DNA from: Comamonadaceae bacterium
GTDB lineage: Bacteria > Pseudomonadota > Gammaproteobacteria > Burkholderiales > Burkholderiaceae_C
Assembly (NCBI GenBank): GCA_027486255.1
Contig: JAIXPL010000065.1
Coordinates: forward strand, 1-63,418
Length of the DNA: 63,418 nt
Reading direction: 5' to 3'
Shown: positions 1 through 63,418 of the stretch, piece by piece
How the letters are laid out: every line of letters begins with the position of its first letter
Numbering within the stretch: position 1 is the first letter of the stretch
Position numbers and translations under genes: made by a program
The notes under the pieces: generated by a model
What the model saw: only the letters and a program-made list of their open reading frames with translations
The model's database searches: none
What the model was told of the DNA's origin: nothing

Positions 1-1
1 C

Positions 2-1042
2 GAGTTCTCCTCGCGCATCGCGCGCAACACGCAGCTCATCATCCAGGAAGAGACGCACATCACCAACGTGATCGATCCCTGGGCTGGCAGCTACATGATG
101 GAAAAGCTCACCCAGGACATGGCCGACAAGGCCTGGGCCATCATTGAAGAGGTCGAGGCCATGGGCGGCATGACCAAAGCGGTCGACTCCGGCTGGGCCA
201 AGCTCAAGATCGAGGCGGCGGCCGCCGAGAAGCAGGCCCGCATCGATTCGGGCAAAGACGTGATCGTGGGCGTCAACAAGTACAAGCTCGCCAAGGAAGA
301 TGCGGTCGATACCCTTGAGATCGACAACGTCAAGGTGCGCGAGGGCCAGATCGAGCGCCTCCAGACGATCCGCGCCAGCCGTGATGCAGCCGCTGTACAG
401 CAGGCACTTGCTGCGCTCACCTCTGCGGCCGAGAGCGGTCAGGGCAATTTGCTGGATCTGTCGATCCAGGCGATCCGCCTGCGCGCCACCGTGGGTGAAG
501 TCTCCGATGCGCTGGAACAGGTTTACGGGCGCCACCGCGCCGATACGCAAAAGGTCACTGGTGTGTACGCAGCTGCTTACGACTCGGCCGAAGGCTGGGA
601 AAACCTCAAGAAAGAGATCAAGGACTTTGCCGAGCAGCAGGGCCGCCGCCCGCGCGTGATGATTGCCAAGCTCGGCCAGGATGGCCATGACCGCGGCGCC
701 AAGGTGGTGGCCACGGCGTTCGCGGACCTGGGCTATGACGTGGACATGGGCCCGCTCTTCCAGACCCCGGAGGACTGCGCCCGCCAGGCCATCGAGAACG
801 ATGTGCATGCGGTGGGTGTCTCAACCCTGGCTGCGGGCCACAAGACCCTGGTGCCGGCCATCATTGCCGAGCTGCGCAAGCAGGGTGCTGACGACATCAT
901 CGTCTTCGTGGGCGGTGTGATCCCGCGCCAGGACTACGACTTTCTCTACGAGGCCGGCGTCAAGGGCATCTACGGCCCGGGCACACCGATTCCGGCCAGC
1001 GCCAAGGACGTGCTCGAGCAGATCAGGAAGGCCCTGGCCTGA
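2..1042 (+). CDS. scpA: Methylmalonyl-CoA mutase, C-terminal part (cut by window start)
   Basis: Adenosylcobalamin enzyme that interconverts (R)-methylmalonyl-CoA and succinyl-CoA, the last step of propionyl-CoA assimilation. The reading frame is open from base 2, so the 5' part of the gene lies outside the window. What remains is the end of the TIM-barrel catalytic domain (about residues 1-200, with the [15 protein letters not shown] stretch near the start) and the whole B12-binding domain. The cobalamin motif GQDGHDRG is clear, with the axial-ligand His encoded at 686-688. The C-terminus ends normally at TGA. It is followed by meaB, its GTPase chaperone, and by propionyl-CoA carboxylase genes, which fixes its pathway role. 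The symbol scpA follows common usage; mcm or mutB would be equally valid. Confidence 0.95.
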
Positions 1043-1055
1043 GCCAAAGCAATCT

Positions 1056-1078
1056 GTAGGAGCCCGGCCTCCGGGCGA
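1056..1078 (+). repeat. REP-like element (GTAG plus hairpin)
   Basis: The intergenic gap between the mutase and meaB starts with GTAG followed by GGA and a GC-rich palindrome, GCCCGG-CCT-CCGGGC (1062-1076), then GA. A GTAG tetranucleotide ahead of a small imperfect hairpin is the hallmark of bacterial REP sequences of the RAYT-associated type. I see only this one copy in the window, and no RAYT transposase. It could alternatively be a chance hairpin stabilising the 3' end of the mutase message. Confidence 0.45.
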
Positions 1079-1094
1079 TTCCCCTGCAGCCTTC

Positions 1095-2108
1095 ATGAAC
1101 GACTTTCATCCCACCGCCCAAAGCATCGTGGCACCCTCCAGTGCCATGGCGCAGCGCCGCGCCATGGCCAAGGCCATCACGCTGCTCGAGTCCACGCGCA
1201 GCGACCACCGCGCTCAGGGCGATGCGCTGCTCACGGACTTGCTGCCGCACACAGGCCAGAGCTTTCGCCTGGGCATCAGCGGCGTGCCGGGCGTGGGCAA
1301 ATCCACCTTCATCGAAGCGCTTGGCCTGTACCTGATCAAGCAGGGCCACCGCGTGGCGGTGCTGACGATTGACCCGTCCTCCACCGTCTCGGGCGGCTCC
1401 ATCCTGGGCGACAAGACCCGCATGGAGCAGCTCTCCGTGAACGAGCGGGCCTACATCCGGCCCAGCCCTTCCAGCGGCACGCTCGGTGGCGTGGCCGAGA
1501 AGACCCGCGAGGCCATGCTGGTCTGCGAAGCCGCGGGGTATGACGTGGTGATTGTGGAGACCGTGGGCGTGGGCCAGAGCGAGACCGCGGTGGCCGGCAT
1601 GAGTGACATGTTTGTCCTGATGCAGCTGCCCAACGCGGGCGACGATCTGCAGGCCATCAAGAAAGGCGTGATGGAGCTGGCTGACCTCGTGGTCATCAAC
1701 AAGGCCGACATCGACGCCCACGCCGCCACCCGGGCCGAGGCCCAGATCACCAGCGCCCTGCGGCTCTTCGGGCAGCACGGACACCCCGACCATGCCCACC
1801 ACAACGAGGCCATATGGCATCCGCAGGTGGTCCAGACCAGTGCCCTGCAAGCGCAGGGCGTGGACCGGTTCTGGGCTGCCGTGGAACGTTTTCGCCAACT
1901 GCAGACCACCAACGGCCGTCTACAGCAGCGCCGCCAGCAGCAGTCGCTGGCCTGGATGTGGGAGCGCGTGGAGGCGGGCCTCAAGCTCGCCTTCCGCCAG
2001 GACCCCGCTGTCAGCCACCTGCTGCCCGAGCTCACCAGACAGGTCGCGCTGGGCCAGATGCCCGCCTCCACCGCCGCGCGCCAGCTGCTGGCCGCCTATG
2101 CACGCTGA
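1095..2108 (+). CDS. meaB: Methylmalonyl-CoA mutase-associated GTPase MeaB
   Basis: G3E-family P-loop GTPase (formerly ArgK) that gates adenosylcobalamin loading and protects methylmalonyl-CoA mutase from inactivation. At 337 aa it is of normal family length. The Walker A sequence GVPGVGKST lies near residue 65. Switch/base-recognition elements follow: the DPSS stretch, the ETVGVGQSE segment and the NKAD guanine-specificity motif. It starts 52 bases after the mutase stop and runs in the same direction, as expected for a mutase chaperone. The first Met (NDFHPTAQ) is used because no other in-frame start sits closer to a ribosome-binding site. Confidence 0.95.
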   Translation: MNDFHPTAQSIVAPSSAMAQRRAMAKAITLLESTRSDHRAQGDALLTDLLPHTGQSFRLGISGVPGVGKSTFIEALGLYLIKQGHRVAVLTIDPSSTVSGGSILGDKTRMEQLSVNERAYIRPSPSSGTLGGVAEKTREAMLVCEAAGYDVVIVETVGVGQSETAVAGMSDMFVLMQLPNAGDDLQAIKKGVMELADLVVINKADIDAHAATRAEAQITSALRLFGQHGHPDHAHHNEAIWHPQVVQTSALQAQGVDRFWAAVERFRQLQTTNGRLQQRRQQQSLAWMWERVEAGLKLAFRQDPAVSHLLPELTRQVALGQMPASTAARQLLAAYAR

Positions 2109-2151
2109 ACCCCTTTCGTTCCCTTTTCCCAGCCTTTGAAGAAGGACCACC

Positions 2152-3684
2152 ATGCAGGACATCCTTGAACAACTCGAAAAAAAGCGCGCTGCTGCCCGCC
2201 AGGGTGGAGGGGCCAAGCGCATTGACGCCCAGCATGCCAAGGGCAAGCTGACCGCCCGCGAGCGCCTGGAGGTCCTGCTGGACCAAGGCACTTTTGAAGA
2301 GTGGGACATGTTCGTGGAGCACCGCTGCACGGACTTCGGTATGCAGGAGCAGAAGATTCCGGGCGACGGCGTGGTCACCGGCTACGGCATGATCAATGGC
2401 CGTCTGGTCTTTGTCTTCAGCCAAGATTTCACGGTCTTCGGTGGAGCGCTGTCGGAGTCCCATGCCGAGAAGATCTGCAAGATCATGGACCAGGCCATGA
2501 AGGTCGGCGCTCCGGTGATCGGCCTCGATGATTCGGGCGGCGCCCGCATCCAGGAGGGCGTGGCTTCGCTGGGTGGCTATGCCGAGGTGTTCCAGCGCAA
2601 CGCCATGGCCTCGGGCGTGATCCCGCAGATCAGCATGATCATGGGCCCCAGCGCGGGTGGTGCGGTGTACTCGCCGGCCATGACGGACTTCATCTTCATG
2701 GTCAAGGACAGCTCCTATATGTTCGTGACCGGCCCCGAGGTGGTCAAGACGGTGACGCACGAGGAGGTCACGGCCGAGGAACTCGGTGGCGCCCTCACGC
2801 ACAACACCAAGAGCGGCGTGGCCGACGGCGCCTTTGAGAACGATGTCGAGGCCCTCCTGATGCTGCGCCGCCTCTACAACTACCTGCCGCTGTCCAACCG
2901 CGAGAAGGCCCCGGTGCGACCCAGTGGCGATCCGATCGACCGCGCCGACCTCAGCCTCGACACCCTGGTGCCCGAGAACCCGAACAAGCCCTACGACATG
3001 AAGGAGCTGATCCTCAAGACCGTGGATGACGGTGACTTCTTCGAGATCCAACCCGACTACGCCAAGAACATCATCGTGGGCTTTGCCCGCATGGACGGCC
3101 AGACCGTGGGCGTGGTGGCCAACCAGCCGCTGGTGCTGGCTGGCTGCCTGGACATCAAGAGCTCCATCAAGGCCGCGCGCTTTGTGCGTTTTTGCGATGC
3201 CTTCAACATCCCGGTGATCACCTTCGTCGACGTACCCGGCTTCATGCCCGGCACATCGCAGGAGTTCGGCGGCATCATCAAGCATGGCGCCAAGCTGCTC
3301 TATGCCTATGCCGAGTGCACGGTGCCCAAGGTGACCGTCATCACCCGCAAGGCCTACGGCGGCGCTTATGACGTGATGGCTTCCAAGCACCTGCGTGGCG
3401 ATGTGAACTTCGCCTGGCCCCATGCCGAAATTGCGGTGATGGGCGCCAAGGGCGCGGTGGAGATCATCTTCCGCGAGGAAAAGAAGGACCCGGCCAAGCT
3501 CGCTGCCCGCGAGGCGGAATACAAGGCGCGCTTCGCCAACCCCTTTGTCGCCGGTGCGCGTGGCTTCATCGACGATGTGATCCTGCCGCACGAGACCCGC
3601 AAGCGCATCTGCCGCTCGTTGGTGATGCTCAAGGACAAGAAGGTCGAGAACCCATGGCGCAAGCACGGCAACATTCCGCTGTGA
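2152..3684 (+). CDS. pccB: Propionyl-CoA carboxylase beta subunit (carboxyltransferase)
   Basis: Carboxyltransferase subunit of biotin-dependent propionyl-CoA carboxylase, which moves CO2 from carboxybiotin to propionyl-CoA to give (S)-methylmalonyl-CoA. The 510-aa length is standard for PccB. Both crotonase-like halves are visible: an N-terminal acyl-CoA site around [18 protein letters not shown] and a C-terminal carboxybiotin half with the [14 protein letters not shown] and YGGAYDVM segments. It begins 43 bases after meaB with an AGAAGGA-type Shine-Dalgarno upstream. The alpha subunit follows but is separated by a 301-base hairpin-rich gap, so the two subunits may not be made in strict stoichiometry from one message. 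Confidence 0.96.
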
Positions 3685-3701
3685 TGCCTTTTGTATGCGC
3701 T

Positions 3702-3789
3702 GGATCGGGCCGCGTGGGCGTTTTGCTCCGTGTCCCCCGGCCTTCGGCCTCCTCCTTTACCTGCGCAAAACGCCCACGCAGCCCGATCC
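3702..3789. repeat. Long intergenic inverted repeat (outer hairpin 1)
   Basis: The 301-base gap between pccB and pccA (3685-3985) holds no gene but is full of dyad symmetry. Arms 3702-3726 and 3765-3789 pair at 24 of 25 positions; the single difference becomes a G-T type mismatch. The loop carries the block 3731-3760, with a central GGCCTTCGGCC palindrome and CCTCCTTTAC. An inverted, slightly diverged copy of that block occurs at 3865-3900 (GTAAAGGAGGAG...GGGGGACA). This is consistent with a mobile or REP-like repeat family often seen between Comamonadaceae genes, though I could not search for other copies. Confidence 0.7.
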
Positions 3790-3835
3790 GGGGCGCGGGC
3801 CTTCACACGGCCTTCGGGCTGAGCCACCCCTCCGC

Positions 3836-3929
3836 AAGGAGCGCGGTGTGTGTGTCGGAGCGAAGTAAAGGAGGAGCCGGCCGACGGCCGGCGGGGGACA
3901 TGAGCGCAGACGCACACGCCGCGCTCCTT
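3836..3929. repeat. Long intergenic inverted repeat (outer hairpin 2)
   Basis: Arms 3836-3856 and 3909-3929 are inverted copies agreeing at 19 of 21 positions, beginning AAGGAGCGCGG and ending CCGCGCTCCTT. They enclose the inverted copy (3865-3900) of the block found inside hairpin 1. The two hairpins therefore look like two inverted insertions of one element. The unit may act as a processing or attenuation structure upstream of pccA. No promoter motif is obvious in it. Confidence 0.65.
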
Positions 3930-3985
3930 GTGCGCGAAGAACCCACTGGCAGCCACACACACTGACTTTTGCATCGGAGAATTTC

Positions 3986-6034
3986 ATGTTCACCAAGATC
4001 CTCATTGCCAACCGTGGCGAAATCGCCTGCCGCGTCATCGCCACCGCCCGCAAGATGGGCATCCAGACCGTGGCCGTGTATTCGGAGGCCGACAAGGACG
4101 CCCGCCATGTGCAGCTGGCCGACGAGGCCGTGCTGCTCGGGCCTGCGCCCTCGCGCGAGTCCTACCTGGTGGCCGACAAGATCATTGCGGCGGCCAAGGC
4201 CACCGGTGCCGAGGCGATCCATCCGGGCTACGGCTTTCTGTCGGAGAACGAGGACTTTGCCCGGCGCGTGGAAGAAGAGGGCATGGCCTTCATCGGCCCC
4301 AAGCACTATTCCATTGCGGCCATGGGCGACAAGATCGCCTCCAAGAAGCTGGCCAACGAGGCCAAGGTGAACACCATCCCCGGCTGGAACGACGCCATCG
4401 AGTCGGCCGAGCGTGCGGTGGAGATTGCCAAGGGCATCGGCTTTCCGGTCATGATCAAGGCCTCGGCTGGTGGCGGCGGCAAGGGCCTGCGGGTGGCTTT
4501 TAATGACAAGGAGGCCTTTGAGGGCTTCACCTCCTGCCGCAACGAGGCGCGCAACAGCTTTGGCGACGACCGCGTGTTCATCGAGAAGTACGTGCTCGAG
4601 CCCCGCCACATCGAGATCCAGGTGCTCGGCGACAGCCACGGCAACGTGATTTACCTCAACGAGCGCGAGTGCTCCATCCAGCGCCGCCACCAGAAGGTGA
4701 TCGAGGAAGCGCCTTCGCCCTTCATCTCGGACGCCACGCGCAAGGCCATGGGCGAGCAGGCCGTGGCCCTGGCCAAGGCCGTGAAGTACCAGAGCGCCGG
4801 CACGGTGGAGTTTGTGGTCGGCAAGGACCAGGACTTTTACTTCCTGGAGATGAACACCCGCCTGCAGGTGGAGCATCCGGTCACCGAGTGCATCACGGGC
4901 CTGGACCTGGTGGAGCTCATGATCCGCGTGGCCGCGGGCGAGAAGCTGCCGCTGGCGCAAGATCAGGTCAAGCGCGAGGGGTGGGCCATCGAGTGCCGCA
5001 TCAATGCAGAAGACCCTTTCCGCAACTTCCTGCCGTCTACCGGCCGGCTGGTGCGCTTTCAGCCGCCCGAGCAGGGCATGCAGCAGGCCGACACCGAGCA
5101 CCTCTATGGCGTGCGGGTCGACACCGGGGTGCAGGAGGGCGGCGAGATCCCGATGTTCTACGACTCCATGATCGCCAAGCTCATCGTCCACGGCAAGGAC
5201 CGCAACGAGGCGATTGCCAAGATGCGCGAGGCCCTCAATGGTTTTGTGATCCGCGGCATCAGCTCGAACATTCCTTTCCAGGCGGCGCTGCTGGCGCATC
5301 CGAAGTTTGTCTCGGGCCAGTTCAACACCGGCTTCATTGCCGAGCACTACGGCAAGGGTTTTGCAGCCGAAGATGTGCCGCACAGTGACCGCAATTTCCT
5401 CGTGGCGCTGGCCGCTTATGTGCGCCGCAAGTCACGCGAGCGCGCGGCCCGCATCGGCGGACAGTTGCCCGGCTACGACGTCAAGGTCGGCCAGCATTAC
5501 ACCGTGATCGTGCTGGGCGCGGCCGGCCAGCACGAGCAGGTGCAGGTGACCATCGACGACACGGGCGGCATCCACGGGCCGGCGGTCATCCAGGTCGGTG
5601 GCAAGGCCTATGCCATCGAGAGCAGTTCGCGCCTCAATGAGATCTGCATCGAGGGCACGGTCAACGGCCAGCGCTTTACCTCGCAGGTCGAGCGTGGCTC
5701 GGCCAAGAACCCGCTGGCCCTGGTGGTGCAGCACAACGGCACCCGCATTGAGGCGCTGGTGGTGTCGCCGCGCATGGCCGAGCTGCATCAGCTCATGCCC
5801 TACAAGGCACCGCCCGACATGAGCCGCTTCGTGCTCTCACCCATGCCGGGCCTCCTGGTTGAAGTGGCGGTGCAACCGGGCCAGAAGGTGCAGGCCGGTG
5901 AACGCGTGGCCGTGATCGAGGCCATGAAGATGGAGAACGTGCTGTTCGCTGCAGCCGATGGCGTGGTGGGCAAGGTGCTGGCCAACAAGGGTGAGTCCCT
6001 GGCCGTGGACCAGCCCATCGTCGAGTTCGCCTGA
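3986..6034 (+). CDS. pccA: Propionyl/acetyl-CoA carboxylase alpha subunit (biotin carboxylase plus BCCP)
   Basis: Carboxylates its own biotin using ATP and bicarbonate and feeds the PccB carboxyltransferase. The 682-aa protein has the expected order: biotin-carboxylase N-domain (IANRGEIACRVI at about residue 7), ATP-grasp with the glycine-rich SAGGGGKG loop, the EMNTRLQVEHPVTE catalytic segment, the biotin-carboxylase C-domain, a BT-like linker, and a C-terminal biotinyl domain. The biotin attachment sequence EAMKMENV places the modified lysine at residue 648, 34 residues from the end. The ATG is preceded by GGAG at a good distance. It is co-directional with pccB and with a cupin and a VOC gene downstream. 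Confidence 0.96.
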   Translation: MFTKILIANRGEIACRVIATARKMGIQTVAVYSEADKDARHVQLADEAVLLGPAPSRESYLVADKIIAAAKATGAEAIHPGYGFLSENEDFARRVEEEGMAFIGPKHYSIAAMGDKIASKKLANEAKVNTIPGWNDAIESAERAVEIAKGIGFPVMIKASAGGGGKGLRVAFNDKEAFEGFTSCRNEARNSFGDDRVFIEKYVLEPRHIEIQVLGDSHGNVIYLNERECSIQRRHQKVIEEAPSPFISDATRKAMGEQAVALAKAVKYQSAGTVEFVVGKDQDFYFLEMNTRLQVEHPVTECITGLDLVELMIRVAAGEKLPLAQDQVKREGWAIECRINAEDPFRNFLPSTGRLVRFQPPEQGMQQADTEHLYGVRVDTGVQEGGEIPMFYDSMIAKLIVHGKDRNEAIAKMREALNGFVIRGISSNIPFQAALLAHPKFVSGQFNTGFIAEHYGKGFAAEDVPHSDRNFLVALAAYVRRKSRERAARIGGQLPGYDVKVGQHYTVIVLGAAGQHEQVQVTIDDTGGIHGPAVIQVGGKAYAIESSSRLNEICIEGTVNGQRFTSQVERGSAKNPLALVVQHNGTRIEALVVSPRMAELHQLMPYKAPPDMSRFVLSPMPGLLVEVAVQPGQKVQAGERVAVIEAMKMENVLFAAADGVVGKVLANKGESLAVDQPIVEFA

Positions 6035-6054
6035 CATGGGAAGGGCGCTCTGCC

Positions 6055-6336
6055 ATGGATCTCATCGCGTTTGAATCTCAGCTCCAAGCCGAGGGCTACA
6101 CCGTGGTCACCACCGTGACCCAGCCCCCCGGCTACCAGATGGGTGAGCATGCCCATGCCTTTGATGCCTGCGCCCTGATCACTCAGGGCGACTTCAGCAT
6201 CACCGTGGACGGGGTGGCTCGCCACTACGCCACGGGCGAGATTTTTCGCCTGCCTGCCGGCACCCTGCACACAGAAAGTGCCGGCGCGCAGGGCGTGACA
6301 TACCGCGCCGGTCGGCGCAGCCAGGAGTCTTCGTGA
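6055..6336 (+). CDS. Small cupin-domain protein
   Basis: A 93-aa single-domain cupin. The first cupin motif is visible as [22 protein letters not shown], with the His-x-His pair (HAH), and the second region as the [14 protein letters not shown] stretch with another His. Proteins of this size bind one metal and may be enzymes or sensors; no substrate can be named. It lies 20 bases after pccA and its TGA shares a base with the ATG of the VOC gene, so it belongs to the propionate operon and is probably translationally coupled to the next gene. Confidence 0.8.
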
Positions 6337-6818
6337 TGAATCGTCCCTTCAAGGTGCTGGGCATCCAGCAGATCGCCATCGGTGGCCCCAGCAAGGCGCG
6401 GCTGCGCACCCTGTGGGTGGACATGCTGGGTCTGGAGCTCACCGGCAACTTTGTGAGTGAACGTGAGAACGTCGATGAGGACATCTGCGCCATGGGCGCT
6501 GGGGCCTTCAAGGTGGAGGTCGACCTCATGCAGCCCCTGGACCCCGACAAAAAGCCCGCCGTTCACACCACGCCGCTCAACCACGTGGGCCTGTGGATCG
6601 ACGACCTGCCCCGTGCGGTGGACTGGCTGATCGCCCAGGGGGTGCGCTTCGCGCCGGGCGGTATCCGCCAGGGTGCGGCCGGTTTTGACATCTGCTTCCT
6701 GCACCCCAAGGGCAACGAGGAGTTCCCCATCTCGGGGGAGGGCGTGCTGATTGAGCTGGTGCAGGCCCCGCCCGAGGTGGTCAAGGCCTTCGCGGCCCTG
6801 CAGGCCCAGCCTGTTTGA
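6336..6818 (+). CDS. VOC-superfamily protein, candidate methylmalonyl-CoA epimerase
   Basis: A 160-aa vicinal-oxygen-chelate protein with two beta-alpha-beta-beta-beta units. The ATG at 6336 is favoured over the GTG at 6333 because AGGAG (6323-6327) is then eight bases away; it overlaps the cupin stop. Methylmalonyl-CoA epimerase normally has ligands His, Gln, His and Glu at about residues 12, 65, 91 and 141. Here the matching positions read Gln12 (in GIQQIAIG), a polar residue near 61-66, His83 (NHVGLWIDD) and Glu140 (VLIELVQ). Spacing fits the epimerase, but the first His is replaced. Operon position next to a carboxylase that makes the S isomer and a mutase that uses the R isomer supports epimerase. 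A glyoxalase-like enzyme of other specificity is the alternative. Confidence 0.7.
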
Positions 6819-6833
6819 GGCGCGCGCTGCGGC

Positions 6834-7490
6834 TTAAGCGCCGCGACGGGCGCGGGCGCGGGCCAGCGCCGCTTCAATGACGGCGCGTTTCTTTTCTAGC
6901 TCTTCTGGATCGGACAACTCGGTGTGCGCGGGCAGGTCAGCCAGCTTGGCCCGCGCCTTGTCTTCCAGGCGCTGGGCCTGGCGTGCCTGTGCCTTCACCA
7001 GTCTGACTTTGTGCGTTTCATAGCGGGCCAACGATTGGTCAGCCTGCGCGGGTGACCAGGCAGCCCAACCCGTGGCCTGGGTCACGGGCTCCATGCGGAT
7101 GCAGTCCACCGGGCAGGCTGGCAGGCACAGCTCGCAGCCCGTGCAGTGCGCCTCGATCACCGTGTGCATGCGCTTGTGGCGGCCCAGGATGGCGTCGGTC
7201 GGGCAGGCCGGCAGGCACAGGGTGCAGCCGATGCACCAGGCCTCGTCGATCACGGCCACACCTCGGGCCCCTTCGTGGCCGTGAACGGGGTTCAGGGGCT
7301 GCACGGCCTGACCGGTGAGGGCCGCCAGGCGTTCGATGCCTTCTTGCCCGCCGGGTGGGCATTGATTGATGGGCGCCTCGCCGGCCGCCATGGCCTCGGC
7401 GTAGGCACGGCAGTCGGGATAGCCGCAGCGGGTGCACTGCGTCTGCGGCAAGGCTTGGTGAAGGCGATCGGCCAGCGAGTGCTCACGCAT
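6834..7490 (-). CDS. rnfB: RnfB-like electron-transport ferredoxin (8Fe plus Fe-S domain)
   Basis: Iron-sulfur protein related to the B subunit of Rnf/Rsx. The N-terminal four-cysteine Fe-S module is present (Cys19, Cys22, Cys27, Cys44 in QCTRCGYPDC...QCPPGG). Two classical [4Fe-4S] ferredoxin motifs follow (CIGCTLCLPACP with Cys86/89/92/96 and CTGCELCLPACP with Cys116/119/122/126). The membrane-anchoring N-terminal helix of true RnfB is missing and the C-terminus is a charged helix rich in Lys, Arg and Glu. No other rnf genes are nearby, so it acts as a stand-alone soluble carrier or SoxR-reducing-type factor. Convergent with the VOC gene. Confidence 0.85.
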   Translation of the reverse strand: MREHSLADRLHQALPQTQCTRCGYPDCRAYAEAMAAGEAPINQCPPGGQEGIERLAALTGQAVQPLNPVHGHEGARGVAVIDEAWCIGCTLCLPACPTDAILGRHKRMHTVIEAHCTGCELCLPACPVDCIRMEPVTQATGWAAWSPAQADQSLARYETHKVRLVKAQARQAQRLEDKARAKLADLPAHTELSDPEELEKKRAVIEAALARARARRGA

Positions 7491-7561
7491 GGTCAGAGGG
7501 CCAGAGGGATGCCAAATCAGCTAGCCCTGCACAGGCCGGGCTGAGGGGAAGCCAGCGGGCC

Positions 7562-8962
7562 TCAAGCCCGGGTGCGGGTGGTTTTACGCGCGGCTGTCTT
7601 ACGAGCGGCCGTCTTCTGGGCAGCGCTCTTGCCGATGCTGCTGCTATTGCGGCTGGCCGTGGTGCGGGTGGTCGAGGCCTTGGCAGCAGTTGCACCGGGC
7701 TTGTGGTGCTGAGCGATGAAGGTCTTGACCTCCGGGTACACCGCTTCGCGCCACCGGCGGCCGCTGAAGATGCCGTAGTGGCCGGCACCCTTGACCTCGA
7801 TGTGTTTTTGCAGGGGCTTGGCGATGCCGGTGCACAGACCGTGGGCGGCTGCGGTCTGGCCCGAGCCGGAGATGTCGTCGAGTTCACCCTCGATGGTCAG
7901 GTGCGCCGTGGTCCTGATGTCCTGCGGCCTGACCAGTTCCAACTGGCCTTCGGGGTTGCTGACTTCCCAGGTGCCCTTGACCAGCTTGAATTCCTGGAAC
8001 ACCGTTTTGATGGTTTCCAGGTAGTAGTCAGCGTCCATGTCCAGGACGGCGTTGTACTCGTCGTAGAACTTGCGGTGTGCTTCGGCGCTGGCGTCATCGC
8101 CCTTGACCAGGTCTTTGAAGAAGTCGTAGTGGCTGCTGGCATGGCGATCGGGGTTCATGGCCACGAAGCCGGCGTGCTGCATGAAGCCCGGGTACACCCG
8201 ACGGCCTGCGCCGGGGAAGTTACTGGGCACACGGAAGATCACGTTGTTCTCGAACCAGCTGTAGCTCTTGTTCATGGCCAGGTTGTTCACGGCCGTGGGC
8301 GACTTGCGCGCATCGATGGGGCCGCCCATCATGGTCATGGACAGGGGCGTGGTCTCGCCGCGCGAGGCCATGAGTGAGACGGCTGCCAGTACCGGCACCG
8401 TGGGTTGGCACACGCTGATGACATGGCAGTGACCATAGTTACCTTGGATGTGGCGGATGAATTCCTGCACATAGTTCACGTAGTCGTCCAGGTGAAAGCT
8501 GCCGTCGGACAGCGGCACCATGCGTGCATTGCGCCAATCGGTGATGTAGACCTTGTGGTCCTGCAGCAGGCTCTTGACCGTCTCACGAAGCAAGGTGGCG
8601 TAGTGGCCTGACAGGGGTGCCACCACCAGCACTGCCGGCTGGGTCTTGAGCAGGGTGAGAGTTTTGACATCGTCGCTCAGGCGCTTGAAGCGCCGCAGCT
8701 CGCAGAAGGGTCTGTCCAGTTCCACCCGTTCTTGCACCGCGACCGGTACGTCGCCGACGTTCACAGACTCGATGCCGAAAGCTGGCTTCTCGTAGTCCTT
8801 GCCCAGGCGGTAAAGCAGGCTGTAGCCTGCGGCCATGCGCTGGGCCAGAGGGTGCTGACCGGCCGGTGAGTGCGGGTTGTTGAAGATCTTGGCCGCTGCC
8901 TGTGCAAAGTCGACAAAGGGTTCCATCAGCGTGCGCTGGGTTTCGTAGACTTGGTAGAGCAT
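7562..8962 (-). CDS. phaZ: Intracellular polyhydroxyalkanoate (PHB) depolymerase with basic C-terminal tail
   Basis: Hydrolyses stored PHB granules. The protein begins MLYQVYETQRTLMEPF, typical of PhaZa1-type enzymes. The nucleophile is a cysteine, Cys185 in HVISVCQPTVPV, where lipases have serine. The likely acid and base are in GELDDISGSGQT and GAGHYGIFSGRRW. Homologous sequence stops near residue 420. Residues 421-466 form an Ala/Thr/Lys/Arg tail with repeated TAARK units and no aspartate or glutamate. The family is normally near 420 aa, so the tail is extra. It resembles histone-H1-like DNA-binding tails. The upstream region holds a TGC-rich palindrome that may bind PhaR. Confidence 0.93.
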   Translation of the reverse strand: MLYQVYETQRTLMEPFVDFAQAAAKIFNNPHSPAGQHPLAQRMAAGYSLLYRLGKDYEKPAFGIESVNVGDVPVAVQERVELDRPFCELRRFKRLSDDVKTLTLLKTQPAVLVVAPLSGHYATLLRETVKSLLQDHKVYITDWRNARMVPLSDGSFHLDDYVNYVQEFIRHIQGNYGHCHVISVCQPTVPVLAAVSLMASRGETTPLSMTMMGGPIDARKSPTAVNNLAMNKSYSWFENNVIFRVPSNFPGAGRRVYPGFMQHAGFVAMNPDRHASSHYDFFKDLVKGDDASAEAHRKFYDEYNAVLDMDADYYLETIKTVFQEFKLVKGTWEVSNPEGQLELVRPQDIRTTAHLTIEGELDDISGSGQTAAAHGLCTGIAKPLQKHIEVKGAGHYGIFSGRRWREAVYPEVKTFIAQHHKPGATAAKASTTRTTASRNSSSIGKSAAQKTAARKTAARKTTRTRA

Positions 8963-8992
8963 GGTGGTTCGCTTTCGCTGGCAAAATCAATG

Positions 8993-9006
8993 TTGCAGTG
9001 CAGCAA
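8993..9006. promoter_or_regulatory. Candidate PhaR operator upstream of phaZ
   Basis: The sequence TTGCAGTGCAGCAA is a dyad (TTGC...GCAA) rich in TGC/GCA steps and sits 30-44 bases upstream of the phaZ start. PhaR-type regulators of PHB genes bind TGC-rich dyads of this kind. No phaR gene is in the window, so the assignment rests on motif and position only. Confidence 0.45.
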
Positions 9007-9105
9007 TATAGCAGCTGCTGAGCTTTCTTTTCAAAGATTAAACACTAATCTTGTGAGCGCATGTCAACGGCTTGTCATGCTGCTGAAAGCTTGTTTTTCT
9101 AACGA

Positions 9106-9125
9106 AACAGACGCTTGCGTCTGTT
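9106..9125. promoter_or_regulatory. Perfect 20-base palindrome just before the DODA dioxygenase gene
   Basis: AACAGACGCTTGCGTCTGTT is a perfect inverted repeat ending 9 bases before the ATG at 9135. Its size and symmetry suit a TetR-family operator. It lies in the divergent phaZ/dioxygenase control region, so it could affect either gene. It might also form an mRNA hairpin that masks the ribosome-binding site. No cognate regulator is adjacent. Confidence 0.5.
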
Positions 9126-9134
9126 CACTTCCTG

Positions 9135-9992
9135 ATGTGCATGTCCTCTGACGCCATTTCCATTTCCCAGTTCCAGTCCCTTCGCCCCTCCGAGCGCTTG
9201 CCCGTGGTGTTTCTGGGGCATGGCAGCCCCATGAATGTCATCACTGACAACGACTGGAAACGTCAATGGCAGGCCCTGGGGCAGGAGTTCGGTCGTCGCT
9301 GGTCACGCCCACAGCTGATCCTGTGCATATCGGCCCATTGGCTGACCCAGGGTTGGGCTCTCACGGCCATGGATCAGCCGCGCACCATTCATGACTTTGG
9401 TGGCTTCCCTCAGGAACTCTTTGATCAGCAGTACCCTGCGCCCGGGTCGCTGCAGGCCGTGCGCGAGATCAGCCGCTACGTGCGCCAGAGAGCTTCGCGC
9501 CCTCTGGATTTGGATCAGCAATGGGGCCTGGACCATGGCGCCTGGGGGGTGCTCAAGCCCATGTTCCCCGAGGCGGATATTCCCGTGGTGCAGCTGAGCA
9601 TAGACTACAGCCGCCCCCCTTCAGAGCACTATGCCTTGGCTGCGCAGCTGCGCGGCCTGCGCGAGCGGGGCGTGCTCATTGTGGGCAGCGGCAACATCGT
9701 GCACAACCTGCGCATGATGCAGCGCAGTGCCCCCAACGACCAGGCCTACGACTGGACCATCGAGTTTGATGAGACCGTGGCCGACTGGATGGCCCAGGGC
9801 GATCTCCAGCAGCTGCAGCACTTTCTAGAGCTCGGCAGCCTGGCCCAGATGGCCCAGCCGACGCACGAACACTTCTTGCCCCTGCTCTACAGCGCCGGGG
9901 CGGTGGAGGCGGGCGAGTCCTGCCGATTTTTCAGTGCCAATTACCAGGGCGCCTCAATCGCCATGCGCTCCGTGGTCTGGGGCGAGACCTGA
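9135..9992 (+). CDS. ygiD: DODA-type extradiol ring-opening dioxygenase (YgiD family)
   Basis: Class III extradiol dioxygenase of the 4,5-DOPA dioxygenase type; the E. coli homologue opens L-DOPA, and physiological substrates in other bacteria are uncertain. At 285 aa it is slightly longer than the roughly 262-aa E. coli protein. Metal-binding residues sit in the recognisable stretches FLGHGSPMN, CISAHWLTQG and GLDHGAWGVLKPMFP. The start may be the ATG at 9135 or the in-frame ATG at 9141. Transcribed divergently from phaZ and convergent, 11 bases apart, with the aminotransferase. Confidence 0.88.
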   Translation: MCMSSDAISISQFQSLRPSERLPVVFLGHGSPMNVITDNDWKRQWQALGQEFGRRWSRPQLILCISAHWLTQGWALTAMDQPRTIHDFGGFPQELFDQQYPAPGSLQAVREISRYVRQRASRPLDLDQQWGLDHGAWGVLKPMFPEADIPVVQLSIDYSRPPSEHYALAAQLRGLRERGVLIVGSGNIVHNLRMMQRSAPNDQAYDWTIEFDETVADWMAQGDLQQLQHFLELGSLAQMAQPTHEHFLPLLYSAGAVEAGESCRFFSANYQGASIAMRSVVWGET

Positions 9993-10003
9993 GCTGGCGG
10001 CCT

Positions 10004-11200
10004 TCAGACCACCTTGGCGATGGAGGCGCAGACGTGGTCGATGTTCTTGCTGTTGAGGGCCGCCACACACATGCGGCCGGTGTCGGTGCCGTAGACGCCG
10101 AACTCGCTGCGCAGGCGCACCATCTGGTCTTTGGTGAGGCCTGAGTAGCTGAACATGCCGATCTGGGTGGTGATGAAGCTCATGTCCTGCTTCACACCGG
10201 CCGCCTTCAGGCCATCCACCAGCTTCTGACGCATTTCTTTGATGCGCACGCGCATTTCGGCGAGTTCCTGCTCCCACTGGGCACGCAGCTCGGGGGTGTT
10301 GAGCACGGCCGCCACGATGGCGCCGCCGTGGGTGGGCGGGTTGGAGTAGTTGGTGCGGATAGCGATCTTGAGTTGGGACAGCACGCGGTCGGCTTCTTCC
10401 TTGCTCTCGCACAGCACGCTCAGAGCCCCCACGCGCTCACCGTAGAGGCTAAAACTCTTGGAAAACGAGGTGGAGACAAAGCAGGACAAGCCAGCGGCGA
10501 CGAACTTGCCGATGACGGCGCCGTCTTCAGCGATGCCGTGGCCAAAGCCCTGGTAGGCCATGTCCAGGAAGGGCACCAGTTGGCGGGCCTTGACGGCAGA
10601 GACCACCTGGTCCCACTGGGCCGCAGAGATGTCGTAGCCGGTGGGGTTGTGGCAGCAGGCGTGCAGCACGACGATGGTGCCCGCAGGTGCGGCGTTCAGG
10701 GCGGCCATCATGCCCTCGAAGTTCACGCCACGCTTGGCCGCGTCGTAATAGGGGTAGGCCTCGACCTGAAAGCCAGCATTGGTGAACAGAGCGCGGTGGT
10801 TCTCCCAGCTGGGGTCGCTGATCATCACCTTGGCCTGGGGCGAGAGGCGCTTGAGGAAGTCGGCGCCTACCTTCAGGCCGCCGGTGCCGCCAATGGCCTG
10901 CACCGTGGCCACTCGGCCAGACTTGACGGGCTCGCTGTCCACACCGAACACCAGGCCCTTGACGGCGCTGTCATAGGCGGCGATGCCGTCGATGGGGAGG
11001 TAGCCGCGCGGGCTGGGTTTGTCGGCCATCAGCTTTTCGGCGGCCTGCACACACTTCAGAAGAGGGAGCTTGCCGTTGTCGTCGTAGTACACGCCCACGC
11101 CCAGGTTGACTTTGCTGGGGGTGGTGTCGGCGGCGTATTGTTCGTTCAGGCCCAGGATGGGGTCGCGCGGGGCCATTTCGACAGCGGTGAACAAAGACAT
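10004..11200 (-). CDS. tyrB: Aromatic amino acid / aspartate aminotransferase
   Basis: Fold-type I PLP aminotransferase of the AspC/TyrB subgroup, exchanging amino groups between aspartate, tyrosine or phenylalanine and 2-oxoglutarate. The 398-aa protein starts MSLFTAVEMAPRDPILGLNE, the classic family N-terminus. The PLP-binding lysine is in SFSKSFSLYGERVGAL, the substrate carboxylate-binding Arg region is near the C-terminus, and the LHACCHNPTG motif is intact. The ATG at 11200 is preceded by AAAGGAAA, so a longer upstream reading frame was rejected. Sequence alone does not separate TyrB from AspC. It is divergent from uvrB across 143 bases. Confidence 0.92.
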   Translation of the reverse strand: MSLFTAVEMAPRDPILGLNEQYAADTTPSKVNLGVGVYYDDNGKLPLLKCVQAAEKLMADKPSPRGYLPIDGIAAYDSAVKGLVFGVDSEPVKSGRVATVQAIGGTGGLKVGADFLKRLSPQAKVMISDPSWENHRALFTNAGFQVEAYPYYDAAKRGVNFEGMMAALNAAPAGTIVVLHACCHNPTGYDISAAQWDQVVSAVKARQLVPFLDMAYQGFGHGIAEDGAVIGKFVAAGLSCFVSTSFSKSFSLYGERVGALSVLCESKEEADRVLSQLKIAIRTNYSNPPTHGGAIVAAVLNTPELRAQWEQELAEMRVRIKEMRQKLVDGLKAAGVKQDMSFITTQIGMFSYSGLTKDQMVRLRSEFGVYGTDTGRMCVAALNSKNIDHVCASIAKVV

Positions 11201-11343
11201 GAATTTCCTTTGAATAGTGGGGTGGGGCGCCCGAGCCAGCTCAGCGGCAGGCCCGAGTGGCCGGGGTTTCGTTGCGCGGGGACGGCGCAAATCGCGTATC
11301 CTGACCAGTTGCCCGGATTTTAGCGGGCCAGGATGAGATCGAG

Positions 11344-13449
11344 ATGCCCCAGACTGCGGCTGCCCCCCTTCCCGTGACCCCCGATGAGACAGCGCCCTCC
11401 GGCGAGTTCGTGCGTTTTCCCGGCTCGCCTTTCGAGCTGTTCATGCCTTACCCGCCGGCGGGCGATCAGCCCGAGGCCATTCGCCAGTTGGTCGAAGGCG
11501 TGGAGGACGGCGAGGCCTTCCAGACCCTGCTGGGCGTGACCGGCTCGGGCAAGACCTTCACCATGGCCAACGTGATTGCGCGCCTGGGCCGGCCGGCCAT
11601 CGTGTTCGCGCCCAACAAGACCCTGGCTGCTCAGCTGTACAGCGAGTTCCGCGAGTTCTTCCCTAAGAATGCTGTGGAGTACTTCGTGAGCTACTACGAC
11701 TACTACCAGCCCGAGGCCTATGTGCCCCAGCGCGATTTGTTCATCGAGAAGGACTCGGCGATCAACGAGCACATCGAGCAGATGCGCCTGTCGGCCACCA
11801 AAAGCGTGCTCGAGCGGCGGGACACCGTGATCGTGGCCACCGTGAGCGCCATCTATGGCATCGGCGCCCCGGAGGACTACACCGAGATGCGCTTCATCCT
11901 GCGGCATGGCGACCGCATGGGCCAGCGCGACATCATCGCGCGACTGATCCGCATGCAGTACACGCGCAACGACACCGATTTCGCGCGCGGTTGTTTCCGG
12001 GTGCGCGGCGATGTGATCGACGTGTTTCCGGCCGAGCATTCGGAGCTGGCCATTCGGCTCGAGCTGTTTGACGATGAGATTGAATCGCTGCAGCTCTTCG
12101 ATCCGCTGACCGGCCGCGTCAAGCAGAAGATTCCGCGCTTCGTGATCTACCCCAAGAGCCATTACGTCACGCCCCGCGACAAGGTGCTGGCGGCCGTGGA
12201 GGCCATCAAGCTAGAGCTGTCTGATCGGGTCAAAGAGCTGCTGGCGGCCGGCAAGCTGGTGGAGGCCCAGCGCATCGAGCAGCGCACGCGCTTCGATCTG
12301 GAAATGCTCAGCGAGGTGGGCCACTGCAAGGGCATTGAAAACTACAGTCGTCACTTGAGCGGGTCCGCCCCCGGCAGCCCGCCGGCCACGCTGTGCGACT
12401 ACATGCCCAAGGACGCCATGATGTTCTTGGACGAGAGCCACGTCATGATTGGCCAGCTCAACGCCATGTACAACGGCGACCGGGCGCGCAAGCTCACCTT
12501 GGTGGAGTACGGCTTTCGTCTGCCCAGCGCCCTGGACAACCGGCCGCTGAAGTTTGAGGAGTACGAGTCCAAGATGCGCCAGGCCGTCTTCGTGTCGGCC
12601 ACGCCCGCCGCTTACGAACAGGGGCGCGCCAGCAAGGTGGTCGAGCAGGTGGTTCGGCCCACGGGCTTGGTGGATCCCATCGTGGAAGTGCGGCCCGCCA
12701 CCCACCAGGTGGACGATGTGCTGGAGGAAATCCGCATCCGCGTGGTCAAGAACGAGCGGGTGCTGATCACCACCCTGACCAAGCGCATGGCCGAGCAGCT
12801 CACCGACTACCTCAGCGACAACGGCGTGAAGGTGCGCTACCTGCACAGCGATGTCGACACGGTGGAGCGGGTCGAGATCCTGCGCGACCTGCGCCTGGGC
12901 GCCTTCGATGTGCTGGTGGGCATCAACCTGCTGCGCGAAGGCCTCGACATACCGGAGGTCTCGCTGGTGGCCATTCTTGATGCCGACAAAGAGGGCTTCT
13001 TGCGGGCCGAGCGCAGCCTGATTCAGACCATCGGCAGGGCTGCCCGCAACCTCAATGGCCGCGCCATCCTTTATGCCGACCGCATCACCGACTCCATGCG
13101 CCGGGCCATGAACGAGACCGAGCGCAGGCGCCAGAAACAGATCGCCTTCAATGAGGCGAACGGCATCACGCCGCGTGGCGTGGTCAAGCGCATCCGCGAT
13201 CTGATCGATGGTGTCTACAGCGAGAAAGCCGGACAGGACGCCCAGAAGCTCGATGCGCAAGCCTTGGCTTTTGAAGACATGAGCGAGAAGGATGTGGCCC
13301 GTGAGATCAAGCGCCTGGAAAAGGACATGATTGAGCACGCCAAGAACCTGGAGTTCGAGAAGGCGGCCCGGGTGCGTGACCAATTGGCCCGCCTGAAGGC
13401 CCAGGCCTTTGGCGCGCCGGGGGGCGACAGCATCGCCCCGGCCGCCTGA
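11344..13449 (+). CDS. uvrB: Excinuclease ABC subunit B
   Basis: DNA-damage-recognition helicase of nucleotide excision repair. The 701-aa protein is full length. Walker A is GVTGSGKT; the beta-hairpin that clamps the damaged strand is visible as [13 protein letters not shown]; helicase motifs V/VI appear as [17 protein letters not shown] and QTIGRAARN; and the C-terminal UVR domain ([27 protein letters not shown]) that binds UvrC is present. I found no LexA-type box of the CTGT-N8-ACAG form in the upstream gap, so SOS control is not shown. Confidence 0.97.
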
Positions 13450-13477
13450 GCCCCTTTCTGCTCCCGTTGGTTTCTGC

Positions 13478-13558
13478 TCAGTCAAAAAATGACTGATCGG
13501 TATTGATTCCCCAGCAAATCGCTTGGATTTTTTGCTATAGTTGACCGCATCACTCAAG
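13478..13558 (+). promoter_or_regulatory. isc operon control region with IscR-like site
   Basis: The gap before iscR contains two notable sites. The first is a dyad TCAGTCA-AAAAA-TGACTGA at 13478-13496. The second, at 13537-13558, begins ATAGTTGAC and ends ACTCAAG, which resembles an IscR type-1 site (consensus ATA-S-YYGACT ... AGTC-RR-STAT) with a degenerate right half. [2Fe-2S]-IscR represses its own operon through such sites. The TTGACC within the second site could serve as a -35 box. I cannot place a convincing -10. Confidence 0.5.
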
Positions 13559-13684
13559 AAAACACAAAAGCAGACCGCAGCTGATGACCTCAGCCAGTCG
13601 GAGAGGGTGGGAAACGGGTCGGCGGTCTTCACCGTCGACAAGACCTCAACGGTTAGTCAAGCCATCATTGAAGGAGCTTGAAAA

Positions 13685-14221
13685 ATGCGCCTCACAACCA
13701 AAGGCCGCTTTGCGGTCACTGCCATGATCGATCTGGCTCTGCGCCAGAACAACGGACCTGTCACCCTGGCTGCCATCAGCCAGCGCCAGCAGATTTCTCT
13801 GTCCTACCTGGAGCAGCTGTTCGGCAAGCTCCGTCGCCATGAGTTGGTCGAGTCGACCCGTGGCCCCGGTGGCGGCTACACCCTCGGTCGCAAAGCTGCC
13901 GAGATCACGGTGGCCGACATCATCGTGTCGGTGGATGAGCCTCTGGACGCCACCAGCTGCGGCGGCAAAGAAAATTGCAATGGCGACGGTGGTCGCTGCA
14001 TGACCCACGAACTGTGGTCTTCGCTGAACAGCCGCATGGTGGAGTTCCTCGACTCCGTCACCCTGCAAAAGCTGGTCGATGACCAGATTGCCAAGGGCGT
14101 GGTCATTGAGAGCACCCCCCCGGTCAAGAAGGCTGTGTTTGCTGCGCCGGTGGTCAAGCCAGTGCGTGTGAATGCGCCCAACTCGGTGTTCGCCCTGGGC
14201 AACGCCTTCTCAAAGACCTGA
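13685..14221 (+). CDS. iscR: Fe-S cluster assembly transcriptional regulator IscR
   Basis: Rrf2-family winged-helix regulator that senses cellular Fe-S status and represses the isc operon when loaded with a [2Fe-2S] cluster. The 178-aa protein starts [19 protein letters not shown]. Cluster ligands are Cys92, Cys98, Cys105 and His108, matching the E. coli pattern apart from one extra residue in the loop. The recognition helix lies in [19 protein letters not shown] and the wing in [11 protein letters not shown]. The ATG follows GAAGGAG. It is the first gene of the operon. Confidence 0.97.
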
Positions 14222-14309
14222 GCATGAGACCTTTCCCCTGGCCCGCAGGTCCGGGCCAGCGGGACTGTCTCCACTTCATTTCATTGATTCCCTGGATCAC
14301 CCAGTCACC

Positions 14310-15527
14310 ATGCAGACCCCTCACTTCCCCATTTACATGGACTACAGCGCCACCAATCCCTGCGATCCGCGGGTGGTGGACGCGATGATCCCCTGGCTGC
14401 GCGAGCATTTCGGCAACCCGGCATCGCGCAGCCATGCCTGGGGCTGGGAGGCCGAGGAGGCGGTGGAAAACGCCCGCGCCCAGGTGGCTGCCCTGATTGG
14501 GGCTGACCCTCGCGAGATTGTCTGGACCAGCGGCGCCACCGAATCGAACAACCTGGCCCTCAAGGGCGCCGCCCACTTTTACAAGACCAAGGGCAAGCAC
14601 CTGATCACCGTCAAGACCGAGCACAAGGCGGTGCTGGACACCTGCCGCGAGCTCGAGCGCCAGGGCTTCGAAGTCACCTACATGGATGTGCAGTCCGATG
14701 GCCTGCTGGATCTGGAGGCCCTTAAAGCTGCGATCCGCCCGGACACCATCGTGGTGAGCGTGATGTTCGTGAACAACGAAATCGGCGTGATCCAGGACAT
14801 CCAGGCCATCGGTGCGCTGTGCCGCGAAAAAGGCGTGATTTTTCACGTCGACGCCGCCCAGGCCACCGGCCGCATAGACATCGACCTGGCCTCCCTGCCG
14901 GTGGACCTCATGAGTCTGACCTCGCACAAGACCTACGGACCCAAGGGTATCGGCGCCCTGTACGTACGCCGCAAACCGCGCGTGCGCCTGGAGGCGCAGA
15001 TGCATGGCGGCGGGCATGAGCGCGGCATGCGCTCGGGCACGCTCCCCACGCACCAGATCGTGGGCATGGGTGAAGCCTACCGCATTGCCAAGGAAGAGAT
15101 GCACGCCGAGAACGAGCGCATCCGCTCCCTTCAGCAGCGCCTGCTCAATGGTCTCAAGGATGTGGAGGAGGTGTTCCTCAATGGCCACGCGGAACGCCGC
15201 GTGCCCCACAACCTGAACATGAGTTTCAACTTTGTGGAAGGCGAGTCGCTGATCATGGGCATCAAGGGCCTGGCGGTCTCCAGCGGTTCGGCCTGCACTT
15301 CCGCTAGCCTGGAGCCCAGCTATGTGCTGCGTGCCCTCGGGCGCAGCGACGAACTGGCCCACAGCAGCCTGCGCATGACCATCGGGCGCTGGACCACGGA
15401 GGAAGAGATTGATTTCGCGGTCCAGTCCATTAAAGACAATGTGGCCCGCCTTCGCGAGCTGTCTCCCCTGTGGGAGATGTTCAAGGACGGCGTGGACTTG
15501 TCCACCATCCAGTGGGCCGCGCACTGA
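14310..15527 (+). CDS. iscS: Cysteine desulfurase IscS
   Basis: PLP enzyme that takes sulfur from cysteine as a persulfide and passes it to IscU, tRNA thiolation enzymes and other acceptors. The ATG at 14310 gives 405 aa ([19 protein letters not shown]), the normal IscS length; a longer in-frame upstream extension was rejected. The PLP lysine is in [12 protein letters not shown], the mobile catalytic cysteine in [17 protein letters not shown], and the C-terminal [18 protein letters not shown] tail is the conserved IscU-contact end. It begins 88 bases after iscR. Confidence 0.97.
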
Positions 15528-15592
15528 GCGCATGACAAATTCACGAGGCCGCCGGCCAAGCCGGCAGCTCTCACAGCATCAGGAGTGAAGAC

Positions 15593-15985
15593 ATGGCATA
15601 CAGCGACAAAGTGGTTGAGCACTACGAAAACCCCCGCAACGTTGGCTCCTTCGACAAGGGCGACGAGACCGTGGGCACCGGCATGGTGGGTGCTCCGGCC
15701 TGCGGCGACGTGATGAAGCTGCAGATCAAGGTCAACCCGCAGACGGGTGTGATCGAGGATGCACGTTTCAAGACCTACGGCTGCGGCTCGGCGATTGCAT
15801 CGAGCTCGCTGGTCACCGAGTGGGTCAAGGGCAAGACCTTGGACGAGGCTGCGTCCATCAAGAACAGCGCCATCGCCGAGGAATTGGCTTTGCCGCCGGT
15901 GAAGATCCACTGCTCCATCCTGGCTGAAGATGCCATCAAGGCGGCCGTGGACGACTACAAAAAGCGCCACGGCCAAGCGGCCTGA
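15593..15985 (+). CDS. iscU: Fe-S cluster scaffold IscU
   Basis: Scaffold on which [2Fe-2S] clusters are built with sulfur from IscS, then released by HscA/HscB. The 130-aa protein carries the three conserved cysteines Cys37, Cys64 and Cys107, adjacent His106, and the LPPVK sequence (100-104) that HscA recognises. The CGDV context of Cys37 includes the conserved Asp that makes clusters labile. The gene sits in the canonical position after iscS, with an AGGAG site before the ATG. Confidence 0.98.
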   Translation: MAYSDKVVEHYENPRNVGSFDKGDETVGTGMVGAPACGDVMKLQIKVNPQTGVIEDARFKTYGCGSAIASSSLVTEWVKGKTLDEAASIKNSAIAEELALPPVKIHCSILAEDAIKAAVDDYKKRHGQAA

Positions 15986-16024
15986 GCTTTCTGCAGAACC
16001 TGAGACCTGTCGGACAACATTCCC

Positions 16025-16348
16025 ATGGCTGTGACCCTGACCGACGCGGCTGCGCGTCATGTGACTCGTTACATCGCCAAGCGAGGCAAAGGCATCGGCA
16101 TTCGCCTGGGCGTCAAGACCACGGGCTGCTCGGGCCTGGCCTACAAGCTCGAATACGCCGATGAGGCTGCGCCCGAGGATGTGCTGTTCGAGGACAACGG
16201 CGTGACGGTGCTGGTGGACCCCAAGAGCATGGCTTACATCGACGGCACCGAACTCGACTTCGTGCGCGAGGGCCTCAATGAGGGCTTCAAGTTCAGCAAC
16301 CCCAACGAGCGCGACCGCTGCGGCTGCGGCGAGAGCTTTCGCGTTTGA
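16025..16348 (+). CDS. iscA: A-type Fe-S carrier IscA
   Basis: A-type carrier that accepts Fe-S clusters or iron and hands them to apo-enzymes, especially [4Fe-4S] proteins. The 107-aa product has the three invariant cysteines Cys35, Cys99 and Cys101 (TTGCSGLAY and DRCGCGESF) at exactly the E. coli positions. It lies 39 bases after iscU in the operon. Confidence 0.97.
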
Positions 16349-16389
16349 GCCTTCCCGGGTCCGCCCGGTCAGAGCGGCCCCTGTTTTCC

Positions 16390-16908
16390 ATGAATCTCCA
16401 ATCCAACGACTTCGAGCTGTTCGGTCTGCCACAGCAGTACGCGCAGGACCGGGCCCTGGTGGAGAGTCGGTGGAAGGAGCTGCAGAAAATGGCGCACCCA
16501 GACCGCTTCGCCGCCGAGGGCGCCGCCGCCCAGCGGGTGGCCATGCAGTGGTCGGTGCGCATCAACGAGGCGCACCAGCGCCTCAAAGACCCGCTCAAGC
16601 GCGCCGCCTACCTGTGTGAGATGCGTGGCGCGCCCATCGGCGCCCATGACAACACCGCCATGCCGCCGGACTTTTTGATCCAGCAAATGGCCTGGCGCGA
16701 GGCGCTCGACGATGCTCAACACACCGACGAACTCGAAGCCCTCTATGACCAGACCCAGACCGCTCGGTCCGGTGCGCTGGCAGACATTGAGCGCAGCCTC
16801 GACCAGCAGGCCAGCCCCGCAAAGGCCGCCCAGGCCGTGCGCCGGTTGATGTTCATTGAGCGCTTTGCCCATGAGGTGCAGGAGCGCCTGGACCGCCTGT
16901 CAGCCTGA
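16390..16908 (+). CDS. hscB: Co-chaperone HscB
   Basis: J-domain protein that brings IscU to HscA and stimulates its ATPase. The J-domain motif HPD is in KMAHPDRFAA near residue 37, and the C-terminal three-helix IscU-binding domain follows. The ATG at 16390 (MNLQSNDFELFGLPQQYA) gives 172 aa, the usual length; an upstream in-frame ATG at 16345 would add 15 residues with no family similarity and almost touches the iscA stop. Confidence 0.95.
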   Translation: MNLQSNDFELFGLPQQYAQDRALVESRWKELQKMAHPDRFAAEGAAAQRVAMQWSVRINEAHQRLKDPLKRAAYLCEMRGAPIGAHDNTAMPPDFLIQQMAWREALDDAQHTDELEALYDQTQTARSGALADIERSLDQQASPAKAAQAVRRLMFIERFAHEVQERLDRLSA

Positions 16909-16938
16909 GGCTCACCCGCTCGCTTATTTCTTTCTTCC

Positions 16939-18804
16939 ATGGCACTTCTTCAGATTTCCGAGCCCGGTCAAGCCCCCGACCCGCACCAACGGCGCATCGG
17001 CATCGGCATCGACCTCGGAACCACGCACTCGCTGGTGGCCGCGGTCCGTCATGGCGTGGCCGAGTGCCTGCCCGACGAACAGGGCAGGGTGATCCTGCCC
17101 AGCGTGGTCCGTTACCTGGAAGGGGGCGGCCGCCAGATCGGCCTGGATGCCCTGGCCTCGCAGGTCGACGACCCGCTCAACACCATTGCCTCGGTCAAGC
17201 GCCTGATGGGGCGCGGCCTGGCCGACGTGAAGGCTCAGCTGCCCTACGAGCTGATCGACAAGCCCGGCATGGTGGCCATCCGCACCCGTGCTGGCGAAAA
17301 AAGCCCCGTCGAGGTCAGCGCCGAGATCCTGGCCACCTTGCGCTACCGCGCCGAGGACAGCTTCAATGCCGACATCGATGGCGCCGTCATCACGGTACCC
17401 GCTTACTTTGACGAAGCCCAGCGTCAGGCCACCAAAGATGCAGCCCAGCTCGCCGGCCTGAACGTGCTGCGCCTGATCAACGAGCCCACGGCCGCCGCCA
17501 TCGCCTATGGCCTGGACCACCAGAGCGAAGGTCTGTTTGCCGTGTACGACTTGGGTGGCGGCACCTTTGACATTTCCATCCTGCGGCTCACCCGCGGGGT
17601 GTTTGAGGTGGTGGCCACCGGCGGAGACTCGGCCCTGGGCGGCGACGACTACGACCGGGCCATTGCCGACTGGCTGCTCGCCCATAACGGCGTGGCAGCT
17701 GCTGCCGTTGCGTCCTTGAGCGCTTCGGCGCGGGCGCAACTGCATCGCCAGGCGCGCCAGGCCAAGGAGACCCTCAGCACACAGGACAGCGTGGCCCTGG
17801 ACGTGGTGCTCGACGGCCGCCCCCTGTCGGCCAAGCTCGATCGCACAACCCTGGCCCAGGTCACCGCGGCCCTGACTGACCGTACTTTGTCTGCGGTGCG
17901 GCGTGCACTGCGCGATGCCCAGCTGGGCAAGGACGAGATCCAGGGCGTCGTGATGGTCGGCGGCTCCACCCGCATGCCTGTGGTGCAGGAAGCGGTGCGC
18001 GCATTCTTTGGCCGTGAACCCCTGACCAACCTCAACCCCGACGAAGTCGTGGCCCTGGGCGCAGCCCTGTCGGCCCATCAACTCGGGGGCAACCGGGGCG
18101 GCGACGACCTGCTGCTGCTCGATGTGATTCCGCTGTCGTTGGGCATCGAGACCATGGGCGGGCTGGTCGAGCGCATCGTGCCGCGCAACCAGACCATCCC
18201 CACGGCCATGGCCCAGGACTTCACCACCTACAAAGACGGGCAGACCGCCTTGGCCCTGCACGTGCTGCAGGGCGAGCGCGATCTGGTGGCCGATTGCCGA
18301 AGCCTCGCCCGCTTCGAGCTGCGCGGCATCCCGCCCATGGCGGCGGGCGCTGCCCGCATCCGCGTTTCTTTCACGGTGGATGCCGATGGATTGCTCACCG
18401 TGAGTGCCCGCGAGCAGCTCAGCGGCGTGGAGGCGCAGATCGACGTCAAGCCCTCCTACGGCCTGGCCGACGAAGACATCGCCCGCATGCTGCAAGAGAG
18501 TTTTTCCACGGCCCAGCAGGACATCCAGGCCCGGGCGCTGGCCGAGGCCCAGGTCGATGCCGACCGTATGTTGCTGGCCACGCAGAGCGCCCTCGATCTT
18601 GACAGCGAATTGCTCGCCCAAGACGAGCGTCTTCGCATTGATGCGCTGATGGCTGCCCTGCGCCAAGTCCGCCCAGCCGGCGATGCCGCTGCCATCGAGG
18701 CCGCCACCCAGTCCCTGGCCCACGGCACCGAGGCCTTTGCCGCCATGCGCATGAACAAGGGCATCCAGCAGGCCCTGGCCGGCAAGAACATCGCCACGAT
18801 TTAA
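16939..18804 (+). CDS. hscA: Fe-S assembly Hsp70 chaperone HscA
   Basis: Specialised Hsp70 that binds the LPPVK loop of IscU and drives cluster transfer. The 621-aa protein has the nucleotide-binding domain signatures [27 protein letters not shown] and [17 protein letters not shown], followed by the linker ([18 protein letters not shown]) and a substrate-binding domain with a C-terminal helical lid. It starts 30 bases after hscB and is followed by fdx after only 10 bases. Confidence 0.97.
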
Positions 18805-18814
18805 CCGAGACACC

Positions 18815-19153
18815 ATGCCCATCATCAAGGTCCTTCCCCATCCGGAATACTGCCCCCAGGGGGCCCAGATTTCCGCGCCTGCCGGTACCTCTATCTGCGA
18901 GGCGCTGCTGGACAATGACATCAAGATCGAGCACGCCTGCGACATGAGCTGCGCCTGCACCACCTGCCATGTGGTGGTGCGCGAGGGTTACCAGTCGCTC
19001 AACGAAGCCGACGAGAACGAAGAAGACATGCTGGACCGGGCCTGGGGCCTGGAGCCGCAGTCCCGCCTGAGCTGCCAGGCCATCCTGGCCCAGCAGGACG
19101 TGACGGTGGAAATTCCCAAGTACTCCATCAACCACGCCAAGGAAAACCACTGA
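18815..19153 (+). CDS. fdx: ISC-type [2Fe-2S] ferredoxin
   Basis: Adrenodoxin-like ferredoxin supplying electrons for cluster assembly on IscU. Cluster ligands are Cys42, Cys48, Cys51 and Cys87 (CDMSCACTTCHVVV and RLSCQA). The 112-aa length is typical. It ends the isc operon here; no iscX follows, and the next gene is convergent. Confidence 0.96.
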   Translation: MPIIKVLPHPEYCPQGAQISAPAGTSICEALLDNDIKIEHACDMSCACTTCHVVVREGYQSLNEADENEEDMLDRAWGLEPQSRLSCQAILAQQDVTVEIPKYSINHAKENH

Positions 19154-19174
19154 GCTCCTCGGGGGCCAGCGGGT

Positions 19175-19696
19175 TCAGCGGGCCTGAAAGAGCGGGTCTT
19201 CGGGCCTGAAGCAGTCCAGCAGCGCCTCGGGCATCTGGGGCGCTTGTGTCTGCAGATGCCGACGAATCAAAGGCGCCGGCCGCCAGGGCAGGGTGCTGCC
19301 ACTCCAGATGGCGCTGTCCACCACCTGCACGCCTTCTGCTTGCTGGCGCAAGGCCACCACGGCGGGGCTGAGCGCGTCGAAGCTCACCTCCGCCAGCAGC
19401 CAGTCGCCCTGAGCCAGGAGTTGGCGCAGCTGTGCGCTCTGTGAGTCGGGCGGGCTGAAGGCCTGGATCGCTGCCAGGGCCAGGCCCGCTTCGGCTGAGG
19501 CAGGCCCGTGCGTGTGCACCTCCTTGCAGCTCACCCGCAGGCCGCTGGCCTGGTCTTCCAGCCAGCCAATGGGGTCGTGCAGCTTCTCCTGCATTTTCAC
19601 GAAGCGTCGCCCATCGATCACGGGCAGGTCCACATGGGCGTTGAGCACGCCCAGGGTGGTTAAGGCCAGCAGGGTGAGCGCCACATGTTTTTTCAT
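19175..19696 (-). CDS. Small exported protein of unknown function
   Basis: Unrecognised 173-aa protein. The ATG at 19696 gives a clear signal peptide (MKKHVALTLLALTTLGVLNA, then HVDLPVIDGRRF), so it is probably periplasmic; a longer in-frame reading frame through the dnaQ promoter was rejected. The mature part has two cysteines (in RVSCKEV and LLDCFRPE) that could form a disulfide and no recognisable catalytic motif. It is divergent from dnaQ with 40 bases between starts and convergent with fdx. Confidence 0.75.
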   Translation of the reverse strand: MKKHVALTLLALTTLGVLNAHVDLPVIDGRRFVKMQEKLHDPIGWLEDQASGLRVSCKEVHTHGPASAEAGLALAAIQAFSPPDSQSAQLRQLLAQGDWLLAEVSFDALSPAVVALRQQAEGVQVVDSAIWSGSTLPWRPAPLIRRHLQTQAPQMPEALLDCFRPEDPLFQAR

Positions 19697-19736
19697 CAGG
19701 GGCGCAGTATTCCATGGCACAGCGATAATTCCGCCC

Positions 19737-20453
19737 ATGCGCCAAATCGTCCTCGACACTGAAACCACCGGTCTGTCCGCCGAGACGGGTGACCGCATCA
19801 TCGAGATTGGCTGCGTGGAGCTGGTGGCCCGAAAGCTCACTGGGAACAACAAGCATTTCTACCTGAACCCAGAGCGTGACAGCCATGAAGACGCGCTCAA
19901 GGTGCACGGCATCAGCAACGAGTTCCTCAAGGACAAGCCCAAGTTCAAGGAAGTGGCCGATGAACTGCTGGCCTACCTGCAAGGGGCTGAGCTGATCATC
20001 CACAACGCGCCGTTCGACATCGGCTTTCTGAACAAAGAGTTCGAGCTGATGGGTCGCCCGCCTTTGAAGGCCTTCCTCGGTGGTGTGATCGACAGCTTGG
20101 TCTTGGCCAAGGAAATGTTCCCTGGCAAGCGCAACTCTCTGGATGCCCTGTGCGACCGTCTGGAAGTCGATAACTCAGGTCGCACCTTCCACGGCGCCCT
20201 GCTCGATGCCGAACTCTTGGCCGAGGTCTACATCAACCTCACGCGCGGCCAGAACAGCCTGGCCATGGACATGAGCGCCGATGAAGGCCCCATCAATGCG
20301 TTCAAGACCGTGGACCTGCGGGCCTTTGACTTGCCCGTGCTGGGGGCCAATGAGTCTGAGTTGAGCGCCCACTTGGCTGTGCTGGAGGGCCTGGACAAGG
20401 CCAGCAAGGGCCAGACGGTCTGGAGAAAAATGGAAGTCCCCTCTGCCCCGTGA
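19737..20453 (+). CDS. dnaQ: DNA polymerase III epsilon subunit (3'-5' proofreading exonuclease)
   Basis: DEDDh exonuclease that proofreads for the replicative polymerase. Metal-binding motifs are ExoI with Asp7 and Glu9 (VLDTETTG), ExoII in IIHNAPFDIGFLN, and ExoIII in FHGALLDAELLAEVY with the His-x4-Asp pair. The 238-aa length matches DnaQ and leaves a C-terminal segment for polymerase alpha binding. The start at 19737 was chosen because the family begins directly with the ExoI strand; the longer frame from 19512 is not supported. Confidence 0.95.
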   Translation: MRQIVLDTETTGLSAETGDRIIEIGCVELVARKLTGNNKHFYLNPERDSHEDALKVHGISNEFLKDKPKFKEVADELLAYLQGAELIIHNAPFDIGFLNKEFELMGRPPLKAFLGGVIDSLVLAKEMFPGKRNSLDALCDRLEVDNSGRTFHGALLDAELLAEVYINLTRGQNSLAMDMSADEGPINAFKTVDLRAFDLPVLGANESELSAHLAVLEGLDKASKGQTVWRKMEVPSAP

Positions 20454-20495
20454 GGGGAAGAGGGAAAAAACCGGCTATACTCTTTGGCTTCGGTA

Positions 20496-20570
20496 GGGCG
20501 ATTAGCTCAGCGGTAGAGCACTGCATTCACACTGCAGGGGTCACATGTTCGATCCATGTATCGCCCACCA
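20496..20570 (+). tRNA. tRNA-Val (anticodon CAC)
   Basis: A complete cloverleaf of 75 bases including an encoded CCA. The acceptor stem GGGCGAT pairs with ATCGCCC; the D arm is GCTC-AGCGGTA-GAGC; the anticodon stem CTGCA/TGCAG encloses TTCACAC with anticodon CAC for valine GTG codons; the T arm is ACATG-TTCGATC-CATGT. A TATACT -10 hexamer lies at 20476-20481. Its 3' half is duplicated exactly at 27027, making it the apparent integration target of the downstream island. Confidence 0.96.
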
Positions 20571-20607
20571 ACCATTCATAAAAAACGCCACCCTCGGGTG
20601 GCGTTTT
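20523..20607 (+). repeat. Left 85-bp direct repeat (attL-like: tRNA-Val 3' half plus terminator)
   Basis: Bases 20523-20607 are identical at all 85 positions to 27027-27111, in the same orientation. The repeat covers the anticodon-arm-to-CCA part of tRNA-Val, the spacer and the terminator hairpin. The flanking bases differ on both sides. A long perfect repeat that includes a tRNA 3' end is the usual footprint of site-specific integration by a tyrosine recombinase. Confidence 0.9.
20582..20607 (+). terminator. Rho-independent terminator of tRNA-Val
   Basis: Inverted repeat AAAACGCCACCC / GGGTGGCGTTTT with a two-base apex (a four-base loop in practice), starting 11 bases after the tRNA CCA end. 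A T-run ends the right arm. An identical copy lies at 27086-27111. Confidence 0.85.
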
Positions 20608-20817
20608 GCTTTGCAGTGCCGGAATAGTGCTGGGAATCAACCTTCGACTGAGGGTCAGGTTTTCTGGGTCAGGCCCATACATGCGGGCAGATCCTCATGC
20701 ACGGGCGTGAAGCGATCACTGAGCCATCACGGCCTTTCGCATGCCGTCCAACCTGCCGTTCTAGCGAGGGCCATGGACAGGTACGCGCATGGTGGCGCAC
20801 GCTCATTCTCAGTGGCT

Positions 20818-21765
20818 TTACTCAGACGTTCTTTCGAGCACGACAAGAGGAGGGCGCGGTCCCTCGGTCTTTGCCGTGATGGGCGGCATCGGCAGCGAAT
20901 CGTCGCCAGGCACGATCACGAAGGTGTGCTCCAAGCTGTACCACCTGCCATGCACGTCTGCGTCTGGCGCCCGATCGTCGTCGTGCGCGACATATTGACC
21001 GACCAGGCTGCGAGTGACGCCAAACTGCACGTCTGTTTCCAGGTGCGGGTCATCGCTCGAATACAACTGGGAAAACTGTGTCTTGTAGCCCTGCTTGTGA
21101 ACCATGAAATGGATATGGGCCGGGCGCATGTTGTGTCGCCCTTGCGCGCGAATCAGCGCCCCGACAGGGCCGTCCACCGGAATGGGATAGCCCGAGGGCT
21201 TCACCGTGCGGAAGCGGATGCATCCATCCGAATCCGTATGAAACTTGCCTCTTAAATTCATGTGGGCTTGTTCAGGATCCTGGTTTTCGTAATACCCTTC
21301 CCCGGAAGCTTGCCACACGTCAACCACCGCATCGGGAACGGGCTGCCCATGTTGATCACGGATCCTGGCGGTAACAAACACTGGTTCTCCCGGTGTCGGT
21401 GAGCGCACGATGGAGCCGCCTTGGGGCGTGAGGGGTGAGTCCTTGCGCCAGAAAGGCCCCATGAGGTTGGCCGTGGTTTTCTCGTCTGCACCGTTGCCAT
21501 TGTTCAGCAGGCAGACAAGGGCAGACACCCCCAAGGATCCGGCTGCAAGCACAACCTCGTTGTGCGAGGAGTGGGTCAATTGACCAGCCTTGGCCACGAC
21601 TCCGCAGATCTGCCGGAATTCGGCCTCGGTCAGTGCGGTCTCTCGCACGAATGCATGCAAATGGCGGACTGCTGCAGCAAGCAGCACGCGCAGGCGGGCG
21701 TCGGGCGTGCGTTCGACCTCCGCCAAAACTGCCTCGGTCAGGTCCGATTCGGTATCGACGATCAT
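20818..21765 (-). CDS. Intradiol ring-cleavage dioxygenase (hydroxyquinol/catechol 1,2-dioxygenase family)
   Basis: Non-heme Fe(III) enzyme that opens a catechol-type ring between the two hydroxyls. The 315-aa protein has the N-terminal helical dimerisation domain (residues 1-100) and a beta-sandwich core. Iron ligands are visible as Tyr159 (WQASGEGYYE), Tyr193 (SGYPIPVDGPVG), His217 and His219 (RPAHIHF). The N-domain pattern, with TPDARL and RHLHAFVRE, looks closer to hydroxyquinol 1,2-dioxygenases than to classical CatA, but this is by eye. It starts two bases after the SDR stop (TAA-CG-ATG), so the two are co-translated. No maleylacetate reductase or muconate cycloisomerase follows. Confidence 0.88.
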   Translation of the reverse strand: MIVDTESDLTEAVLAEVERTPDARLRVLLAAAVRHLHAFVRETALTEAEFRQICGVVAKAGQLTHSSHNEVVLAAGSLGVSALVCLLNNGNGADEKTTANLMGPFWRKDSPLTPQGGSIVRSPTPGEPVFVTARIRDQHGQPVPDAVVDVWQASGEGYYENQDPEQAHMNLRGKFHTDSDGCIRFRTVKPSGYPIPVDGPVGALIRAQGRHNMRPAHIHFMVHKQGYKTQFSQLYSSDDPHLETDVQFGVTRSLVGQYVAHDDDRAPDADVHGRWYSLEHTFVIVPGDDSLPMPPITAKTEGPRPPLVVLERTSE

Positions 21766-21767
21766 CG

Positions 21768-22544
21768 TTACTTGATGTGAAGTCCACCGTCCACGACGAG
21801 GGTCGTGCCGGTGATGAAGGACGCTTCGTCGCACGCCATCCAGAGGATGGGATGAGCGATCTCGCGCGGGTCGGCCCAGCGTCCCAGCAACGAGGTGTGC
21901 TGGCGCTGCGTTTTCAGCTCCTCGATGTCCTTGCCGGCGGCTCGGGTTCGCTCGATGTGAAAGTCGGTCAGCGTGGAGCCTGGGCAGACGACGTTGGCCC
22001 GGACACCCCAGTCCGCCTCTTCGAAGGCCAAGGTGCGTGTCATTGCAATCAGGGCGGCTTTGGTGGCATCGTAAATCGCCATGCCCTTGCGTCCCTTTAC
22101 CGCGTAACAGGAAGAGACGTTGACGATGGCCCCCTTGCCCGACTTGCGTACAAAAGGGAGCACGGCCCGGCAGAAGTTGGCGTTGCCGATCATGTTGACG
22201 GCGACAACGGCTTGCCATTCCTCGGGCTGCGCCTGCGAGAGCGCCGAATAGTTGCGCATGGCGGCGTTGTTCACCAGCACGTCGATGCCGCCAAAGCGTT
22301 CCACGCAGAGCGCCGCCGCGGTATCTGCAGTGTTCTTGTCGCCGACGTCACCCGCGTAGGTGCATAACCAGCTGTCTGCGTTTTGTTTGCGGATGTTGGA
22401 TTCAGTGTGTTGCAAGGCCTTTGCATCGCAGTCCACGATCATGACAGCGGCCCCTTCGGCGCAGAACAGCGCTGCAGTGGCTGCGCCAATGCCGCCCCCT
22501 CCACCCGTGATCAGGGCCACTTTTCCCTTCAGACGCCCCGTCAC
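21768..22544 (-). CDS. Short-chain dehydrogenase/reductase (probable dihydrodiol dehydrogenase)
   Basis: Classical SDR of 258 aa from a GTG at 22544 that overlaps the Rieske stop (GTGA). The nucleotide motif TGGGGGIG covers residues 13-20, the NNAA motif is near 92-95, the catalytic Ser is at 144/145, and the YDATK motif gives Tyr158 and Lys162. The acidic VDCD after beta-2 suggests NAD preference. Lying between a Rieske oxygenase and an intradiol dioxygenase, it most plausibly rearomatises a cis-dihydrodiol to a catechol; a generic 3-oxoacyl reductase activity cannot be excluded. A longer ATG-started version would extend into the Rieske gene. Confidence 0.85.
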   Translation of the reverse strand: MTGRLKGKVALITGGGGGIGAATAALFCAEGAAVMIVDCDAKALQHTESNIRKQNADSWLCTYAGDVGDKNTADTAAALCVERFGGIDVLVNNAAMRNYSALSQAQPEEWQAVVAVNMIGNANFCRAVLPFVRKSGKGAIVNVSSCYAVKGRKGMAIYDATKAALIAMTRTLAFEEADWGVRANVVCPGSTLTDFHIERTRAAGKDIEELKTQRQHTSLLGRWADPREIAHPILWMACDEASFITGTTLVVDGGLHIK

Positions 22545-23827
22545 AGCGTATACACCGGTTTGTTCCCGTCGTACGTCAGATGGTCCTTGGCCCATTCCTG
22601 CGGTTTCTGGTCGTGCGGCAGTAGCACGCCCGCCGCTCGCACACTTTGAGCGCGCGCAGCCGTTGCCGTGGGCGATTGACCCTGCTCCAGGCCGACCGTG
22701 GCCTCGTAAAGCATTCGCCGTGCCATGGAGATGGCTCGATCGGAGGGCAGCAGCTTTTCGATGTCGTGGTTCTGTATGGGTCCCATGCTTTCCTGCAGCG
22801 ACGCATCCTGCGCCGCAAAGCCCATGACGCCGCTGTAACTGCGGCGCTCTTTCTGTGCAATGCGATCGATCAAGTAGTCGTTGTCCTTGTTCGCCGTAGG
22901 TCGCCACGTGCCGCCCGGGACGTTGGTACCCGACTCGTATTCGCAGTGCACACCTTTGCCTTCTTGCAAGTGCATGCGCTCCTCTTGCGAGAGGGGCTTG
23001 TCGGGTCGGAAGTTGATGCTCCACGCCCAGCAGTTGTGGTCGTCGATGGGCACCCACACATGCCCGCCGAGCGCGTGATCACCGAACGGCGGAATCAGGT
23101 TGTACCAGGGGAAGATCCACTGCGTCACGCGCCAGTAGTAGGAGTCCGGTTCACCCTTGCGGCGACCGAAGAGCGTCAGGCCGCCGTCGTGCTTGTCGAT
23201 CTCGAAGGTGACGTTGCCGTCCTTTTTGATGTAGTCGTTGGCCTTAGCTCCTTGGTGAAAAGGGTCGTTGTCCACTTCGAACTTGTGCACGAAGGACACA
23301 TGGCTGGTGTCGATGCCACCTTCCATGGCCTGAAGGTAGTTGCATTCCTGCAGGCGCTTGGACACGAAGACATGGTCGTCCGGCAGGTTGGCCCACTCGA
23401 TCCCCGGCGGTTCCGGTTGCATCTCCTTGGGCCCCATGTAGCCCCACACTATCCCCGCGCGCTCGATGCATGGATAACCCGCGATGTGAAACTTTTCGCA
23501 CATCTGCGGCGCCTGTGGGATGTCAACGCACTGGCCGTGGATATTGAACTTCAATCCATGATAAGCACAACGAATACCGTTTTCTTCGTTCCGACCGAAG
23601 TAAAGCGATACGCCGCGGTGCGCGCAGAACTCACTGATCAGGCCCGCCCGACCCTGACTGTCGCGGAAGGCAAGTAGTTTTTCGCCCAGGATTTGCACGC
23701 GGACCTGAGGCCCATCCGACTCGGCAATTTCGCTGGACAGCAGAATCGGCACCCAAAACCGGCGAAGCAGATTACCTGTCGGCGTACCGGGACCCGTCCG
23801 CACCAATGTCTTCATCATGTCTTTCAT
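22541..23827 (-). CDS. Rieske non-heme iron oxygenase, phthalate 4,5-dioxygenase-like oxygenase component
   Basis: Ring-hydroxylating oxygenase alpha subunit, 428 aa, of the single-subunit phthalate/3-chlorobenzoate dioxygenase group. The Rieske [2Fe-2S] ligands are Cys68, His70, Cys87 and His90 (CAHRG...CAYHG). The mononuclear iron site is GIDTSHVSFVH, with bridging Asp173 and ligands His176 and His181. No beta subunit and no reductase gene are in the island, so electrons must come from a reductase encoded elsewhere. The substrate is probably an aromatic carboxylate. It overlaps the SDR by four bases and lies 69 bases downstream of the IclR gene. Confidence 0.9.
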   Translation of the reverse strand: MKDMMKTLVRTGPGTPTGNLLRRFWVPILLSSEIAESDGPQVRVQILGEKLLAFRDSQGRAGLISEFCAHRGVSLYFGRNEENGIRCAYHGLKFNIHGQCVDIPQAPQMCEKFHIAGYPCIERAGIVWGYMGPKEMQPEPPGIEWANLPDDHVFVSKRLQECNYLQAMEGGIDTSHVSFVHKFEVDNDPFHQGAKANDYIKKDGNVTFEIDKHDGGLTLFGRRKGEPDSYYWRVTQWIFPWYNLIPPFGDHALGGHVWVPIDDHNCWAWSINFRPDKPLSQEERMHLQEGKGVHCEYESGTNVPGGTWRPTANKDNDYLIDRIAQKERRSYSGVMGFAAQDASLQESMGPIQNHDIEKLLPSDRAISMARRMLYEATVGLEQGQSPTATAARAQSVRAAGVLLPHDQKPQEWAKDHLTYDGNKPVYTL

Positions 23828-23833
23828 GGTCTT

Positions 23834-23860
23834 ATGTCCATTTTATGGGTTATGTGTCCA
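23834..23860. promoter_or_regulatory. Tandem ATGTCCATT-like sites upstream of the Rieske operon
   Basis: Between the IclR gene and the Rieske start, TTATGTCCATT and TATGTGTCCATTC occur as two near-direct repeats 20 bases apart in an AT-rich patch. The same core, ATGTCCAT, recurs in the palindrome upstream of the Bug receptor gene (24753). A shared core in two control regions suggests binding by the local IclR protein. Confidence 0.45.
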
Positions 23861-23896
23861 TTCTACGAACAGCAACTTGATGGTCAATACCCGAGG

Positions 23897-24685
23897 TCAG
23901 GGGCCTGACGGGCCTCCAAGATGGCGGGTGAGTGTTTTGCCCATATCCTTCAGAGCCACTCCGAATTCATGCACCCTGGCTTCGGTAAGCCGGACATCCG
24001 GACCGAAGACACCCAGGGAGCCGGCCACCGCGCCCGATCGGTCGAAGAACGGCACAGCAACTGCATAGGCACCCTGAATCAGTTCGTTGTGCCCCATCGC
24101 ATAGCCGCGGGCACGCGTCACTTCAAGCTGTTCACGCAGCCAGCCCAGGTCTGTTTGCGTGCCGGCTGCGTACGCCTCAAGCTGTCCTTCCTGCAGCGGC
24201 GTGAAGGCCAGGATGGCGCGCCCACTGGCTCCCCGCACCAGCTTCTCGCTGTATCCGATGCCGCGTCGAAAGCTGATCGTCTGAGGGCTCTGCATCTCGG
24301 CAATACACAGCCGCATATCGCCTCGTGGGACGAACAGCGCGACTGTCTCTGCAGTCAGTGTCCAGGCTTGTGCCATCACGGGACGCGATAAGGTGCTGAG
24401 GTCCAGCGTGCTGCTCCACACATGGGCCAACTGGGCGACGGCCGGCCCCAGCCGAAAGCGCTGGGGCTCCCGGGAGGACGAGACAAACCCTTTCTTCTCC
24501 AGAGTGCCTAAAAGCCGATACAGGGTCGGTCGACTGAGCCCGACTCGCTTGACCAAGTCGGCCACCAGGAGGTCGGGCTGCTCCGGGCTGAAAGCTGCGA
24601 GAACGTCCAGCGCCCGCTCCACAGCACGCACGCCCTCCGGGCCTTTGTCGGCAGGGATTTTTTGTTCGTCCAATTCAGCGTTCAT
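23897..24685 (-). CDS. IclR-family transcriptional regulator
   Basis: 262-aa regulator with an N-terminal winged helix-turn-helix (about residues 18-75: AVERALDVLAAFS, LVKRVGLSRPTLYRLLGTLEKKGFV) and a C-terminal IclR effector domain (GRAILAFTPLQEGQLEAYA, GYAMGHNELIQGAYAVAVPFFD). Family members control aromatic and short-chain acid catabolism. It is upstream of and co-directional with the Rieske-SDR-dioxygenase genes and divergent from the Bug genes, so it is the obvious pathway-specific switch. The effector is unknown. Confidence 0.92.
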   Translation of the reverse strand: MNAELDEQKIPADKGPEGVRAVERALDVLAAFSPEQPDLLVADLVKRVGLSRPTLYRLLGTLEKKGFVSSSREPQRFRLGPAVAQLAHVWSSTLDLSTLSRPVMAQAWTLTAETVALFVPRGDMRLCIAEMQSPQTISFRRGIGYSEKLVRGASGRAILAFTPLQEGQLEAYAAGTQTDLGWLREQLEVTRARGYAMGHNELIQGAYAVAVPFFDRSGAVAGSLGVFGPDVRLTEARVHEFGVALKDMGKTLTRHLGGPSGP

Positions 24686-24752
24686 GGTTCTAAGGGTTTT
24701 GCATCAGTTCAACCCATTGACAGATCTATGAGTATCTCGAAAATAGCATCAC

Positions 24753-24771
24753 ATGTCCATCAGGCGGACAT
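24753..24771. promoter_or_regulatory. Palindromic operator candidate between iclR and Bug receptor genes
   Basis: ATGTCCATCAGGCGGACAT has 6-base inverted arms (ATGTCC/GGACAT) around a 7-base centre. It lies in the divergent gap between the IclR gene and the first Bug gene and shares the ATGTCCAT core with sites upstream of the Rieske gene. This fits an IclR operator. Confidence 0.5.
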
Positions 24772-24814
24772 TTGGTGTGCGCCCACCTCAGGGTGCCCGG
24801 TCAAAGGAGCAAGC

Positions 24815-25792
24815 ATGCACAAGCGACATTTTCTCGTCCGTATGGCGGTTGGGGCGGCGGCCGCCGCCTTCGCATGGACCACCCCCGGCGCGATGGCCCA
24901 AGAATGGCCCGCCAAGCCCATCCGGATCCTCGTCAGCTTCGCTCCCGGGGGCTTGACGGACACCATTGCCCGCGCGCTGCAGCAAAAGCTTCAGGAAGGA
25001 TTCGGTCAGCCCGTGCTCATCGAAAACCGGCCGGGTGCCGGCGGGACACTGGCAGAGGGTCTACTGGCCAAGTCCCCGCCGGACGGCTACACCCTGTTGC
25101 TCAGCGCCGACAGTGTCCCTGCCAATCCTCACCTGATCCCCAAGCTGCCTTATGACACGTTCAAAGACTTGGCGCCTGTGAGCATGCTCGCCCGCATTCC
25201 ACTCGTCATGTTGGTGAACAACAGCGTCCCGGCGACGACGGTGAAAGACTTTGTGGCCCATGCCAAGACCCAGGGCGGTAGCTACGGCAGTCCGGGCATA
25301 GGCACCAGCAATCACCTCTATTTCGAAGTGTTCAAGGACCTTGCAGGCGTCGACATGCCCCACATCGCGTACAAGGGTGGCGGTCCGGCGATGACTGATC
25401 TGATGGGAGGCCACATCAAGTCGCTCCTGATCTCCAGCACTCTGGCCGTTCCGCAGGCCAACGGCGGCAAAGTCAAGGCCCTGGCCGTCACAAGCGACAA
25501 GCGCTTGGCGCAGATGCCGAATGTCCCGACGTTCGCAGAAGCCGGTTACCCCGATTTCAAGCCCCAGCAGTGGACCGGCCTGTTTGTCCCCAGCGGAACG
25601 CCCGCGCCTATCGTGGCCCGGATCCATGCCGAATTCGCGAAGGCCGTGCGGGCGCCCGAGGTGGTGACGAGACTGGGCGAATTGAACGCCGAACCCGTGA
25701 TGAGCTCGCAAGCAGAGTTCACGAGCTTTCTGCGCAACGAAACGCAAGTCCTCGGACGGCTGATTAAGGCGCGTGGTATCACCGCCCAGTAG
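24815..25792 (+). CDS. Bug-family (TctC-type) periplasmic solute-binding protein 1
   Basis: 325-aa Bug receptor of the tripartite tricarboxylate family. The ATG at 24815 follows AAAGGAGC and gives a twin-positive, Ala-rich signal peptide ending ...GAMAQEWPAKP. Core family signatures are present: PIRILVSFAPGGLTD, VLIENRPGAGG, AYKGGGPAMTDLMGGHI and GLFVPSGTPAPIVARI. Bug proteins bind carboxylates, often aromatic. No TctA or TctB permease is in the window, so it either docks with a permease encoded elsewhere or acts as a sensor. Confidence 0.92.
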   Translation: MHKRHFLVRMAVGAAAAAFAWTTPGAMAQEWPAKPIRILVSFAPGGLTDTIARALQQKLQEGFGQPVLIENRPGAGGTLAEGLLAKSPPDGYTLLLSADSVPANPHLIPKLPYDTFKDLAPVSMLARIPLVMLVNNSVPATTVKDFVAHAKTQGGSYGSPGIGTSNHLYFEVFKDLAGVDMPHIAYKGGGPAMTDLMGGHIKSLLISSTLAVPQANGGKVKALAVTSDKRLAQMPNVPTFAEAGYPDFKPQQWTGLFVPSGTPAPIVARIHAEFAKAVRAPEVVTRLGELNAEPVMSSQAEFTSFLRNETQVLGRLIKARGITAQ

Positions 25793-25954
25793 CGGCCTCT
25801 GGCGCTTTTGTGCCCGAGCGTTGGCACAGCGCCGACGCGCCCTTGGTGATGGCCTGGAACCTGCGCCATGACGGAACCAGTACCTCCGGTCGACATCTTG
25901 CACGTCCACACCACGCCGCGATCGCGGGATCACAAACGCACCACAGGAGAAAAA

Positions 25955-26938
25955 ATGATGAGCAACACAACGCGGCGACGGTTCGCCTTGACCGCTGGCT
26001 TGGCGGGCATTGCGCTGGCCTCTGCTCAGGCCCTGGCTCAGGAATGGGCACCTAGCAAGCCGGTGCGCATCATCGTGCCGATCGTCGGTAGCACCAACGA
26101 TGTCCTGGCGCGGCTCATTGCACCCAAGCTTCAGGAGGCTCTGGGTCAGTCCTTCGTGGTCGAGAACAAGCCGGGTGCTGGCGGGAACATCGGGGCCAAC
26201 GAGGTGGCCAAGGCTGCCCCCGATGGGCATACGCTGCTGGTGGGCTACAACGGCCCCCTGGCTATCAATGTCGGCTTGTTTGACAAGATGCCCTATGACC
26301 CCACCAAGGACTTGGCGCCGATCACCCTGGCGGTCAAGTCACCTCAGTATCTGGTGGTACATCCGGGTAGCGGCTTCAACAATGTCGCCGATTTCGTGGC
26401 CAAGTCCAAGGCGGCCCCCACGAGGTATTCCTACGGGTCCGTCGCGCTGGGCAGCGCCTCGCATCTGACCATGGAAATGTTCAAGTTGGCCGCGGGCTTT
26501 CAGATGACCCACATCCCTTACCGGGGGGCCGCTCCGGCCGTGACCGATTTGATTGCAGGCAATGTTCAGGCCGCCTTCCTGGTGCCGGGCAACGTTCAGC
26601 AATTTGTCAAGGAGGGTCGGCTTCGCTTGCTGGCCTCCACGGGGACCAAGCGCTTTGCCAGCACGCCCGACGTCCCCACCCTGAGTGAGACCTACAAGGA
26701 CTTCGAGGCCACGTCATGGATCGGCTTCCTGGCCCCGGGGGGCACGCCCGCGCCCATCATTGACCGATACCACCGGGAGATGGTGAAGATCCTCAATCAG
26801 CCGGATGTGCGCAAGAGGCTGCAGGACATGGAATTCGAGATTGTGGCCAGCAGTCCCAAGCAATTCAGTGACTGGATCAGCACTGAAATCGGGCGCTGGG
26901 GTGTGGTGATCAAGGCCACCGGTACCAAGGCCGAATGA
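25955..26938 (+). CDS. Bug-family (TctC-type) periplasmic solute-binding protein 2
   Basis: Second Bug receptor, about 327 aa, starting at one of two adjacent ATGs (25955 or 25958) after AGGAGA. The signal peptide has an RRRFALTAGLAGIALA core, a Tat-like twin arginine, and ends ALAQEW. Family segments VRIIVPIVGSTNDVLARLI, FVVENKPGAGGNIGA, YRGAAPAVTDLIAGNV and GFLAPGGTPAPIID are clear. It is a diverged paralogue of the first copy, not a recent duplicate. It closes the island before the right-hand repeat. Confidence 0.92.
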   Translation: MMSNTTRRRFALTAGLAGIALASAQALAQEWAPSKPVRIIVPIVGSTNDVLARLIAPKLQEALGQSFVVENKPGAGGNIGANEVAKAAPDGHTLLVGYNGPLAINVGLFDKMPYDPTKDLAPITLAVKSPQYLVVHPGSGFNNVADFVAKSKAAPTRYSYGSVALGSASHLTMEMFKLAAGFQMTHIPYRGAAPAVTDLIAGNVQAAFLVPGNVQQFVKEGRLRLLASTGTKRFASTPDVPTLSETYKDFEATSWIGFLAPGGTPAPIIDRYHREMVKILNQPDVRKRLQDMEFEIVASSPKQFSDWISTEIGRWGVVIKATGTKAE

Positions 26939-27026
26939 GCATGGCCGCGTGAACTCGCATCCGATGCTTGGGTTACCGATTTACTCGCGTTTGCGGTAGC
27001 CTTGCTGCACCGTCGGCAAGCCGCCA

Positions 27027-27074
27027 GCATTCACACTGCAGGGGTCACATGTTCGATCCATGTATCGCCCACCA
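27027..27074 (+). pseudogene. tRNA-Val 3' fragment
   Basis: 48 bases corresponding to the anticodon arm through CCA of tRNA-Val(CAC). The 5' acceptor strand, D arm and first bases of the anticodon stem are missing, so no functional tRNA can fold. It is what an integration event leaves at the far end of an element. Confidence 0.85.
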
Positions 27075-27085
27075 ACCATTCATAA

Positions 27086-27111
27086 AAAACGCCACCCTCG
27101 GGTGGCGTTTT
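27086..27111. terminator. Duplicated terminator hairpin at island right end
   Basis: Same AAAACGCCACCC/GGGTGGCGTTTT stem as at 20582, here followed by one further T before C (five Ts in all). With A-runs on the other side, it can act in both directions, so it may terminate the second Bug gene and the convergent TRAP operon. Confidence 0.75.
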
Positions 27112-27181
27112 TCATTTCTTCCCCAGCATTCTTTGGGGCCCGAGCAAACCAGCGCTTGCTGGTCGCCTGGGCCATGGTGCT

Positions 27182-28510
27182 TCAGATCAGCGCAGTGCTC
27201 AGCCAGGGGAAGGCGCACACCAAGAGCAGCACCAAGAACATCGCGCCCACAAAGGGCAGGGCGCCTGCAAAGATGCTCTCCACCGACACCTTGGGGTCGT
27301 TGAGGGTCGACTTGACGGTGAACACCGAGATGCCGAAGGGCGGCGTGAGCAGTCCCATCTCGACGGCCAGCACCGTGATCACGCCGAAGTGGATCAGATC
27401 AAAGCCGAAGGCCTGTGCAATCGGTGCGGCCACAGGCGTCATGATCAGCAGGATGGAGCTGGAGTCCAGGATCATGCCCAGCAGCAGCACGATGGCGATG
27501 TACAGCGCTAAAAAGCCGTAGGGTCCGAGACCCGCATCGCGCACCACGTCGGCAATCGCCACGGGGACGCCCGCCACGCTGAGCATGCGGCTGTAAAAAG
27601 CCGCAGCCACCAGCAAGATCAAAATGGTGCACGACACGCTGCCGGTTTCATGCAGCACGCGCCAGAGATTGCCCTTGCCCAGCGACTTGCGCAGCAGCGC
27701 GATCACCAGCGCACCGAAGGCACCCACGCCACCGGCTTCGGTGGGCGTGAAGAAGCCGCCGTACAGACCGCCCAGCACCAGCGCCACCAGGGCAGCGATG
27801 GGGAGCAGCTTGCCAGCCATCTGGCTGCCGGTCAGCGTGATGCCGATGCGGTTCTCGCGCGCCAGCTCAGCTTGGCGCTCAAGATCGAACACCTTGCCGG
27901 GTGTAAAGCGCGCCATCAGCATGATCATCACCGCGAACACGATGGCCAGCATGAAGCCGGGAATCACGCCGGCGATGAACAGCTTGCCGATCGATTGCTC
28001 GGCCAGTACGCCGTAGATGATCATCAACAGGCTGGGCGGAATCATCATGCCCAGCACCGAGCTGCCGGCCACGGTGCCGGTGGCAAAGGTGGTTCGGTAG
28101 CCGTGGCGCACCATCTCTGGGACCGCCACACGGGTGAACACCGCCGCCGATGCGATCGATACGCCCGTGACCGCCGCGAACACCGTATTCGCCGCCACGG
28201 TGGCCACGCCCAGACCGCCACGCACCTTGCGCAGCAGCACTTCGGCCACGGTGAAAGTGTCCTTGCCCACATTCGATATGCTGACCAGCAAGCCCATCAG
28301 CACGAAAAGCGGGATGGTGGCGAAGATGTAGTCGGCCACACCGTTGTAGGCGGCCATGTACATCAGCCGCATGGCCATGTCGATGTTGTCTCGCACCAGC
28401 CAGACGCCGAAGAATCCGACCGCCAGCAGCGCCACGCCAATGTGTACGCCCAGCAGCACCAACAGCACGAGGCCGCCAACTAGCAGGCCTCCCAGTCCAA
28501 GCTCGCTCAT
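27182..28510 (-). CDS. dctM: TRAP transporter large permease (DctM family)
   Basis: Integral membrane subunit of a sodium-coupled tripartite ATP-independent transporter. From the ATG at 28510 the protein is 442 aa with about 12 hydrophobic segments. Conserved DctM patches include ATIPLFVLMGLL, AAVTGVSIASAAVF, MMIPPSLLMIIYG, FTPTEAGGVGA and LTPPFGISVFTVK. Its start overlaps the DctQ stop by four bases. It is the last gene of the TetR-DctP-DctQ-DctM run. Confidence 0.93.
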   Translation of the reverse strand: MSELGLGGLLVGGLVLLVLLGVHIGVALLAVGFFGVWLVRDNIDMAMRLMYMAAYNGVADYIFATIPLFVLMGLLVSISNVGKDTFTVAEVLLRKVRGGLGVATVAANTVFAAVTGVSIASAAVFTRVAVPEMVRHGYRTTFATGTVAGSSVLGMMIPPSLLMIIYGVLAEQSIGKLFIAGVIPGFMLAIVFAVMIMLMARFTPGKVFDLERQAELARENRIGITLTGSQMAGKLLPIAALVALVLGGLYGGFFTPTEAGGVGAFGALVIALLRKSLGKGNLWRVLHETGSVSCTILILLVAAAFYSRMLSVAGVPVAIADVVRDAGLGPYGFLALYIAIVLLLGMILDSSSILLIMTPVAAPIAQAFGFDLIHFGVITVLAVEMGLLTPPFGISVFTVKSTLNDPKVSVESIFAGALPFVGAMFLVLLLVCAFPWLSTALI

Positions 28511-29076
28511 GCGCCACCTCCCAATGGATCGTCCACAGGTCCGGTCTTGCCGTGTTGGCGCAGGATGCCGGGAATCGTTAGTACATAGCAAAGTGCGGCC
28601 GCCGCGGAGCCGGCAATGATCAGGCCGCGAAACGGCCAAGCCGGCACGCTGTACACGCCTTGCACACCATAAAACTCGTTGCTGGCCCAGGAATTGCGGA
28701 ATTCTGGCCAGGCCATGGCAGCCAGTGCGGCGAACAGGGCTGCGCCTACCAGCGCGTTGAACACGTCAAGCGCCGTCACTGCAGCTGGTGAGCGCTTGCC
28801 AATCAGGTTCAGCAGGAAGTCGCTGCGGGTCATGCGGCCGCTGCACACCGCTGCGGCCAACTGCAAGAAGACGATGGACGCCACCGAGCGCGCCGAGAAC
28901 TCAGCTACGCCAGTGATGGGGCTGTTGAGAAAGTCGCGGCCAATCACGTCGGCCACCACCAGGCACATGATCACGAAGATCCATACCGTACCGACCGAGG
29001 CCAATGCTTGGGCAGGAAAGTCCAGTGGATGTCGCGCTCTGGGCGCAGGAGCGTCAAGGTCAACGTCAGCAGCCAT
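28507..29076 (-). CDS. dctQ: TRAP transporter small permease (DctQ family)
   Basis: 189-aa membrane protein with four predicted helices and the family stretch VWIFVIMCLVVADVIGRDFLNSPITGVAEFSARSVASIVFLQLA. It pairs with DctM and receives substrate from the periplasmic binding protein. The Pro-rich N-terminus lacks a signal peptide, as usual. It begins 100 bases after dctP. Confidence 0.9.
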   Translation of the reverse strand: MAADVDLDAPAPRARHPLDFPAQALASVGTVWIFVIMCLVVADVIGRDFLNSPITGVAEFSARSVASIVFLQLAAAVCSGRMTRSDFLLNLIGKRSPAAVTALDVFNALVGAALFAALAAMAWPEFRNSWASNEFYGVQGVYSVPAWPFRGLIIAGSAAAALCYVLTIPGILRQHGKTGPVDDPLGGGA

Positions 29077-29176
29077 GATCTATGGAGTCTTTCAACAATA
29101 AAGTCCGTCCGGTCGACCTCACCGCATGGTGAGGACGTGCCGGACGGACCGGGGTCATCAGCGCGTCAAGCGGCCT

Positions 29177-30247
29177 TCAGCGGGCAGCCTTGTCCCAGTC
29201 ACGCAGAGGCTTGATGCCTCGGGCGCGCAGCTCGTCAAAGTAGGCGCGCAGCACCGACTTGCCTGCATCGCCAGTGGTCTGCAGCCACGGGCTGATGATG
29301 TCGGGCAGGCCGTTGATCCACTTGGCGCGCTCGGCGGCCGGCAGCTCAGAGATCTGCAGACCGGCGGCTTTCATCGTGTCCATGGCGCGTGCAGACGATG
29401 CGGTCACATGCTTGCCGTGGGCGATCGAGGTGGCGCGGCCAGCCTTGACGAAGGCGTCCTGCACATCCTTGGGCAGCTTATCGAAAAAGCTCTTATTGGC
29501 CGCCACGCTGCCAAAGTACATGGCGCCGACATCCACGCGGGTCAGGTACTTGGCCACCTCGTGCACACGGGCCGGAGCGATGCCGCTGGCAAAGCTCAGA
29601 GCGCCCTGGGTCACGCCGGTCTGGATGTTGGTGTAGTAGGTGGTGAGTGCACCTTCCACCGGTGTGGCGCCGGTATCGCGCATCCAGTTGGCCGAGGTGC
29701 CCGGCGCGTGGATTTTCTTGTTCTGCAGTGCGGCCATGTTGGTGACCGGGAAGTTGGCGTACACGTCGTAGCTGTCGGTAATCAGGCTCGACAGCGGCAC
29801 CATGTTCTGCGCTGTCCAGCTGGCCCTGAGCGCAGGATGGTTGGCGTTGAGCTTGTCGAAAATCTCAATCAGCAGTTCGTGGTTGGTGGTGGCAAAGGGC
29901 GTGAAGTAGGTCACGTTTTGCAGCGGCATGGCGGAGTTCTCCCAGACCGTACCGACCATGCCCACATCGACGATGCCGTCTTTCACGGCAGCGCGCGTTT
30001 CGTTGAACTTGTACAGCGTGCCGCCGTAGTTCTCACGCCAGCGGATCTGGTATTTGCTGCCGCCTTCCTTGAGCAGCTTGTCCACCTCGGGCTGGAACAC
30101 CTCTTTCATGGCGTAGGCCCAAATGTTGGTGGCCGGATGGCTCGAGCCGATGTTCACGGTGATGGACTGCTGGGCGGCGGCGCCACCAGCGGCCAATGCG
30201 CTGCCTAGCGCGATCAGCCCAGACAGGGCCATTTTTTTGAGCTTCAT
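29177..30247 (-). CDS. dctP: TRAP transporter substrate-binding protein (DctP family)
   Basis: Periplasmic receptor, 356 aa from the ATG at 30247, which follows AAGAGGAG. The signal peptide MKLKKMALSGLIALGSALAA is followed by GGAAAQQ. Typical DctP features are VNIGSSHPATNIWAYAMKEVF at the mature N-terminus and the NKKIHAPGTSANWMRDTGATPV region, where TRAP receptors keep an arginine that binds the substrate carboxylate. It probably captures an organic acid that is the substrate, or a precursor, of the divergent molybdenum hydroxylase. Confidence 0.92.
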   Translation of the reverse strand: MKLKKMALSGLIALGSALAAGGAAAQQSITVNIGSSHPATNIWAYAMKEVFQPEVDKLLKEGGSKYQIRWRENYGGTLYKFNETRAAVKDGIVDVGMVGTVWENSAMPLQNVTYFTPFATTNHELLIEIFDKLNANHPALRASWTAQNMVPLSSLITDSYDVYANFPVTNMAALQNKKIHAPGTSANWMRDTGATPVEGALTTYYTNIQTGVTQGALSFASGIAPARVHEVAKYLTRVDVGAMYFGSVAANKSFFDKLPKDVQDAFVKAGRATSIAHGKHVTASSARAMDTMKAAGLQISELPAAERAKWINGLPDIISPWLQTTGDAGKSVLRAYFDELRARGIKPLRDWDKAAR

Positions 30248-30354
30248 GCGATCTCCTCTTGGGTAAATGACGGCTGAGGCCAGCCGAGGGCGGGTGACAT
30301 TGCAGCCCTTCGGCTGCGGCGGGGGGGAAACACTTTCATGCGGTGCGTCGACAG

Positions 30355-31113
30355 TCATGCTCGCTTTTTGGCGCGCAGTGTGGTGGTGTGGACGGGCTGC
30401 GTTGGCCGCGATGGGGATTCTGTGCCGAACAGCGCGCGGCTGGCGACAAGGTAGCCGCGCACGCGGTCGCGCACCAGTGCCTCGCTAAAGCGGTCGGGCG
30501 CCGCGTCGCTGGCCACGCCCTGCGCGTAGATCCAGCGGCGCATCGGAATATAGAAAAAGCCGCCATGCAGCCCCATCAGCAGCTCGGTTTCACGCTCGCT
30601 GGCACGCGCACGGCTGCTCACGCCCCGAAAGCGCCGAGTTTCACGAATCAGGCGCGTGAACAGGCGTTGGCGCAGCAGTGAGAAAAAGCGGTCCGTGATG
30701 GTGTGGTCGGTCAGCCCGGAGAACACCAAGATTCGTACAAATTCGCGGGTGAGCGCGGCATTGACGTACTCGACGTAGAAGTCGGTCAGCTTGTCCTCGG
30801 GCGAGCCCGCCGCATCGTCGAGCAGCGTTTCCCACTCGGGCTGCCAGCGCCCCTCGAACAACTCCAAATACACGCGGTCGATCAGCGCCTGCTTGGTGGG
30901 GAAGTAGTGGTAAAGCAGCGCATGCGTCACGCCAATGCTGCTGGCCAGGTCCCGCAGTTGCCCGTCCAGGCCCTTGTCGGCAAAGAACTGGATCGCGCCA
31001 TCGAGAATCTGGCGCTCGCGCTCAGCCACACCCAGCCTGCGGCGTGCCACAGGAGCAGCATCTCCTGCTCGGGCCACGGCGCGAGGGCGATCAGGGTTTT
31101 TCTGGATGGGCAC
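30355..31113 (-). CDS. TetR-family regulator of the TRAP/molybdenum hydroxylase divergon
   Basis: 252-aa regulator from a GTG start at 31113; a longer frame running back over the operator was rejected. The N-terminal TetR domain spans about residues 30-80 (RERQILDGAIQFFADKGLDGQLRDLASSIGVTHALLYHYFPTK, recognition helix THALLYHYFP). The C-terminal ligand domain ends in a basic tail. It is divergent from coxG over a symmetrical operator and co-directional with dctP, dctQ and dctM, with a GCAGCC/GGCTGC hairpin (30302-30317) in the gap to dctP. Confidence 0.88.
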   Translation of the reverse strand: MPIQKNPDRPRAVARAGDAAPVARRRLGVAERERQILDGAIQFFADKGLDGQLRDLASSIGVTHALLYHYFPTKQALIDRVYLELFEGRWQPEWETLLDDAAGSPEDKLTDFYVEYVNAALTREFVRILVFSGLTDHTITDRFFSLLRQRLFTRLIRETRRFRGVSSRARASERETELLMGLHGGFFYIPMRRWIYAQGVASDAAPDRFSEALVRDRVRGYLVASRALFGTESPSRPTQPVHTTTLRAKKRA

Positions 31114-31117
31114 GCTA

Positions 31118-31164
31118 TTTACCAGGCGGTCAATTTTGCCTAGGATTGTTGACCTCCTGGTAAA
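31118..31164. promoter_or_regulatory. Inverted-repeat operator between tetR and coxG
   Basis: Arms at 31118-31133 (TTTACCAGGCGGTCAA) and 31149-31164 (TTGACCTCCTGGTAAA) are inverted copies with 15 of 16 matches, separated by 15 bases. Each arm also contains its own ACC-N4-GGT dyad. The first arm begins only five bases upstream of the tetR GTG, so binding would block tetR and could also control the cox operon on the other side. This is strong evidence of TetR autoregulation. Confidence 0.75.
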
Positions 31165-31237
31165 CAAAAACACTCGTGAAAACCCCAAGACCTCACGCGG
31201 CATGCGTCCAGCATGCGAGCGCCTCCGGAAAAAACGC

Positions 31238-31909
31238 ATGGAACTGACTGGCAACATCGTCATTGGCGCGGCCCGTTCGCGTGTGTGGGCCGCCCTTAAC
31301 GACCCTGAGGTGCTGGCCGTCTGCATTCCCGGCTGTGAGGCGGTCGAGGTGGTGGGTCCGCTCGAGAAGACAGTTCGCGTCATGATCAAGGTCGGTCCGG
31401 TGCGTGCACGCTTTGCCGGCCGCATCTTGCTGGGTGACGTGGTCGAGGCTGAGCGCTGTTCCTTGAGCTTTGAAGGGTCGGGCGGTGCAGCCGGCATGGC
31501 CCGTGGCCAGTCCCAGGTTCAACTTTCCGATGAAGACACCCCCGAGGGGCTGCACACCCGGCTGAGCTACACGGTGCAGGCATCTGTTGCTGGCAAGCTC
31601 GGCCAGGTGGGCGGCCGCATGATTGATGCGGCGGCCAAGCAAATGGCCGATCAGTTCTTTGGCGCCTTCCAGGCCCACGTGGCACCGGTCAGCATCCCTG
31701 CGACTGAGCCCGCACCCGATGCGCCCCTTGCCGCTTCCACCCCCGCTGAAGCGGCCGCATTGCCCGCGGCGGCCCTCGCCCCAGTAGCAGCCGCGGCACG
31801 CCCGCAGCCCCCGGTGCCCCCCGCTGACACTGAATGGCTGCGCATCAAGTGGTTCGCCCTCGGCGCCTTGGCCACTGGCTTCGGCGTGTGGGTCGGCACC
31901 CGCCTGTGA
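31238..31909 (+). CDS. coxG: CoxG-type SRPBCC protein with C-terminal membrane anchor
   Basis: 223-aa protein. Residues 1-145 form the CoxG/SRPBCC fold (MELTGNIVIGAARSRVWAALNDPEVLAVCIPGCEAVE). A Pro/Ala linker follows, and the C-terminus has one hydrophobic segment (WFALGALATGFGVWVGTRL). In Oligotropha, CoxG helps recruit CO dehydrogenase to the membrane. The same arrangement here suggests membrane anchoring of the hydroxylase encoded next. The ATG at 31238 is the first consistent with the fold. Confidence 0.88.
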   Translation: MELTGNIVIGAARSRVWAALNDPEVLAVCIPGCEAVEVVGPLEKTVRVMIKVGPVRARFAGRILLGDVVEAERCSLSFEGSGGAAGMARGQSQVQLSDEDTPEGLHTRLSYTVQASVAGKLGQVGGRMIDAAAKQMADQFFGAFQAHVAPVSIPATEPAPDAPLAASTPAEAAALPAAALAPVAAAARPQPPVPPADTEWLRIKWFALGALATGFGVWVGTRL

Positions 31910-31939
31910 TTCAAACTGCACACCCCTGAGGAGTCCGCA

Positions 31940-32815
31940 TTGAAATCGCCCCAATTCGACTACTGCAAGCCCACCTCCATCGACGAGGTGTTTACGCTGC
32001 TCGCGCAGCATGGCGATGACGCGCGCATCCTGGCCGGCGGCCAGACGTTGATGGCCACGCTCAACATGCGCCTGTCCGAACCGACCCTGCTGATTGACAT
32101 CTCTGGTCTGCAGGCCCTGCGCGGCATCCGCGTACAGGGCGATCGTCTGTACATCGGTGCGCTGACCACCCACACGGACATCGAGGGCAGCGATCTGGTG
32201 GCGCAACATGCGCCGCTGTTGGCGCAGGCCGCTCCGCACATCGCGCACCGGGCCATTCGCAACTCGGGCACCTGGGGCGGCTCCATTGCCTATGGCGATC
32301 CGGCTGCTGAATGGCCGTGCGTCCTCTGTGCCCTTGACGGCATGGTTCACCTGCAGGGCCAGGGCGGCGCACGAAAAGTGTCCGCCACCGACTTTTTCCA
32401 AGACCTCTACACCACCGCATTGCAGCCTGGCGAGCTGGTCGTGGGCGCCGATGTGCCGCTGGCGACTGCCGCCGACTGGGTGGGTTTTGACGAGCTCGCC
32501 CGCCGCCATGGCGATTACGCGGTAGCGGGCTTGGCCGTGGCCGCACGTTTTCAGGGCACGCTGGCGCAGCGCGTCAACCTGAGCTTTCTGGGCATTGGTC
32601 CTATTCCGCTGCGCGCCCGCCGCACCGAGGCCCTGCTGGCAGGCAAGACACTGGATGCCGCGACCATCGAGATCGCTGTGGCCTCGCTCAAGGCCGAGCT
32701 CGACCCGCTGCCCGACCTCACCCATCACGCCGGCACCAAGCGCCACCTGGCCACCGTGCTGGCGCGCCGCCTGCTGCAGGCCGCCCACGCCAGCCGCAGC
32801 GCCATCCCGGCCTGA
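31940..32815 (+). CDS. coxM: Molybdenum hydroxylase FAD-binding subunit (CoxM type)
   Basis: Medium subunit carrying FAD and passing electrons from the Fe-S subunit to the acceptor. The 291-aa protein starts with a rare TTG codon at 31940 behind GAGGAGT. FAD-binding motifs are visible as AGGQTLMATLNMRL and HRAIRNSGTWGGSIAYGDPAAEWP (the TIGG-type motif is altered to TWGGS). It lies 30 bases after coxG. Confidence 0.9.
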   Translation: MKSPQFDYCKPTSIDEVFTLLAQHGDDARILAGGQTLMATLNMRLSEPTLLIDISGLQALRGIRVQGDRLYIGALTTHTDIEGSDLVAQHAPLLAQAAPHIAHRAIRNSGTWGGSIAYGDPAAEWPCVLCALDGMVHLQGQGGARKVSATDFFQDLYTTALQPGELVVGADVPLATAADWVGFDELARRHGDYAVAGLAVAARFQGTLAQRVNLSFLGIGPIPLRARRTEALLAGKTLDAATIEIAVASLKAELDPLPDLTHHAGTKRHLATVLARRLLQAAHASRSAIPA

Positions 32816-32841
32816 AATCACCTGAACCGACGGAGACTGTC

Positions 32842-33339
32842 ATGGCATCGCTTCACACCATTCATGTCGAGGTCAATGGTCAGCCGCAGCTGCGCAGCGT
32901 GCAGCCGCGCCAGCACCTGGTGGACTTCATTCGCAACGAACTGGGCCTCAAGGGCTCACACCTGGGCTGCGAGCACGGCGTGTGCGGCGCCTGCACCGTT
33001 GAGGTGGACGGCCGCATCGTGCGCGGCTGCCTCACCCTGGCGGTGCAGACGCAGGGCTGCAAGGTGCGCACCATCGAAGGCCTGAGCGACGACGGCGACG
33101 TGCGCGACCTGCAAGAAGCCTTTGTTCGCAACAACGCGCTGCAGTGCGGCTTTTGCACCCCAGGCATGGTCATGGCGGCCAAAGAGCTGCTGGAGACCAA
33201 ACCCGATGCCACACGCGAGGAAGTGCGCGAGTGGATGAGCGGCAACTACTGCCGCTGCACCGGCTACCACGCCATCGTCGACGCGATCTGTGAAACCCTG
33301 GCTGAACGCGCCCGCAAGGGCCAGAAGGTGGGCGCATGA
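32842..33339 (+). CDS. coxS: Molybdenum hydroxylase 2x[2Fe-2S] subunit (CoxS type)
   Basis: Small subunit of 165 aa. The plant-type [2Fe-2S] ligands are in GCEHGVCGACTVEVDG with a further Cys in GCLTL. The second, four-helix [2Fe-2S] site is in QCGFCTPGM and NYCRCTGYHAIV. All eight expected cysteines are present. Its stop overlaps the coxL start by four bases, implying coupled translation of a stoichiometric complex. Confidence 0.95.
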   Translation: MASLHTIHVEVNGQPQLRSVQPRQHLVDFIRNELGLKGSHLGCEHGVCGACTVEVDGRIVRGCLTLAVQTQGCKVRTIEGLSDDGDVRDLQEAFVRNNALQCGFCTPGMVMAAKELLETKPDATREEVREWMSGNYCRCTGYHAIVDAICETLAERARKGQKVGA

Positions 33340-35816
33340 ACACGAGCACCCTGATGCCCCTGGACGAGGCCGTGATCTCCAGCACCATCCAAGCCGGCTC
33401 CGAGGTTGAGGAGCGTCCCACCACCCATCCGGCCGATGCAGGCGACAAGCCCCTGCATCACCTGACTGAAGACCCGCGCTACATCGGCAAGAGCGTCGAG
33501 CGTCCGAGCGCGCGCAAACTGGTGCAGGGCCAAGGCACCTACATCGACGACATCGAGCTGCCACGCATGGCGCATGTGGTGTACTGGCGCAGCCCGGTCG
33601 CACACTGCCGCATCAAGGGCATTGATGCATCGGCGGCAAGGGGCATGCCGGGCGTGATTCTGGTGGCTGACGGCCACGACATCGCCAAGGTCTGCAAGCC
33701 CTGGGTGGCGGTTTTGGGGCACTTGGCAGGCATGAAGTCGGCGCCGCAATACCCACTGGCGCTGGACCGCGCTTGCTGGCAGGGAGAGCCAGTGGTGGCC
33801 ATCGTGGCCGAGACGCGCGAACAAGCCGAGGACGCGCTGCAGCTGCTGCAGGTGGACATCGAGGAGCTTGATCCAGTGGTGGACATGGAAACCGCGCTCG
33901 ACGCCTCCACACCGCTCATTCACCCCGAGCTTGGCGACAACCTGTGTTTTACCCGCAGCCTGAACGTCGGCGAGGTGGACGATGCCTTTGCCAATGCCGA
34001 CGCGGTGGTGGAGACCACCTTCGAGTTTGGCCGCCACACCGGCGTGACGCTGGAGCCTCGCTGCCAGATTGCTGAATGGAATTCAGCCGATCAAAAGCTC
34101 ACCGTCTACCACTCGTTCCAGGCGCCGCACATGATGCAGGACCTGTACGCCCGCCAGTTCGACCTGCCCGAGTCCCATGTGCGCGTGCTCTGCAAGGACG
34201 TTGGTGGCTCCTTCGGTATCAAGGTGCATGCCTATCCGGATGACTTTGCCACCGTGGCGCTGTCCATCATGTGCAAGCGTCCCGTCAAGTTTGTGGCTGA
34301 CCGTCTCGAGAGCTTCACCAGCGACATCCATGCGCGGCACCACCGGGTGAAGGCGCGGATTGCCACCCGCAAGAGCGGCGAGATTCTGGCCTTCGAGATG
34401 GACGACCTCACGGGCATCGGCCCCTATTCGATGTTCCCGCGCACCAGCGCCATTGAAGGCAACCAGGTGGTCAACTTGGTCGGCGGCCCCTACAAGCACA
34501 AGCACTACCGCGCACAGCTCAAGGTGGTTTTCCAGAACAAGACGCCTACGTGCCAGTACCGTGGCGTGGGCCACCCCATTGCCTGTGCCGTGACAGAAGG
34601 CCTGGTGGACCAAGCTGCCCGTGCCATCGGCATGGATCCCCTGGAGTTTCGCAAGAAGAACGTCATCCCCGATGACGCCTACCCGGCCACCGGGGCCAGC
34701 GGCATCAAGCTTGAGGTCTTGTCCCACGAGGCCTGCTTGCGCAAGATCGAGCAGATGATGGACTACCCCAAGCTCAAGGCCGAGATCGAAGCCTTGCGCG
34801 AGAAGGGCATTTACCGCGGCATCGGCTTTGCCGCTTTGATTGAGCTGACCAACCCCAGCGCCGCGTTCTATGGTGTGGGTGGTGCGCGCATTGCGTCGCA
34901 AGATGGTTGCACCATTCGCCTGGACCCGAGTGGCGCGCTCAGCGTGAGCGTGAGCGTGGGCGAGCAGGGCCAGGGCAACGATGGCATCTACCGCCAGATC
35001 GCCGCCGACGCGGTGGGCGTGGATCTGGAGATGGTTCGCCTGGTGCTCAGCGATACCGATGTCACGCCCTACGGCGGCGGCACCTGGGCATCGCGCGGTG
35101 CAGGTGTGGGCGGCGAGGCGGTGCTGCTGGCCGGCCAGGCGCTGCGCGCCAACATCGTGAAGACCGCTGCAGTCATCCTCAAGCGCGATGCGGCCGAGTT
35201 GACCATCCGCCGTGGCAAGGTGGTGGATGCCAAGACCCTGGAGCCTGCGCTTGACTTTACCGAGCTGGGGCGCATTGCCTATTTCCGATCGGACACACTC
35301 CCCAACGATTTCACGCCGGAGCTGATGGTGACACGCCACTACGCCCAGCGCGACTACCCCTTCATCTTCACCAATGGCGTGCAGGCCTCGTATGTGGAGG
35401 TCGATCCCGACACGGGCTTCGTCAAGTTGCTCAAGCACTGGGCGGTGGAAGACTGCGGCCGCGTCATCAACCCCAAGCTGGTGGACGAACAGATTCGAGG
35501 CGCCATCGTTCAGGGCATTGGTGGTGCGATGCTCGAGGAGTGCCTCTACGACGACCGCGGCCTCATGATCAACGCCAGCATGGCCGACTACCTGGTGCCG
35601 ATGAGCGGCGAAATGCCCGACATCGAAGTCGCCCACGTGCAGACGCCCACTCGCAGCTCGCAGCTTGGCGCCAAGGGCGCGGGCGAGGCCGGCACGGCAG
35701 GGGCGCCCGCAGCTGTGATGAACGCGATCAACGATGCCCTGTCGCCCTTCAAGGCGCAGTGCTGGTCGCAGCCACTCACGCCGCAAAAGATTCTGCAGGC
35801 GCTCGGGAAGGTCTAA
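33336..35816 (+). CDS. Molybdopterin-binding hydroxylase large subunit (CoxL-like, not CO dehydrogenase)
   Basis: 826-aa xanthine-oxidase-family large subunit carrying the molybdopterin cytosine dinucleotide cofactor. An N-terminal extension of about 45 residues precedes the aldehyde-oxidase hammerhead domain. The catalytic base glutamate is Glu784 in GAKGAGEAG. The active-site loop reads QYRGVGHP (residues 407-414), not the AYXCSFR of true CO dehydrogenase, so the substrate is something else, plausibly an aromatic or N-heterocyclic carboxylate brought in by the TRAP system. No CoxDEF or XdhC maturation genes are nearby. It ends 42 bases before the convergent folA. Confidence 0.9.
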   Translation: MNTSTLMPLDEAVISSTIQAGSEVEERPTTHPADAGDKPLHHLTEDPRYIGKSVERPSARKLVQGQGTYIDDIELPRMAHVVYWRSPVAHCRIKGIDASAARGMPGVILVADGHDIAKVCKPWVAVLGHLAGMKSAPQYPLALDRACWQGEPVVAIVAETREQAEDALQLLQVDIEELDPVVDMETALDASTPLIHPELGDNLCFTRSLNVGEVDDAFANADAVVETTFEFGRHTGVTLEPRCQIAEWNSADQKLTVYHSFQAPHMMQDLYARQFDLPESHVRVLCKDVGGSFGIKVHAYPDDFATVALSIMCKRPVKFVADRLESFTSDIHARHHRVKARIATRKSGEILAFEMDDLTGIGPYSMFPRTSAIEGNQVVNLVGGPYKHKHYRAQLKVVFQNKTPTCQYRGVGHPIACAVTEGLVDQAARAIGMDPLEFRKKNVIPDDAYPATGASGIKLEVLSHEACLRKIEQMMDYPKLKAEIEALREKGIYRGIGFAALIELTNPSAAFYGVGGARIASQDGCTIRLDPSGALSVSVSVGEQGQGNDGIYRQIAADAVGVDLEMVRLVLSDTDVTPYGGGTWASRGAGVGGEAVLLAGQALRANIVKTAAVILKRDAAELTIRRGKVVDAKTLEPALDFTELGRIAYFRSDTLPNDFTPELMVTRHYAQRDYPFIFTNGVQASYVEVDPDTGFVKLLKHWAVEDCGRVINPKLVDEQIRGAIVQGIGGAMLEECLYDDRGLMINASMADYLVPMSGEMPDIEVAHVQTPTRSSQLGAKGAGEAGTAGAPAAVMNAINDALSPFKAQCWSQPLTPQKILQALGKV

Positions 35817-35821
35817 GTCTG

Positions 35822-35838
35822 CAAGGCCTCAGGCCTTG
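35822..35838. terminator. Hairpin between coxL and folA
   Basis: CAAGGCC-TCA-GGCCTTG lies in the short convergent gap, six bases after the coxL stop. It has no long T-run, so it may be a weak or Rho-assisted terminator serving both directions. Confidence 0.45.
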
Positions 35839-35858
35839 AAAAGTTCGGCTGCGCAGCC

Positions 35859-36353
35859 TTACAGCGTCTCGCGCACCAGGGTCACGAAGCTGTAGGCCAG
35901 GCCCTGGGCGGAGGTGCCCGATTGCCGCGCGCTTTCTCGCCAACCTGGCCCCAGGGTGGGGGCGTAGGCGTCGCCTTCGTAGGCGCGGTCGATTTCAGTG
36001 AGTTCAATGCGGCTGGCCATGGGCTCGGCCTGCGCGTAGATCTCGGCGCCGCCCATCACCCAGATTTCTTGCGCGTCGGCGCACAGCGCGATGGCCTCAG
36101 CCAAGTTGGCGGCGCGCTCAGCCCCTGCAGCGGCCCACTCGTTTTGGCGCGTGAGCACCACGTTGCGCCGGCCGGGCAGGGGGCGAAAGCGCGGAGGCAG
36201 GGAATCCCAGGTCTTGCGGCCCATGATGACGGGCCAGCCTTGGGTGAGTTGCTTGAAGTGCGCCAGGTCCTCGGGCAGGTGCCAGGGCATAGCATTGTCT
36301 TTGCCGATCACGCCGTTGGCAGCGCGGGCGTAAATGAGGTTGATGCGCGGCAT
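35859..36353 (-). CDS. folA: Dihydrofolate reductase
   Basis: Reduces dihydrofolate with NADPH, regenerating the tetrahydrofolate used up by ThyA. The 164-aa protein starts MPRINLIYARAANGVIGKDNAMPWHLPEDLAHFK, the classic DHFR N-terminus with the conserved acid near 27-30. The NADPH loop MGRKTWDSLP and the GGAEIY motif are present. It lies 23 bases downstream of thyA in the same direction, so the two form an operon. Confidence 0.95.
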   Translation of the reverse strand: MPRINLIYARAANGVIGKDNAMPWHLPEDLAHFKQLTQGWPVIMGRKTWDSLPPRFRPLPGRRNVVLTRQNEWAAAGAERAANLAEAIALCADAQEIWVMGGAEIYAQAEPMASRIELTEIDRAYEGDAYAPTLGPGWRESARQSGTSAQGLAYSFVTLVRETL

Positions 36354-36376
36354 CGCAGGCGGGTGGCTGGACAGGC

Positions 36377-37198
36377 TCAGACCGCTACGGGCGCCTTGAT
36401 GGCCGGGTGGTGCTCGTAGCCCAGCACCTCGAAGTCGTCGAACTCGTAGTCGAAGATGCTGGGCGGGCGGCGCTTGATCGCCAGGCGCGGGTAGGGAAGG
36501 GGTGCGCGGGAGAGCTGCAGGTCTACCTGCTCTTGGTGGTTGGCGTAAATGTGGCAGTCGCCGCCGGTCCAGATGAAGTCGCCCACCTCCAAGTCGCACT
36601 GCTGGGCCACCATGTGCGTGAGCAGGGCGTAGCTTGCAATGTTGAAGGGCACGCCCAAGAAGATGTCGGCGCTGCGCTGGTAGAGCTGGCAGCTCAATTG
36701 GCCGGGCCGGCCGTCCTGGCCGGGCGCCACATAAAACTGGAAGAAGGCATGGCAGGGCATGAGCGCCATCTTGGAGAGCTCGGCCACGTTCCAGGCGCTC
36801 ACGATGATGCGGCGGGAATCGGGATTGGTTTTGAGGGTCTTGATGACCTCGGCAATTTGGTCAATGTGGCCGCCGTCTGGGGTGGGCCAGCTGCGCCATT
36901 GCACCCCGTACACCGGCCCCAGGTCGCCGTCTTCGCGGGCCCATTCGTCCCAGATGGTCACGCCGCGTTCCTTGAGCCAGTTGTTGTTGCTCGAGCCCTG
37001 CAGGAACCAGAGCAGCTCATGGATGATGGACTTGAGGTGCACCTTCTTGGTGGTCACCAGCGGAAAGCCCTGCCGCAGGTCAAAACGCATCTGGTGGCCG
37101 AACACGCTCTTGGTGCCCGTGCCCGTGCGGTCGGCCTTGAACACGCCGTGGGTGTTCACGTGGCGCATGAAATCTTCGTATTGGGAGGGCGTGGACAT
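36377..37198 (-). CDS. thyA: Thymidylate synthase
   Basis: Converts dUMP to dTMP with methylene-tetrahydrofolate. The 273-aa protein carries the nucleophile Cys149 in [13 protein letters not shown], the phosphate-binding Arg pair [11 protein letters not shown], and the C-terminal KAPVAV end that closes the active site. The full family core is intact. It is the upstream partner of folA. Confidence 0.97.
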
Positions 37199-37282
37199 GG
37201 CGGCGTAGAGGGCGGGAAAGAAGGCTCAATCCATTGTAGGTGCCTGCCCCGCTGCGGCCGGGCGGTGGCCGGGGGGAGGGGC

Positions 37283-38701
37283 TCAGCGCAGAAGCACCCG
37301 GCCGGGGTTGAGGATGTTCTGCGGGTCCAGGGCCTGCTTGATGGCATGCATCATGCTCAGGGCCACGGGCGACTTGTGATGCACCAGTTCACCGGCCTTG
37401 AGGCTGCCCACCCCATGCTCGGCGGAGATGGAGCCACCGAAGCGGCGCACTGCCTCATAGACCAGGTCATTGACCTTTGCCTCCTGGGTGAGCAGGAATT
37501 GCCGGGCGTCGCCACCGGCGGGCGCCTGCACGTTGTAGTGCAGGTTGCCATCGCCCAGGTGCCCGAAATTGACCAGTCGCACGCCGGGGATGTCGCGCGC
37601 CAGCAGGGCGTCGGTTTCGCGCACAAACTGCGGAATGGCCGAGATGGGCACCGAGATGTCGTGCTTGATGTTCAGGCCTTCTTCAGCCTGCGCCAGCGGA
37701 ATGCTCTCGCGCACATGCCAGAGCTGCTGGGCCTGGGCGATGTTCTCGGCCACCACGGCGTCCGTCACCAGGCCCTCTTCCAGGGCTTTTTCCAGCAGGC
37801 GCTCGAACATGGCGCGCGCATGCTCGGCCGATTCATGGTCGGAGTTCTCCAGCAACACGCAATAGGGTGTGGCTTCGTGGAAGGGCACCCGCTGCTGGGG
37901 GAAGTGCTTGGCCACCAGACTCAGGGCGAACTGCCCCATCACCTCAAAGCCCGTGAGCGAGGCGCTGAGCTCACGCTGCGCCAGACCCAGCAGGGCCACG
38001 GCCTCGTCCATGCCGGGCACGGCTGCCCAGGCCGTCAGGCGCGCGGACGGCAGGGGATGCAGCTTGAGCGTGGCCGCGGTGATAACGCCCAGCGTGCCCT
38101 CGCTGCCAATGAACAGATCGCGCAGGTCGTAGCCGGTGTTGTCCTTGCGCAGGCCCGACAAGCCCTCCCACACCTCGCCCTGCGCCGTCACCACCTCCAG
38201 GCCCAGGCAGAGCTCGCGCGCATTGCCATAGCGCAGCACCTGGGTGCCGCCGGCATTGGTGGCCAGGTTGCCACCAATGGTGCAACTGCCTTCGGCCGCC
38301 AGACTCAGGGGAAAGAGCAGGCCTTGCTGGCGAGCGGTCTCCTGCAGGGTCTGCAGGATGCAGCCGGCCTCGGCCGTGAGCGTGAGGTTGGCGGCATCCA
38401 GGCCGCGCACCCGGTTCATGCGCTGCAGGCTCAGCACCACCTGGGTGCCGCTGTCGTCGGGCACGGAGCCGACCACCAGGCCCGTGTTGCCGCCCTGGGG
38501 CACGAGCGAGGTGCCCGCCTGGGCGCAGGCCTTCACCACCTGCGCCACTTCCTCGGTGGTGCCGGGGCGCACCACGGCCAGGGCCTTGCCGCGTGCGCGT
38601 TTGCGCCAGTCGGCCTCCCAGGCGCTGAGGTCACCCTCGGTCAGCACATTCGCCGGACCGCAGATGGCGGTCAGTTGCTGCAGCAAGGCGGTGTGGGACA
38701 T
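37283..38701 (-). CDS. FAD-binding D-2-hydroxyacid dehydrogenase (GlcD/D-lactate dehydrogenase family)
   Basis: 472-aa VAO-type flavoprotein. The FAD_binding_4 domain has the PQGGNTGLVVGSVPDDSG and EGSCTIGGNLATNAGGTQVLRYGN motifs; the C-terminal FAD-oxidase domain has GHLGDGNLHYNVQAP and SAEHGVGSLKAGEL. Family members oxidise D-lactate, glycolate or D-2-hydroxyglutarate and pass electrons to quinone or cytochrome; sequence alone does not decide. The ATG at 38701 was chosen over a longer frame that overlaps the DUF2069 gene. Confidence 0.88.
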   Translation of the reverse strand: MSHTALLQQLTAICGPANVLTEGDLSAWEADWRKRARGKALAVVRPGTTEEVAQVVKACAQAGTSLVPQGGNTGLVVGSVPDDSGTQVVLSLQRMNRVRGLDAANLTLTAEAGCILQTLQETARQQGLLFPLSLAAEGSCTIGGNLATNAGGTQVLRYGNARELCLGLEVVTAQGEVWEGLSGLRKDNTGYDLRDLFIGSEGTLGVITAATLKLHPLPSARLTAWAAVPGMDEAVALLGLAQRELSASLTGFEVMGQFALSLVAKHFPQQRVPFHEATPYCVLLENSDHESAEHARAMFERLLEKALEEGLVTDAVVAENIAQAQQLWHVRESIPLAQAEEGLNIKHDISVPISAIPQFVRETDALLARDIPGVRLVNFGHLGDGNLHYNVQAPAGGDARQFLLTQEAKVNDLVYEAVRRFGGSISAEHGVGSLKAGELVHHKSPVALSMMHAIKQALDPQNILNPGRVLLR

Positions 38702-38712
38702 GGAGCGGTCTT

Positions 38713-39093
38713 TCAGGCGGGTGTATCGGGTGATTGGGCTGCTTGCTTGAGCCGAATCCGCACATGCATCGCGCAGGCGGTGAAGAGCACCAGGCACAGG
38801 AATACTTCAATCAGGGCCAGCACATTGCCTGGTGGTTTGTCGCTCCAGGCCCTAACGGCGCCTTCCATGAAGTACAGCCACACCATCAGGCTGACCCAGC
38901 GGTAGGTGTAGAGCTTGTTCTTCAGGAAACCACCCAGTGGTATGCACAGCGGCAGCACCTTCAGGGCCAGCAGTGATCCGCCGGGGCGGATGGGGGCGAG
39001 CCACATCTCCCAGGCAAGCCCGAGGATGATCAGACCCGTCAGGCTGGTTAGCGCCAGCAGGCGCGTGAGATCGATGTGGCTGCGGTGGTTCAT
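38713..39093 (-). CDS. DUF2069-family membrane protein
   Basis: 126-aa protein with about four hydrophobic segments, including LLALTSLTGLIILGLAWEMW, WVSLMVWLYFMEGAVRAW and LALIEVFLCLVLFTACAM. It matches the pattern of DUF2069, of unknown function. It lies 11 bases upstream of the D-hydroxyacid dehydrogenase in the same direction and is divergent from the yihY gene across 21 bases. Confidence 0.8.
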   Translation of the reverse strand: MNHRSHIDLTRLLALTSLTGLIILGLAWEMWLAPIRPGGSLLALKVLPLCIPLGGFLKNKLYTYRWVSLMVWLYFMEGAVRAWSDKPPGNVLALIEVFLCLVLFTACAMHVRIRLKQAAQSPDTPA

Positions 39094-39114
39094 GGGGATG
39101 GCATGATACCGGCC

Positions 39115-40317
39115 ATGAATGTTCAGCAGTGGTTCGAGGACTTGTCGCGCTTTCCCTGGCGCGACACGGCCATCACCCTGCGCCAGCGCTTTCGGGAGGA
39201 CCGGATGGGCCTGGCCGCCAGCAGCCTGACCTTCACCACCTCCATCGCGCTGGTGCCTTTTTTCACGGTGGCCCTGGCCATCTTCACGGCCTTTCCCATG
39301 TTCGCCAAGCTGCAGGTTTTGCTGCAGGCCTGGCTGGTGGAGAGCCTCATCCCCGAGAACATTGCGCGCCAGGTGCTGGGCTACCTCACGCAGTTCACCC
39401 GCCAGGCCAATCGCCTGGGGGTGGTGGGCTTGGCCGTGCTGGCGGTCACGGCGGTCGCCCTGGTGTTCACCATCGACCGCACGCTCAACGCAATCTGGCG
39501 CGTGCGCCAGCCCCGGCCCCTGACACAGCGCCTGCTGATTTACTGGGCCGCTGTCACCCTGGGGCCCTTGCTGCTGGCCGGCAGCCTGGCGGCCACCTCT
39601 TACGTGCTGCCCCTGGTGCGAGGCGGCGGCGGGGCGCCGTCGAACCTGGTTCAGTTCTTCATCGACCTCCTGGAATTTTTGATGCTTTCGGGTGCGATGG
39701 CGGCGCTCTACCGCTACATGCCCAATACCTACGTGAAGTGGTCGCATGCCTGGGTGGGCGGGCTCTTCGTGGCCGTGGGCATGGCGGTGGCCAAAAAAAT
39801 CCTCACGCTCTACCTTCAATCGGTTCCCACCTACTCGGTGGTCTACGGTGCCTTTGCCACCGTGCCCATCCTGCTCGTGTGGATCTACATGGCCTGGATG
39901 ATCGTGCTCTCGGGTGCGGTGATCACCGCCTACCTGCCCAGCCTCTTGCTGGGTGTGCGCCGGCGCGGCACAGGGCCAGGTTTTGCTTTCGAGCTGGCGC
40001 TGGATGTCCTGCGCCAGCTCAAGCAGGCACGCTCGACGCACGATCGTGGGCTACTTGCATCGACGGTGGCCGAGCGCCTGCGCACCGACCACCTGCAGAT
40101 AGACAGTGTGCTGCGCGTGCTGGTAGACCTGCACTGGGTCGGCCAGCTGGCCACGCAAACCACCGACACCGAGCCCGTGTTTGTGCTGCTGGCCGAGCCT
40201 GAAAGCACCATGCTGGCGCCTCTGGCGACCGAGCTGCTGCTGGAGAAAAACGAATCCACCGAGCGCCTCTGGCACAGCGCAGCCTGGGAGCGAACGCCCC
40301 TGGGCGCGGTGCTCTGA
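39115..40317 (+). CDS. YihY/BrkB-family inner-membrane protein
   Basis: 400-aa protein, formerly annotated as ribonuclease BN by mistake. Six hydrophobic segments fill residues 35-275, with the family sequence DRMGLAASSLTFTTSIALVPFFTVALA and the SVVYGAFATVPILLVWIYMAWMIVLSGAVITAYLP region. A C-terminal cytoplasmic domain of about 115 residues with a winged-helix look follows. Function in transport or envelope biology is not established. The start at 39115 (MNVQQWFEDL) matches the family better than the in-frame ATG upstream. Confidence 0.88.
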   Translation: MNVQQWFEDLSRFPWRDTAITLRQRFREDRMGLAASSLTFTTSIALVPFFTVALAIFTAFPMFAKLQVLLQAWLVESLIPENIARQVLGYLTQFTRQANRLGVVGLAVLAVTAVALVFTIDRTLNAIWRVRQPRPLTQRLLIYWAAVTLGPLLLAGSLAATSYVLPLVRGGGGAPSNLVQFFIDLLEFLMLSGAMAALYRYMPNTYVKWSHAWVGGLFVAVGMAVAKKILTLYLQSVPTYSVVYGAFATVPILLVWIYMAWMIVLSGAVITAYLPSLLLGVRRRGTGPGFAFELALDVLRQLKQARSTHDRGLLASTVAERLRTDHLQIDSVLRVLVDLHWVGQLATQTTDTEPVFVLLAEPESTMLAPLATELLLEKNESTERLWHSAAWERTPLGAVL

Positions 40318-40546
40318 GTCAGGCGCCCAAGAAGCGGCGGATGGCCAGGTGCAGTGCGGTCTGGCCGCCTGTTCGCTGGACTTGAACACCCAGGAGGTGC
40401 TCTGCGCTTGTGCTGTGCTTTCGTGCTTTTCGCCCTGGGAAATGTGGGCTATATTGCATGTCACACCGCGCCCCTCAGAGGGCGGGAAAACGCGAAGGCC
40501 GCTCGCGCGGCCCGCCGCAGTTGAAAAAAATCCAAGGAGGAGTGCC

Positions 40547-41008
40547 ATGAAGGTTTCAGACATCCTGCGCGTCAAGGGCGGCACCTTGTTCACGGTCCAG
40601 CCCGACGAGCCCCTGGCCAATGCGGTGCAGATCATGGCCGACAAGGACATCGGCTCCCTGGTCGTGATGGCCCATGGCGACCTGGTGGGCATGCTGACCT
40701 TCCGCGAGGTGATGGCCTGCATCGTCAAGAACGGCGGCGCCATCGGCGAGACCCTGGTGCGCACCGCCATGGACGACCACCCGCTCACCTGCACCGCCGA
40801 GACCGAACTCGACGAGGTGCGCCGCATGATGCTCGAGCGCCATGCGCGCTACATGCCGGTGCTGGACCAGCGCACGCTCATGGGCGTGATCAGCTTCTAC
40901 GACGTGGCCAAGGCCGTGGTCGACAGCCAAAACTTCGAGAACAAAATGCTCAAGGCCTATATCCGCGACTGGCCTTCGGCCGACGAGGCCGACGTCAAGC
41001 TCGGCTGA
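40547..41008 (+). CDS. CBS-domain pair protein
   Basis: 153-aa protein made almost entirely of two CBS domains ([41 protein letters not shown] and [34 protein letters not shown]...[14 protein letters not shown]). Such pairs bind adenine nucleotides and act as energy sensors; the partner is unknown. The ATG follows a strong AAGGAGG. The 229-base gap before it contains a TATATT hexamer at 40450-40455 as a possible -10 and a small GC hairpin, but no gene. Confidence 0.88.
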
Positions 41009-41046
41009 CGGCCTGGCCGCCCGGCCGGTCGGGGATAATCAGCCCC

Positions 41047-42147
41047 ATGAGCGGCAACACCTTCGGACACCTTTTCGCGGTCACCAACTTCGGCGAATCC
41101 CACGGCCCGGCCATTGGCTGCGTGATCGACGGTTGCCCCCCTGGCCTGGAACTCACCGAGGCCGACATGCAGGCCGACCTGGACCGCCGCCGCCCCGGCA
41201 CCAGCCGCCATGTCACCCAACGCAATGAGCCCGATGCCGTGGAGATCCTCTCCGGCGTCTACGAGGGCAAGACCACCGGCACCCCCATTGCCTTGCTGAT
41301 CCGCAACACCGACCAGCGCAGCAAGGACTACGGCAACATCCTGGACACCTTCCGCCCGGGCCATGCCGACTACACCTACACCCAGAAGTACGGCCTGCGC
41401 GACCCGCGCGGCGGCGGCCGCTCCTCGGCCCGCATGACCGCGCCCATGGTGGCCGCCGGCGCTGTGGCCAAAAAGTGGCTTCGCGCGCAGCACGGCATCG
41501 AGTTCAAAGGCTGCATGACCCAGGTGGGCGAGATGCCCATTGCCTTCGAGTCCTGGGACCATGTGCCCCACAACCCTTTCTTTGCGCCCGTGGCCGATGT
41601 CAGCGCCTTGGAGGCCTACATGGATGCGCTGCGCAAGGCAGGTGACTCCTGCGGCGCCCGCCTGCGCGTGGTGGCCACCGGCATGCCGGTGGGCCTGGGC
41701 CAGCCGCTGTATGACAAGCTCGATGCCGACATCGCCTACGCCATGATGGGTATCAACGCCGTCAAGGGCGTGGAGATCGGTTCGGGGTTCGACAGCGTGG
41801 CCCAGCGTGGCACCGTGCACGGCGATGCGCTGACCCCCCAGGGCTTTGCCTCCAACCACGCCGGCGGCGTGCTCGGTGGCATCAGCACCGGGCAGGACCT
41901 GGAGGTGAGCATTGCCATCAAGCCCACCAGCTCCATCATCACGCCCCGGCCCTCTATCGACCGTGCGGGCCAGCCCATCGAGGTGGTCACCAAAGGCCGG
42001 CATGACCCCTGTGTGGGTATCCGCGCCACGCCTATCGCCGAGGCCATGCTGGCCCTGGTGGTGATGGAGCATGTGCTGCAGCACCGCGCCCAGTGCGCTG
42101 ACGTGCGCGTGGACACGCCGCGCATCGCCGGGGCGGCTGTGCGTTGA
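41047..42147 (+). CDS. aroC: Chorismate synthase
   Basis: Last enzyme of the shikimate pathway, turning EPSP into chorismate with reduced FMN. The 366-aa protein shows the family signatures [82 protein letters not shown] and [14 protein letters not shown]. It is complete and shares its last bases with the MFS start. Confidence 0.97.
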
Positions 42148-43349
42148 GCGCCAGTCCCTCCATGGCCCCGGCCCGCCAGCTGGTGCCGTTTGCGGCCCTG
42201 TCCGCCAGTTACTTCGCGCACATCGGTTTTTTCAATCCCTACCTGCCGCTGTGGCTCAAGGACATGGGTCTGAGCCTGGTGACCATCAGCCTGCTGGTGT
42301 CGCTGCAATCGGCCACACGCCTGTTTGCACCCTACGGCTGGGGCTGGCTGAGCGACCACACGGGCGAGCGCATCAAGCTGCTGCGCTATGGCGCCACGGC
42401 CGCCTTGGTGGCCTCGCTGGGGCTGTGGTTCGACGGCGGCGTGGCCTGGCTCTTTGTGGTGCTGCTGGTGATGTTCAGCCACACCAGCGCCATGATGCCC
42501 ATGAGCGAGGCGGCCATGGCCCACCTGGTCAGCCGCGGTGGCGTCTTCGATGCCAAGCGCTATGGCCGGGTGCGGGTGTTTGGCTCGGCCGGCTTTTTGG
42601 TGACGGTGATGGCCGCTGGCGCCTGGTTCGAGCAGCAGGGCATGCGGCATTTCCCTGCCTGGACCTTGCTCACCATCCTGGCCGTGACCGTGAGCGCCTG
42701 GTGCCTGCCCAACGTGAAGGAACCCGTGGAGGCGCACACCCCGCGCCAGAGTGTGTGGCCGGTGCTGCGCCAGCGCCCGGTGCGGCTCTTTTTTGGCGCG
42801 GCTTTCTGTCATGTGCTCTCGCACATCGGCATCTATGTGTTCTTTTCGCTGTACCTGGACGAATTGGGTTACAGCAAGACCATGATTGGCCTCTTGTGGG
42901 CCTTGTCGGTGCTGGTGGAGATTGCCTGGTTCGTCACCCAATCGCGCTGGTTGCCGCGCTGGAGCCTGCCGGGCTGGCTCATGGTGTGCTCGGCCCTGAT
43001 GGTGCTGCGCATGGTCCTGACGGCCGGGGCCGCCGAGCAGCTCTGGGTGCTGGTGCTGGCCCAGTGCCTGCACGCCTTCACCTTTGCCACGCACCACACC
43101 GTGTGCATTGCCCTGCTGTCCCAGCATTTTTCGGGGTCCCTGCGCGGGCGGGGGCAGGCGCTTTACACCGTGGTTGCCTACGGCGTGCCGGGGCTGCTGG
43201 GCGGTGTGGCGGGGGGCTGGTTGAGCAGCCGTTGGGGCCTGTCCAGCGTGTTCTGGGTGTCGGTGCTCACCAGCGTGGTGGCCACCTGGCTGGCCTTTCG
43301 ATGCTGGCGCGGCACGGCGCAGACCATGTCAGCCCAAGAACCCGGCTGA
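42144..43349 (+). CDS. MFS transporter (HcaT/LacY-type)
   Basis: About 401-aa major facilitator with 12 hydrophobic segments; the [29 protein letters not shown]-terminus and the [12 protein letters not shown] loop (cytoplasmic loop 2-3 motif) match the phenylpropionate permease/MFS_1-like group. Start is uncertain: TTG at 42144 overlaps the aroC TGA and suggests coupling, while ATG at 42162 would shorten it by six residues. The substrate cannot be told from sequence. Confidence 0.82.
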
Positions 43350-43382
43350 GGCTTTAGTGGGCCCTCATGGGTCCTACAGGCC

Positions 43383-45209
43383 TTACTTCGCCCAGGAGTC
43401 TTTCAGGCCCACTGCCAGGTTGAACACGAGATGGTCGCTGCGGTGGTCCACTCGGTCGGCCACGAAGTAGCCGTGGCGCTCGAACTGGAATTTGTCATCA
43501 GCCTGCGCGGCGATCACACCTTGTGCGCCCAGTGAAGGCTCCACGTAGGCCTGCCGCACTTGCATGCTGGCCGGGTTGAGCTCGTCCAGGAAGTCTTTTT
43601 CGCCCGCCCCCGGCTGGGGCACGGCAAACAGCCGGTCATACAGGCGCACCTCGGCCGGCAGGCCGTCGCTGACCCCCACCCAGGTGATCACGCCCTTGAC
43701 CTTGACGCTGTCGGCCCCTGGCGTGCCGCTCTTGGTGTCCGGGATGAGCCGGGCCTGCACCTCGGTGAGCTGGCCCTGGGCGTCGCGCAGGGCGCCCGTG
43801 CATTCGATGACGTAGCCGTACTTCAGGCGCACCTTGTTGCCCGGGAACAGTCGGAAGAAGCCCTTGGGCGGGGTGTCCTCGTAGTCGCTGCGCTCGATCC
43901 AGACCTCGCGGCCCATCCGGAAGCGGCGTGTGCCGCGTTCGGGCGCGTGCGGGTGCACTGGCGCGGCGCAGTCCTCCAGGTGGCCCGCACCCATGAGCTC
44001 GTCCCAGTTGGAGAGCACGAGCTTGACAGGGTCGAGCACGGCCATGGCGCGCGCAGCCGAGGTGTCCAGGGTCTCGCGCAGGCAGCCTTCAAGGGTGCTG
44101 TAGTCGATCCAGCTGTCGCTCTTGGTCACGCCAATGCGCTCGGCGAAGAGTTGCAGGGCCTCGGGCGTGTAGCCCCGGCGGCGCAGGCCCACGATGGTGG
44201 GCATGCGCGGGTCGTCCCAGCCGCTGACCTTGCCCTCGCTCACCAGCTGGGCGAGCTTGCGCTTGCTGGTGAGCACGTAGGTCAGGTTCAGACGGGCAAA
44301 TTCGTACTGGCGCGGGTGGGGGGCCGGGATCAGCCCGCCTGTCACGAGGTGGTCTAAAAGCCAGTCATAGAAGGGGCGTTGATCTTCAAATTCCAGCGTG
44401 CAGATGCTGTGCGTGATCTGCTCGAGCGCATCTTCGATGGGGTGGGCGAAGGTGTACATCGGGTAGATGCACCACTGGTCACCGGTGTGGTGGTGTGTGG
44501 CCCGGCGGATGCGGTAGATGGCCGGGTCGCGCAGGTTGATGTTGGGCGAGGCCATGTCGATCTTGGCGCGCAGCACGGCGGCGCCGTCGGCGAGTTCGCC
44601 GCCCCGCATTTGGCGAAAGCGCGCCAGGTTTTCGGCTGGGCTGCGGCTGCGAAAGGGGCTGTCGACACCCGGCTTGCCGAAGTCGCCGCGGTTGGCGCGC
44701 ATCTGCTCCGGGGTCTGTTCGTCCACATAGGCCAGGCCTGCCTCGATCAGGTACTCGGCGGCCCGGTACATAAAGCCGAAGTAGTCGCTGGCCTGGTAGA
44801 GGTGGGCGCTGCCGCCGGCTTCCCAGGAAAAGCCCAGCCACTTCACCGCGTCGATGATGGAGCGGACGTACTCCTGGTCTTCTTTTTCAGGGTTGGTGTC
44901 GTCAAAGCGCAGGTGGCACACACCACCGTAGTCGCGGGCCAGGCCGAAGTTCAGGCAGATGCTCTTGGCATGGCCCACGTGCAGGTAGCCGTTGGGCTCG
45001 GGCGGAAAGCGCAGGCGCACGCGCGCACTGTCCAGTGGAGCGGCCTGGTGGTGGGCGGCATCGCCGGGACTGCCGGCCCAGCGGCGCGAGGCATAGGTGC
45101 CCTCGGCCAGGTCTTTTTCGATGATCTGGCGCAGGAAGTGGCTGGCCTTGACCGTTTCTTTTTCTGGGGAGGTGGGGGCGCTGGCGACCGCATGGGGCTT
45201 GGAACTCAT
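43383..45209 (-). CDS. glnS: Glutaminyl-tRNA synthetase
   Basis: Class I synthetase charging tRNA-Gln. The 608-aa protein has the HIGH-type motif in PEPNGYLHVGHAKSICLNFGLA, the KMSKS-type motif as VLTSKRKLAQLV, and the C-terminal anticodon-binding beta-barrels. A 50-residue N-terminal lead precedes the catalytic domain, slightly longer than in E. coli. It is divergent from uppP. Confidence 0.97.
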   Translation of the reverse strand: MSSKPHAVASAPTSPEKETVKASHFLRQIIEKDLAEGTYASRRWAGSPGDAAHHQAAPLDSARVRLRFPPEPNGYLHVGHAKSICLNFGLARDYGGVCHLRFDDTNPEKEDQEYVRSIIDAVKWLGFSWEAGGSAHLYQASDYFGFMYRAAEYLIEAGLAYVDEQTPEQMRANRGDFGKPGVDSPFRSRSPAENLARFRQMRGGELADGAAVLRAKIDMASPNINLRDPAIYRIRRATHHHTGDQWCIYPMYTFAHPIEDALEQITHSICTLEFEDQRPFYDWLLDHLVTGGLIPAPHPRQYEFARLNLTYVLTSKRKLAQLVSEGKVSGWDDPRMPTIVGLRRRGYTPEALQLFAERIGVTKSDSWIDYSTLEGCLRETLDTSAARAMAVLDPVKLVLSNWDELMGAGHLEDCAAPVHPHAPERGTRRFRMGREVWIERSDYEDTPPKGFFRLFPGNKVRLKYGYVIECTGALRDAQGQLTEVQARLIPDTKSGTPGADSVKVKGVITWVGVSDGLPAEVRLYDRLFAVPQPGAGEKDFLDELNPASMQVRQAYVEPSLGAQGVIAAQADDKFQFERHGYFVADRVDHRSDHLVFNLAVGLKDSWAK

Positions 45210-45318
45210 GCGTTGATTTTAGTCGTCGCTTGGTCAACGCCCTCTCGCGCCGCCCCTCAGTGCGCCTTCGAGTCCGCCCAGGGCTCACCGATAATGCGGC
45301 CTTTATCCGAAAGCCTGC

Positions 45319-46152
45319 GTGGACACTGAATTGCTCATCAAGGCCGCCCTCATGGGCGTGGTCGAAGGCCTGACTGAATTCCTGCCGATTTCCTCCACCG
45401 GCCACCTCATCCTGGCCGGGGCCCTGCTGGGCTTTGATGACGAGCGGGCCAAGGTCTTCGACATCGCCATCCAGACCGGTGCCATCTTCGCGGTCATCTT
45501 GGTCTACTGGCAACGCCTGCGCGAGACACTGGTCGCGCTGCCCAGTCAGGCGCAGGCGCGCCGCTTTACGCTGAACGTGCTGGTGGCCTTCATTCCTGCG
45601 GTGGTGGTGGGTCTGCTGCTGGGCAAGGCCATCAAGGCCCACCTGTTCACGCCGGTGGTGGTGGCCAGCAGTTTCATTGTGGGTGGCTTCATCATTCTCT
45701 GGGCCGAGGCCCGCCACCGGCAGGCCGGGGGCGTGGTGCGCGTGGATTCGGTGGACGACCTGGCCCTGTCCGACGCCTTCAAGCTGGGCCTGATCCAGTG
45801 CCTGGCCATGGTGCCGGGCACCAGCCGCAGCGGTGCCACCATCATCGGGGGCATGTTCTTGGGCCTGTCGCGCCGGGCGGCCACCGATTTTTCGTTCTAC
45901 CTGGCCATTCCCACGCTGATCGGCGCCGGGGTCTACAGCCTCTACAAGGACCGGGCATTGCTGGCCTGGTCTGACCTGCCGATGTTCGCTGTGGGCCTGT
46001 TCTTCGCCTTTGTCAGTGCCTGGCTGTGCATCCGCTGGCTGCTGCGCTATGTGGCCACGCACAGCTTCGTGCCTTTTGCCTGGTACCGCATTGCCTTTGG
46101 CCTGCTGGTGCTGCTCACTGCCCACATGGGCTGGGTCAGCTGGGCGGCGTAA
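45319..46152 (+). CDS. uppP: Undecaprenyl-diphosphatase UppP (BacA)
   Basis: Membrane phosphatase that recycles the undecaprenyl carrier of peptidoglycan synthesis and gives bacitracin resistance when overproduced. The 277-aa protein starts at GTG 45319. Both active-site segments are present: [17 protein letters not shown] and [15 protein letters not shown]. About eight hydrophobic segments are visible. Convergent with the hydrolase gene after five bases. Confidence 0.96.
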
Positions 46153-46157
46153 AGCGC

Positions 46158-47018
46158 TCAGCCTTTGAGGCTGAGCAGGTTCAGCACGCTGGCTTCGATG
46201 GCCGCGGCGGCGACCTCGGGCCGCTCCATGGGAAAGAGGTGGCTGCCGTCGAGCATCATCACCCGGCCCTGGGTGATGCGTTGCGTCAGTGCCATGCCCA
46301 CCTGACGCATTTCAAGTGAGTGTGTGGCGCCGATGTAGCTGGCCGGGCAGCGCAGCGGATGGCGCCGCAGCAGCCCTTCCAGGTGGTGCGGCAGGGTGTT
46401 GTAGATGGCGGTCTCCACCTCGCGGTCGAAGCTGAGCACGCGCTGGCCCGCATGCCGCAGGTCCTCGGGCCCGGCCTCCCGTGTGCCCTGCGTGATGTAG
46501 TCGTGCAGCACGCGCGCATCCCAGCTGGCGAACACCTTTTTGCCCTGAAAGTGGGCCTCGACCTCAGCCAGGTCGCGCCAGGCCTCTTTGCGCCGGCGGC
46601 TCACTGCGCCGGGCGAGACCGAGCCCACCAGCCTTGAGCGCTTGGCCACGCTCAGTGCCGCAGCCTTCCAGCCACCCACCAGGGGCGAGTCGAGCATGAC
46701 CACGCCACGCACCGGCTGGCCGCCCAGGCGGGGGTGCTGGGCTGCGCACATGAGGCTGAGAAAACCGCCCAGTGAATGGCCCACCAGGCACACGCCCTGA
46801 GCGTTGGTGTGCACCTGGCCCGAGGCAAAGTCGGCCAGTTGCTGCACCAGGTGCGGCCAGTTGCTGGTGACCGGGTAGCGCGGGTCGTGGCCGAATTTCT
46901 CGATGGCCGCCACCGCAAAGCCGCGCTGGCGCAGGGCCTCCAGCATCACACCGTAGGTGCTGGCAGGAAAGCTGTTGCCGTGCGAGAAGACCAGCAGGGG
47001 ACGGGGCGCCGCAGACAC
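46158..47018 (-). CDS. Alpha/beta-hydrolase
   Basis: 286-aa serine hydrolase from a GTG at 47018, two bases after the stop of the Anbu gene (TGA-CG-GTG); longer frames were rejected as they overlap that gene. The nucleophile elbow is GHSLGG (CLVGHSLGGFLSLM), the oxyanion region FSHGNSFPASTY and the catalytic His in DGSHLFPME. Substrate unknown. It appears to be the third gene of a mutS-anbu-hydrolase operon. Confidence 0.85.
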   Translation of the reverse strand: MSAAPRPLLVFSHGNSFPASTYGVMLEALRQRGFAVAAIEKFGHDPRYPVTSNWPHLVQQLADFASGQVHTNAQGVCLVGHSLGGFLSLMCAAQHPRLGGQPVRGVVMLDSPLVGGWKAAALSVAKRSRLVGSVSPGAVSRRRKEAWRDLAEVEAHFQGKKVFASWDARVLHDYITQGTREAGPEDLRHAGQRVLSFDREVETAIYNTLPHHLEGLLRRHPLRCPASYIGATHSLEMRQVGMALTQRITQGRVMMLDGSHLFPMERPEVAAAAIEASVLNLLSLKG

Positions 47019-47020
47019 CG

Positions 47021-47848
47021 TCAGATCAACTTTTCGTTCGGGTTGCTGATCTTCTTGAGCTCGCCCAGGCGATCGGCCGGCATTTTCAGTGGCGTGTCGG
47101 TGTGGGCGTCGTCCCACACGGGGTCTTCGATGCTGTCAAACACCTCGCGCAGCCGCTGTCCCCAGCTGTTGTGCATCATGCGGTAGTAGGGGTTGTTCTG
47201 GTCGATGCACACCAGCTTGTCGCTCTGCAGGCGGTTGTTCTCATAGACCACCAGGTCCAGCGGGAAGCCCACCGAGAGGTTGGACTTCATGGTCGAGTCC
47301 ATGGACACCAGGGCGCACTTGGCGGCTTCTTCCAGGGGGGTGGCCGGGGTGATCACCCGGTCCAGCACGGGCTTGCCGTACTTGGACTCGCCGACCTGGA
47401 AGTAGGGCGTCTCGGGGGTGGCCTCGATGAAGTTGCCCGCCGAGTACATCTGAAACAGGCGCATGCCCTCGCCCTTGATCTGGCCACCAAAGATCAGCGA
47501 GACGTTGAAATCGACATCCGAACTCTTGAGTGCCCGGGCATCGCGCTCGTGCACACGCCGCACCGCCGAGCCCAGCACGCGGGCGGCGTCGAACATGCTT
47601 TTGGCGTTCCAGATGGTCAAGGGTTCGTCGCTGTCCGGGTCCTGCAGCTTTTCCACCTGCAGGATCTCACGCACCGACTGCGAGATCGACAGATTGCCCG
47701 CCGACAGCAGCACCATGAAGCGGTCGTCCGGGCGCTCGTAGACGATCATCTTGCGGAAGGTGGAGATGTGGTCCAGCCCCGCGTTGGTGCGCGAGTCCGA
47801 GAGGAACACCAGGCCGGCATTGAGCTTGATGGCAACGCAGTAGGTCAT
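47021..47848 (-). CDS. Proteasome-type protease Anbu (COG3484)
   Basis: 275-aa Ntn-hydrolase of the Anbu ('ancestral beta-subunit') family, a bacterial relative of proteasome beta subunits and HslV. Cleaving the initiator Met would expose Thr2 ([24 protein letters not shown]); Asp18 and Lys33 (in TFRKM) occupy the proteasome catalytic positions. It has the family ending without an obvious regulatory domain. Its ATG overlaps the mutS stop by four bases (ATGA). The usual Anbu neighbours (ATP-grasp, alpha-E, transglutaminase) are absent here. Confidence 0.9.
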
Positions 47849-50541
47849 GTGCGTGAGCTGGGGCCACCGGTGGCGGCCACTTTTTTGAGTTGGTAAAGGG
47901 CGTCCAGGGCCTCGCGGGGGCTGAGGGTGTCCGGGTCGATCTGGGCCAGGGCCTGGTCTGCGGCGCTGGGTTCGGGGCTGGCGGCGGCCGGCGGCGGCGC
48001 AAAGAGGTCGACCTGGGCCTGGGCCTGGCTTTGCGACTGCTCCAGCGCCTGCAGGGCATGGCGTGCATGCTGCACCACCGCGCCGGGCACGCCGGCCAGG
48101 CGCGCCACCGCGATGCCATAGCTGCGGCTGGCCGGGCCAGGCTCGATGTGGTGCATGAACACGATGTCCGCACCCGACTCCACCGCGCTCACGTGCACGT
48201 TCACCGCCGCATGGTGCCGGGCGGGAAACTCCGTCAGCTCGAAATAGTGCGTGGCAAACAGGGTGAAGGCCTGCACCTTGTTGTGCAGGTGCGAGGCGAT
48301 GCCACCGGCCAGCGCCAGGCCATCGAAGGTGGAGGTGCCGCGGCCGATTTCGTCCATGAGCACCAGCGAATGCGGCGTGGCTGCGTGCAGGATCTGCGCG
48401 GCCTCGGTCATCTCCAGCATGAAGGTGGACTGCGCGTTGGCCAGGTCGTCGGCCGAGCCGATGCGGGTGTGGATGGCATCGATGGGGCCGAGGCGGCAGG
48501 CCTGAGCAGGAACGTAGGAGCCCATGCTGGCCATAAGCACGATCAATGCCACTTGGCGCATGTAGGTCGACTTGCCGCCCATGTTGGGGCCGGTGATCAC
48601 CTGCATGCGGGTCTTGCCGCCGAGCAGGCAGTCGTTGGCAATGAAGCCGCCCGAGCCCTGTTCGGCCAGCCGGGCCTCAACCACGGGATGGCGGCCCTGC
48701 TGAATCTCGATGCAGGGCTCGCGCACGAATACCGGGGCGCACCAATTCAGGGTGAGCGATCGTTCGGCCAGGGTCGACAGGGCATCCAGCGTGGCCATGG
48801 CGCGCGCCACCCGGGTGAGGGCGGGCACGAAGGCCTGCAGTTCGTCGAGCAGCTGCTCGAAGAGGATTTTTTCGCGCGCCAGGGCCCGCTCCTGCGCCGA
48901 CAGCGCCTTGTCTTCAAAGGCTTTGAGCTCGGGGGTGATGAAGCGCTCGGCGTTCTTGAGCGTCTGCCGGCGCCGGTAGTCCTCCGGCACCTTGTCAGCC
49001 TGGCCCTGGCTGACCTCGATGTAGAAGCCGTGCACGCGGTTGAACTGCACCCGCAGGTTGGCAATGCCGGTGCGCGCCTTCTCGCGCGCTTCCAGCTCCA
49101 GCAGGAAGCCGTCGCAGTTGGTCTGGATGGCGCGCAGTTCGTCGAGTTCGGCGTCCCAGCCATCGCGCATCACGCCGCCATCGCGCACCAGCGCAGCCGG
49201 CTCGTCCAGCAGGGCGCGCTCCAGCAGCTCAGCGCAAGCAGGCGGGGGCTGCAGATCTTCCAGCAGTTCGGTCAGCAGGTGGGGGCCGAGGGGGGCGCGT
49301 CCGAGCAGCTCGCGCAGCAAGAGGGCACGCTCCAGGCTGTGGCGCAGGGCCACCAGCTCGCGCGGGCGCACCTGGCGCAGCGCCACGCGGGCAGTGACGC
49401 GCTCCACGTCGGTGCTGCCCTTGAGCTGGCTGCGCAGGTGGGCAAACAGGCCCTCGCGCAGGGTGGCGATGCCCTCCAGGCGTGCCTGTGCCTGGCTGCG
49501 CTCGCGCCGGGGCGTGAGCATCCAGTGCCGGAGCAGGCGGCTGCCCATGCCGGTGACGCAGGTGTCCAGCAGCGAGAACAGGGTGGGGGCGTCTTCGCCC
49601 CGCAGCGTCTGCGTGAGTTCCAGGTTGCGCCGCGTGCTCAGGGGCAGCTCAATCAGTTCGCCCGAGCGCACCACCTGCAGGCTGTGCAGGTGGGTGAGCG
49701 CCCGGCCCTGGGTGTGCTCGGCATAGCCCAGCAGCGCGCTGGCCGCGGCGTGGGCCAGCGGCAACTGCTCGGCCTGCCAGGCCATGAGCGAGGCGGCCTT
49801 GAGCTGATCGAGCAGGCGCCGCTCGCCCAGCGCCGCGTCAAACTGCCAGGCCGGCCGGGCCGTGACCGTGCAGGCACCTGAGGGCAGGCTGCTGCTGTCC
49901 TTGCGCAGGCGGGCTTCGAAGGCGGGGGTGAGGTCCACGCTGCACACCAGCTCGCTGGGGGAGACGCTCGCCAGCCAGGCGCCCAGCTCGTCGCTGTCGC
50001 ATTCGGCCAGGTAGAGCGCGCCCTGGGTCACGCTCAGCCAGGCCAGACCGCATTGGTTGCGCGTGCCTTGGTGCACGGCCAGCAGCAGAGACTCAGACTT
50101 GTCGCTGAGCAGCTCGGCATCGGTCACGGTGCCGGGGGTGACCACGCGCACCACCTTGCGTTCCACCGGCCCTTTGCCTGCGCCCACCTCGCCCACCTGC
50201 TCGCAGATGGCGACCGACTCGCCCAGCTTGATCAGCTTGGCCAGATACCCTTCGGCCGAGTGGTAGGGCACGCCCGCCATCCGGATGGCTTCGCCGCCTG
50301 ACTGGCCCCGGGTGGTCAAGGTGATGTCCAGCAGCTCAGCAGCCTTCTCGGCATCGGCGTGGAACAGCTCGTAGAAATCCCCCATGCGGTAGAACAGCAG
50401 GGTGTCGGGGAAGTCCTTCTTGATGGCCAGGTACTGCGCCATCATGGGTGTATGACCCTTGTCGCCCTGGGCTGGCAAGGCAGCGGCTGAGGCCAGGGCC
50501 TCGGGCTTGTCCGTGCGGGATTTACCGTTGGAAGTGGTCAC
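47845..50541 (-). CDS. mutS: DNA mismatch repair protein MutS
   Basis: Mismatch-recognition ATPase of 898 aa from a GTG start. The mismatch-binding domain retains [13 protein letters not shown] with the intercalating Phe and the Glu. The ATPase has Walker [15 protein letters not shown] and Walker [17 protein letters not shown]. The C-terminus holds the tetramer-forming segment. It heads the operon that continues into anbu and the hydrolase gene. The N-terminal 30 residues are a poorly conserved lead, so an internal start cannot be excluded. Confidence 0.97.
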
Positions 50542-50639
50542 AGGGTCGCAGGTGGATGGTGCGGCGGGCCTGGGCAGAGACCTCGGCCAGGGCGAAGGCT
50601 GATTGGTTCAGCGTTCGGACCCGCCGCAGGGCAGTGGAC

Positions 50640-51623
50640 TCAAAAAGGGGCTTGTCGGGGGTCGGGCTTGCCAGCTTTGTCGGCCGGCAGGGCTGGCGAT
50701 TTGAGCTTGCGGGCCTTGAGCAAGGGCTTTGCGGCGGCTGGGCTGGTTCCTGCCGCCGGGGCGCTGGACGCCTCGTCCTGCAGCTTGTCATGCACCTGCA
50801 TCTTGTCGGCCACGCCCGCGAACTTGCTGTACTTGCTGAGGGTGCTGACCAACTGGGCGTAAATGCGTGGGTTGCCTGCCACACATTCGCCCTGGTCCAT
50901 GAAGTCGGCATCGCCTGTGAAGTTGCCCACCAGGCCGCCGGCCTCGGTCACCAGCAAGGAGCCGGCGGCCACGTCCCAGGGTTTGAGGCCGGTTTCGAAG
51001 AAGCCGTCGGTGTAGCCCGCGGCCACATAGGCCAGGTCCAGTGCGGCGGCACCCGGGCGGCGCACGCCCGCGCACTGGCTCATCACCTCACCCAGGAGGC
51101 TCAGGTAAGTGCGCAGCTTGTCGCCGGGGCGGTAGGGGAAGCCGGTGGACAGCAGGCAGTCCTGCAGGCGACTCCTCTTGGCCACGCGGATGCGCTTGTC
51201 ATTGAGGTAGGCGCCCCGGCCCCGGGTGGCGCAGAACAGGTCGTTGCGCGTCGGGTCATAGACCACGGCTTGCTCCACGCGGCCGCGCACGCTCAGGGCG
51301 ATGCTCACGCAGTAGACAGGAAAGCCGTGAATGAAGTTGGTGGTGCCGTCCAGCGGGTCGATGATCCACTGAAACTCTGAATCTCGGGCGCCGTGCTCGC
51401 TGCCCGATTCTTCGGCCAGGATGCCGTGGCCTGGGTAGGCGGTCAGCAGGGTCTCAATGATCACGTTCTCGGCGGCATGGTCGATTTCGGTGACGAAATC
51501 GTTCGTCTGCTTGGCCGATACGCGAACGGCTTCCACGTCGAGCGCGGCCCGGTTGATGATGGCGCCGGCGGCGCGCGCAGCCTTGATGGCCACGTTGAGC
51601 ATGGGGTGGAGAGTGCTGGACAT
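50640..51623 (-). CDS. suhB: Inositol-1-monophosphatase family protein (SuhB)
   Basis: Magnesium-dependent phosphatase fold; SuhB in E. coli also works in rRNA transcription antitermination. Metal motifs are ILAEESG (Glu ligands), [15 protein letters not shown] and [15 protein letters not shown]. The enzyme core is about 260 residues. Residues 270-327 are a Lys/Pro/Ala-rich extension (with [20 protein letters not shown]) that is longer than in E. coli. It is divergent from trmJ over 152 bases. Confidence 0.93.
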
Positions 51624-51775
51624 TGGAGCTGAGTAAAGAGCGGCAGGGCTGCCGGGCCGGCAACCGGCGGGCAGAGCAATCGCGCGATTTTACGGGCTCC
51701 GGACGGGCCAGACCCCAGGGGCCGGTGCAGGGGGGACAATGGACTCTTTCCTTCGCCCTATCGCCGCCCCACACC

Positions 51776-52525
51776 ATGCGCACCCGCTTTGTCCTGATTC
51801 ACACCAGCCACGCGGGCAACGTGGGAGCGGTGGCACGGGCCATGAAAGTGATGGGATTTGAGGACCTGGTGCTGGTGGCGCCGCGCTGGGATGATGTGCT
51901 GAGCCGGTCCGAGGCCATCGACCGCGCCAGCGGTGCCACCGACGTGCTCGAACGTGCCCGGGTGGTGGCCACACTCGACGAGGCCCTGGAGGGCATGAGC
52001 CACGTCTGCGCCACCGCCATGACCCCGCGCGATTTTGGCCCGCCCACCCGGGCACCGCGCGTGCATTTTGCGCAACTGCTGGCGCCGGGCCAGCCGGCGC
52101 CGGGAGGCGTGGCCTTCCTGTTCGGATCCGAGCGCTTTGGCATGCGCAACGAGGACGTGTACCGCAGCCATGTCTGCCTGAGCATTCCCACGGCCCCGGA
52201 TTACGGTTCGCTCAACATCGCAGCGGCGGTGCAGCTCATTGCCTACGACTGGCGCGAGGCGCTGGGAGGTTTTTCCCTGGGGACCGATGCCCATGCGCCT
52301 GAGGAGGCCGATGCGGCCCAGGTGGCGGCCATGCTGGCGCACCTGGAAGAGGCTCTGGTGGATGTGGGCTTCCTGGATCCGGCCACGCCCAAGAAGCTCA
52401 TGCCGCGGCTGAACCAGCTCTTCAACCGCGCGCGCGTGAGCCCTGAGGAGATCCACATCCTTCGCGGCATGGCCCGCGCCATGAGCGCGGCGGCGCGTCA
52501 AGCATCACCAGGGCAGGACAGCTAG
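51776..52525 (+). CDS. trmJ: tRNA (cytidine/uridine-2'-O-)-methyltransferase TrmJ
   Basis: SPOUT methyltransferase that 2'-O-methylates position 32 of several tRNAs. The 249-aa protein begins MRTRFVLIHTSHAGNVGAVARAMKVMGF, and the knotted SAM site is in FLFGSERFGMRNEDVY and LSIPTAPDYGSLNIAAAVQLIAYDW. The start at 51776 removes an unsupported 51-residue upstream lead. It is 12 bases upstream of cysE. Confidence 0.93.
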   Translation: MRTRFVLIHTSHAGNVGAVARAMKVMGFEDLVLVAPRWDDVLSRSEAIDRASGATDVLERARVVATLDEALEGMSHVCATAMTPRDFGPPTRAPRVHFAQLLAPGQPAPGGVAFLFGSERFGMRNEDVYRSHVCLSIPTAPDYGSLNIAAAVQLIAYDWREALGGFSLGTDAHAPEEADAAQVAAMLAHLEEALVDVGFLDPATPKKLMPRLNQLFNRARVSPEEIHILRGMARAMSAAARQASPGQDS

Positions 52526-52537
52526 ACTCGGGCCCCT

Positions 52538-53305
52538 ATGCTTTCGCGCATCCGTTCCGACGTCCAATGCATTCTTGACCGCGACCCGGCCGCCCGCACG
52601 GCCTGGGAGGTGCTGACCTGCTACCCGGGCCTGCACGCCATCGTCCTGCACCGCCCTGCCCACTGGTGCTGGAACCATGGTCTGAAGTGGTTGGGGCGCT
52701 TCATCTCGCACCTCTCGCGCTTTCTGACCGGCATCGAGATCCATCCGGGCGCCAAGATTGGGGAGCGCGTCTTCTTCGACCACGCCATGGGCGTGGTGGT
52801 GGGCGAGACCGCCGAGATCGGCGACGGCTGCACCATCTACCAGGGCGTGACCCTGGGCGGCACCTCGCTCTACAAAGGCGCCAAGCGCCATCCCACCCTG
52901 GGACAGAACGTGGTGGTGGGGGCAGGGGCCCAGGTGCTGGGCGGCTTCACGGTGGGCGACGGTGCGCGCATCGGCTCGAACGCGGTGGTGGTCAAGCCCG
53001 TGCCGGCCGGGGCGACGGCCGTGGGCAACCCGGCCCGCATCATCCAGGCCGAGGCCGACGTCAAGCGCGAACAGGCGGCCAGCCAGATGGGCTTTTCAGC
53101 CTACGGTGTGACCCAGAACGACGACCCGGTGTCGCAGGCCATGCGCGGCCTGATCGACAACGCCTCCTCGCAGGAGCACCAGATTGCCTTGCTCTGGCAG
53201 GCCATTGAAAAGCTCTCCGAGGCCAAGGCCAATTGCGTGCCCAGCGAAGCCCAGCGCAAGGAAAACTTCGAGGCCGACAAGCTCAACCAGCTGATGGGCA
53301 AGTAA
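52538..53305 (+). CDS. cysE: Serine O-acetyltransferase
   Basis: Makes O-acetylserine, the acceptor for sulfide in cysteine synthesis. The 255-aa protein has an N-terminal helical region and a left-handed beta-helix built from hexapeptide repeats ([30 protein letters not shown]). Catalytic Asp-His residues are in FFDHAMG and [31 protein letters not shown]. The C-terminal 70 residues are a longer tail than needed for catalysis. Confidence 0.95.
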
Positions 53306-53319
53306 GCGCGCCCTGGGCT

Positions 53320-53916
53320 TCAGCTCTCTGGCCGCGGGCGAATAGCCGTCTTGGGCCTGAAGGCCTTGCACACCTCCTCGCGCGTGTCCAGATAAGGACC
53401 GCCAATGAGGTCGATGCAATAGGGCACCGCCGCAAAAATGCCTGGCACCACGCTCTGGCCTTGTGCGTCTCGCACGCCTTCCAGGGTTTCCTTGATGGAC
53501 TTGGGTTGGCCCGGCAGGTTCATGATCAGGCATGGGCCACGGATCACCGCCACCTGGCGCGACAAGATGGCCGTGGGCACGAACTTCAAGCTGATCTGAC
53601 GCATCTGCTCGCCAAAGCCCGGCATTTCCTTGTGCGCCACGGCCAGTGTGGCCTCGGGCGTGACATCGCGCAGTGCGGGGCCGGTGCCTCCGGTGGTCAG
53701 CACCAGCGCGCAGCCGCCATCGACCAGCTCGATCAGGGTCTGGCTGATGCCTTCGCGCTCGTCCGGGATCAGCCGCTCGACGAACTCGATGGGGTTGTAC
53801 AGCGCCGCCACCAGCCACTCCTTGAGCGCGGGCAGGCCTTTGTCTTCGTAGACGCCGCTGGAGGCGCGGTCGCTCACCGACACGATGCCGATGCGCACGG
53901 GATCGAATTCAGTCAT
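53320..53916 (-). CDS. mog: Molybdopterin adenylyltransferase
   Basis: Adenylates molybdopterin ahead of molybdenum insertion. The 198-aa protein has the MogA/MoaB fold with SVSDRASSGVYEDKG, the TTGGTGPALRDVTPEA loop and the NLPGQPKSIKETLEGV motif. It supplies cofactor for enzymes such as the CoxL-type hydroxylase in this window. Its start overlaps the yjgA stop by eight bases, so yjgA and mog are one transcription unit. Confidence 0.93.
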   Translation of the reverse strand: MTEFDPVRIGIVSVSDRASSGVYEDKGLPALKEWLVAALYNPIEFVERLIPDEREGISQTLIELVDGGCALVLTTGGTGPALRDVTPEATLAVAHKEMPGFGEQMRQISLKFVPTAILSRQVAVIRGPCLIMNLPGQPKSIKETLEGVRDAQGQSVVPGIFAAVPYCIDLIGGPYLDTREEVCKAFRPKTAIRPRPES

Positions 53917-54511
53917 GGTGGAGCTGCTCCTTCACCAGTTGAAAAATGTCGCGGTAGGCGCGTCCGTGGCGCAGGGCTTCGCCGGGCTTTTCGGGCTTGG
54001 CGTCCTTGCGGGCCTGGCGCACCAAGGCGCGAAGCTGTTGTGAGTCGGTGTCGGGGTGCAAGGTCAGCCACTGGCCCAGGGCATCGTCGCTGCCGATCAG
54101 GCGCTCGCGCCACTGCTCGGCCTCATGCAGGGCGCTGGCTTCCTCGGCGCTGCCCTGGTGCTGCACCTGCAGGGCATCGCGCACGGCTTGCAGGGTGTCC
54201 TCGTCGAGCTGGCGCATCAGCTTGCCGATGAACTGCATCTGGCGGCGTTTGCCCTCGAAGTTGGTGATGCGCTTGGCCTCGGTCACGGCGTCCACCAGTT
54301 TGTCGGGCAGTGGCAGGGGCGTGAACAGGCCTGCACGCAAGTCCAGGAGTTGTTCGCCCAGCGCCTGCAGCTCCGCGCTCTCGCGCTTGAGGTCGGTGCG
54401 GCTGGTTTCAGCCCCGCCCTTGAGCTCGCGCTTGAGCTCGAGGTCGAGGTCGCTTCCTTCGGCCACGAACTGGCCTTTGACGAAGTACCCCTTTTTGGGT
54501 TTGCGTGGCAT
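53909..54511 (-). CDS. yjgA: YjgA/DUF615 ribosome-associated protein
   Basis: 200-aa highly charged, mostly helical protein (MPRKPKKGYFVKGQFVAEGSDLDLELKREL) of the DUF615 family, which associates with late 50S ribosome assembly. It has no enzymatic motif. It is divergent from pmbA, the same neighbour order as in E. coli. Confidence 0.92.
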   Translation of the reverse strand: MPRKPKKGYFVKGQFVAEGSDLDLELKRELKGGAETSRTDLKRESAELQALGEQLLDLRAGLFTPLPLPDKLVDAVTEAKRITNFEGKRRQMQFIGKLMRQLDEDTLQAVRDALQVQHQGSAEEASALHEAEQWRERLIGSDDALGQWLTLHPDTDSQQLRALVRQARKDAKPEKPGEALRHGRAYRDIFQLVKEQLHHD

Positions 54512-54588
54512 GTGGGGAATGGACGGGCGTGCCCGTGTGGATCAATCAGGGTCGGTATCATAGTTGCCCACCCTCAAGATCGATTGAC

Positions 54589-55959
54589 GTGAACCACAAC
54601 GCAAGCCCAGCTTCCAGCGGTTTTAGCTACAGCCGCGATTTTTTTGAAGAACTCGTTGACGCCGCGCTCGCGCACGCCAAGAAGATAGGCGCCACCGACG
54701 CCGGGGCCGAGGCCTCCGAGGGTTGCGGCCTGTCGGTGAGCGTGCGCAAGGGTGAGTTGGAGAACGTCGAGCGCAATCGCGACAAGTCGCTGGGGGTCAC
54801 GGTCTACCTCGGACAGCGGCGCGGCAATGCCTCGACCAGTGATTTCTCGCAAGCGGCCATTGAGCAGACCGTGCAGGCGGCCTACGACATTGCCCGCTTC
54901 ACCGCCAGCGACCCCACGGCCGGTCTGCCTGATGCGCAAGACATTGCCACCGAACACCCGGAGCTGGACCTCTTTCACCCCTGGACGGTCACCGCCGAAG
55001 AAGCGGCGCAACTGGCCCTGCAATGCGAGGCAGCCGCTCTGGGCACCAGCCGCCTGATCACCAACAGCGAAGGCGCGGGCGTGTCGGCGCAGCAAAGCCA
55101 TTTCTTCAGCGCCCACACGCGCGGCTTCAGGGGTGGCTATGCCTCCTCGCGCCACAGCCTGTCGGTGGCACCGATTGCCGGCAAGGGCTCTGGCATGCAG
55201 CGGGATGCCTGGTACAGCTCCATGCGCGATGCCCGCGAGCTGGCCAGCGCGCAGGCGGTGGGCCGCTATGCCGCCGAGCGCGCGCTCTCGCGCCTAAATA
55301 GCCGCAAGATCGCGACCACCGAATGTCCGGTGCTCTTTGAGTCGCCCCTGGCCGCAGGCCTGCTCGGTGCTTATGTACAGGCCACCAGCGGTGGCTCGCT
55401 CTACCGCAAGAGCACCTTCCTGCTCGACTCCCTGGGCCAGCAGGTGTTTCCGGCGCACATCGACATCACCGAAGACCCGCATGTGCGCAAAGGCAAGGGC
55501 AGCTGCCCCTTCGACGAAGAGGGTGTGGTCACGCGTGCGCGCAAGGTGGTCGATACCGGGGTGGTGGGCGGCTACTTCCTGAGCACCTACTCGGCCCGCA
55601 AGCTGGGCATGCGCACCACGGGCAATGCTGGGGGGTCCCACAACCTGTGTCTGACCAGCCGCCAGACCCGGCCCGGCGACGACCTCGACGCCATGCTGCG
55701 CAAGCTCGGCACCGGCCTCTTCGTGACCGAGCTGATGGGCCAGGGCGTGAACTACGTCACCGGCGACTACTCGCGCGGTGCCTCGGGCTACTGGGTGGAG
55801 AAGGGGCGCATTGCCTTCCCGGTGGAGGAGATCACCATCGCCGGCAACCTCAAGGACATGTTCCTCGGGATCGAGGCCATCGGCGCCGACACCTACAACT
55901 ACGGCGCCAAGACCGTGGGCTCGATCCTGATCAAGCGCATGAAGATCGCCGGCAGCTAA
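54589..55959 (+). CDS. pmbA: Metalloprotease PmbA (TldE)
   Basis: Subunit of the TldD/TldE protease that matures microcin B17 and degrades CcdA; TldE itself lacks the catalytic metal site and acts as partner. The 456-aa protein starts at GTG 54589 (NHNASPASSGFSYS). Family stretches include NVERNRDKSLGVTVYLGQRRGNASTSD, NSEGAGVSAQQSHFF, GMRTTGNAGGSHNL and RGASGYWVEKGRIAFPVEEITIAGNLKDM. TldD is not in the window. A 9-bp hairpin covers its stop codon. Confidence 0.94.
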   Translation: MNHNASPASSGFSYSRDFFEELVDAALAHAKKIGATDAGAEASEGCGLSVSVRKGELENVERNRDKSLGVTVYLGQRRGNASTSDFSQAAIEQTVQAAYDIARFTASDPTAGLPDAQDIATEHPELDLFHPWTVTAEEAAQLALQCEAAALGTSRLITNSEGAGVSAQQSHFFSAHTRGFRGGYASSRHSLSVAPIAGKGSGMQRDAWYSSMRDARELASAQAVGRYAAERALSRLNSRKIATTECPVLFESPLAAGLLGAYVQATSGGSLYRKSTFLLDSLGQQVFPAHIDITEDPHVRKGKGSCPFDEEGVVTRARKVVDTGVVGGYFLSTYSARKLGMRTTGNAGGSHNLCLTSRQTRPGDDLDAMLRKLGTGLFVTELMGQGVNYVTGDYSRGASGYWVEKGRIAFPVEEITIAGNLKDMFLGIEAIGADTYNYGAKTVGSILIKRMKIAGS

Positions 55960-55968
55960 AGCTGCCGG
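55949..55968. terminator. Hairpin across the pmbA stop codon
   Basis: CCGGCAGCT-AA-AGCTGCCGG is a perfect 9-bp inverted repeat whose apex contains the TAA stop of pmbA. It sits between convergent pmbA and yqeY and lacks a T-run. It is likely a bidirectional mRNA-end structure; the very small loop would open to four bases. Confidence 0.55.
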
Positions 55969-55978
55969 TGCGTCGTTG

Positions 55979-56425
55979 TCAGCCGGCCAGGGCCGCCTTC
56001 ACGGCCGCGGACACCTGGCCCATGTCGGCCTTGCCTGCCAGTTGCGCCTTGGCCGCGCCCATCACCTTGCCCATGTCGCCAGGGCCGCTGGCCCCCAGGC
56101 TGGCCACGATGGCTTGGACGGCGGCCTTGACTTCCTCGGTGCTCAGGCGCGCCGGCAGGTAGCCCTGCAGCACCACAATCTCGGCGGCTTCCTTGTCGGC
56201 CAGGTCCTGGCGAGCCGCTTTGGTGAAGGCCTCCACCGAGTCTTTGCGCTGCTTGATCAGCTTGTCCACCACGGCCACCACGGCCACGTCGTCCAACTCG
56301 ATCCGCTCATCGACTTCCTTTTGCTTGAGGGCGGCCAGCAGCAGGCGGATGGTGGCCAGGCGCTCGCTGTCCTTGGCGCGCATGGCGGTTTTCATGTCGT
56401 CGGTGATCTGGTCTTTCAGGGCCAT
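55979..56425 (-). CDS. yqeY: GatB/YqeY-domain protein
   Basis: 148-aa helical protein of the YqeY family (MALKDQITDDMKTAMRAKDSERLATIRLLLAALKQKEVDER ... GKVMGAAKAQLAGKADMGQVSAAVKAAL), related to the tRNA-binding C-terminal domain of GatB. Its role is not firmly defined. It follows rpsU as in the macromolecular synthesis operon, but dnaG and rpoD do not follow it here. Confidence 0.92.
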   Translation of the reverse strand: MALKDQITDDMKTAMRAKDSERLATIRLLLAALKQKEVDERIELDDVAVVAVVDKLIKQRKDSVEAFTKAARQDLADKEAAEIVVLQGYLPARLSTEEVKAAVQAIVASLGASGPGDMGKVMGAAKAQLAGKADMGQVSAAVKAALAG

Positions 56426-56461
56426 GGTGGGGTCTTTCCAAGGTGAGGGGCAGAAATGAAG

Positions 56462-56491
56462 AAGCCCGCTGGAGCGTCCTCGAGCGGGCTT
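56462..56491 (-). terminator. Terminator/attenuator between rpsU and yqeY
   Basis: Arms AAGCCCGCT (56462-56470) and AGCGGGCTT (56483-56491) form a 9-bp stem with a 12-base loop, followed on the minus strand by a pyrimidine-rich CTTCATTTC. It should reduce read-through from the highly expressed rpsU into yqeY. Confidence 0.7.
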
Positions 56492-56532
56492 GTCTGAAGC
56501 AGGCGGCCTGGATGAACAGACCGCCCGTGTAA

Positions 56533-56745
56533 TCAGTACATCTTCTTGGGCAACTGCATGCTGCGAATGCGCTTGTAGTTGCGCTTGACGGCAGCGGCTT
56601 TCTTGCGCTTGCGCTCGGACGTGGGCTTCTCGTAGAACTCGCGGGCACGCAGATCGGTCAGCAGGCCGAGCTTCTCAATGGTGCGCTTGAAGCGGCGCAG
56701 GGCCACGTCGAAAGGTTCGTTGTCTTTTACACGAATGGTGGTCAT
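56533..56745 (-). CDS. rpsU: 30S ribosomal protein S21
   Basis: 70-aa, very basic ribosomal protein ([25 protein letters not shown]...[25 protein letters not shown]). An in-frame upstream ATG at 56799 would add 18 residues never seen in S21, so the ATG at 56745 is used. S21 helps mRNA recognition by the 30S subunit. Confidence 0.96.
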
Positions 56746-56841
56746 TGAAGGGTCCAGTTGGTGCGCCGCGGGGGAACTGATCAGGTTCCTTGTAGGCACG
56801 GGTTTGCTAGCAAAGCCTGCGAGTATAGCACCGGCAGCGCT

Positions 56842-58065
56842 TCAGCCCCGGCTTCTCAGGGCCTGCGCGCAGGCATGGGCGGAGGCCCAGGCCCACTGGA
56901 AGTTGTAGCCGCCCAGCCAGCCGGTGACGTCGACCACCTCGCCAATGAAAAACAGGCCCGGCTGCTTCGATTCCAGGGTTTGGGAGGACAAGTCGCGCGT
57001 GTCCACGCCACCGGCCGTGACCTCGGCCTTGCGGTAGCCCTCGGTGCCCGTGGGCATGAGTTCCCAGCGGGTCAGGCCTTCGGCCAACGCGGCCAGGGCT
57101 TTGTCCGGCACGTCAGAGATCGGCTGCTGCAGCCGCTCATCGCGCCCGGCCCAGGCCTCGGCCAGGCGTGTCGGCACGAGCTGCGCCAATTCATTGGCCA
57201 CCCGTTTTCGCGAGCGTGCCTTGGCTTCAAGCAGGTGCGCCTGCAGGTCTTGGGCGCGCGCAAATTCGGGCGCCAGGTTCAGCTTCAGGGGGCGATCCTC
57301 CTGCCAGAAACTCGAGATCTGCAGCACCGCCGGCCCGCTCAGGCCTCGGTGGGTGAACAGCAGATCTTCGGCAAAAGCCATGTCGCGCGCCTTGCCTTTG
57401 CCCGCCATGGGGGTGGAGATCATCACCGGCAGGGCCAGTCCAGCGAGTTCGGCAAAGGGCTGCCAGGCGGCCTCCTCGAACACCAGCGGCACCAGGGCCG
57501 GCCGGGGTGTCACCAGCCGAAGCCCGAACTGCTGGGCCAGGCGGAAGCCGAAGTCGGTGGCGCCGATCTTGGGAATCGACAGGCCCCCCGTGGCCACCAC
57601 CAGCTGCGGGGCCACCACCGGCCCGCGATCGGTCTGCAGGCGGTAGTGGCCATCGCCATGGCTGACGGCGCCCACCTTGCAAGGCTGCCAGCGCTCTACG
57701 CCGCCAGCCTGGCATTGCGCCAGCAGCATGCCGATGATGTCTTCGGCCGAGCGGTCGCAAAACAGCTGGCCCTTGTGCTTTTCATGGAAGGCAATGCCGT
57801 GCTGTTGCACCAGGGCGATGAAATCCTGCGGCGTGTAGCGTGAGAGGGCGGAGCGGCAAAAGTGCGGGTTCTCGCCCAGGAACTGCGCGGGGGTGGTGTC
57901 GCGGTTGGTGAAGTTGCAGCGACCGCCGCCGGAAATACGGATTTTCTCGGCCACCTTCTCGCTGTGGTCCAGCAGCAGCACGCGCAGGCCACGCTGGCCG
58001 GCCTGGGCGGCGCAAAACAGGCCGGCAGCACCTGCCCCAATGATGACCACATCGAAAGAATGCAT
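56842..58065 (-). CDS. HI0933/YhiN-family flavoprotein
   Basis: 407-aa FAD/NAD(P)-dependent oxidoreductase of the HI0933 family. The dinucleotide motif is DVVIIGAGAAGLFCAAQAGQRG at the N-terminus, followed by the family sequence KIRISGGGRCNFTN, and a second FAD motif near the end (GLFFIGEVVDVTGWLGGYNFQWA). The reaction is unknown for most members. Start at ATG 58065. Confidence 0.9.
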   Translation of the reverse strand: MHSFDVVIIGAGAAGLFCAAQAGQRGLRVLLLDHSEKVAEKIRISGGGRCNFTNRDTTPAQFLGENPHFCRSALSRYTPQDFIALVQQHGIAFHEKHKGQLFCDRSAEDIIGMLLAQCQAGGVERWQPCKVGAVSHGDGHYRLQTDRGPVVAPQLVVATGGLSIPKIGATDFGFRLAQQFGLRLVTPRPALVPLVFEEAAWQPFAELAGLALPVMISTPMAGKGKARDMAFAEDLLFTHRGLSGPAVLQISSFWQEDRPLKLNLAPEFARAQDLQAHLLEAKARSRKRVANELAQLVPTRLAEAWAGRDERLQQPISDVPDKALAALAEGLTRWELMPTGTEGYRKAEVTAGGVDTRDLSSQTLESKQPGLFFIGEVVDVTGWLGGYNFQWAWASAHACAQALRSRG

Positions 58066-58110
58066 GTGGCGGGAGTGTAGGGTGCCACCCACCCCTGGCC
58101 GGTGGAAAGC

Positions 58111-58896
58111 TCAGGCCACGCGGCCCTGGGCTGCCGGGTGCTGCGCGGCCAGGGCCAGGCAGGCCGTGACCTCACCCACCACGATCACCGAGGGGCTGGC
58201 CATGCCGGCTTGTGTGATGTCCTGCGCCAGACGAGCCAGCGTGGTGGCCAGGTGCCGCTGGCTGGGCAGGCTGGCGTTTTGCACGACGGCCACAGGGGTG
58301 CTGGCGGGCAGGCCGCTGAGCAGTTCTTCTTGGATGCGGGCCGCGCCGCTCACGCCCATATAGATCACGAGTGTCAGCTTGGCGCTGCGGGCGGTGGCCG
58401 CCAGGGCGCGCCAGTCTGTGCCCGAGTCGCCGGGCTGAGCGTGTCCGGTGACAAACACCACGCCATGCGCATGCTCGCGGTGGGTCAGGGGCAGGTTCAG
58501 CGAGGTCACAGCCGCCAAGCCCGAGGTGATGCCGTTCACGACCACGGGTTCGATGCCGGCTTCGCGCAGGTGTTCCACCTCCTCGCCGCCACGGCCGAAG
58601 ATGAAGGGGTCGCCCCCCTTGAGCCGCACCACACGCTCTGCCTTGCGGACCTCGGTGATCATCAGCTTCTCAATGAAGGCCTGCGGCGTGGACTTGCAGC
58701 CACCGCGCTTGCCCACGTAGATGACGCGGCATCCGGGCTTGGCGAGCGCCACGATCTCGTCGCTGACCAGGTCATCGACCAGCAGCACGGTGGCCGCTTC
58801 AATGGCCTTGAGCGCCTTGATCGTGAGCAGCTCCGGGTCGCCCGGGCCGGCACCAACCAGGGTGCAGGAGCCCATCGGTGATGCAGGGTGTGTCAT
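58111..58896 (-). CDS. cobA: Uroporphyrinogen-III C-methyltransferase
   Basis: SAM-dependent enzyme making precorrin-2, the entry point to siroheme and cobalamin. The 261-aa protein has GAGPGDPELLTIKALKAI at the N-terminus, VRLKGGDPFIFGRGGEEVEHLREAGI, and PLTHREHAHGVVFVTGH. It is a stand-alone SUMT without the CysG dehydrogenase domain. It starts inside the ybiB stop (ATGA), so both are one operon. Confidence 0.95.
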   Translation of the reverse strand: MTHPASPMGSCTLVGAGPGDPELLTIKALKAIEAATVLLVDDLVSDEIVALAKPGCRVIYVGKRGGCKSTPQAFIEKLMITEVRKAERVVRLKGGDPFIFGRGGEEVEHLREAGIEPVVVNGITSGLAAVTSLNLPLTHREHAHGVVFVTGHAQPGDSGTDWRALAATARSAKLTLVIYMGVSGAARIQEELLSGLPASTPVAVVQNASLPSQRHLATTLARLAQDITQAGMASPSVIVVGEVTACLALAAQHPAAQGRVA

Positions 58897-59819
58897 GGGC
58901 TGGGCTCCAGGGCCTGAAGCTGTGAAGACAGGGCCACCAGATGCCTGACCTGTGCGGCGATCGGGGTGGGCACGGGCAAGTCCCCGGCCAGCACGGCCTG
59001 GGTGTAGCGGGCGGTCGACGCGGCGTCCACCTCAGTGGGCAACTCGGGCAGGACGGCGAGGGAGCCTTCCTGTTTGGGGGAGAGCAGGCGGCGTTGCCCG
59101 GCCACGAAGGCGTCCATGGCCGGCTGGCGCCGGGGGTCGGCCACCGGCTCGCCTTCGGTACCGCGCAGCAGCAGGGCGTGAGCGCCCGTCAGCTCGAAAG
59201 TCTGCGCCATGGACAGCGCGTATTCGGGGTGCGTGTAGTTGCCCACGACGATGGCAGGTCCTGCGCAGGGGTTCATGAGCTTGACCAGGCTGTGCGCGGG
59301 GTTGCGCAGGCCCACGGTGCGCCGCACATCCAACAGGCGTTTGAGGCCCGGCAACATCAGCTCGGTGGGCGCCCAGCCCACCTCACCGGCGGCCAGTGGC
59401 CGCATGTCGCTCAAGGGGGCGACACCCAGCAGGCTGAGCACTTCGGAGCCCAACACGCGCGCCGATTCCGTCGCCGTGCCATGGATCAGCACCGGCAAGC
59501 CCTCGCGGGCCAGCAGCAGCGCCAGCAGCGGCGTGAGCACTGGCAGCTTGCGCGCGCCGTTGTAGCTGGGCAGCACCACGCAGGGCTGGGAGGTGGCGGG
59601 CAGGTGCGTCAGGCGCTCGTGCGTGGCATCCAGAAAGCCAGCCATTTCCTCGGGCGTTTCGCCCTTGATGCGCATGGCCAGGCAGAAAGCGCCCACCTCG
59701 AGGTCGCTCACGCGCCAGTCCAGCACCTGGCCAAACAGGTCGCGGGCCTGGCTGCGGCTGAGCGCACGTGCGCCGTCCTTGCCGCGTCCAATCTCCTTGA
59801 TGTAGTGGCTGATGCCCAT
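58893..59819 (-). CDS. ybiB: YbiB/TrpD2 anthranilate-phosphoribosyltransferase-like DNA-binding protein
   Basis: 308-aa protein with the TrpD fold (ALSRSQARDLFGQVLDWRVSDLEVGAFCLAMRIKGETPEEMAGFLDA, LLGVAPLSD, GLRNPAHSLVKLMNPCAGPAIVVGNYTHPEYA). The E. coli homologue YbiB binds nucleic acids rather than making tryptophan. The ATG at 59819 (MGISHYIKEIGRG) is preceded by AGAGAGAA, so it was preferred over the ATG 21 bases upstream. Linked to cobA by a four-base overlap. Confidence 0.88.
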   Translation of the reverse strand: MGISHYIKEIGRGKDGARALSRSQARDLFGQVLDWRVSDLEVGAFCLAMRIKGETPEEMAGFLDATHERLTHLPATSQPCVVLPSYNGARKLPVLTPLLALLLAREGLPVLIHGTATESARVLGSEVLSLLGVAPLSDMRPLAAGEVGWAPTELMLPGLKRLLDVRRTVGLRNPAHSLVKLMNPCAGPAIVVGNYTHPEYALSMAQTFELTGAHALLLRGTEGEPVADPRRQPAMDAFVAGQRRLLSPKQEGSLAVLPELPTEVDAASTARYTQAVLAGDLPVPTPIAAQVRHLVALSSQLQALEPSP

Positions 59820-59946
59820 GGCTTGATTCTCTCTGACCATAGATGACTTCGCGTTATGAGCTTAAGGCTGCCGGAGGTGGCCCAGGGCAGGCCAGCGCAC
59901 CATCGCCAGCGCGCTGGCCGCAGGGGCGACCGTACACTTGCGCCCC

Positions 59947-60978
59947 ATGCGCGTGCTGGGAATTGAATCGAGTTGCGACGAAACCGGGGTGGCTCTGGTT
60001 GATGCCTCCGGCGCGGCCGTCCCACGCCTGCTGGGCCAGGCCTTGCACAGCCAGATTGCCATGCACCAGGCCTACGGCGGCGTGGTGCCGGAGCTGGCCA
60101 GCCGCGACCACATCCGGCGGGTGCTGCCGCTCATGGCCGAGGTCATGGCCCAGGCTGCTTGCACCCCGGCCGAGGTGGATGTGGTGGCCTACACGCGTGG
60201 CCCGGGCTTGGCCGGGGCCTTGCTGGTGGGGGCGGGCGTGGCCTGCGCCCTGGCGGCCTCGCTGGGCAAGCCGGCCCTGGGGGTGCACCACCTGGAGGGG
60301 CACCTGCTGTCGCCTTTTCTGAGCGCCGATCCGCCTGAATTTCCCTTCGTGGCCCTGCTGGTCTCCGGCGGCCACACCCAGCTCATGCGCGTGGAGGGCG
60401 TGGGACGCTACGAACTGCTGGGCGAGAGCATCGACGATGCGGCCGGCGAAGCTTTTGACAAATCGGCCAAGCTCCTGGGCCTGCCTTACCCGGGCGGCCC
60501 CCACCTGGCTCGCCTGGCGGAGCAGGGCGACCCGCAGGCCTTTAAGCTGCCCCGCCCCCTGCTGCACAGCGGCGACCTGGACTTTTCATTCGCAGGCCTG
60601 AAAACCGCTGTGCTGACGCAGGTGCAAAAGCTCGGCGATGGCCTGCACCAGCGTGCGCCTGACCTGGCTGCCTCCACCCAGGCGGCCATCGTGGAGGTAC
60701 TGCTCAAGAAATCGCTCATGGCGCTCGAGCTCACGGGCCTTCAGCGGCTGGTGGTGGCCGGCGGCGTGGGCGCCAATGCCCGCTTGCGCGAGGTGCTTGA
60801 TGCGGCCTGCCGCCAACGCGGGGTGCGTGTGCATTACCCGGAATTGCACCTGTGCACGGACAACGGCGCCATGATCGCGCTGGCCGCCGGCATGCGCCTG
60901 CAGGCCGGACTGGCCGCGCCCGAGCGGCGCTACAGCTTTGACGTCAAGCCCCGCTGGGGCCTGGCCGAGGCCCTCTGA
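59947..60978 (+). CDS. tsaD: tRNA N6-adenosine threonylcarbamoyltransferase TsaD
   Basis: Transfers threonylcarbamoyl to A37 of ANN-decoding tRNAs together with TsaB and TsaE. The 343-aa protein starts [17 protein letters not shown]. Metal-binding His residues lie in the [11 protein letters not shown] motif (H-x-E-G-H); the ASKH-type nucleotide-binding segments [11 protein letters not shown] and [14 protein letters not shown] are intact. ATG 59947 was preferred over an in-frame TTG at 59938. Confidence 0.96.
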
Positions 60979-61019
60979 CCTGCTTTTCTGGGCGGGGTAG
61001 GCGGCCCTGATCCAGACGC

Positions 61020-61025
61020 TATAAT
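61020..61025 (+). promoter_or_regulatory. Candidate -10 element of the rpsO promoter
   Basis: A perfect TATAAT lies 137 bases upstream of rpsO, after the tsaD stop. No good -35 hexamer is found at 16-18 bases. The leader that would follow contains an AGACG/CGTCT hairpin and is long enough for the S15 autoregulatory structure known from other rpsO leaders. Confidence 0.5.
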
Positions 61026-61161
61026 GCTTGGCTTTGCTGCAGACGCACGTCTGTAAGCTGGTTTTCAAGGCCGGCTGCCGAGTCTGGTGCAAAAAAGTGG
61101 TTTCAACACACGATGTGGGCGGTGCATGGTCACTGCCGCATTCGCAAGTCAAGGAAAAAGC

Positions 61162-61428
61162 ATGATTGCCAAATCAATCAAGGCCGACATCGTCGCGTCC
61201 AACGCACGCTCTGCCGGTGACACCGGTAGCCCGGAAGTTCAAGTGGCCCTCCTCACGGGCCGCATCAATGAACTGACCCCCCATTTCAAGACCCACGCCA
61301 AGGATCACCACGGTCGCCGTGGCCTGCTGCGCATGGTCAGCCGTCGCCGCAAGCTGCTGGACTACCTCAAGTCCAAGGATGCCGACCGCTACACCGCGCT
61401 GATCGCCAAGTTGGGTCTGCGCAAATAA
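61162..61428 (+). CDS. rpsO: 30S ribosomal protein S15
   Basis: 88-aa S15, which binds 16S rRNA helix 22 early in assembly. The sequence [70 protein letters not shown] is unmistakable. The ATG follows AAGGAAAAA. Longer in-frame starts upstream lie in the leader and were rejected. It is upstream of pnp, the usual order. Confidence 0.97.
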
Positions 61429-61444
61429 GCGCCTGACACCATGC

Positions 61445-61482
61445 AAAAGCGCCTGAGTTAGCCCGCTAGCTCAGGCGCTTTT
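61445..61482 (+). terminator. rpsO terminator
   Basis: A 13-bp perfect stem, AAAAGCGCCTGAG / CTCAGGCGCTTTT, with a 12-base loop and a short T-run (five Ts) at its right edge, 17 bases after the rpsO stop. It should terminate or attenuate most rpsO transcripts before pnp. Confidence 0.88.
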
Positions 61483-61503
61483 TACTTCGGAGCAAGCCAA
61501 AAC

Positions 61504-61567
61504 GAACACGCGCTGTGTCATTCCACAAGCATCCGCCCCTGGGGGCTCGTGGAATGGCATCGTGTTC
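61504..61567 (+). promoter_or_regulatory. pnp leader stem-loop (probable RNase III autoregulation site)
   Basis: An outer stem GAACACG/CGTGTTC (61504-61510 with 61561-61567) encloses an inner 11-bp stem, 61516-61526 with 61549-61559, holding CATTCCAC/GTGGAATG and one G-T wobble. An interrupted long duplex between rpsO and pnp matches the E. coli arrangement, where RNase III cleaves the pnp leader and PNPase then represses its own message. Confidence 0.65.
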
Positions 61568-61626
61568 AGCCAAGCTTTTTCCGGGCAACCGGGCAGCCTC
61601 ATGCCCCAACCCAAGAGAGTGAACAC

Positions 61627-63418
61627 ATGAGTATCTTCAACAAAGTCAGCAAGACCTTCCAGTGGGGCCAGCACACGGTCACGATGGAAACCGGTGAAAT
61701 CGCCCGCCAGTCCAGCGGTGCCGTGTTGGTCGACATGGATGGCACCGTGGTGCTGGCCACGGTGGTGGCCAAGACCGATGCCAAGCCTGGCCAGGATTTT
61801 TTCCCCCTGACGGTGGACTACCTCGAGAAAACCTACGCCGCCGGCAAGATCCCTGGCAGCTTTTTCAAGCGCGAAGGCCGTCCCAGCGAGTTCGAGACCC
61901 TGACCTCGCGACTGATTGACCGCCCCATCCGCCCGCTGTTCCCTGAAGGCTTCTTCAACGAAGTGCAGGTGGTGGTGCATGTGCTCTCTCTCAACCCTGA
62001 AGTTGAGGGTGATATCCCTGCGCTGATTGCCTCGAGCGCGGCGCTGTCGGTCTCCGGCATCCCCTTCAATGGCCCCATCGGCGCCGCCCGCGTGGGCTAC
62101 ATCGACGGCCAGTACGTGCTCAACCCCGGTAAATCGCAGCAGCCTCAGTCCAAGATGGACCTGGTGGTCGCTGGCACCGAAGCCGCCGTGCTCATGGTCG
62201 AGTCCGAGGCACAGCAGCTGTCCGAAGAAATCATGCTGGGCGCCGTGGTGTTCGGTCATGACCAGGGCAAGATTGCCATCAACGCCATTCATGAGCTGGT
62301 GCGCGACGCCGGCAAGCCGGTGTGGGACTGGAAGGCCCCTGCCAAGGACGAGCCGCTGATCGCCAAGGTCAATGAACTGGCTGGCGCCAAACTGCAGGCG
62401 GCCTACCAGATCCGCAGCAAGCAGGCCCGCACGCAAGCTTGCCGCGTGGCTTACGCTGACACCATGGCCGCTCTGAAGGCAGATGGCGTGGCGTTCGACG
62501 GCGTGGCCGTCGAAGGCATGCTGTTCGACATCGAAGCCAAGATCGTGCGCAGCCAGATTTTGTCGGGCGAGCCCCGCATCGACGGCCGTGACACGCGCAC
62601 CGTGCGCGCCATTGAAATCCGCAACTCCGTGCTGCCGCGCACCCACGGCTCGGCCCTGTTCACCCGGGGTGAAACCCAGGCCCTGGTGGTGACCACCCTG
62701 GGCACCGAGCGCGATGCCCAGCGCATTGACGCGCTCTCCGGTGACTACGAAGACCGCTTCATGCTGCACTACAACATGCCTCCCTTCGCCACCGGCGAAA
62801 CAGGCCGCGTGGGCAGCCCCAAGCGCCGCGAAATCGGCCACGGCCGGCTGGCCAAGCGCGCCCTGGTGGCGGTGCTGCCGACCAAGGAAGACTTCCCCTA
62901 CACCATGCGTGTGGTCTCCGAGATCACCGAGTCCAACGGCTCGTCCTCCATGGCTTCGGTCTGCGGCGGCTGCCTGGCCCTGATGGACGCAGGCGTTCCC
63001 CTGAAGGCCCACGTGGCTGGCATCGCCATGGGCCTGATCAAGGAAGACAACCGCTTTGCCGTGTTGACCGACATCCTCGGCGACGAGGACCACCTCGGCG
63101 ACATGGACTTCAAAGTGGCCGGCACCACCTTCGGCATCACCGCTTTGCAGATGGACATCAAGATTCAGGGCATCACCAAGGAAATCATGCAGGTCGCCCT
63201 GGCCCAGGCCAAGGAAGCGCGCATGCACATCCTGGGCAAGATGCAGGAAGCCATGGGTGAGGCCAAGACCGAAGTCTCCAACTTCGCGCCCAAGCTCTTC
63301 ACCATGAAGATCAACCCCGAGAAGATCCGTGACGTGATCGGCAAAGGCGGCGCCGTCATCCGTGCGCTGACCGAAGAGACCGGCTGCCAGATCAACATCG
63401 AGGAAGACGGCACCATCA
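61627..63418 (+). CDS. pnp: Polyribonucleotide nucleotidyltransferase (PNPase), 3' end cut by window
   Basis: Phosphorolytic 3'-5' exoribonuclease of the RNA degradosome. The open frame from ATG 61627 ([28 protein letters not shown]) runs to the window end. Present are the first RNase PH domain ([21 protein letters not shown]), the helical linker, the second catalytic RNase PH domain ([16 protein letters not shown], and [23 protein letters not shown] with catalytic-site Ser and Asp), and the beginning of the KH domain ([17 protein letters not shown]). The S1 domain lies outside. The gene has no stop because it is truncated by the window edge. Confidence 0.97.

Follow-up and report, generated by a model that had tools for sequence, protein, structure and literature searches.

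The tRNA-Val(CAC) gene of the Comamonadaceae contig analysed here (63,418 nt, the whole of this stretch being referred to as the window) most probably harbours a small genomic island (20608-27026 together with one repeat copy), inserted by a tyrosine integrase and now persisting as a relic resembling a cis-mobilizable element (CIME) or as a passenger. An earlier note on this DNA had proposed a duplicated tRNA 3’-end attachment site around an acquired catabolic block, and this is supported by an empty site in a sister species, by integrase-bearing relatives and by the attP cores of two phages. The features of the locus are as follows (basis of each assignment in brackets).

19737..20453, plus strand: dnaQ-type exonuclease, conserved left flank (RNase_T; ATG at 19737)
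20496..20570, plus strand: intact tRNA-Val(CAC), proximal (attL) side (ARAGORN; cloverleaf fold)
20523..20607, plus strand: left (attL) repeat copy, tRNA bases 28-75 and terminator (repeat comparison)
20608..20817, no strand: 210-nt left end of the island, no recognised gene (tblastn: no integrase or convincing remnant)
20818..21720, minus strand: intradiol dioxygenase, hydroxyquinol 1,2-dioxygenase-like, with the 5’ end not fixed (Dioxygenase_C and Dioxygenase_N)
21768..22553, minus strand: SDR-family dehydrogenase, 5’ end approximate (adh_short_C2)
22541..23827, minus strand: Rieske oxygenase alpha subunit, isophthalate-dioxygenase-like (Rieske and LigXa_C)
23897..24685, minus strand: IclR-family regulator (Pfam)
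24815..25792, plus strand: TctC solute-binding protein 1 (Pfam)
25955..26938, plus strand: TctC solute-binding protein 2 (Pfam)
27027..27111, plus strand: right (attR) repeat copy, displaced tRNA 3’ fragment and terminator (repeat comparison, phage attP match)
27182..28639, minus strand: TRAP transporter gene dctM, right flank (DctM)

Base by base comparison of the two repeat copies, which lie 6,504 nt apart, showed identity at 85 of 85 positions, as claimed in the earlier note; the repeat family was also listed as 90 nt at 98%, with the final 5 nt partly differing. The tRNA-Val(CAC) on the left was the only tRNA identified in the window (ARAGORN). The earlier description of the copies also stood, with the left one lying within this intact tRNA and the right one beginning at tRNA base 28, within the anticodon stem, and keeping the T arm, CCA and terminator (repeat alignment). 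The displaced 3’ fragment is downstream of the tRNA in the same orientation. The terminators fold far better than shuffled sequences (-19.7 and -20.2 kcal/mol, z -5.8 and -7.0), and the right tRNA remnant folds no better than shuffles (z 0.25). A 31-nt piece of the core was found twice in the window (at up to 3 mismatches), whereas 100 shuffles averaged 0.00 occurrences, and a search of the genome with its own tRNA returned four matches, namely the two repeat places and two reverse-strand self-matches of the terminator hairpin. Both attL and attR are thus retained, as judged at the sequence level from the 85/85 identity and from the identity to phage attP cores.

Comparison with the sister species G079 (contig C67) revealed the order dnaQ, tRNA-Val, terminator and dctM with nothing between, a single tRNA-Val and no island. 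Its flanks are collinear with both flanks of the window, with 92.3% identity to 13414-16908 (over 3,496 positions), 90.5% to 16938-20607 (3,671) and 97.0% to 27027-29796 (2,770), and with one difference across the 85-nt repeat. On this alignment the G079 locus is an empty site, and the comparison with relatives lacking the dnaQ-to-dctM segment, which the earlier note had proposed, thereby produced a relative that matches on both sides. The same genes at this place without the repeat, or a repeated tRNA without the gene content, had been named as contrary evidence; no genome of the former kind was found among those searched, and G079 has one tRNA copy and no island genes, in an assembly that is only 77% complete and in whose missing part such genes could sit. 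Of 20 loci examined, 14 have the dnaQ-type gene beside tRNA-Val.

The tRNA-Val loci of 71 relatives were surveyed (G086 being misplaced, 22/75, and many contigs ending shortly past the tRNA), and in seven other genomes of the genus (G002, G003, G005, G041, G044, G062 and G068) the complete tRNA was set against a displaced 3’ fragment. As the count was of fragments on the contig of the tRNA, leaving out those on other contigs (among them G067, G070 and G076) and a copy in G071 (39 bp, 5 mismatches), and as the long elements of G002, G003, G005 and G062 were examined at their ends only, the number of occupied sites is a lower bound. All of the 3’ fragments in these seven genomes start in the anticodon stem or loop, near the break in the window. 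A tyrosine integrase (PF00589) adjoins the tRNA-Val or the fragment in six of the seven, G068 being the exception. The cores in the six integrase-bearing genomes and in two phages measure about 45-51 nt, whereas that of the window reaches ~35 nt beyond the tRNA, into the terminator. The absence of an integrase and a terminator-long repeat coincide in the window and in G068, these being two cases only.

Two phage contigs from IMG/VR (IMGVR_UViG_3300050160_000054, here L242, and IMGVR_UViG_3300033052_000037, here L243) hold attP cores identical to 27026-27075 (50 nt) and 27026-27076 (51 nt), respectively, and these begin at the same base as the right copy of the window. The phages differ from the island in carrying integrase and tail genes and in having a core that stops just past the CCA. 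Their integrases, encoded 126 and 147 nt from the attP core, share 71% (394 residues) and 77% (182 residues) identity with that of the G005 element. Among viral contigs there were no matches to either the right or the left boundary of the island. A viral stretch fitting a Rieske-protein pattern was also considered and was found to encode no relative of the Rieske oxygenase.

Together these observations are consistent with a mechanism in which a tyrosine integrase would cross over around the anticodon loop of tRNA-Val(CAC), the tRNA 3’ half brought by the island would rebuild the gene on the left, and the original 3’ half would be displaced to the right end. Because the island core is ~35 nt longer, the two phages and the six integrase-bearing elements are not considered its direct source; since this longer core includes the host terminator, the island attP was probably taken from the chromosome of a close relative. 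The island today has attL, attR and a catabolic cargo but no integrase, and would thus be a CIME-like relic, or else a passenger dependent on an integrase supplied by a temperate phage or another element at the same site.

The six genes of the island had been described in the earlier note as genes of aromatic metabolism. This held for three catabolic enzymes (intradiol dioxygenase, SDR-family dehydrogenase and Rieske oxygenase), but the other three are an IclR regulator and two TctC solute-binding proteins (Pfam). The Rieske oxygenase alpha subunit scores 705.7 bits against PDB 9ina, and the best PDB match of the intradiol dioxygenase is PnpC (3n9t), followed by intradiol and hydroxyquinol dioxygenases. 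By these similarities the cargo is an isophthalate-dioxygenase-like cluster, a predicted block for aromatic-acid breakdown. Among the six typed genes there was no reductase, no gene for integration or transfer and, by Pfam, no phage structural, packaging or replication gene.

No integrase was identified by Pfam typing of all six genes, and tblastn with nine tyrosine recombinases gave no convincing remnant on the island. The best of the weak hits, within the first TctC gene (E 0.002), and a 22-residue hit at the left end (E 0.091, or 0.001 in a 260-nt test, among the matches listed) were both judged to be due to chance. Elsewhere in the genome PF00589 was matched three times, none of these adjoining tRNA-Val: on C56 (read as a XerC/D-like protein), on C57 (a 194-aa protein with one tRNA-Pro ~6 kb away) and on C51 (which we take to be a P4-like integrase, with no tRNA in the 14 kb around its gene). 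As neither an integrase nor a convincing remnant lies between the repeats, the island cannot excise or move by its own means. We infer that a phage-type integrase performed the insertion. The island may have lost an integrase or may never have had one, and excision, which the earlier note had suggested as possibly active, may still occur.

One form of this explanation, to which we assign slightly less than an even chance, is that an ordinary integrase-bearing element lost its integrase by deletion after insertion, and then decayed and became fixed. The integrase lies beside tRNA-Val in G002, G003, G005, G041 and G044, where the window has only the 210 nt without a recognised gene; against this, no recognisable integrase remnant was found and the perfect repeat leaves little time for decay. 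It is also conceivable, though we consider it unlikely, that the island is a recombinase-free catabolic cassette moved in trans, by integrases that act on tRNA-Val and come from temperate phages of the same host clade. Its att core is compatible with those of the phages and is lengthened by the host terminator, so that during phage infection the cassette could be excised, inserted and shared among strains while having no mobility gene itself.

The composition of the interior deviates from that of its contig, with a tetranucleotide distance of 0.261 (at most 0.183 in 110 leave-one-out windows) and a GC content of 61.0 vs 65.2%. In the phylogeny, the Rieske gene clusters within a group of 11 rows (SH-aLRT 100, two rows being one contig) that includes Ramlibacter, other Comamonadaceae and G040, and stands apart from the four other copies of the genus on that tree. 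Comparison with 86 other genomes of the genus (three candidates per genome) gave, among the matches listed, no close copy of the interior: the best-scoring match was 77% over ~0.9 kb of one gene, located elsewhere, pieces of ~100 nt reached 80%, and the left-end stretch (20608..20817) had no match. Parts of the island are matched by 109 plasmid records, none covering over 80% of it, the best being a Comamonas endophytica plasmid (34% of the island at 71.5%), and with the tRNA and terminator as query 21 plasmid records and 14 phage records were matched, again none over 80%. Matches near kin of the cluster were counted only above 60 bits, a threshold at which weaker tRNA pieces there would not show.

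These comparisons bear on the possibility, which we regard as quite unlikely, that the island was present in the common ancestor and was deleted from G079 when the repeats recombined. The G079 site is identical to what exact excision would leave, and insertion in the window’s genome and clean loss in G079 are not separable with one sister. However, the 85 nt contain no mismatch, whereas a divergence of 3-8% would predict ~3 to 7 with drift in both copies (half as many with drift in one), and no close interior copy was found in the genus among the matches listed. The suggestion of a recent event made in the earlier note is supported in part by this identity, the flanks differing by ~3-9% from the sister; for the repeat taken alone, the chance of no mismatch ranges from ~0.001 to 0.28 according to the divergence assumed (3, 5 or 8%) and to the number of copies, one or two, allowed to drift.

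Arrival by homologous recombination is in our view very unlikely. In that scenario donor chromosomal DNA with dnaQ, tRNA-Val, terminator and catabolic genes would have entered by way of the left flank, its distal end would have become joined within the tRNA of the recipient, and the right copy would be the recipient’s remaining tRNA tail. The left flank from ~16.2 to 20.5 kb is indeed mosaic, diverging from G079 more than the right flank over some 4 kb, the 85-bp core includes a chromosomal terminator, and the ~20 nt past the left copy show a weak similarity to what follows the terminator in G044 (44-nt match, 86%, starting inside the terminator). A chance joining would not, however, place the right break at the base where attP breaks in two phages and near the breaks in seven genomes. 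Finally, the assembly of this genome (G000) is an incomplete draft in many pieces (2.66 Mb, 85 contigs, 89.9% complete), and in its assembly graph a free circle together with an empty site would look no different from an integrated copy. An artefact joining two places at the shared repeat is nevertheless extremely improbable, as a simple chimera leaves one copy at one joint, whereas the block seen here is single-copy with a repeat copy on either side, and the sequences outside it follow the empty site of the sister in order.

Insertion by a tyrosine integrase, the explanation favoured here, places the island within a known type. Islander maps genomic islands at tRNA and tmRNA genes and, as described, rejects candidates without an integrase gene (PMC4383910). 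The present island resembles those it maps in its intact tRNA, its 3’ fragment displaced downstream in the same orientation, its crossover in the anticodon region and its length within 2-200 kb, and differs in having no integrase gene; the empty site of G079 is a supporting feature that is not among the filters given in that description. CIMEs, like the present island, keep attL and attR while integration and transfer genes are absent, but are described as deriving from an ICE or IME and moving with a neighbouring element (PMC5704250); the present tRNA site holds no second element. Among the ssrA islands of Dehalococcoides, 15 of the 31 reported were without an integration module and were suggested to be possibly cis-mobilizable (PMC3146451). 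These are also small catabolic islands at an RNA gene, though there the gene is that of tmRNA, the repeat measures 20 bp, the proposed recombinases are of the serine type and the islands lie in tandem (PMC3146451), as against one island with an 85-bp repeat at tRNA-Val in the present case. For the cargo, the Comamonas isophthalate cluster iphA2CBA1 has related Rieske oxygenase, dehydrogenase and transporter genes, and differs in that the present island has a hydroxyquinol-type intradiol dioxygenase and no reductase among its six genes; isophthalate dioxygenase structures have been reported, and the codes 9INA and 9IOY appear in that source (PMC12445078).

The island is therefore ordinary in kind and unusually well documented, as a filled site, an empty site, phage attP with integrase and other occupants were all found for one tRNA, by which the insertion is documented to the base. 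Searches that require an internal integrase would miss islands like this one, which offers a testable example of the way genes for pollutant degradation can be disseminated as cargo without a mobility gene.

The earlier note had proposed a duplication of a tRNA attachment (att) site around a catabolic island, and the locus proved to be a true att duplication at tRNA-Val, enclosing a catabolic island that was acquired and now lacks an integrase. The repeat, described as a perfect one of 85 bp, was the same at 85/85 positions in both copies, arranged as follows:

20496-20570, tRNA-Val(CAC), intact
20523-20607, left repeat copy
20608-27026, island interior
27027-27111, right repeat copy, truncated

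The tRNA on the left, already noted as intact, was the sole tRNA of the window found by ARAGORN, and the truncated right copy spans the sequence from tRNA base 28 through the terminator hairpin. Folding gave stable terminator hairpins for both copies, and a search of the window's own draft genome with the tRNA query found no third copy.

The six genes attributed to the island were all found, though the label of aromatic metabolism fitted only part of them: an intradiol dioxygenase, an SDR and a Rieske oxygenase are present, the others being an IclR regulator and two TctC proteins. The composition distance of the island from the rest of the contig was 0.261 (maximum of 0.183 among 110 windows), with a GC content of 61.0% against 65.2%. 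Clusters with the same neighbours are present in Ramlibacter and other Comamonadaceae, gene order in one (L012) being that of the window. In a quick tree without bootstrap, the Rieske protein fell with its counterparts from these bacteria and with a partial genus copy (G040), and apart from the remaining four genus copies on the tree. Its closest solved relative was 9ina (705.7 bits), a code that appears in a paper reporting isophthalate dioxygenase structures (PMC12445078), while the intradiol enzyme was nearest to PnpC and hydroxyquinol dioxygenases. On sequence grounds, the catabolic block between the repeats is considered to be acquired. Relatives of the Rieske gene were also seen in metagenome bins titled Bordetella parapertussis (L030, L046, L047, L060, L061, L069), titles that may be misassigned.

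Comparison with relatives lacking the segment between dnaQ and dctM, suggested as a check, revealed an empty site on contig C67 of the sister species G079 (genome 77% complete). Its order is dctP-dctQ-dctM, tRNA-Val, dnaQ (reversed relative to the window), with protein identities of 100% (dctM), 98.4% (dctQ) and 89.4% (dnaQ), and its alignment covers window positions 13414-16908, 16938-20607 and 27027-29796, skipping the island. In the other 86 genomes of the genus (three candidates scored per genome), the listed matches included no close relative of the island interior; the best-scoring one was 77% over approximately 0.9 kb of TctC2, with pieces of about 100 nt reaching 80%. Of the loci seen, tRNA-Val is joined to dctM only in G079 and the window's own genome (G000). 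The dctMQP block and the genes after it (window positions 27180-35814) have matches in G033, G045, G080, G081, G053 and G031, where no tRNA-Val turned up in the stretches fetched. Against G079 the right flank is even (~96-98% identity), while positions 16201-20500 on the left are mosaic (~53 to 98% in 200-nt bins) and may represent a recombination tract.

Long matches elsewhere in the window place G079 at ~4-9% divergence. The chance of 0/85 differences at 3, 5 and 8% divergence was 0.08, 0.014 and 0.001 with both copies drifting, and 0.28, 0.12 and 0.03 with one. Insertion after the split from G079 is favoured because of the 0/85 differences together with the empty site.

The tRNA-region query found matches in 78 of the 87 genomes of the genus searched, a set that includes the window's own. 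When full tRNA and displaced 3' fragment were compared directly in seven relatives, every fragment started within the stem or loop of the anticodon arm; in six of the relatives, identity stopped at or a few bases from CCA. The seventh, G068, has a repeat continuing past CCA through the terminator (93 nt, 5 mismatches); its 8.3-kb segment (L132 920-9325), in which Pfam and integrase searches found no integrase, is possibly a second integrase-less case, as judged from sequence. Pfam integrase proteins adjoin the tRNA or fragment in G002, G003, G005, G041, G044 and G062, those of G003 and G005 being 98% alike, so that the six cases comprise five kinds. The 7.3-kb element of G041 (L131 67-7457), with integrase, NikA-like and RepB-primase genes, looks like an integrative mobilizable element. 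In G044 (L127 8507-10017) the copies lie 1.4 kb apart with a tyrosine integrase as the sole listed ORF of at least 90 aa wholly between them; sequence after the tRNA there is common to G033, G080 and G082. Of 71 downstream stretches from relatives, 69 were long enough to be searched; 16 of these carried the same 561-aa gene within ~0.4 kb after the tRNA, taken as the common unoccupied arrangement, and eight had an integrase match within ~150 nt.

Two IMG/VR contigs, IMGVR_UViG_3300050160_000054 (L242) and IMGVR_UViG_3300033052_000037 (L243), contain a 34-nt piece of the core. Their cores, identical to the right copy over 50 and 51 nt, run from the base preceding tRNA position 28 to just past CCA, with the tRNA 5' half absent ahead of the core in both. 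An integrase starts 126 and 147 nt past the core (71% over 394 residues and 77% over 182 residues to that of the G005 element), and is inferred to act on the adjoining core. PHROGs assigned integrase, tail-fibre and distal-tail proteins on L242 and a tail-fibre protein on L243, with the core positioned between the integrase and the tail genes. Together, the matching cores, integrases and tail genes indicate that this exact core does occur in phages, next to an integrase.

In the phages and the integrase-bearing elements, the shared core stops close to CCA, while that of the window continues past it to take in the terminator, with no difference between the two copies. This longer core differs from G079 at one position, and the spacer differs widely in G044. 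The simplest reading is that a close relative's tRNA locus would have supplied the island's attP. Pfam typing found no recombinase among the six island genes, neither end stretch of the island showed an integrase, and similarity searches with relatives' integrases gave no convincing trace in the island. Judged by its gene content, the island as it stands cannot excise by its own means. Elements of this kind are already known, as tRNA islands, cis-mobilizable elements (CIMEs) and the Dehalococcoides ssrA islands without an integration module, and the present island is unusually well documented for a known kind of element.
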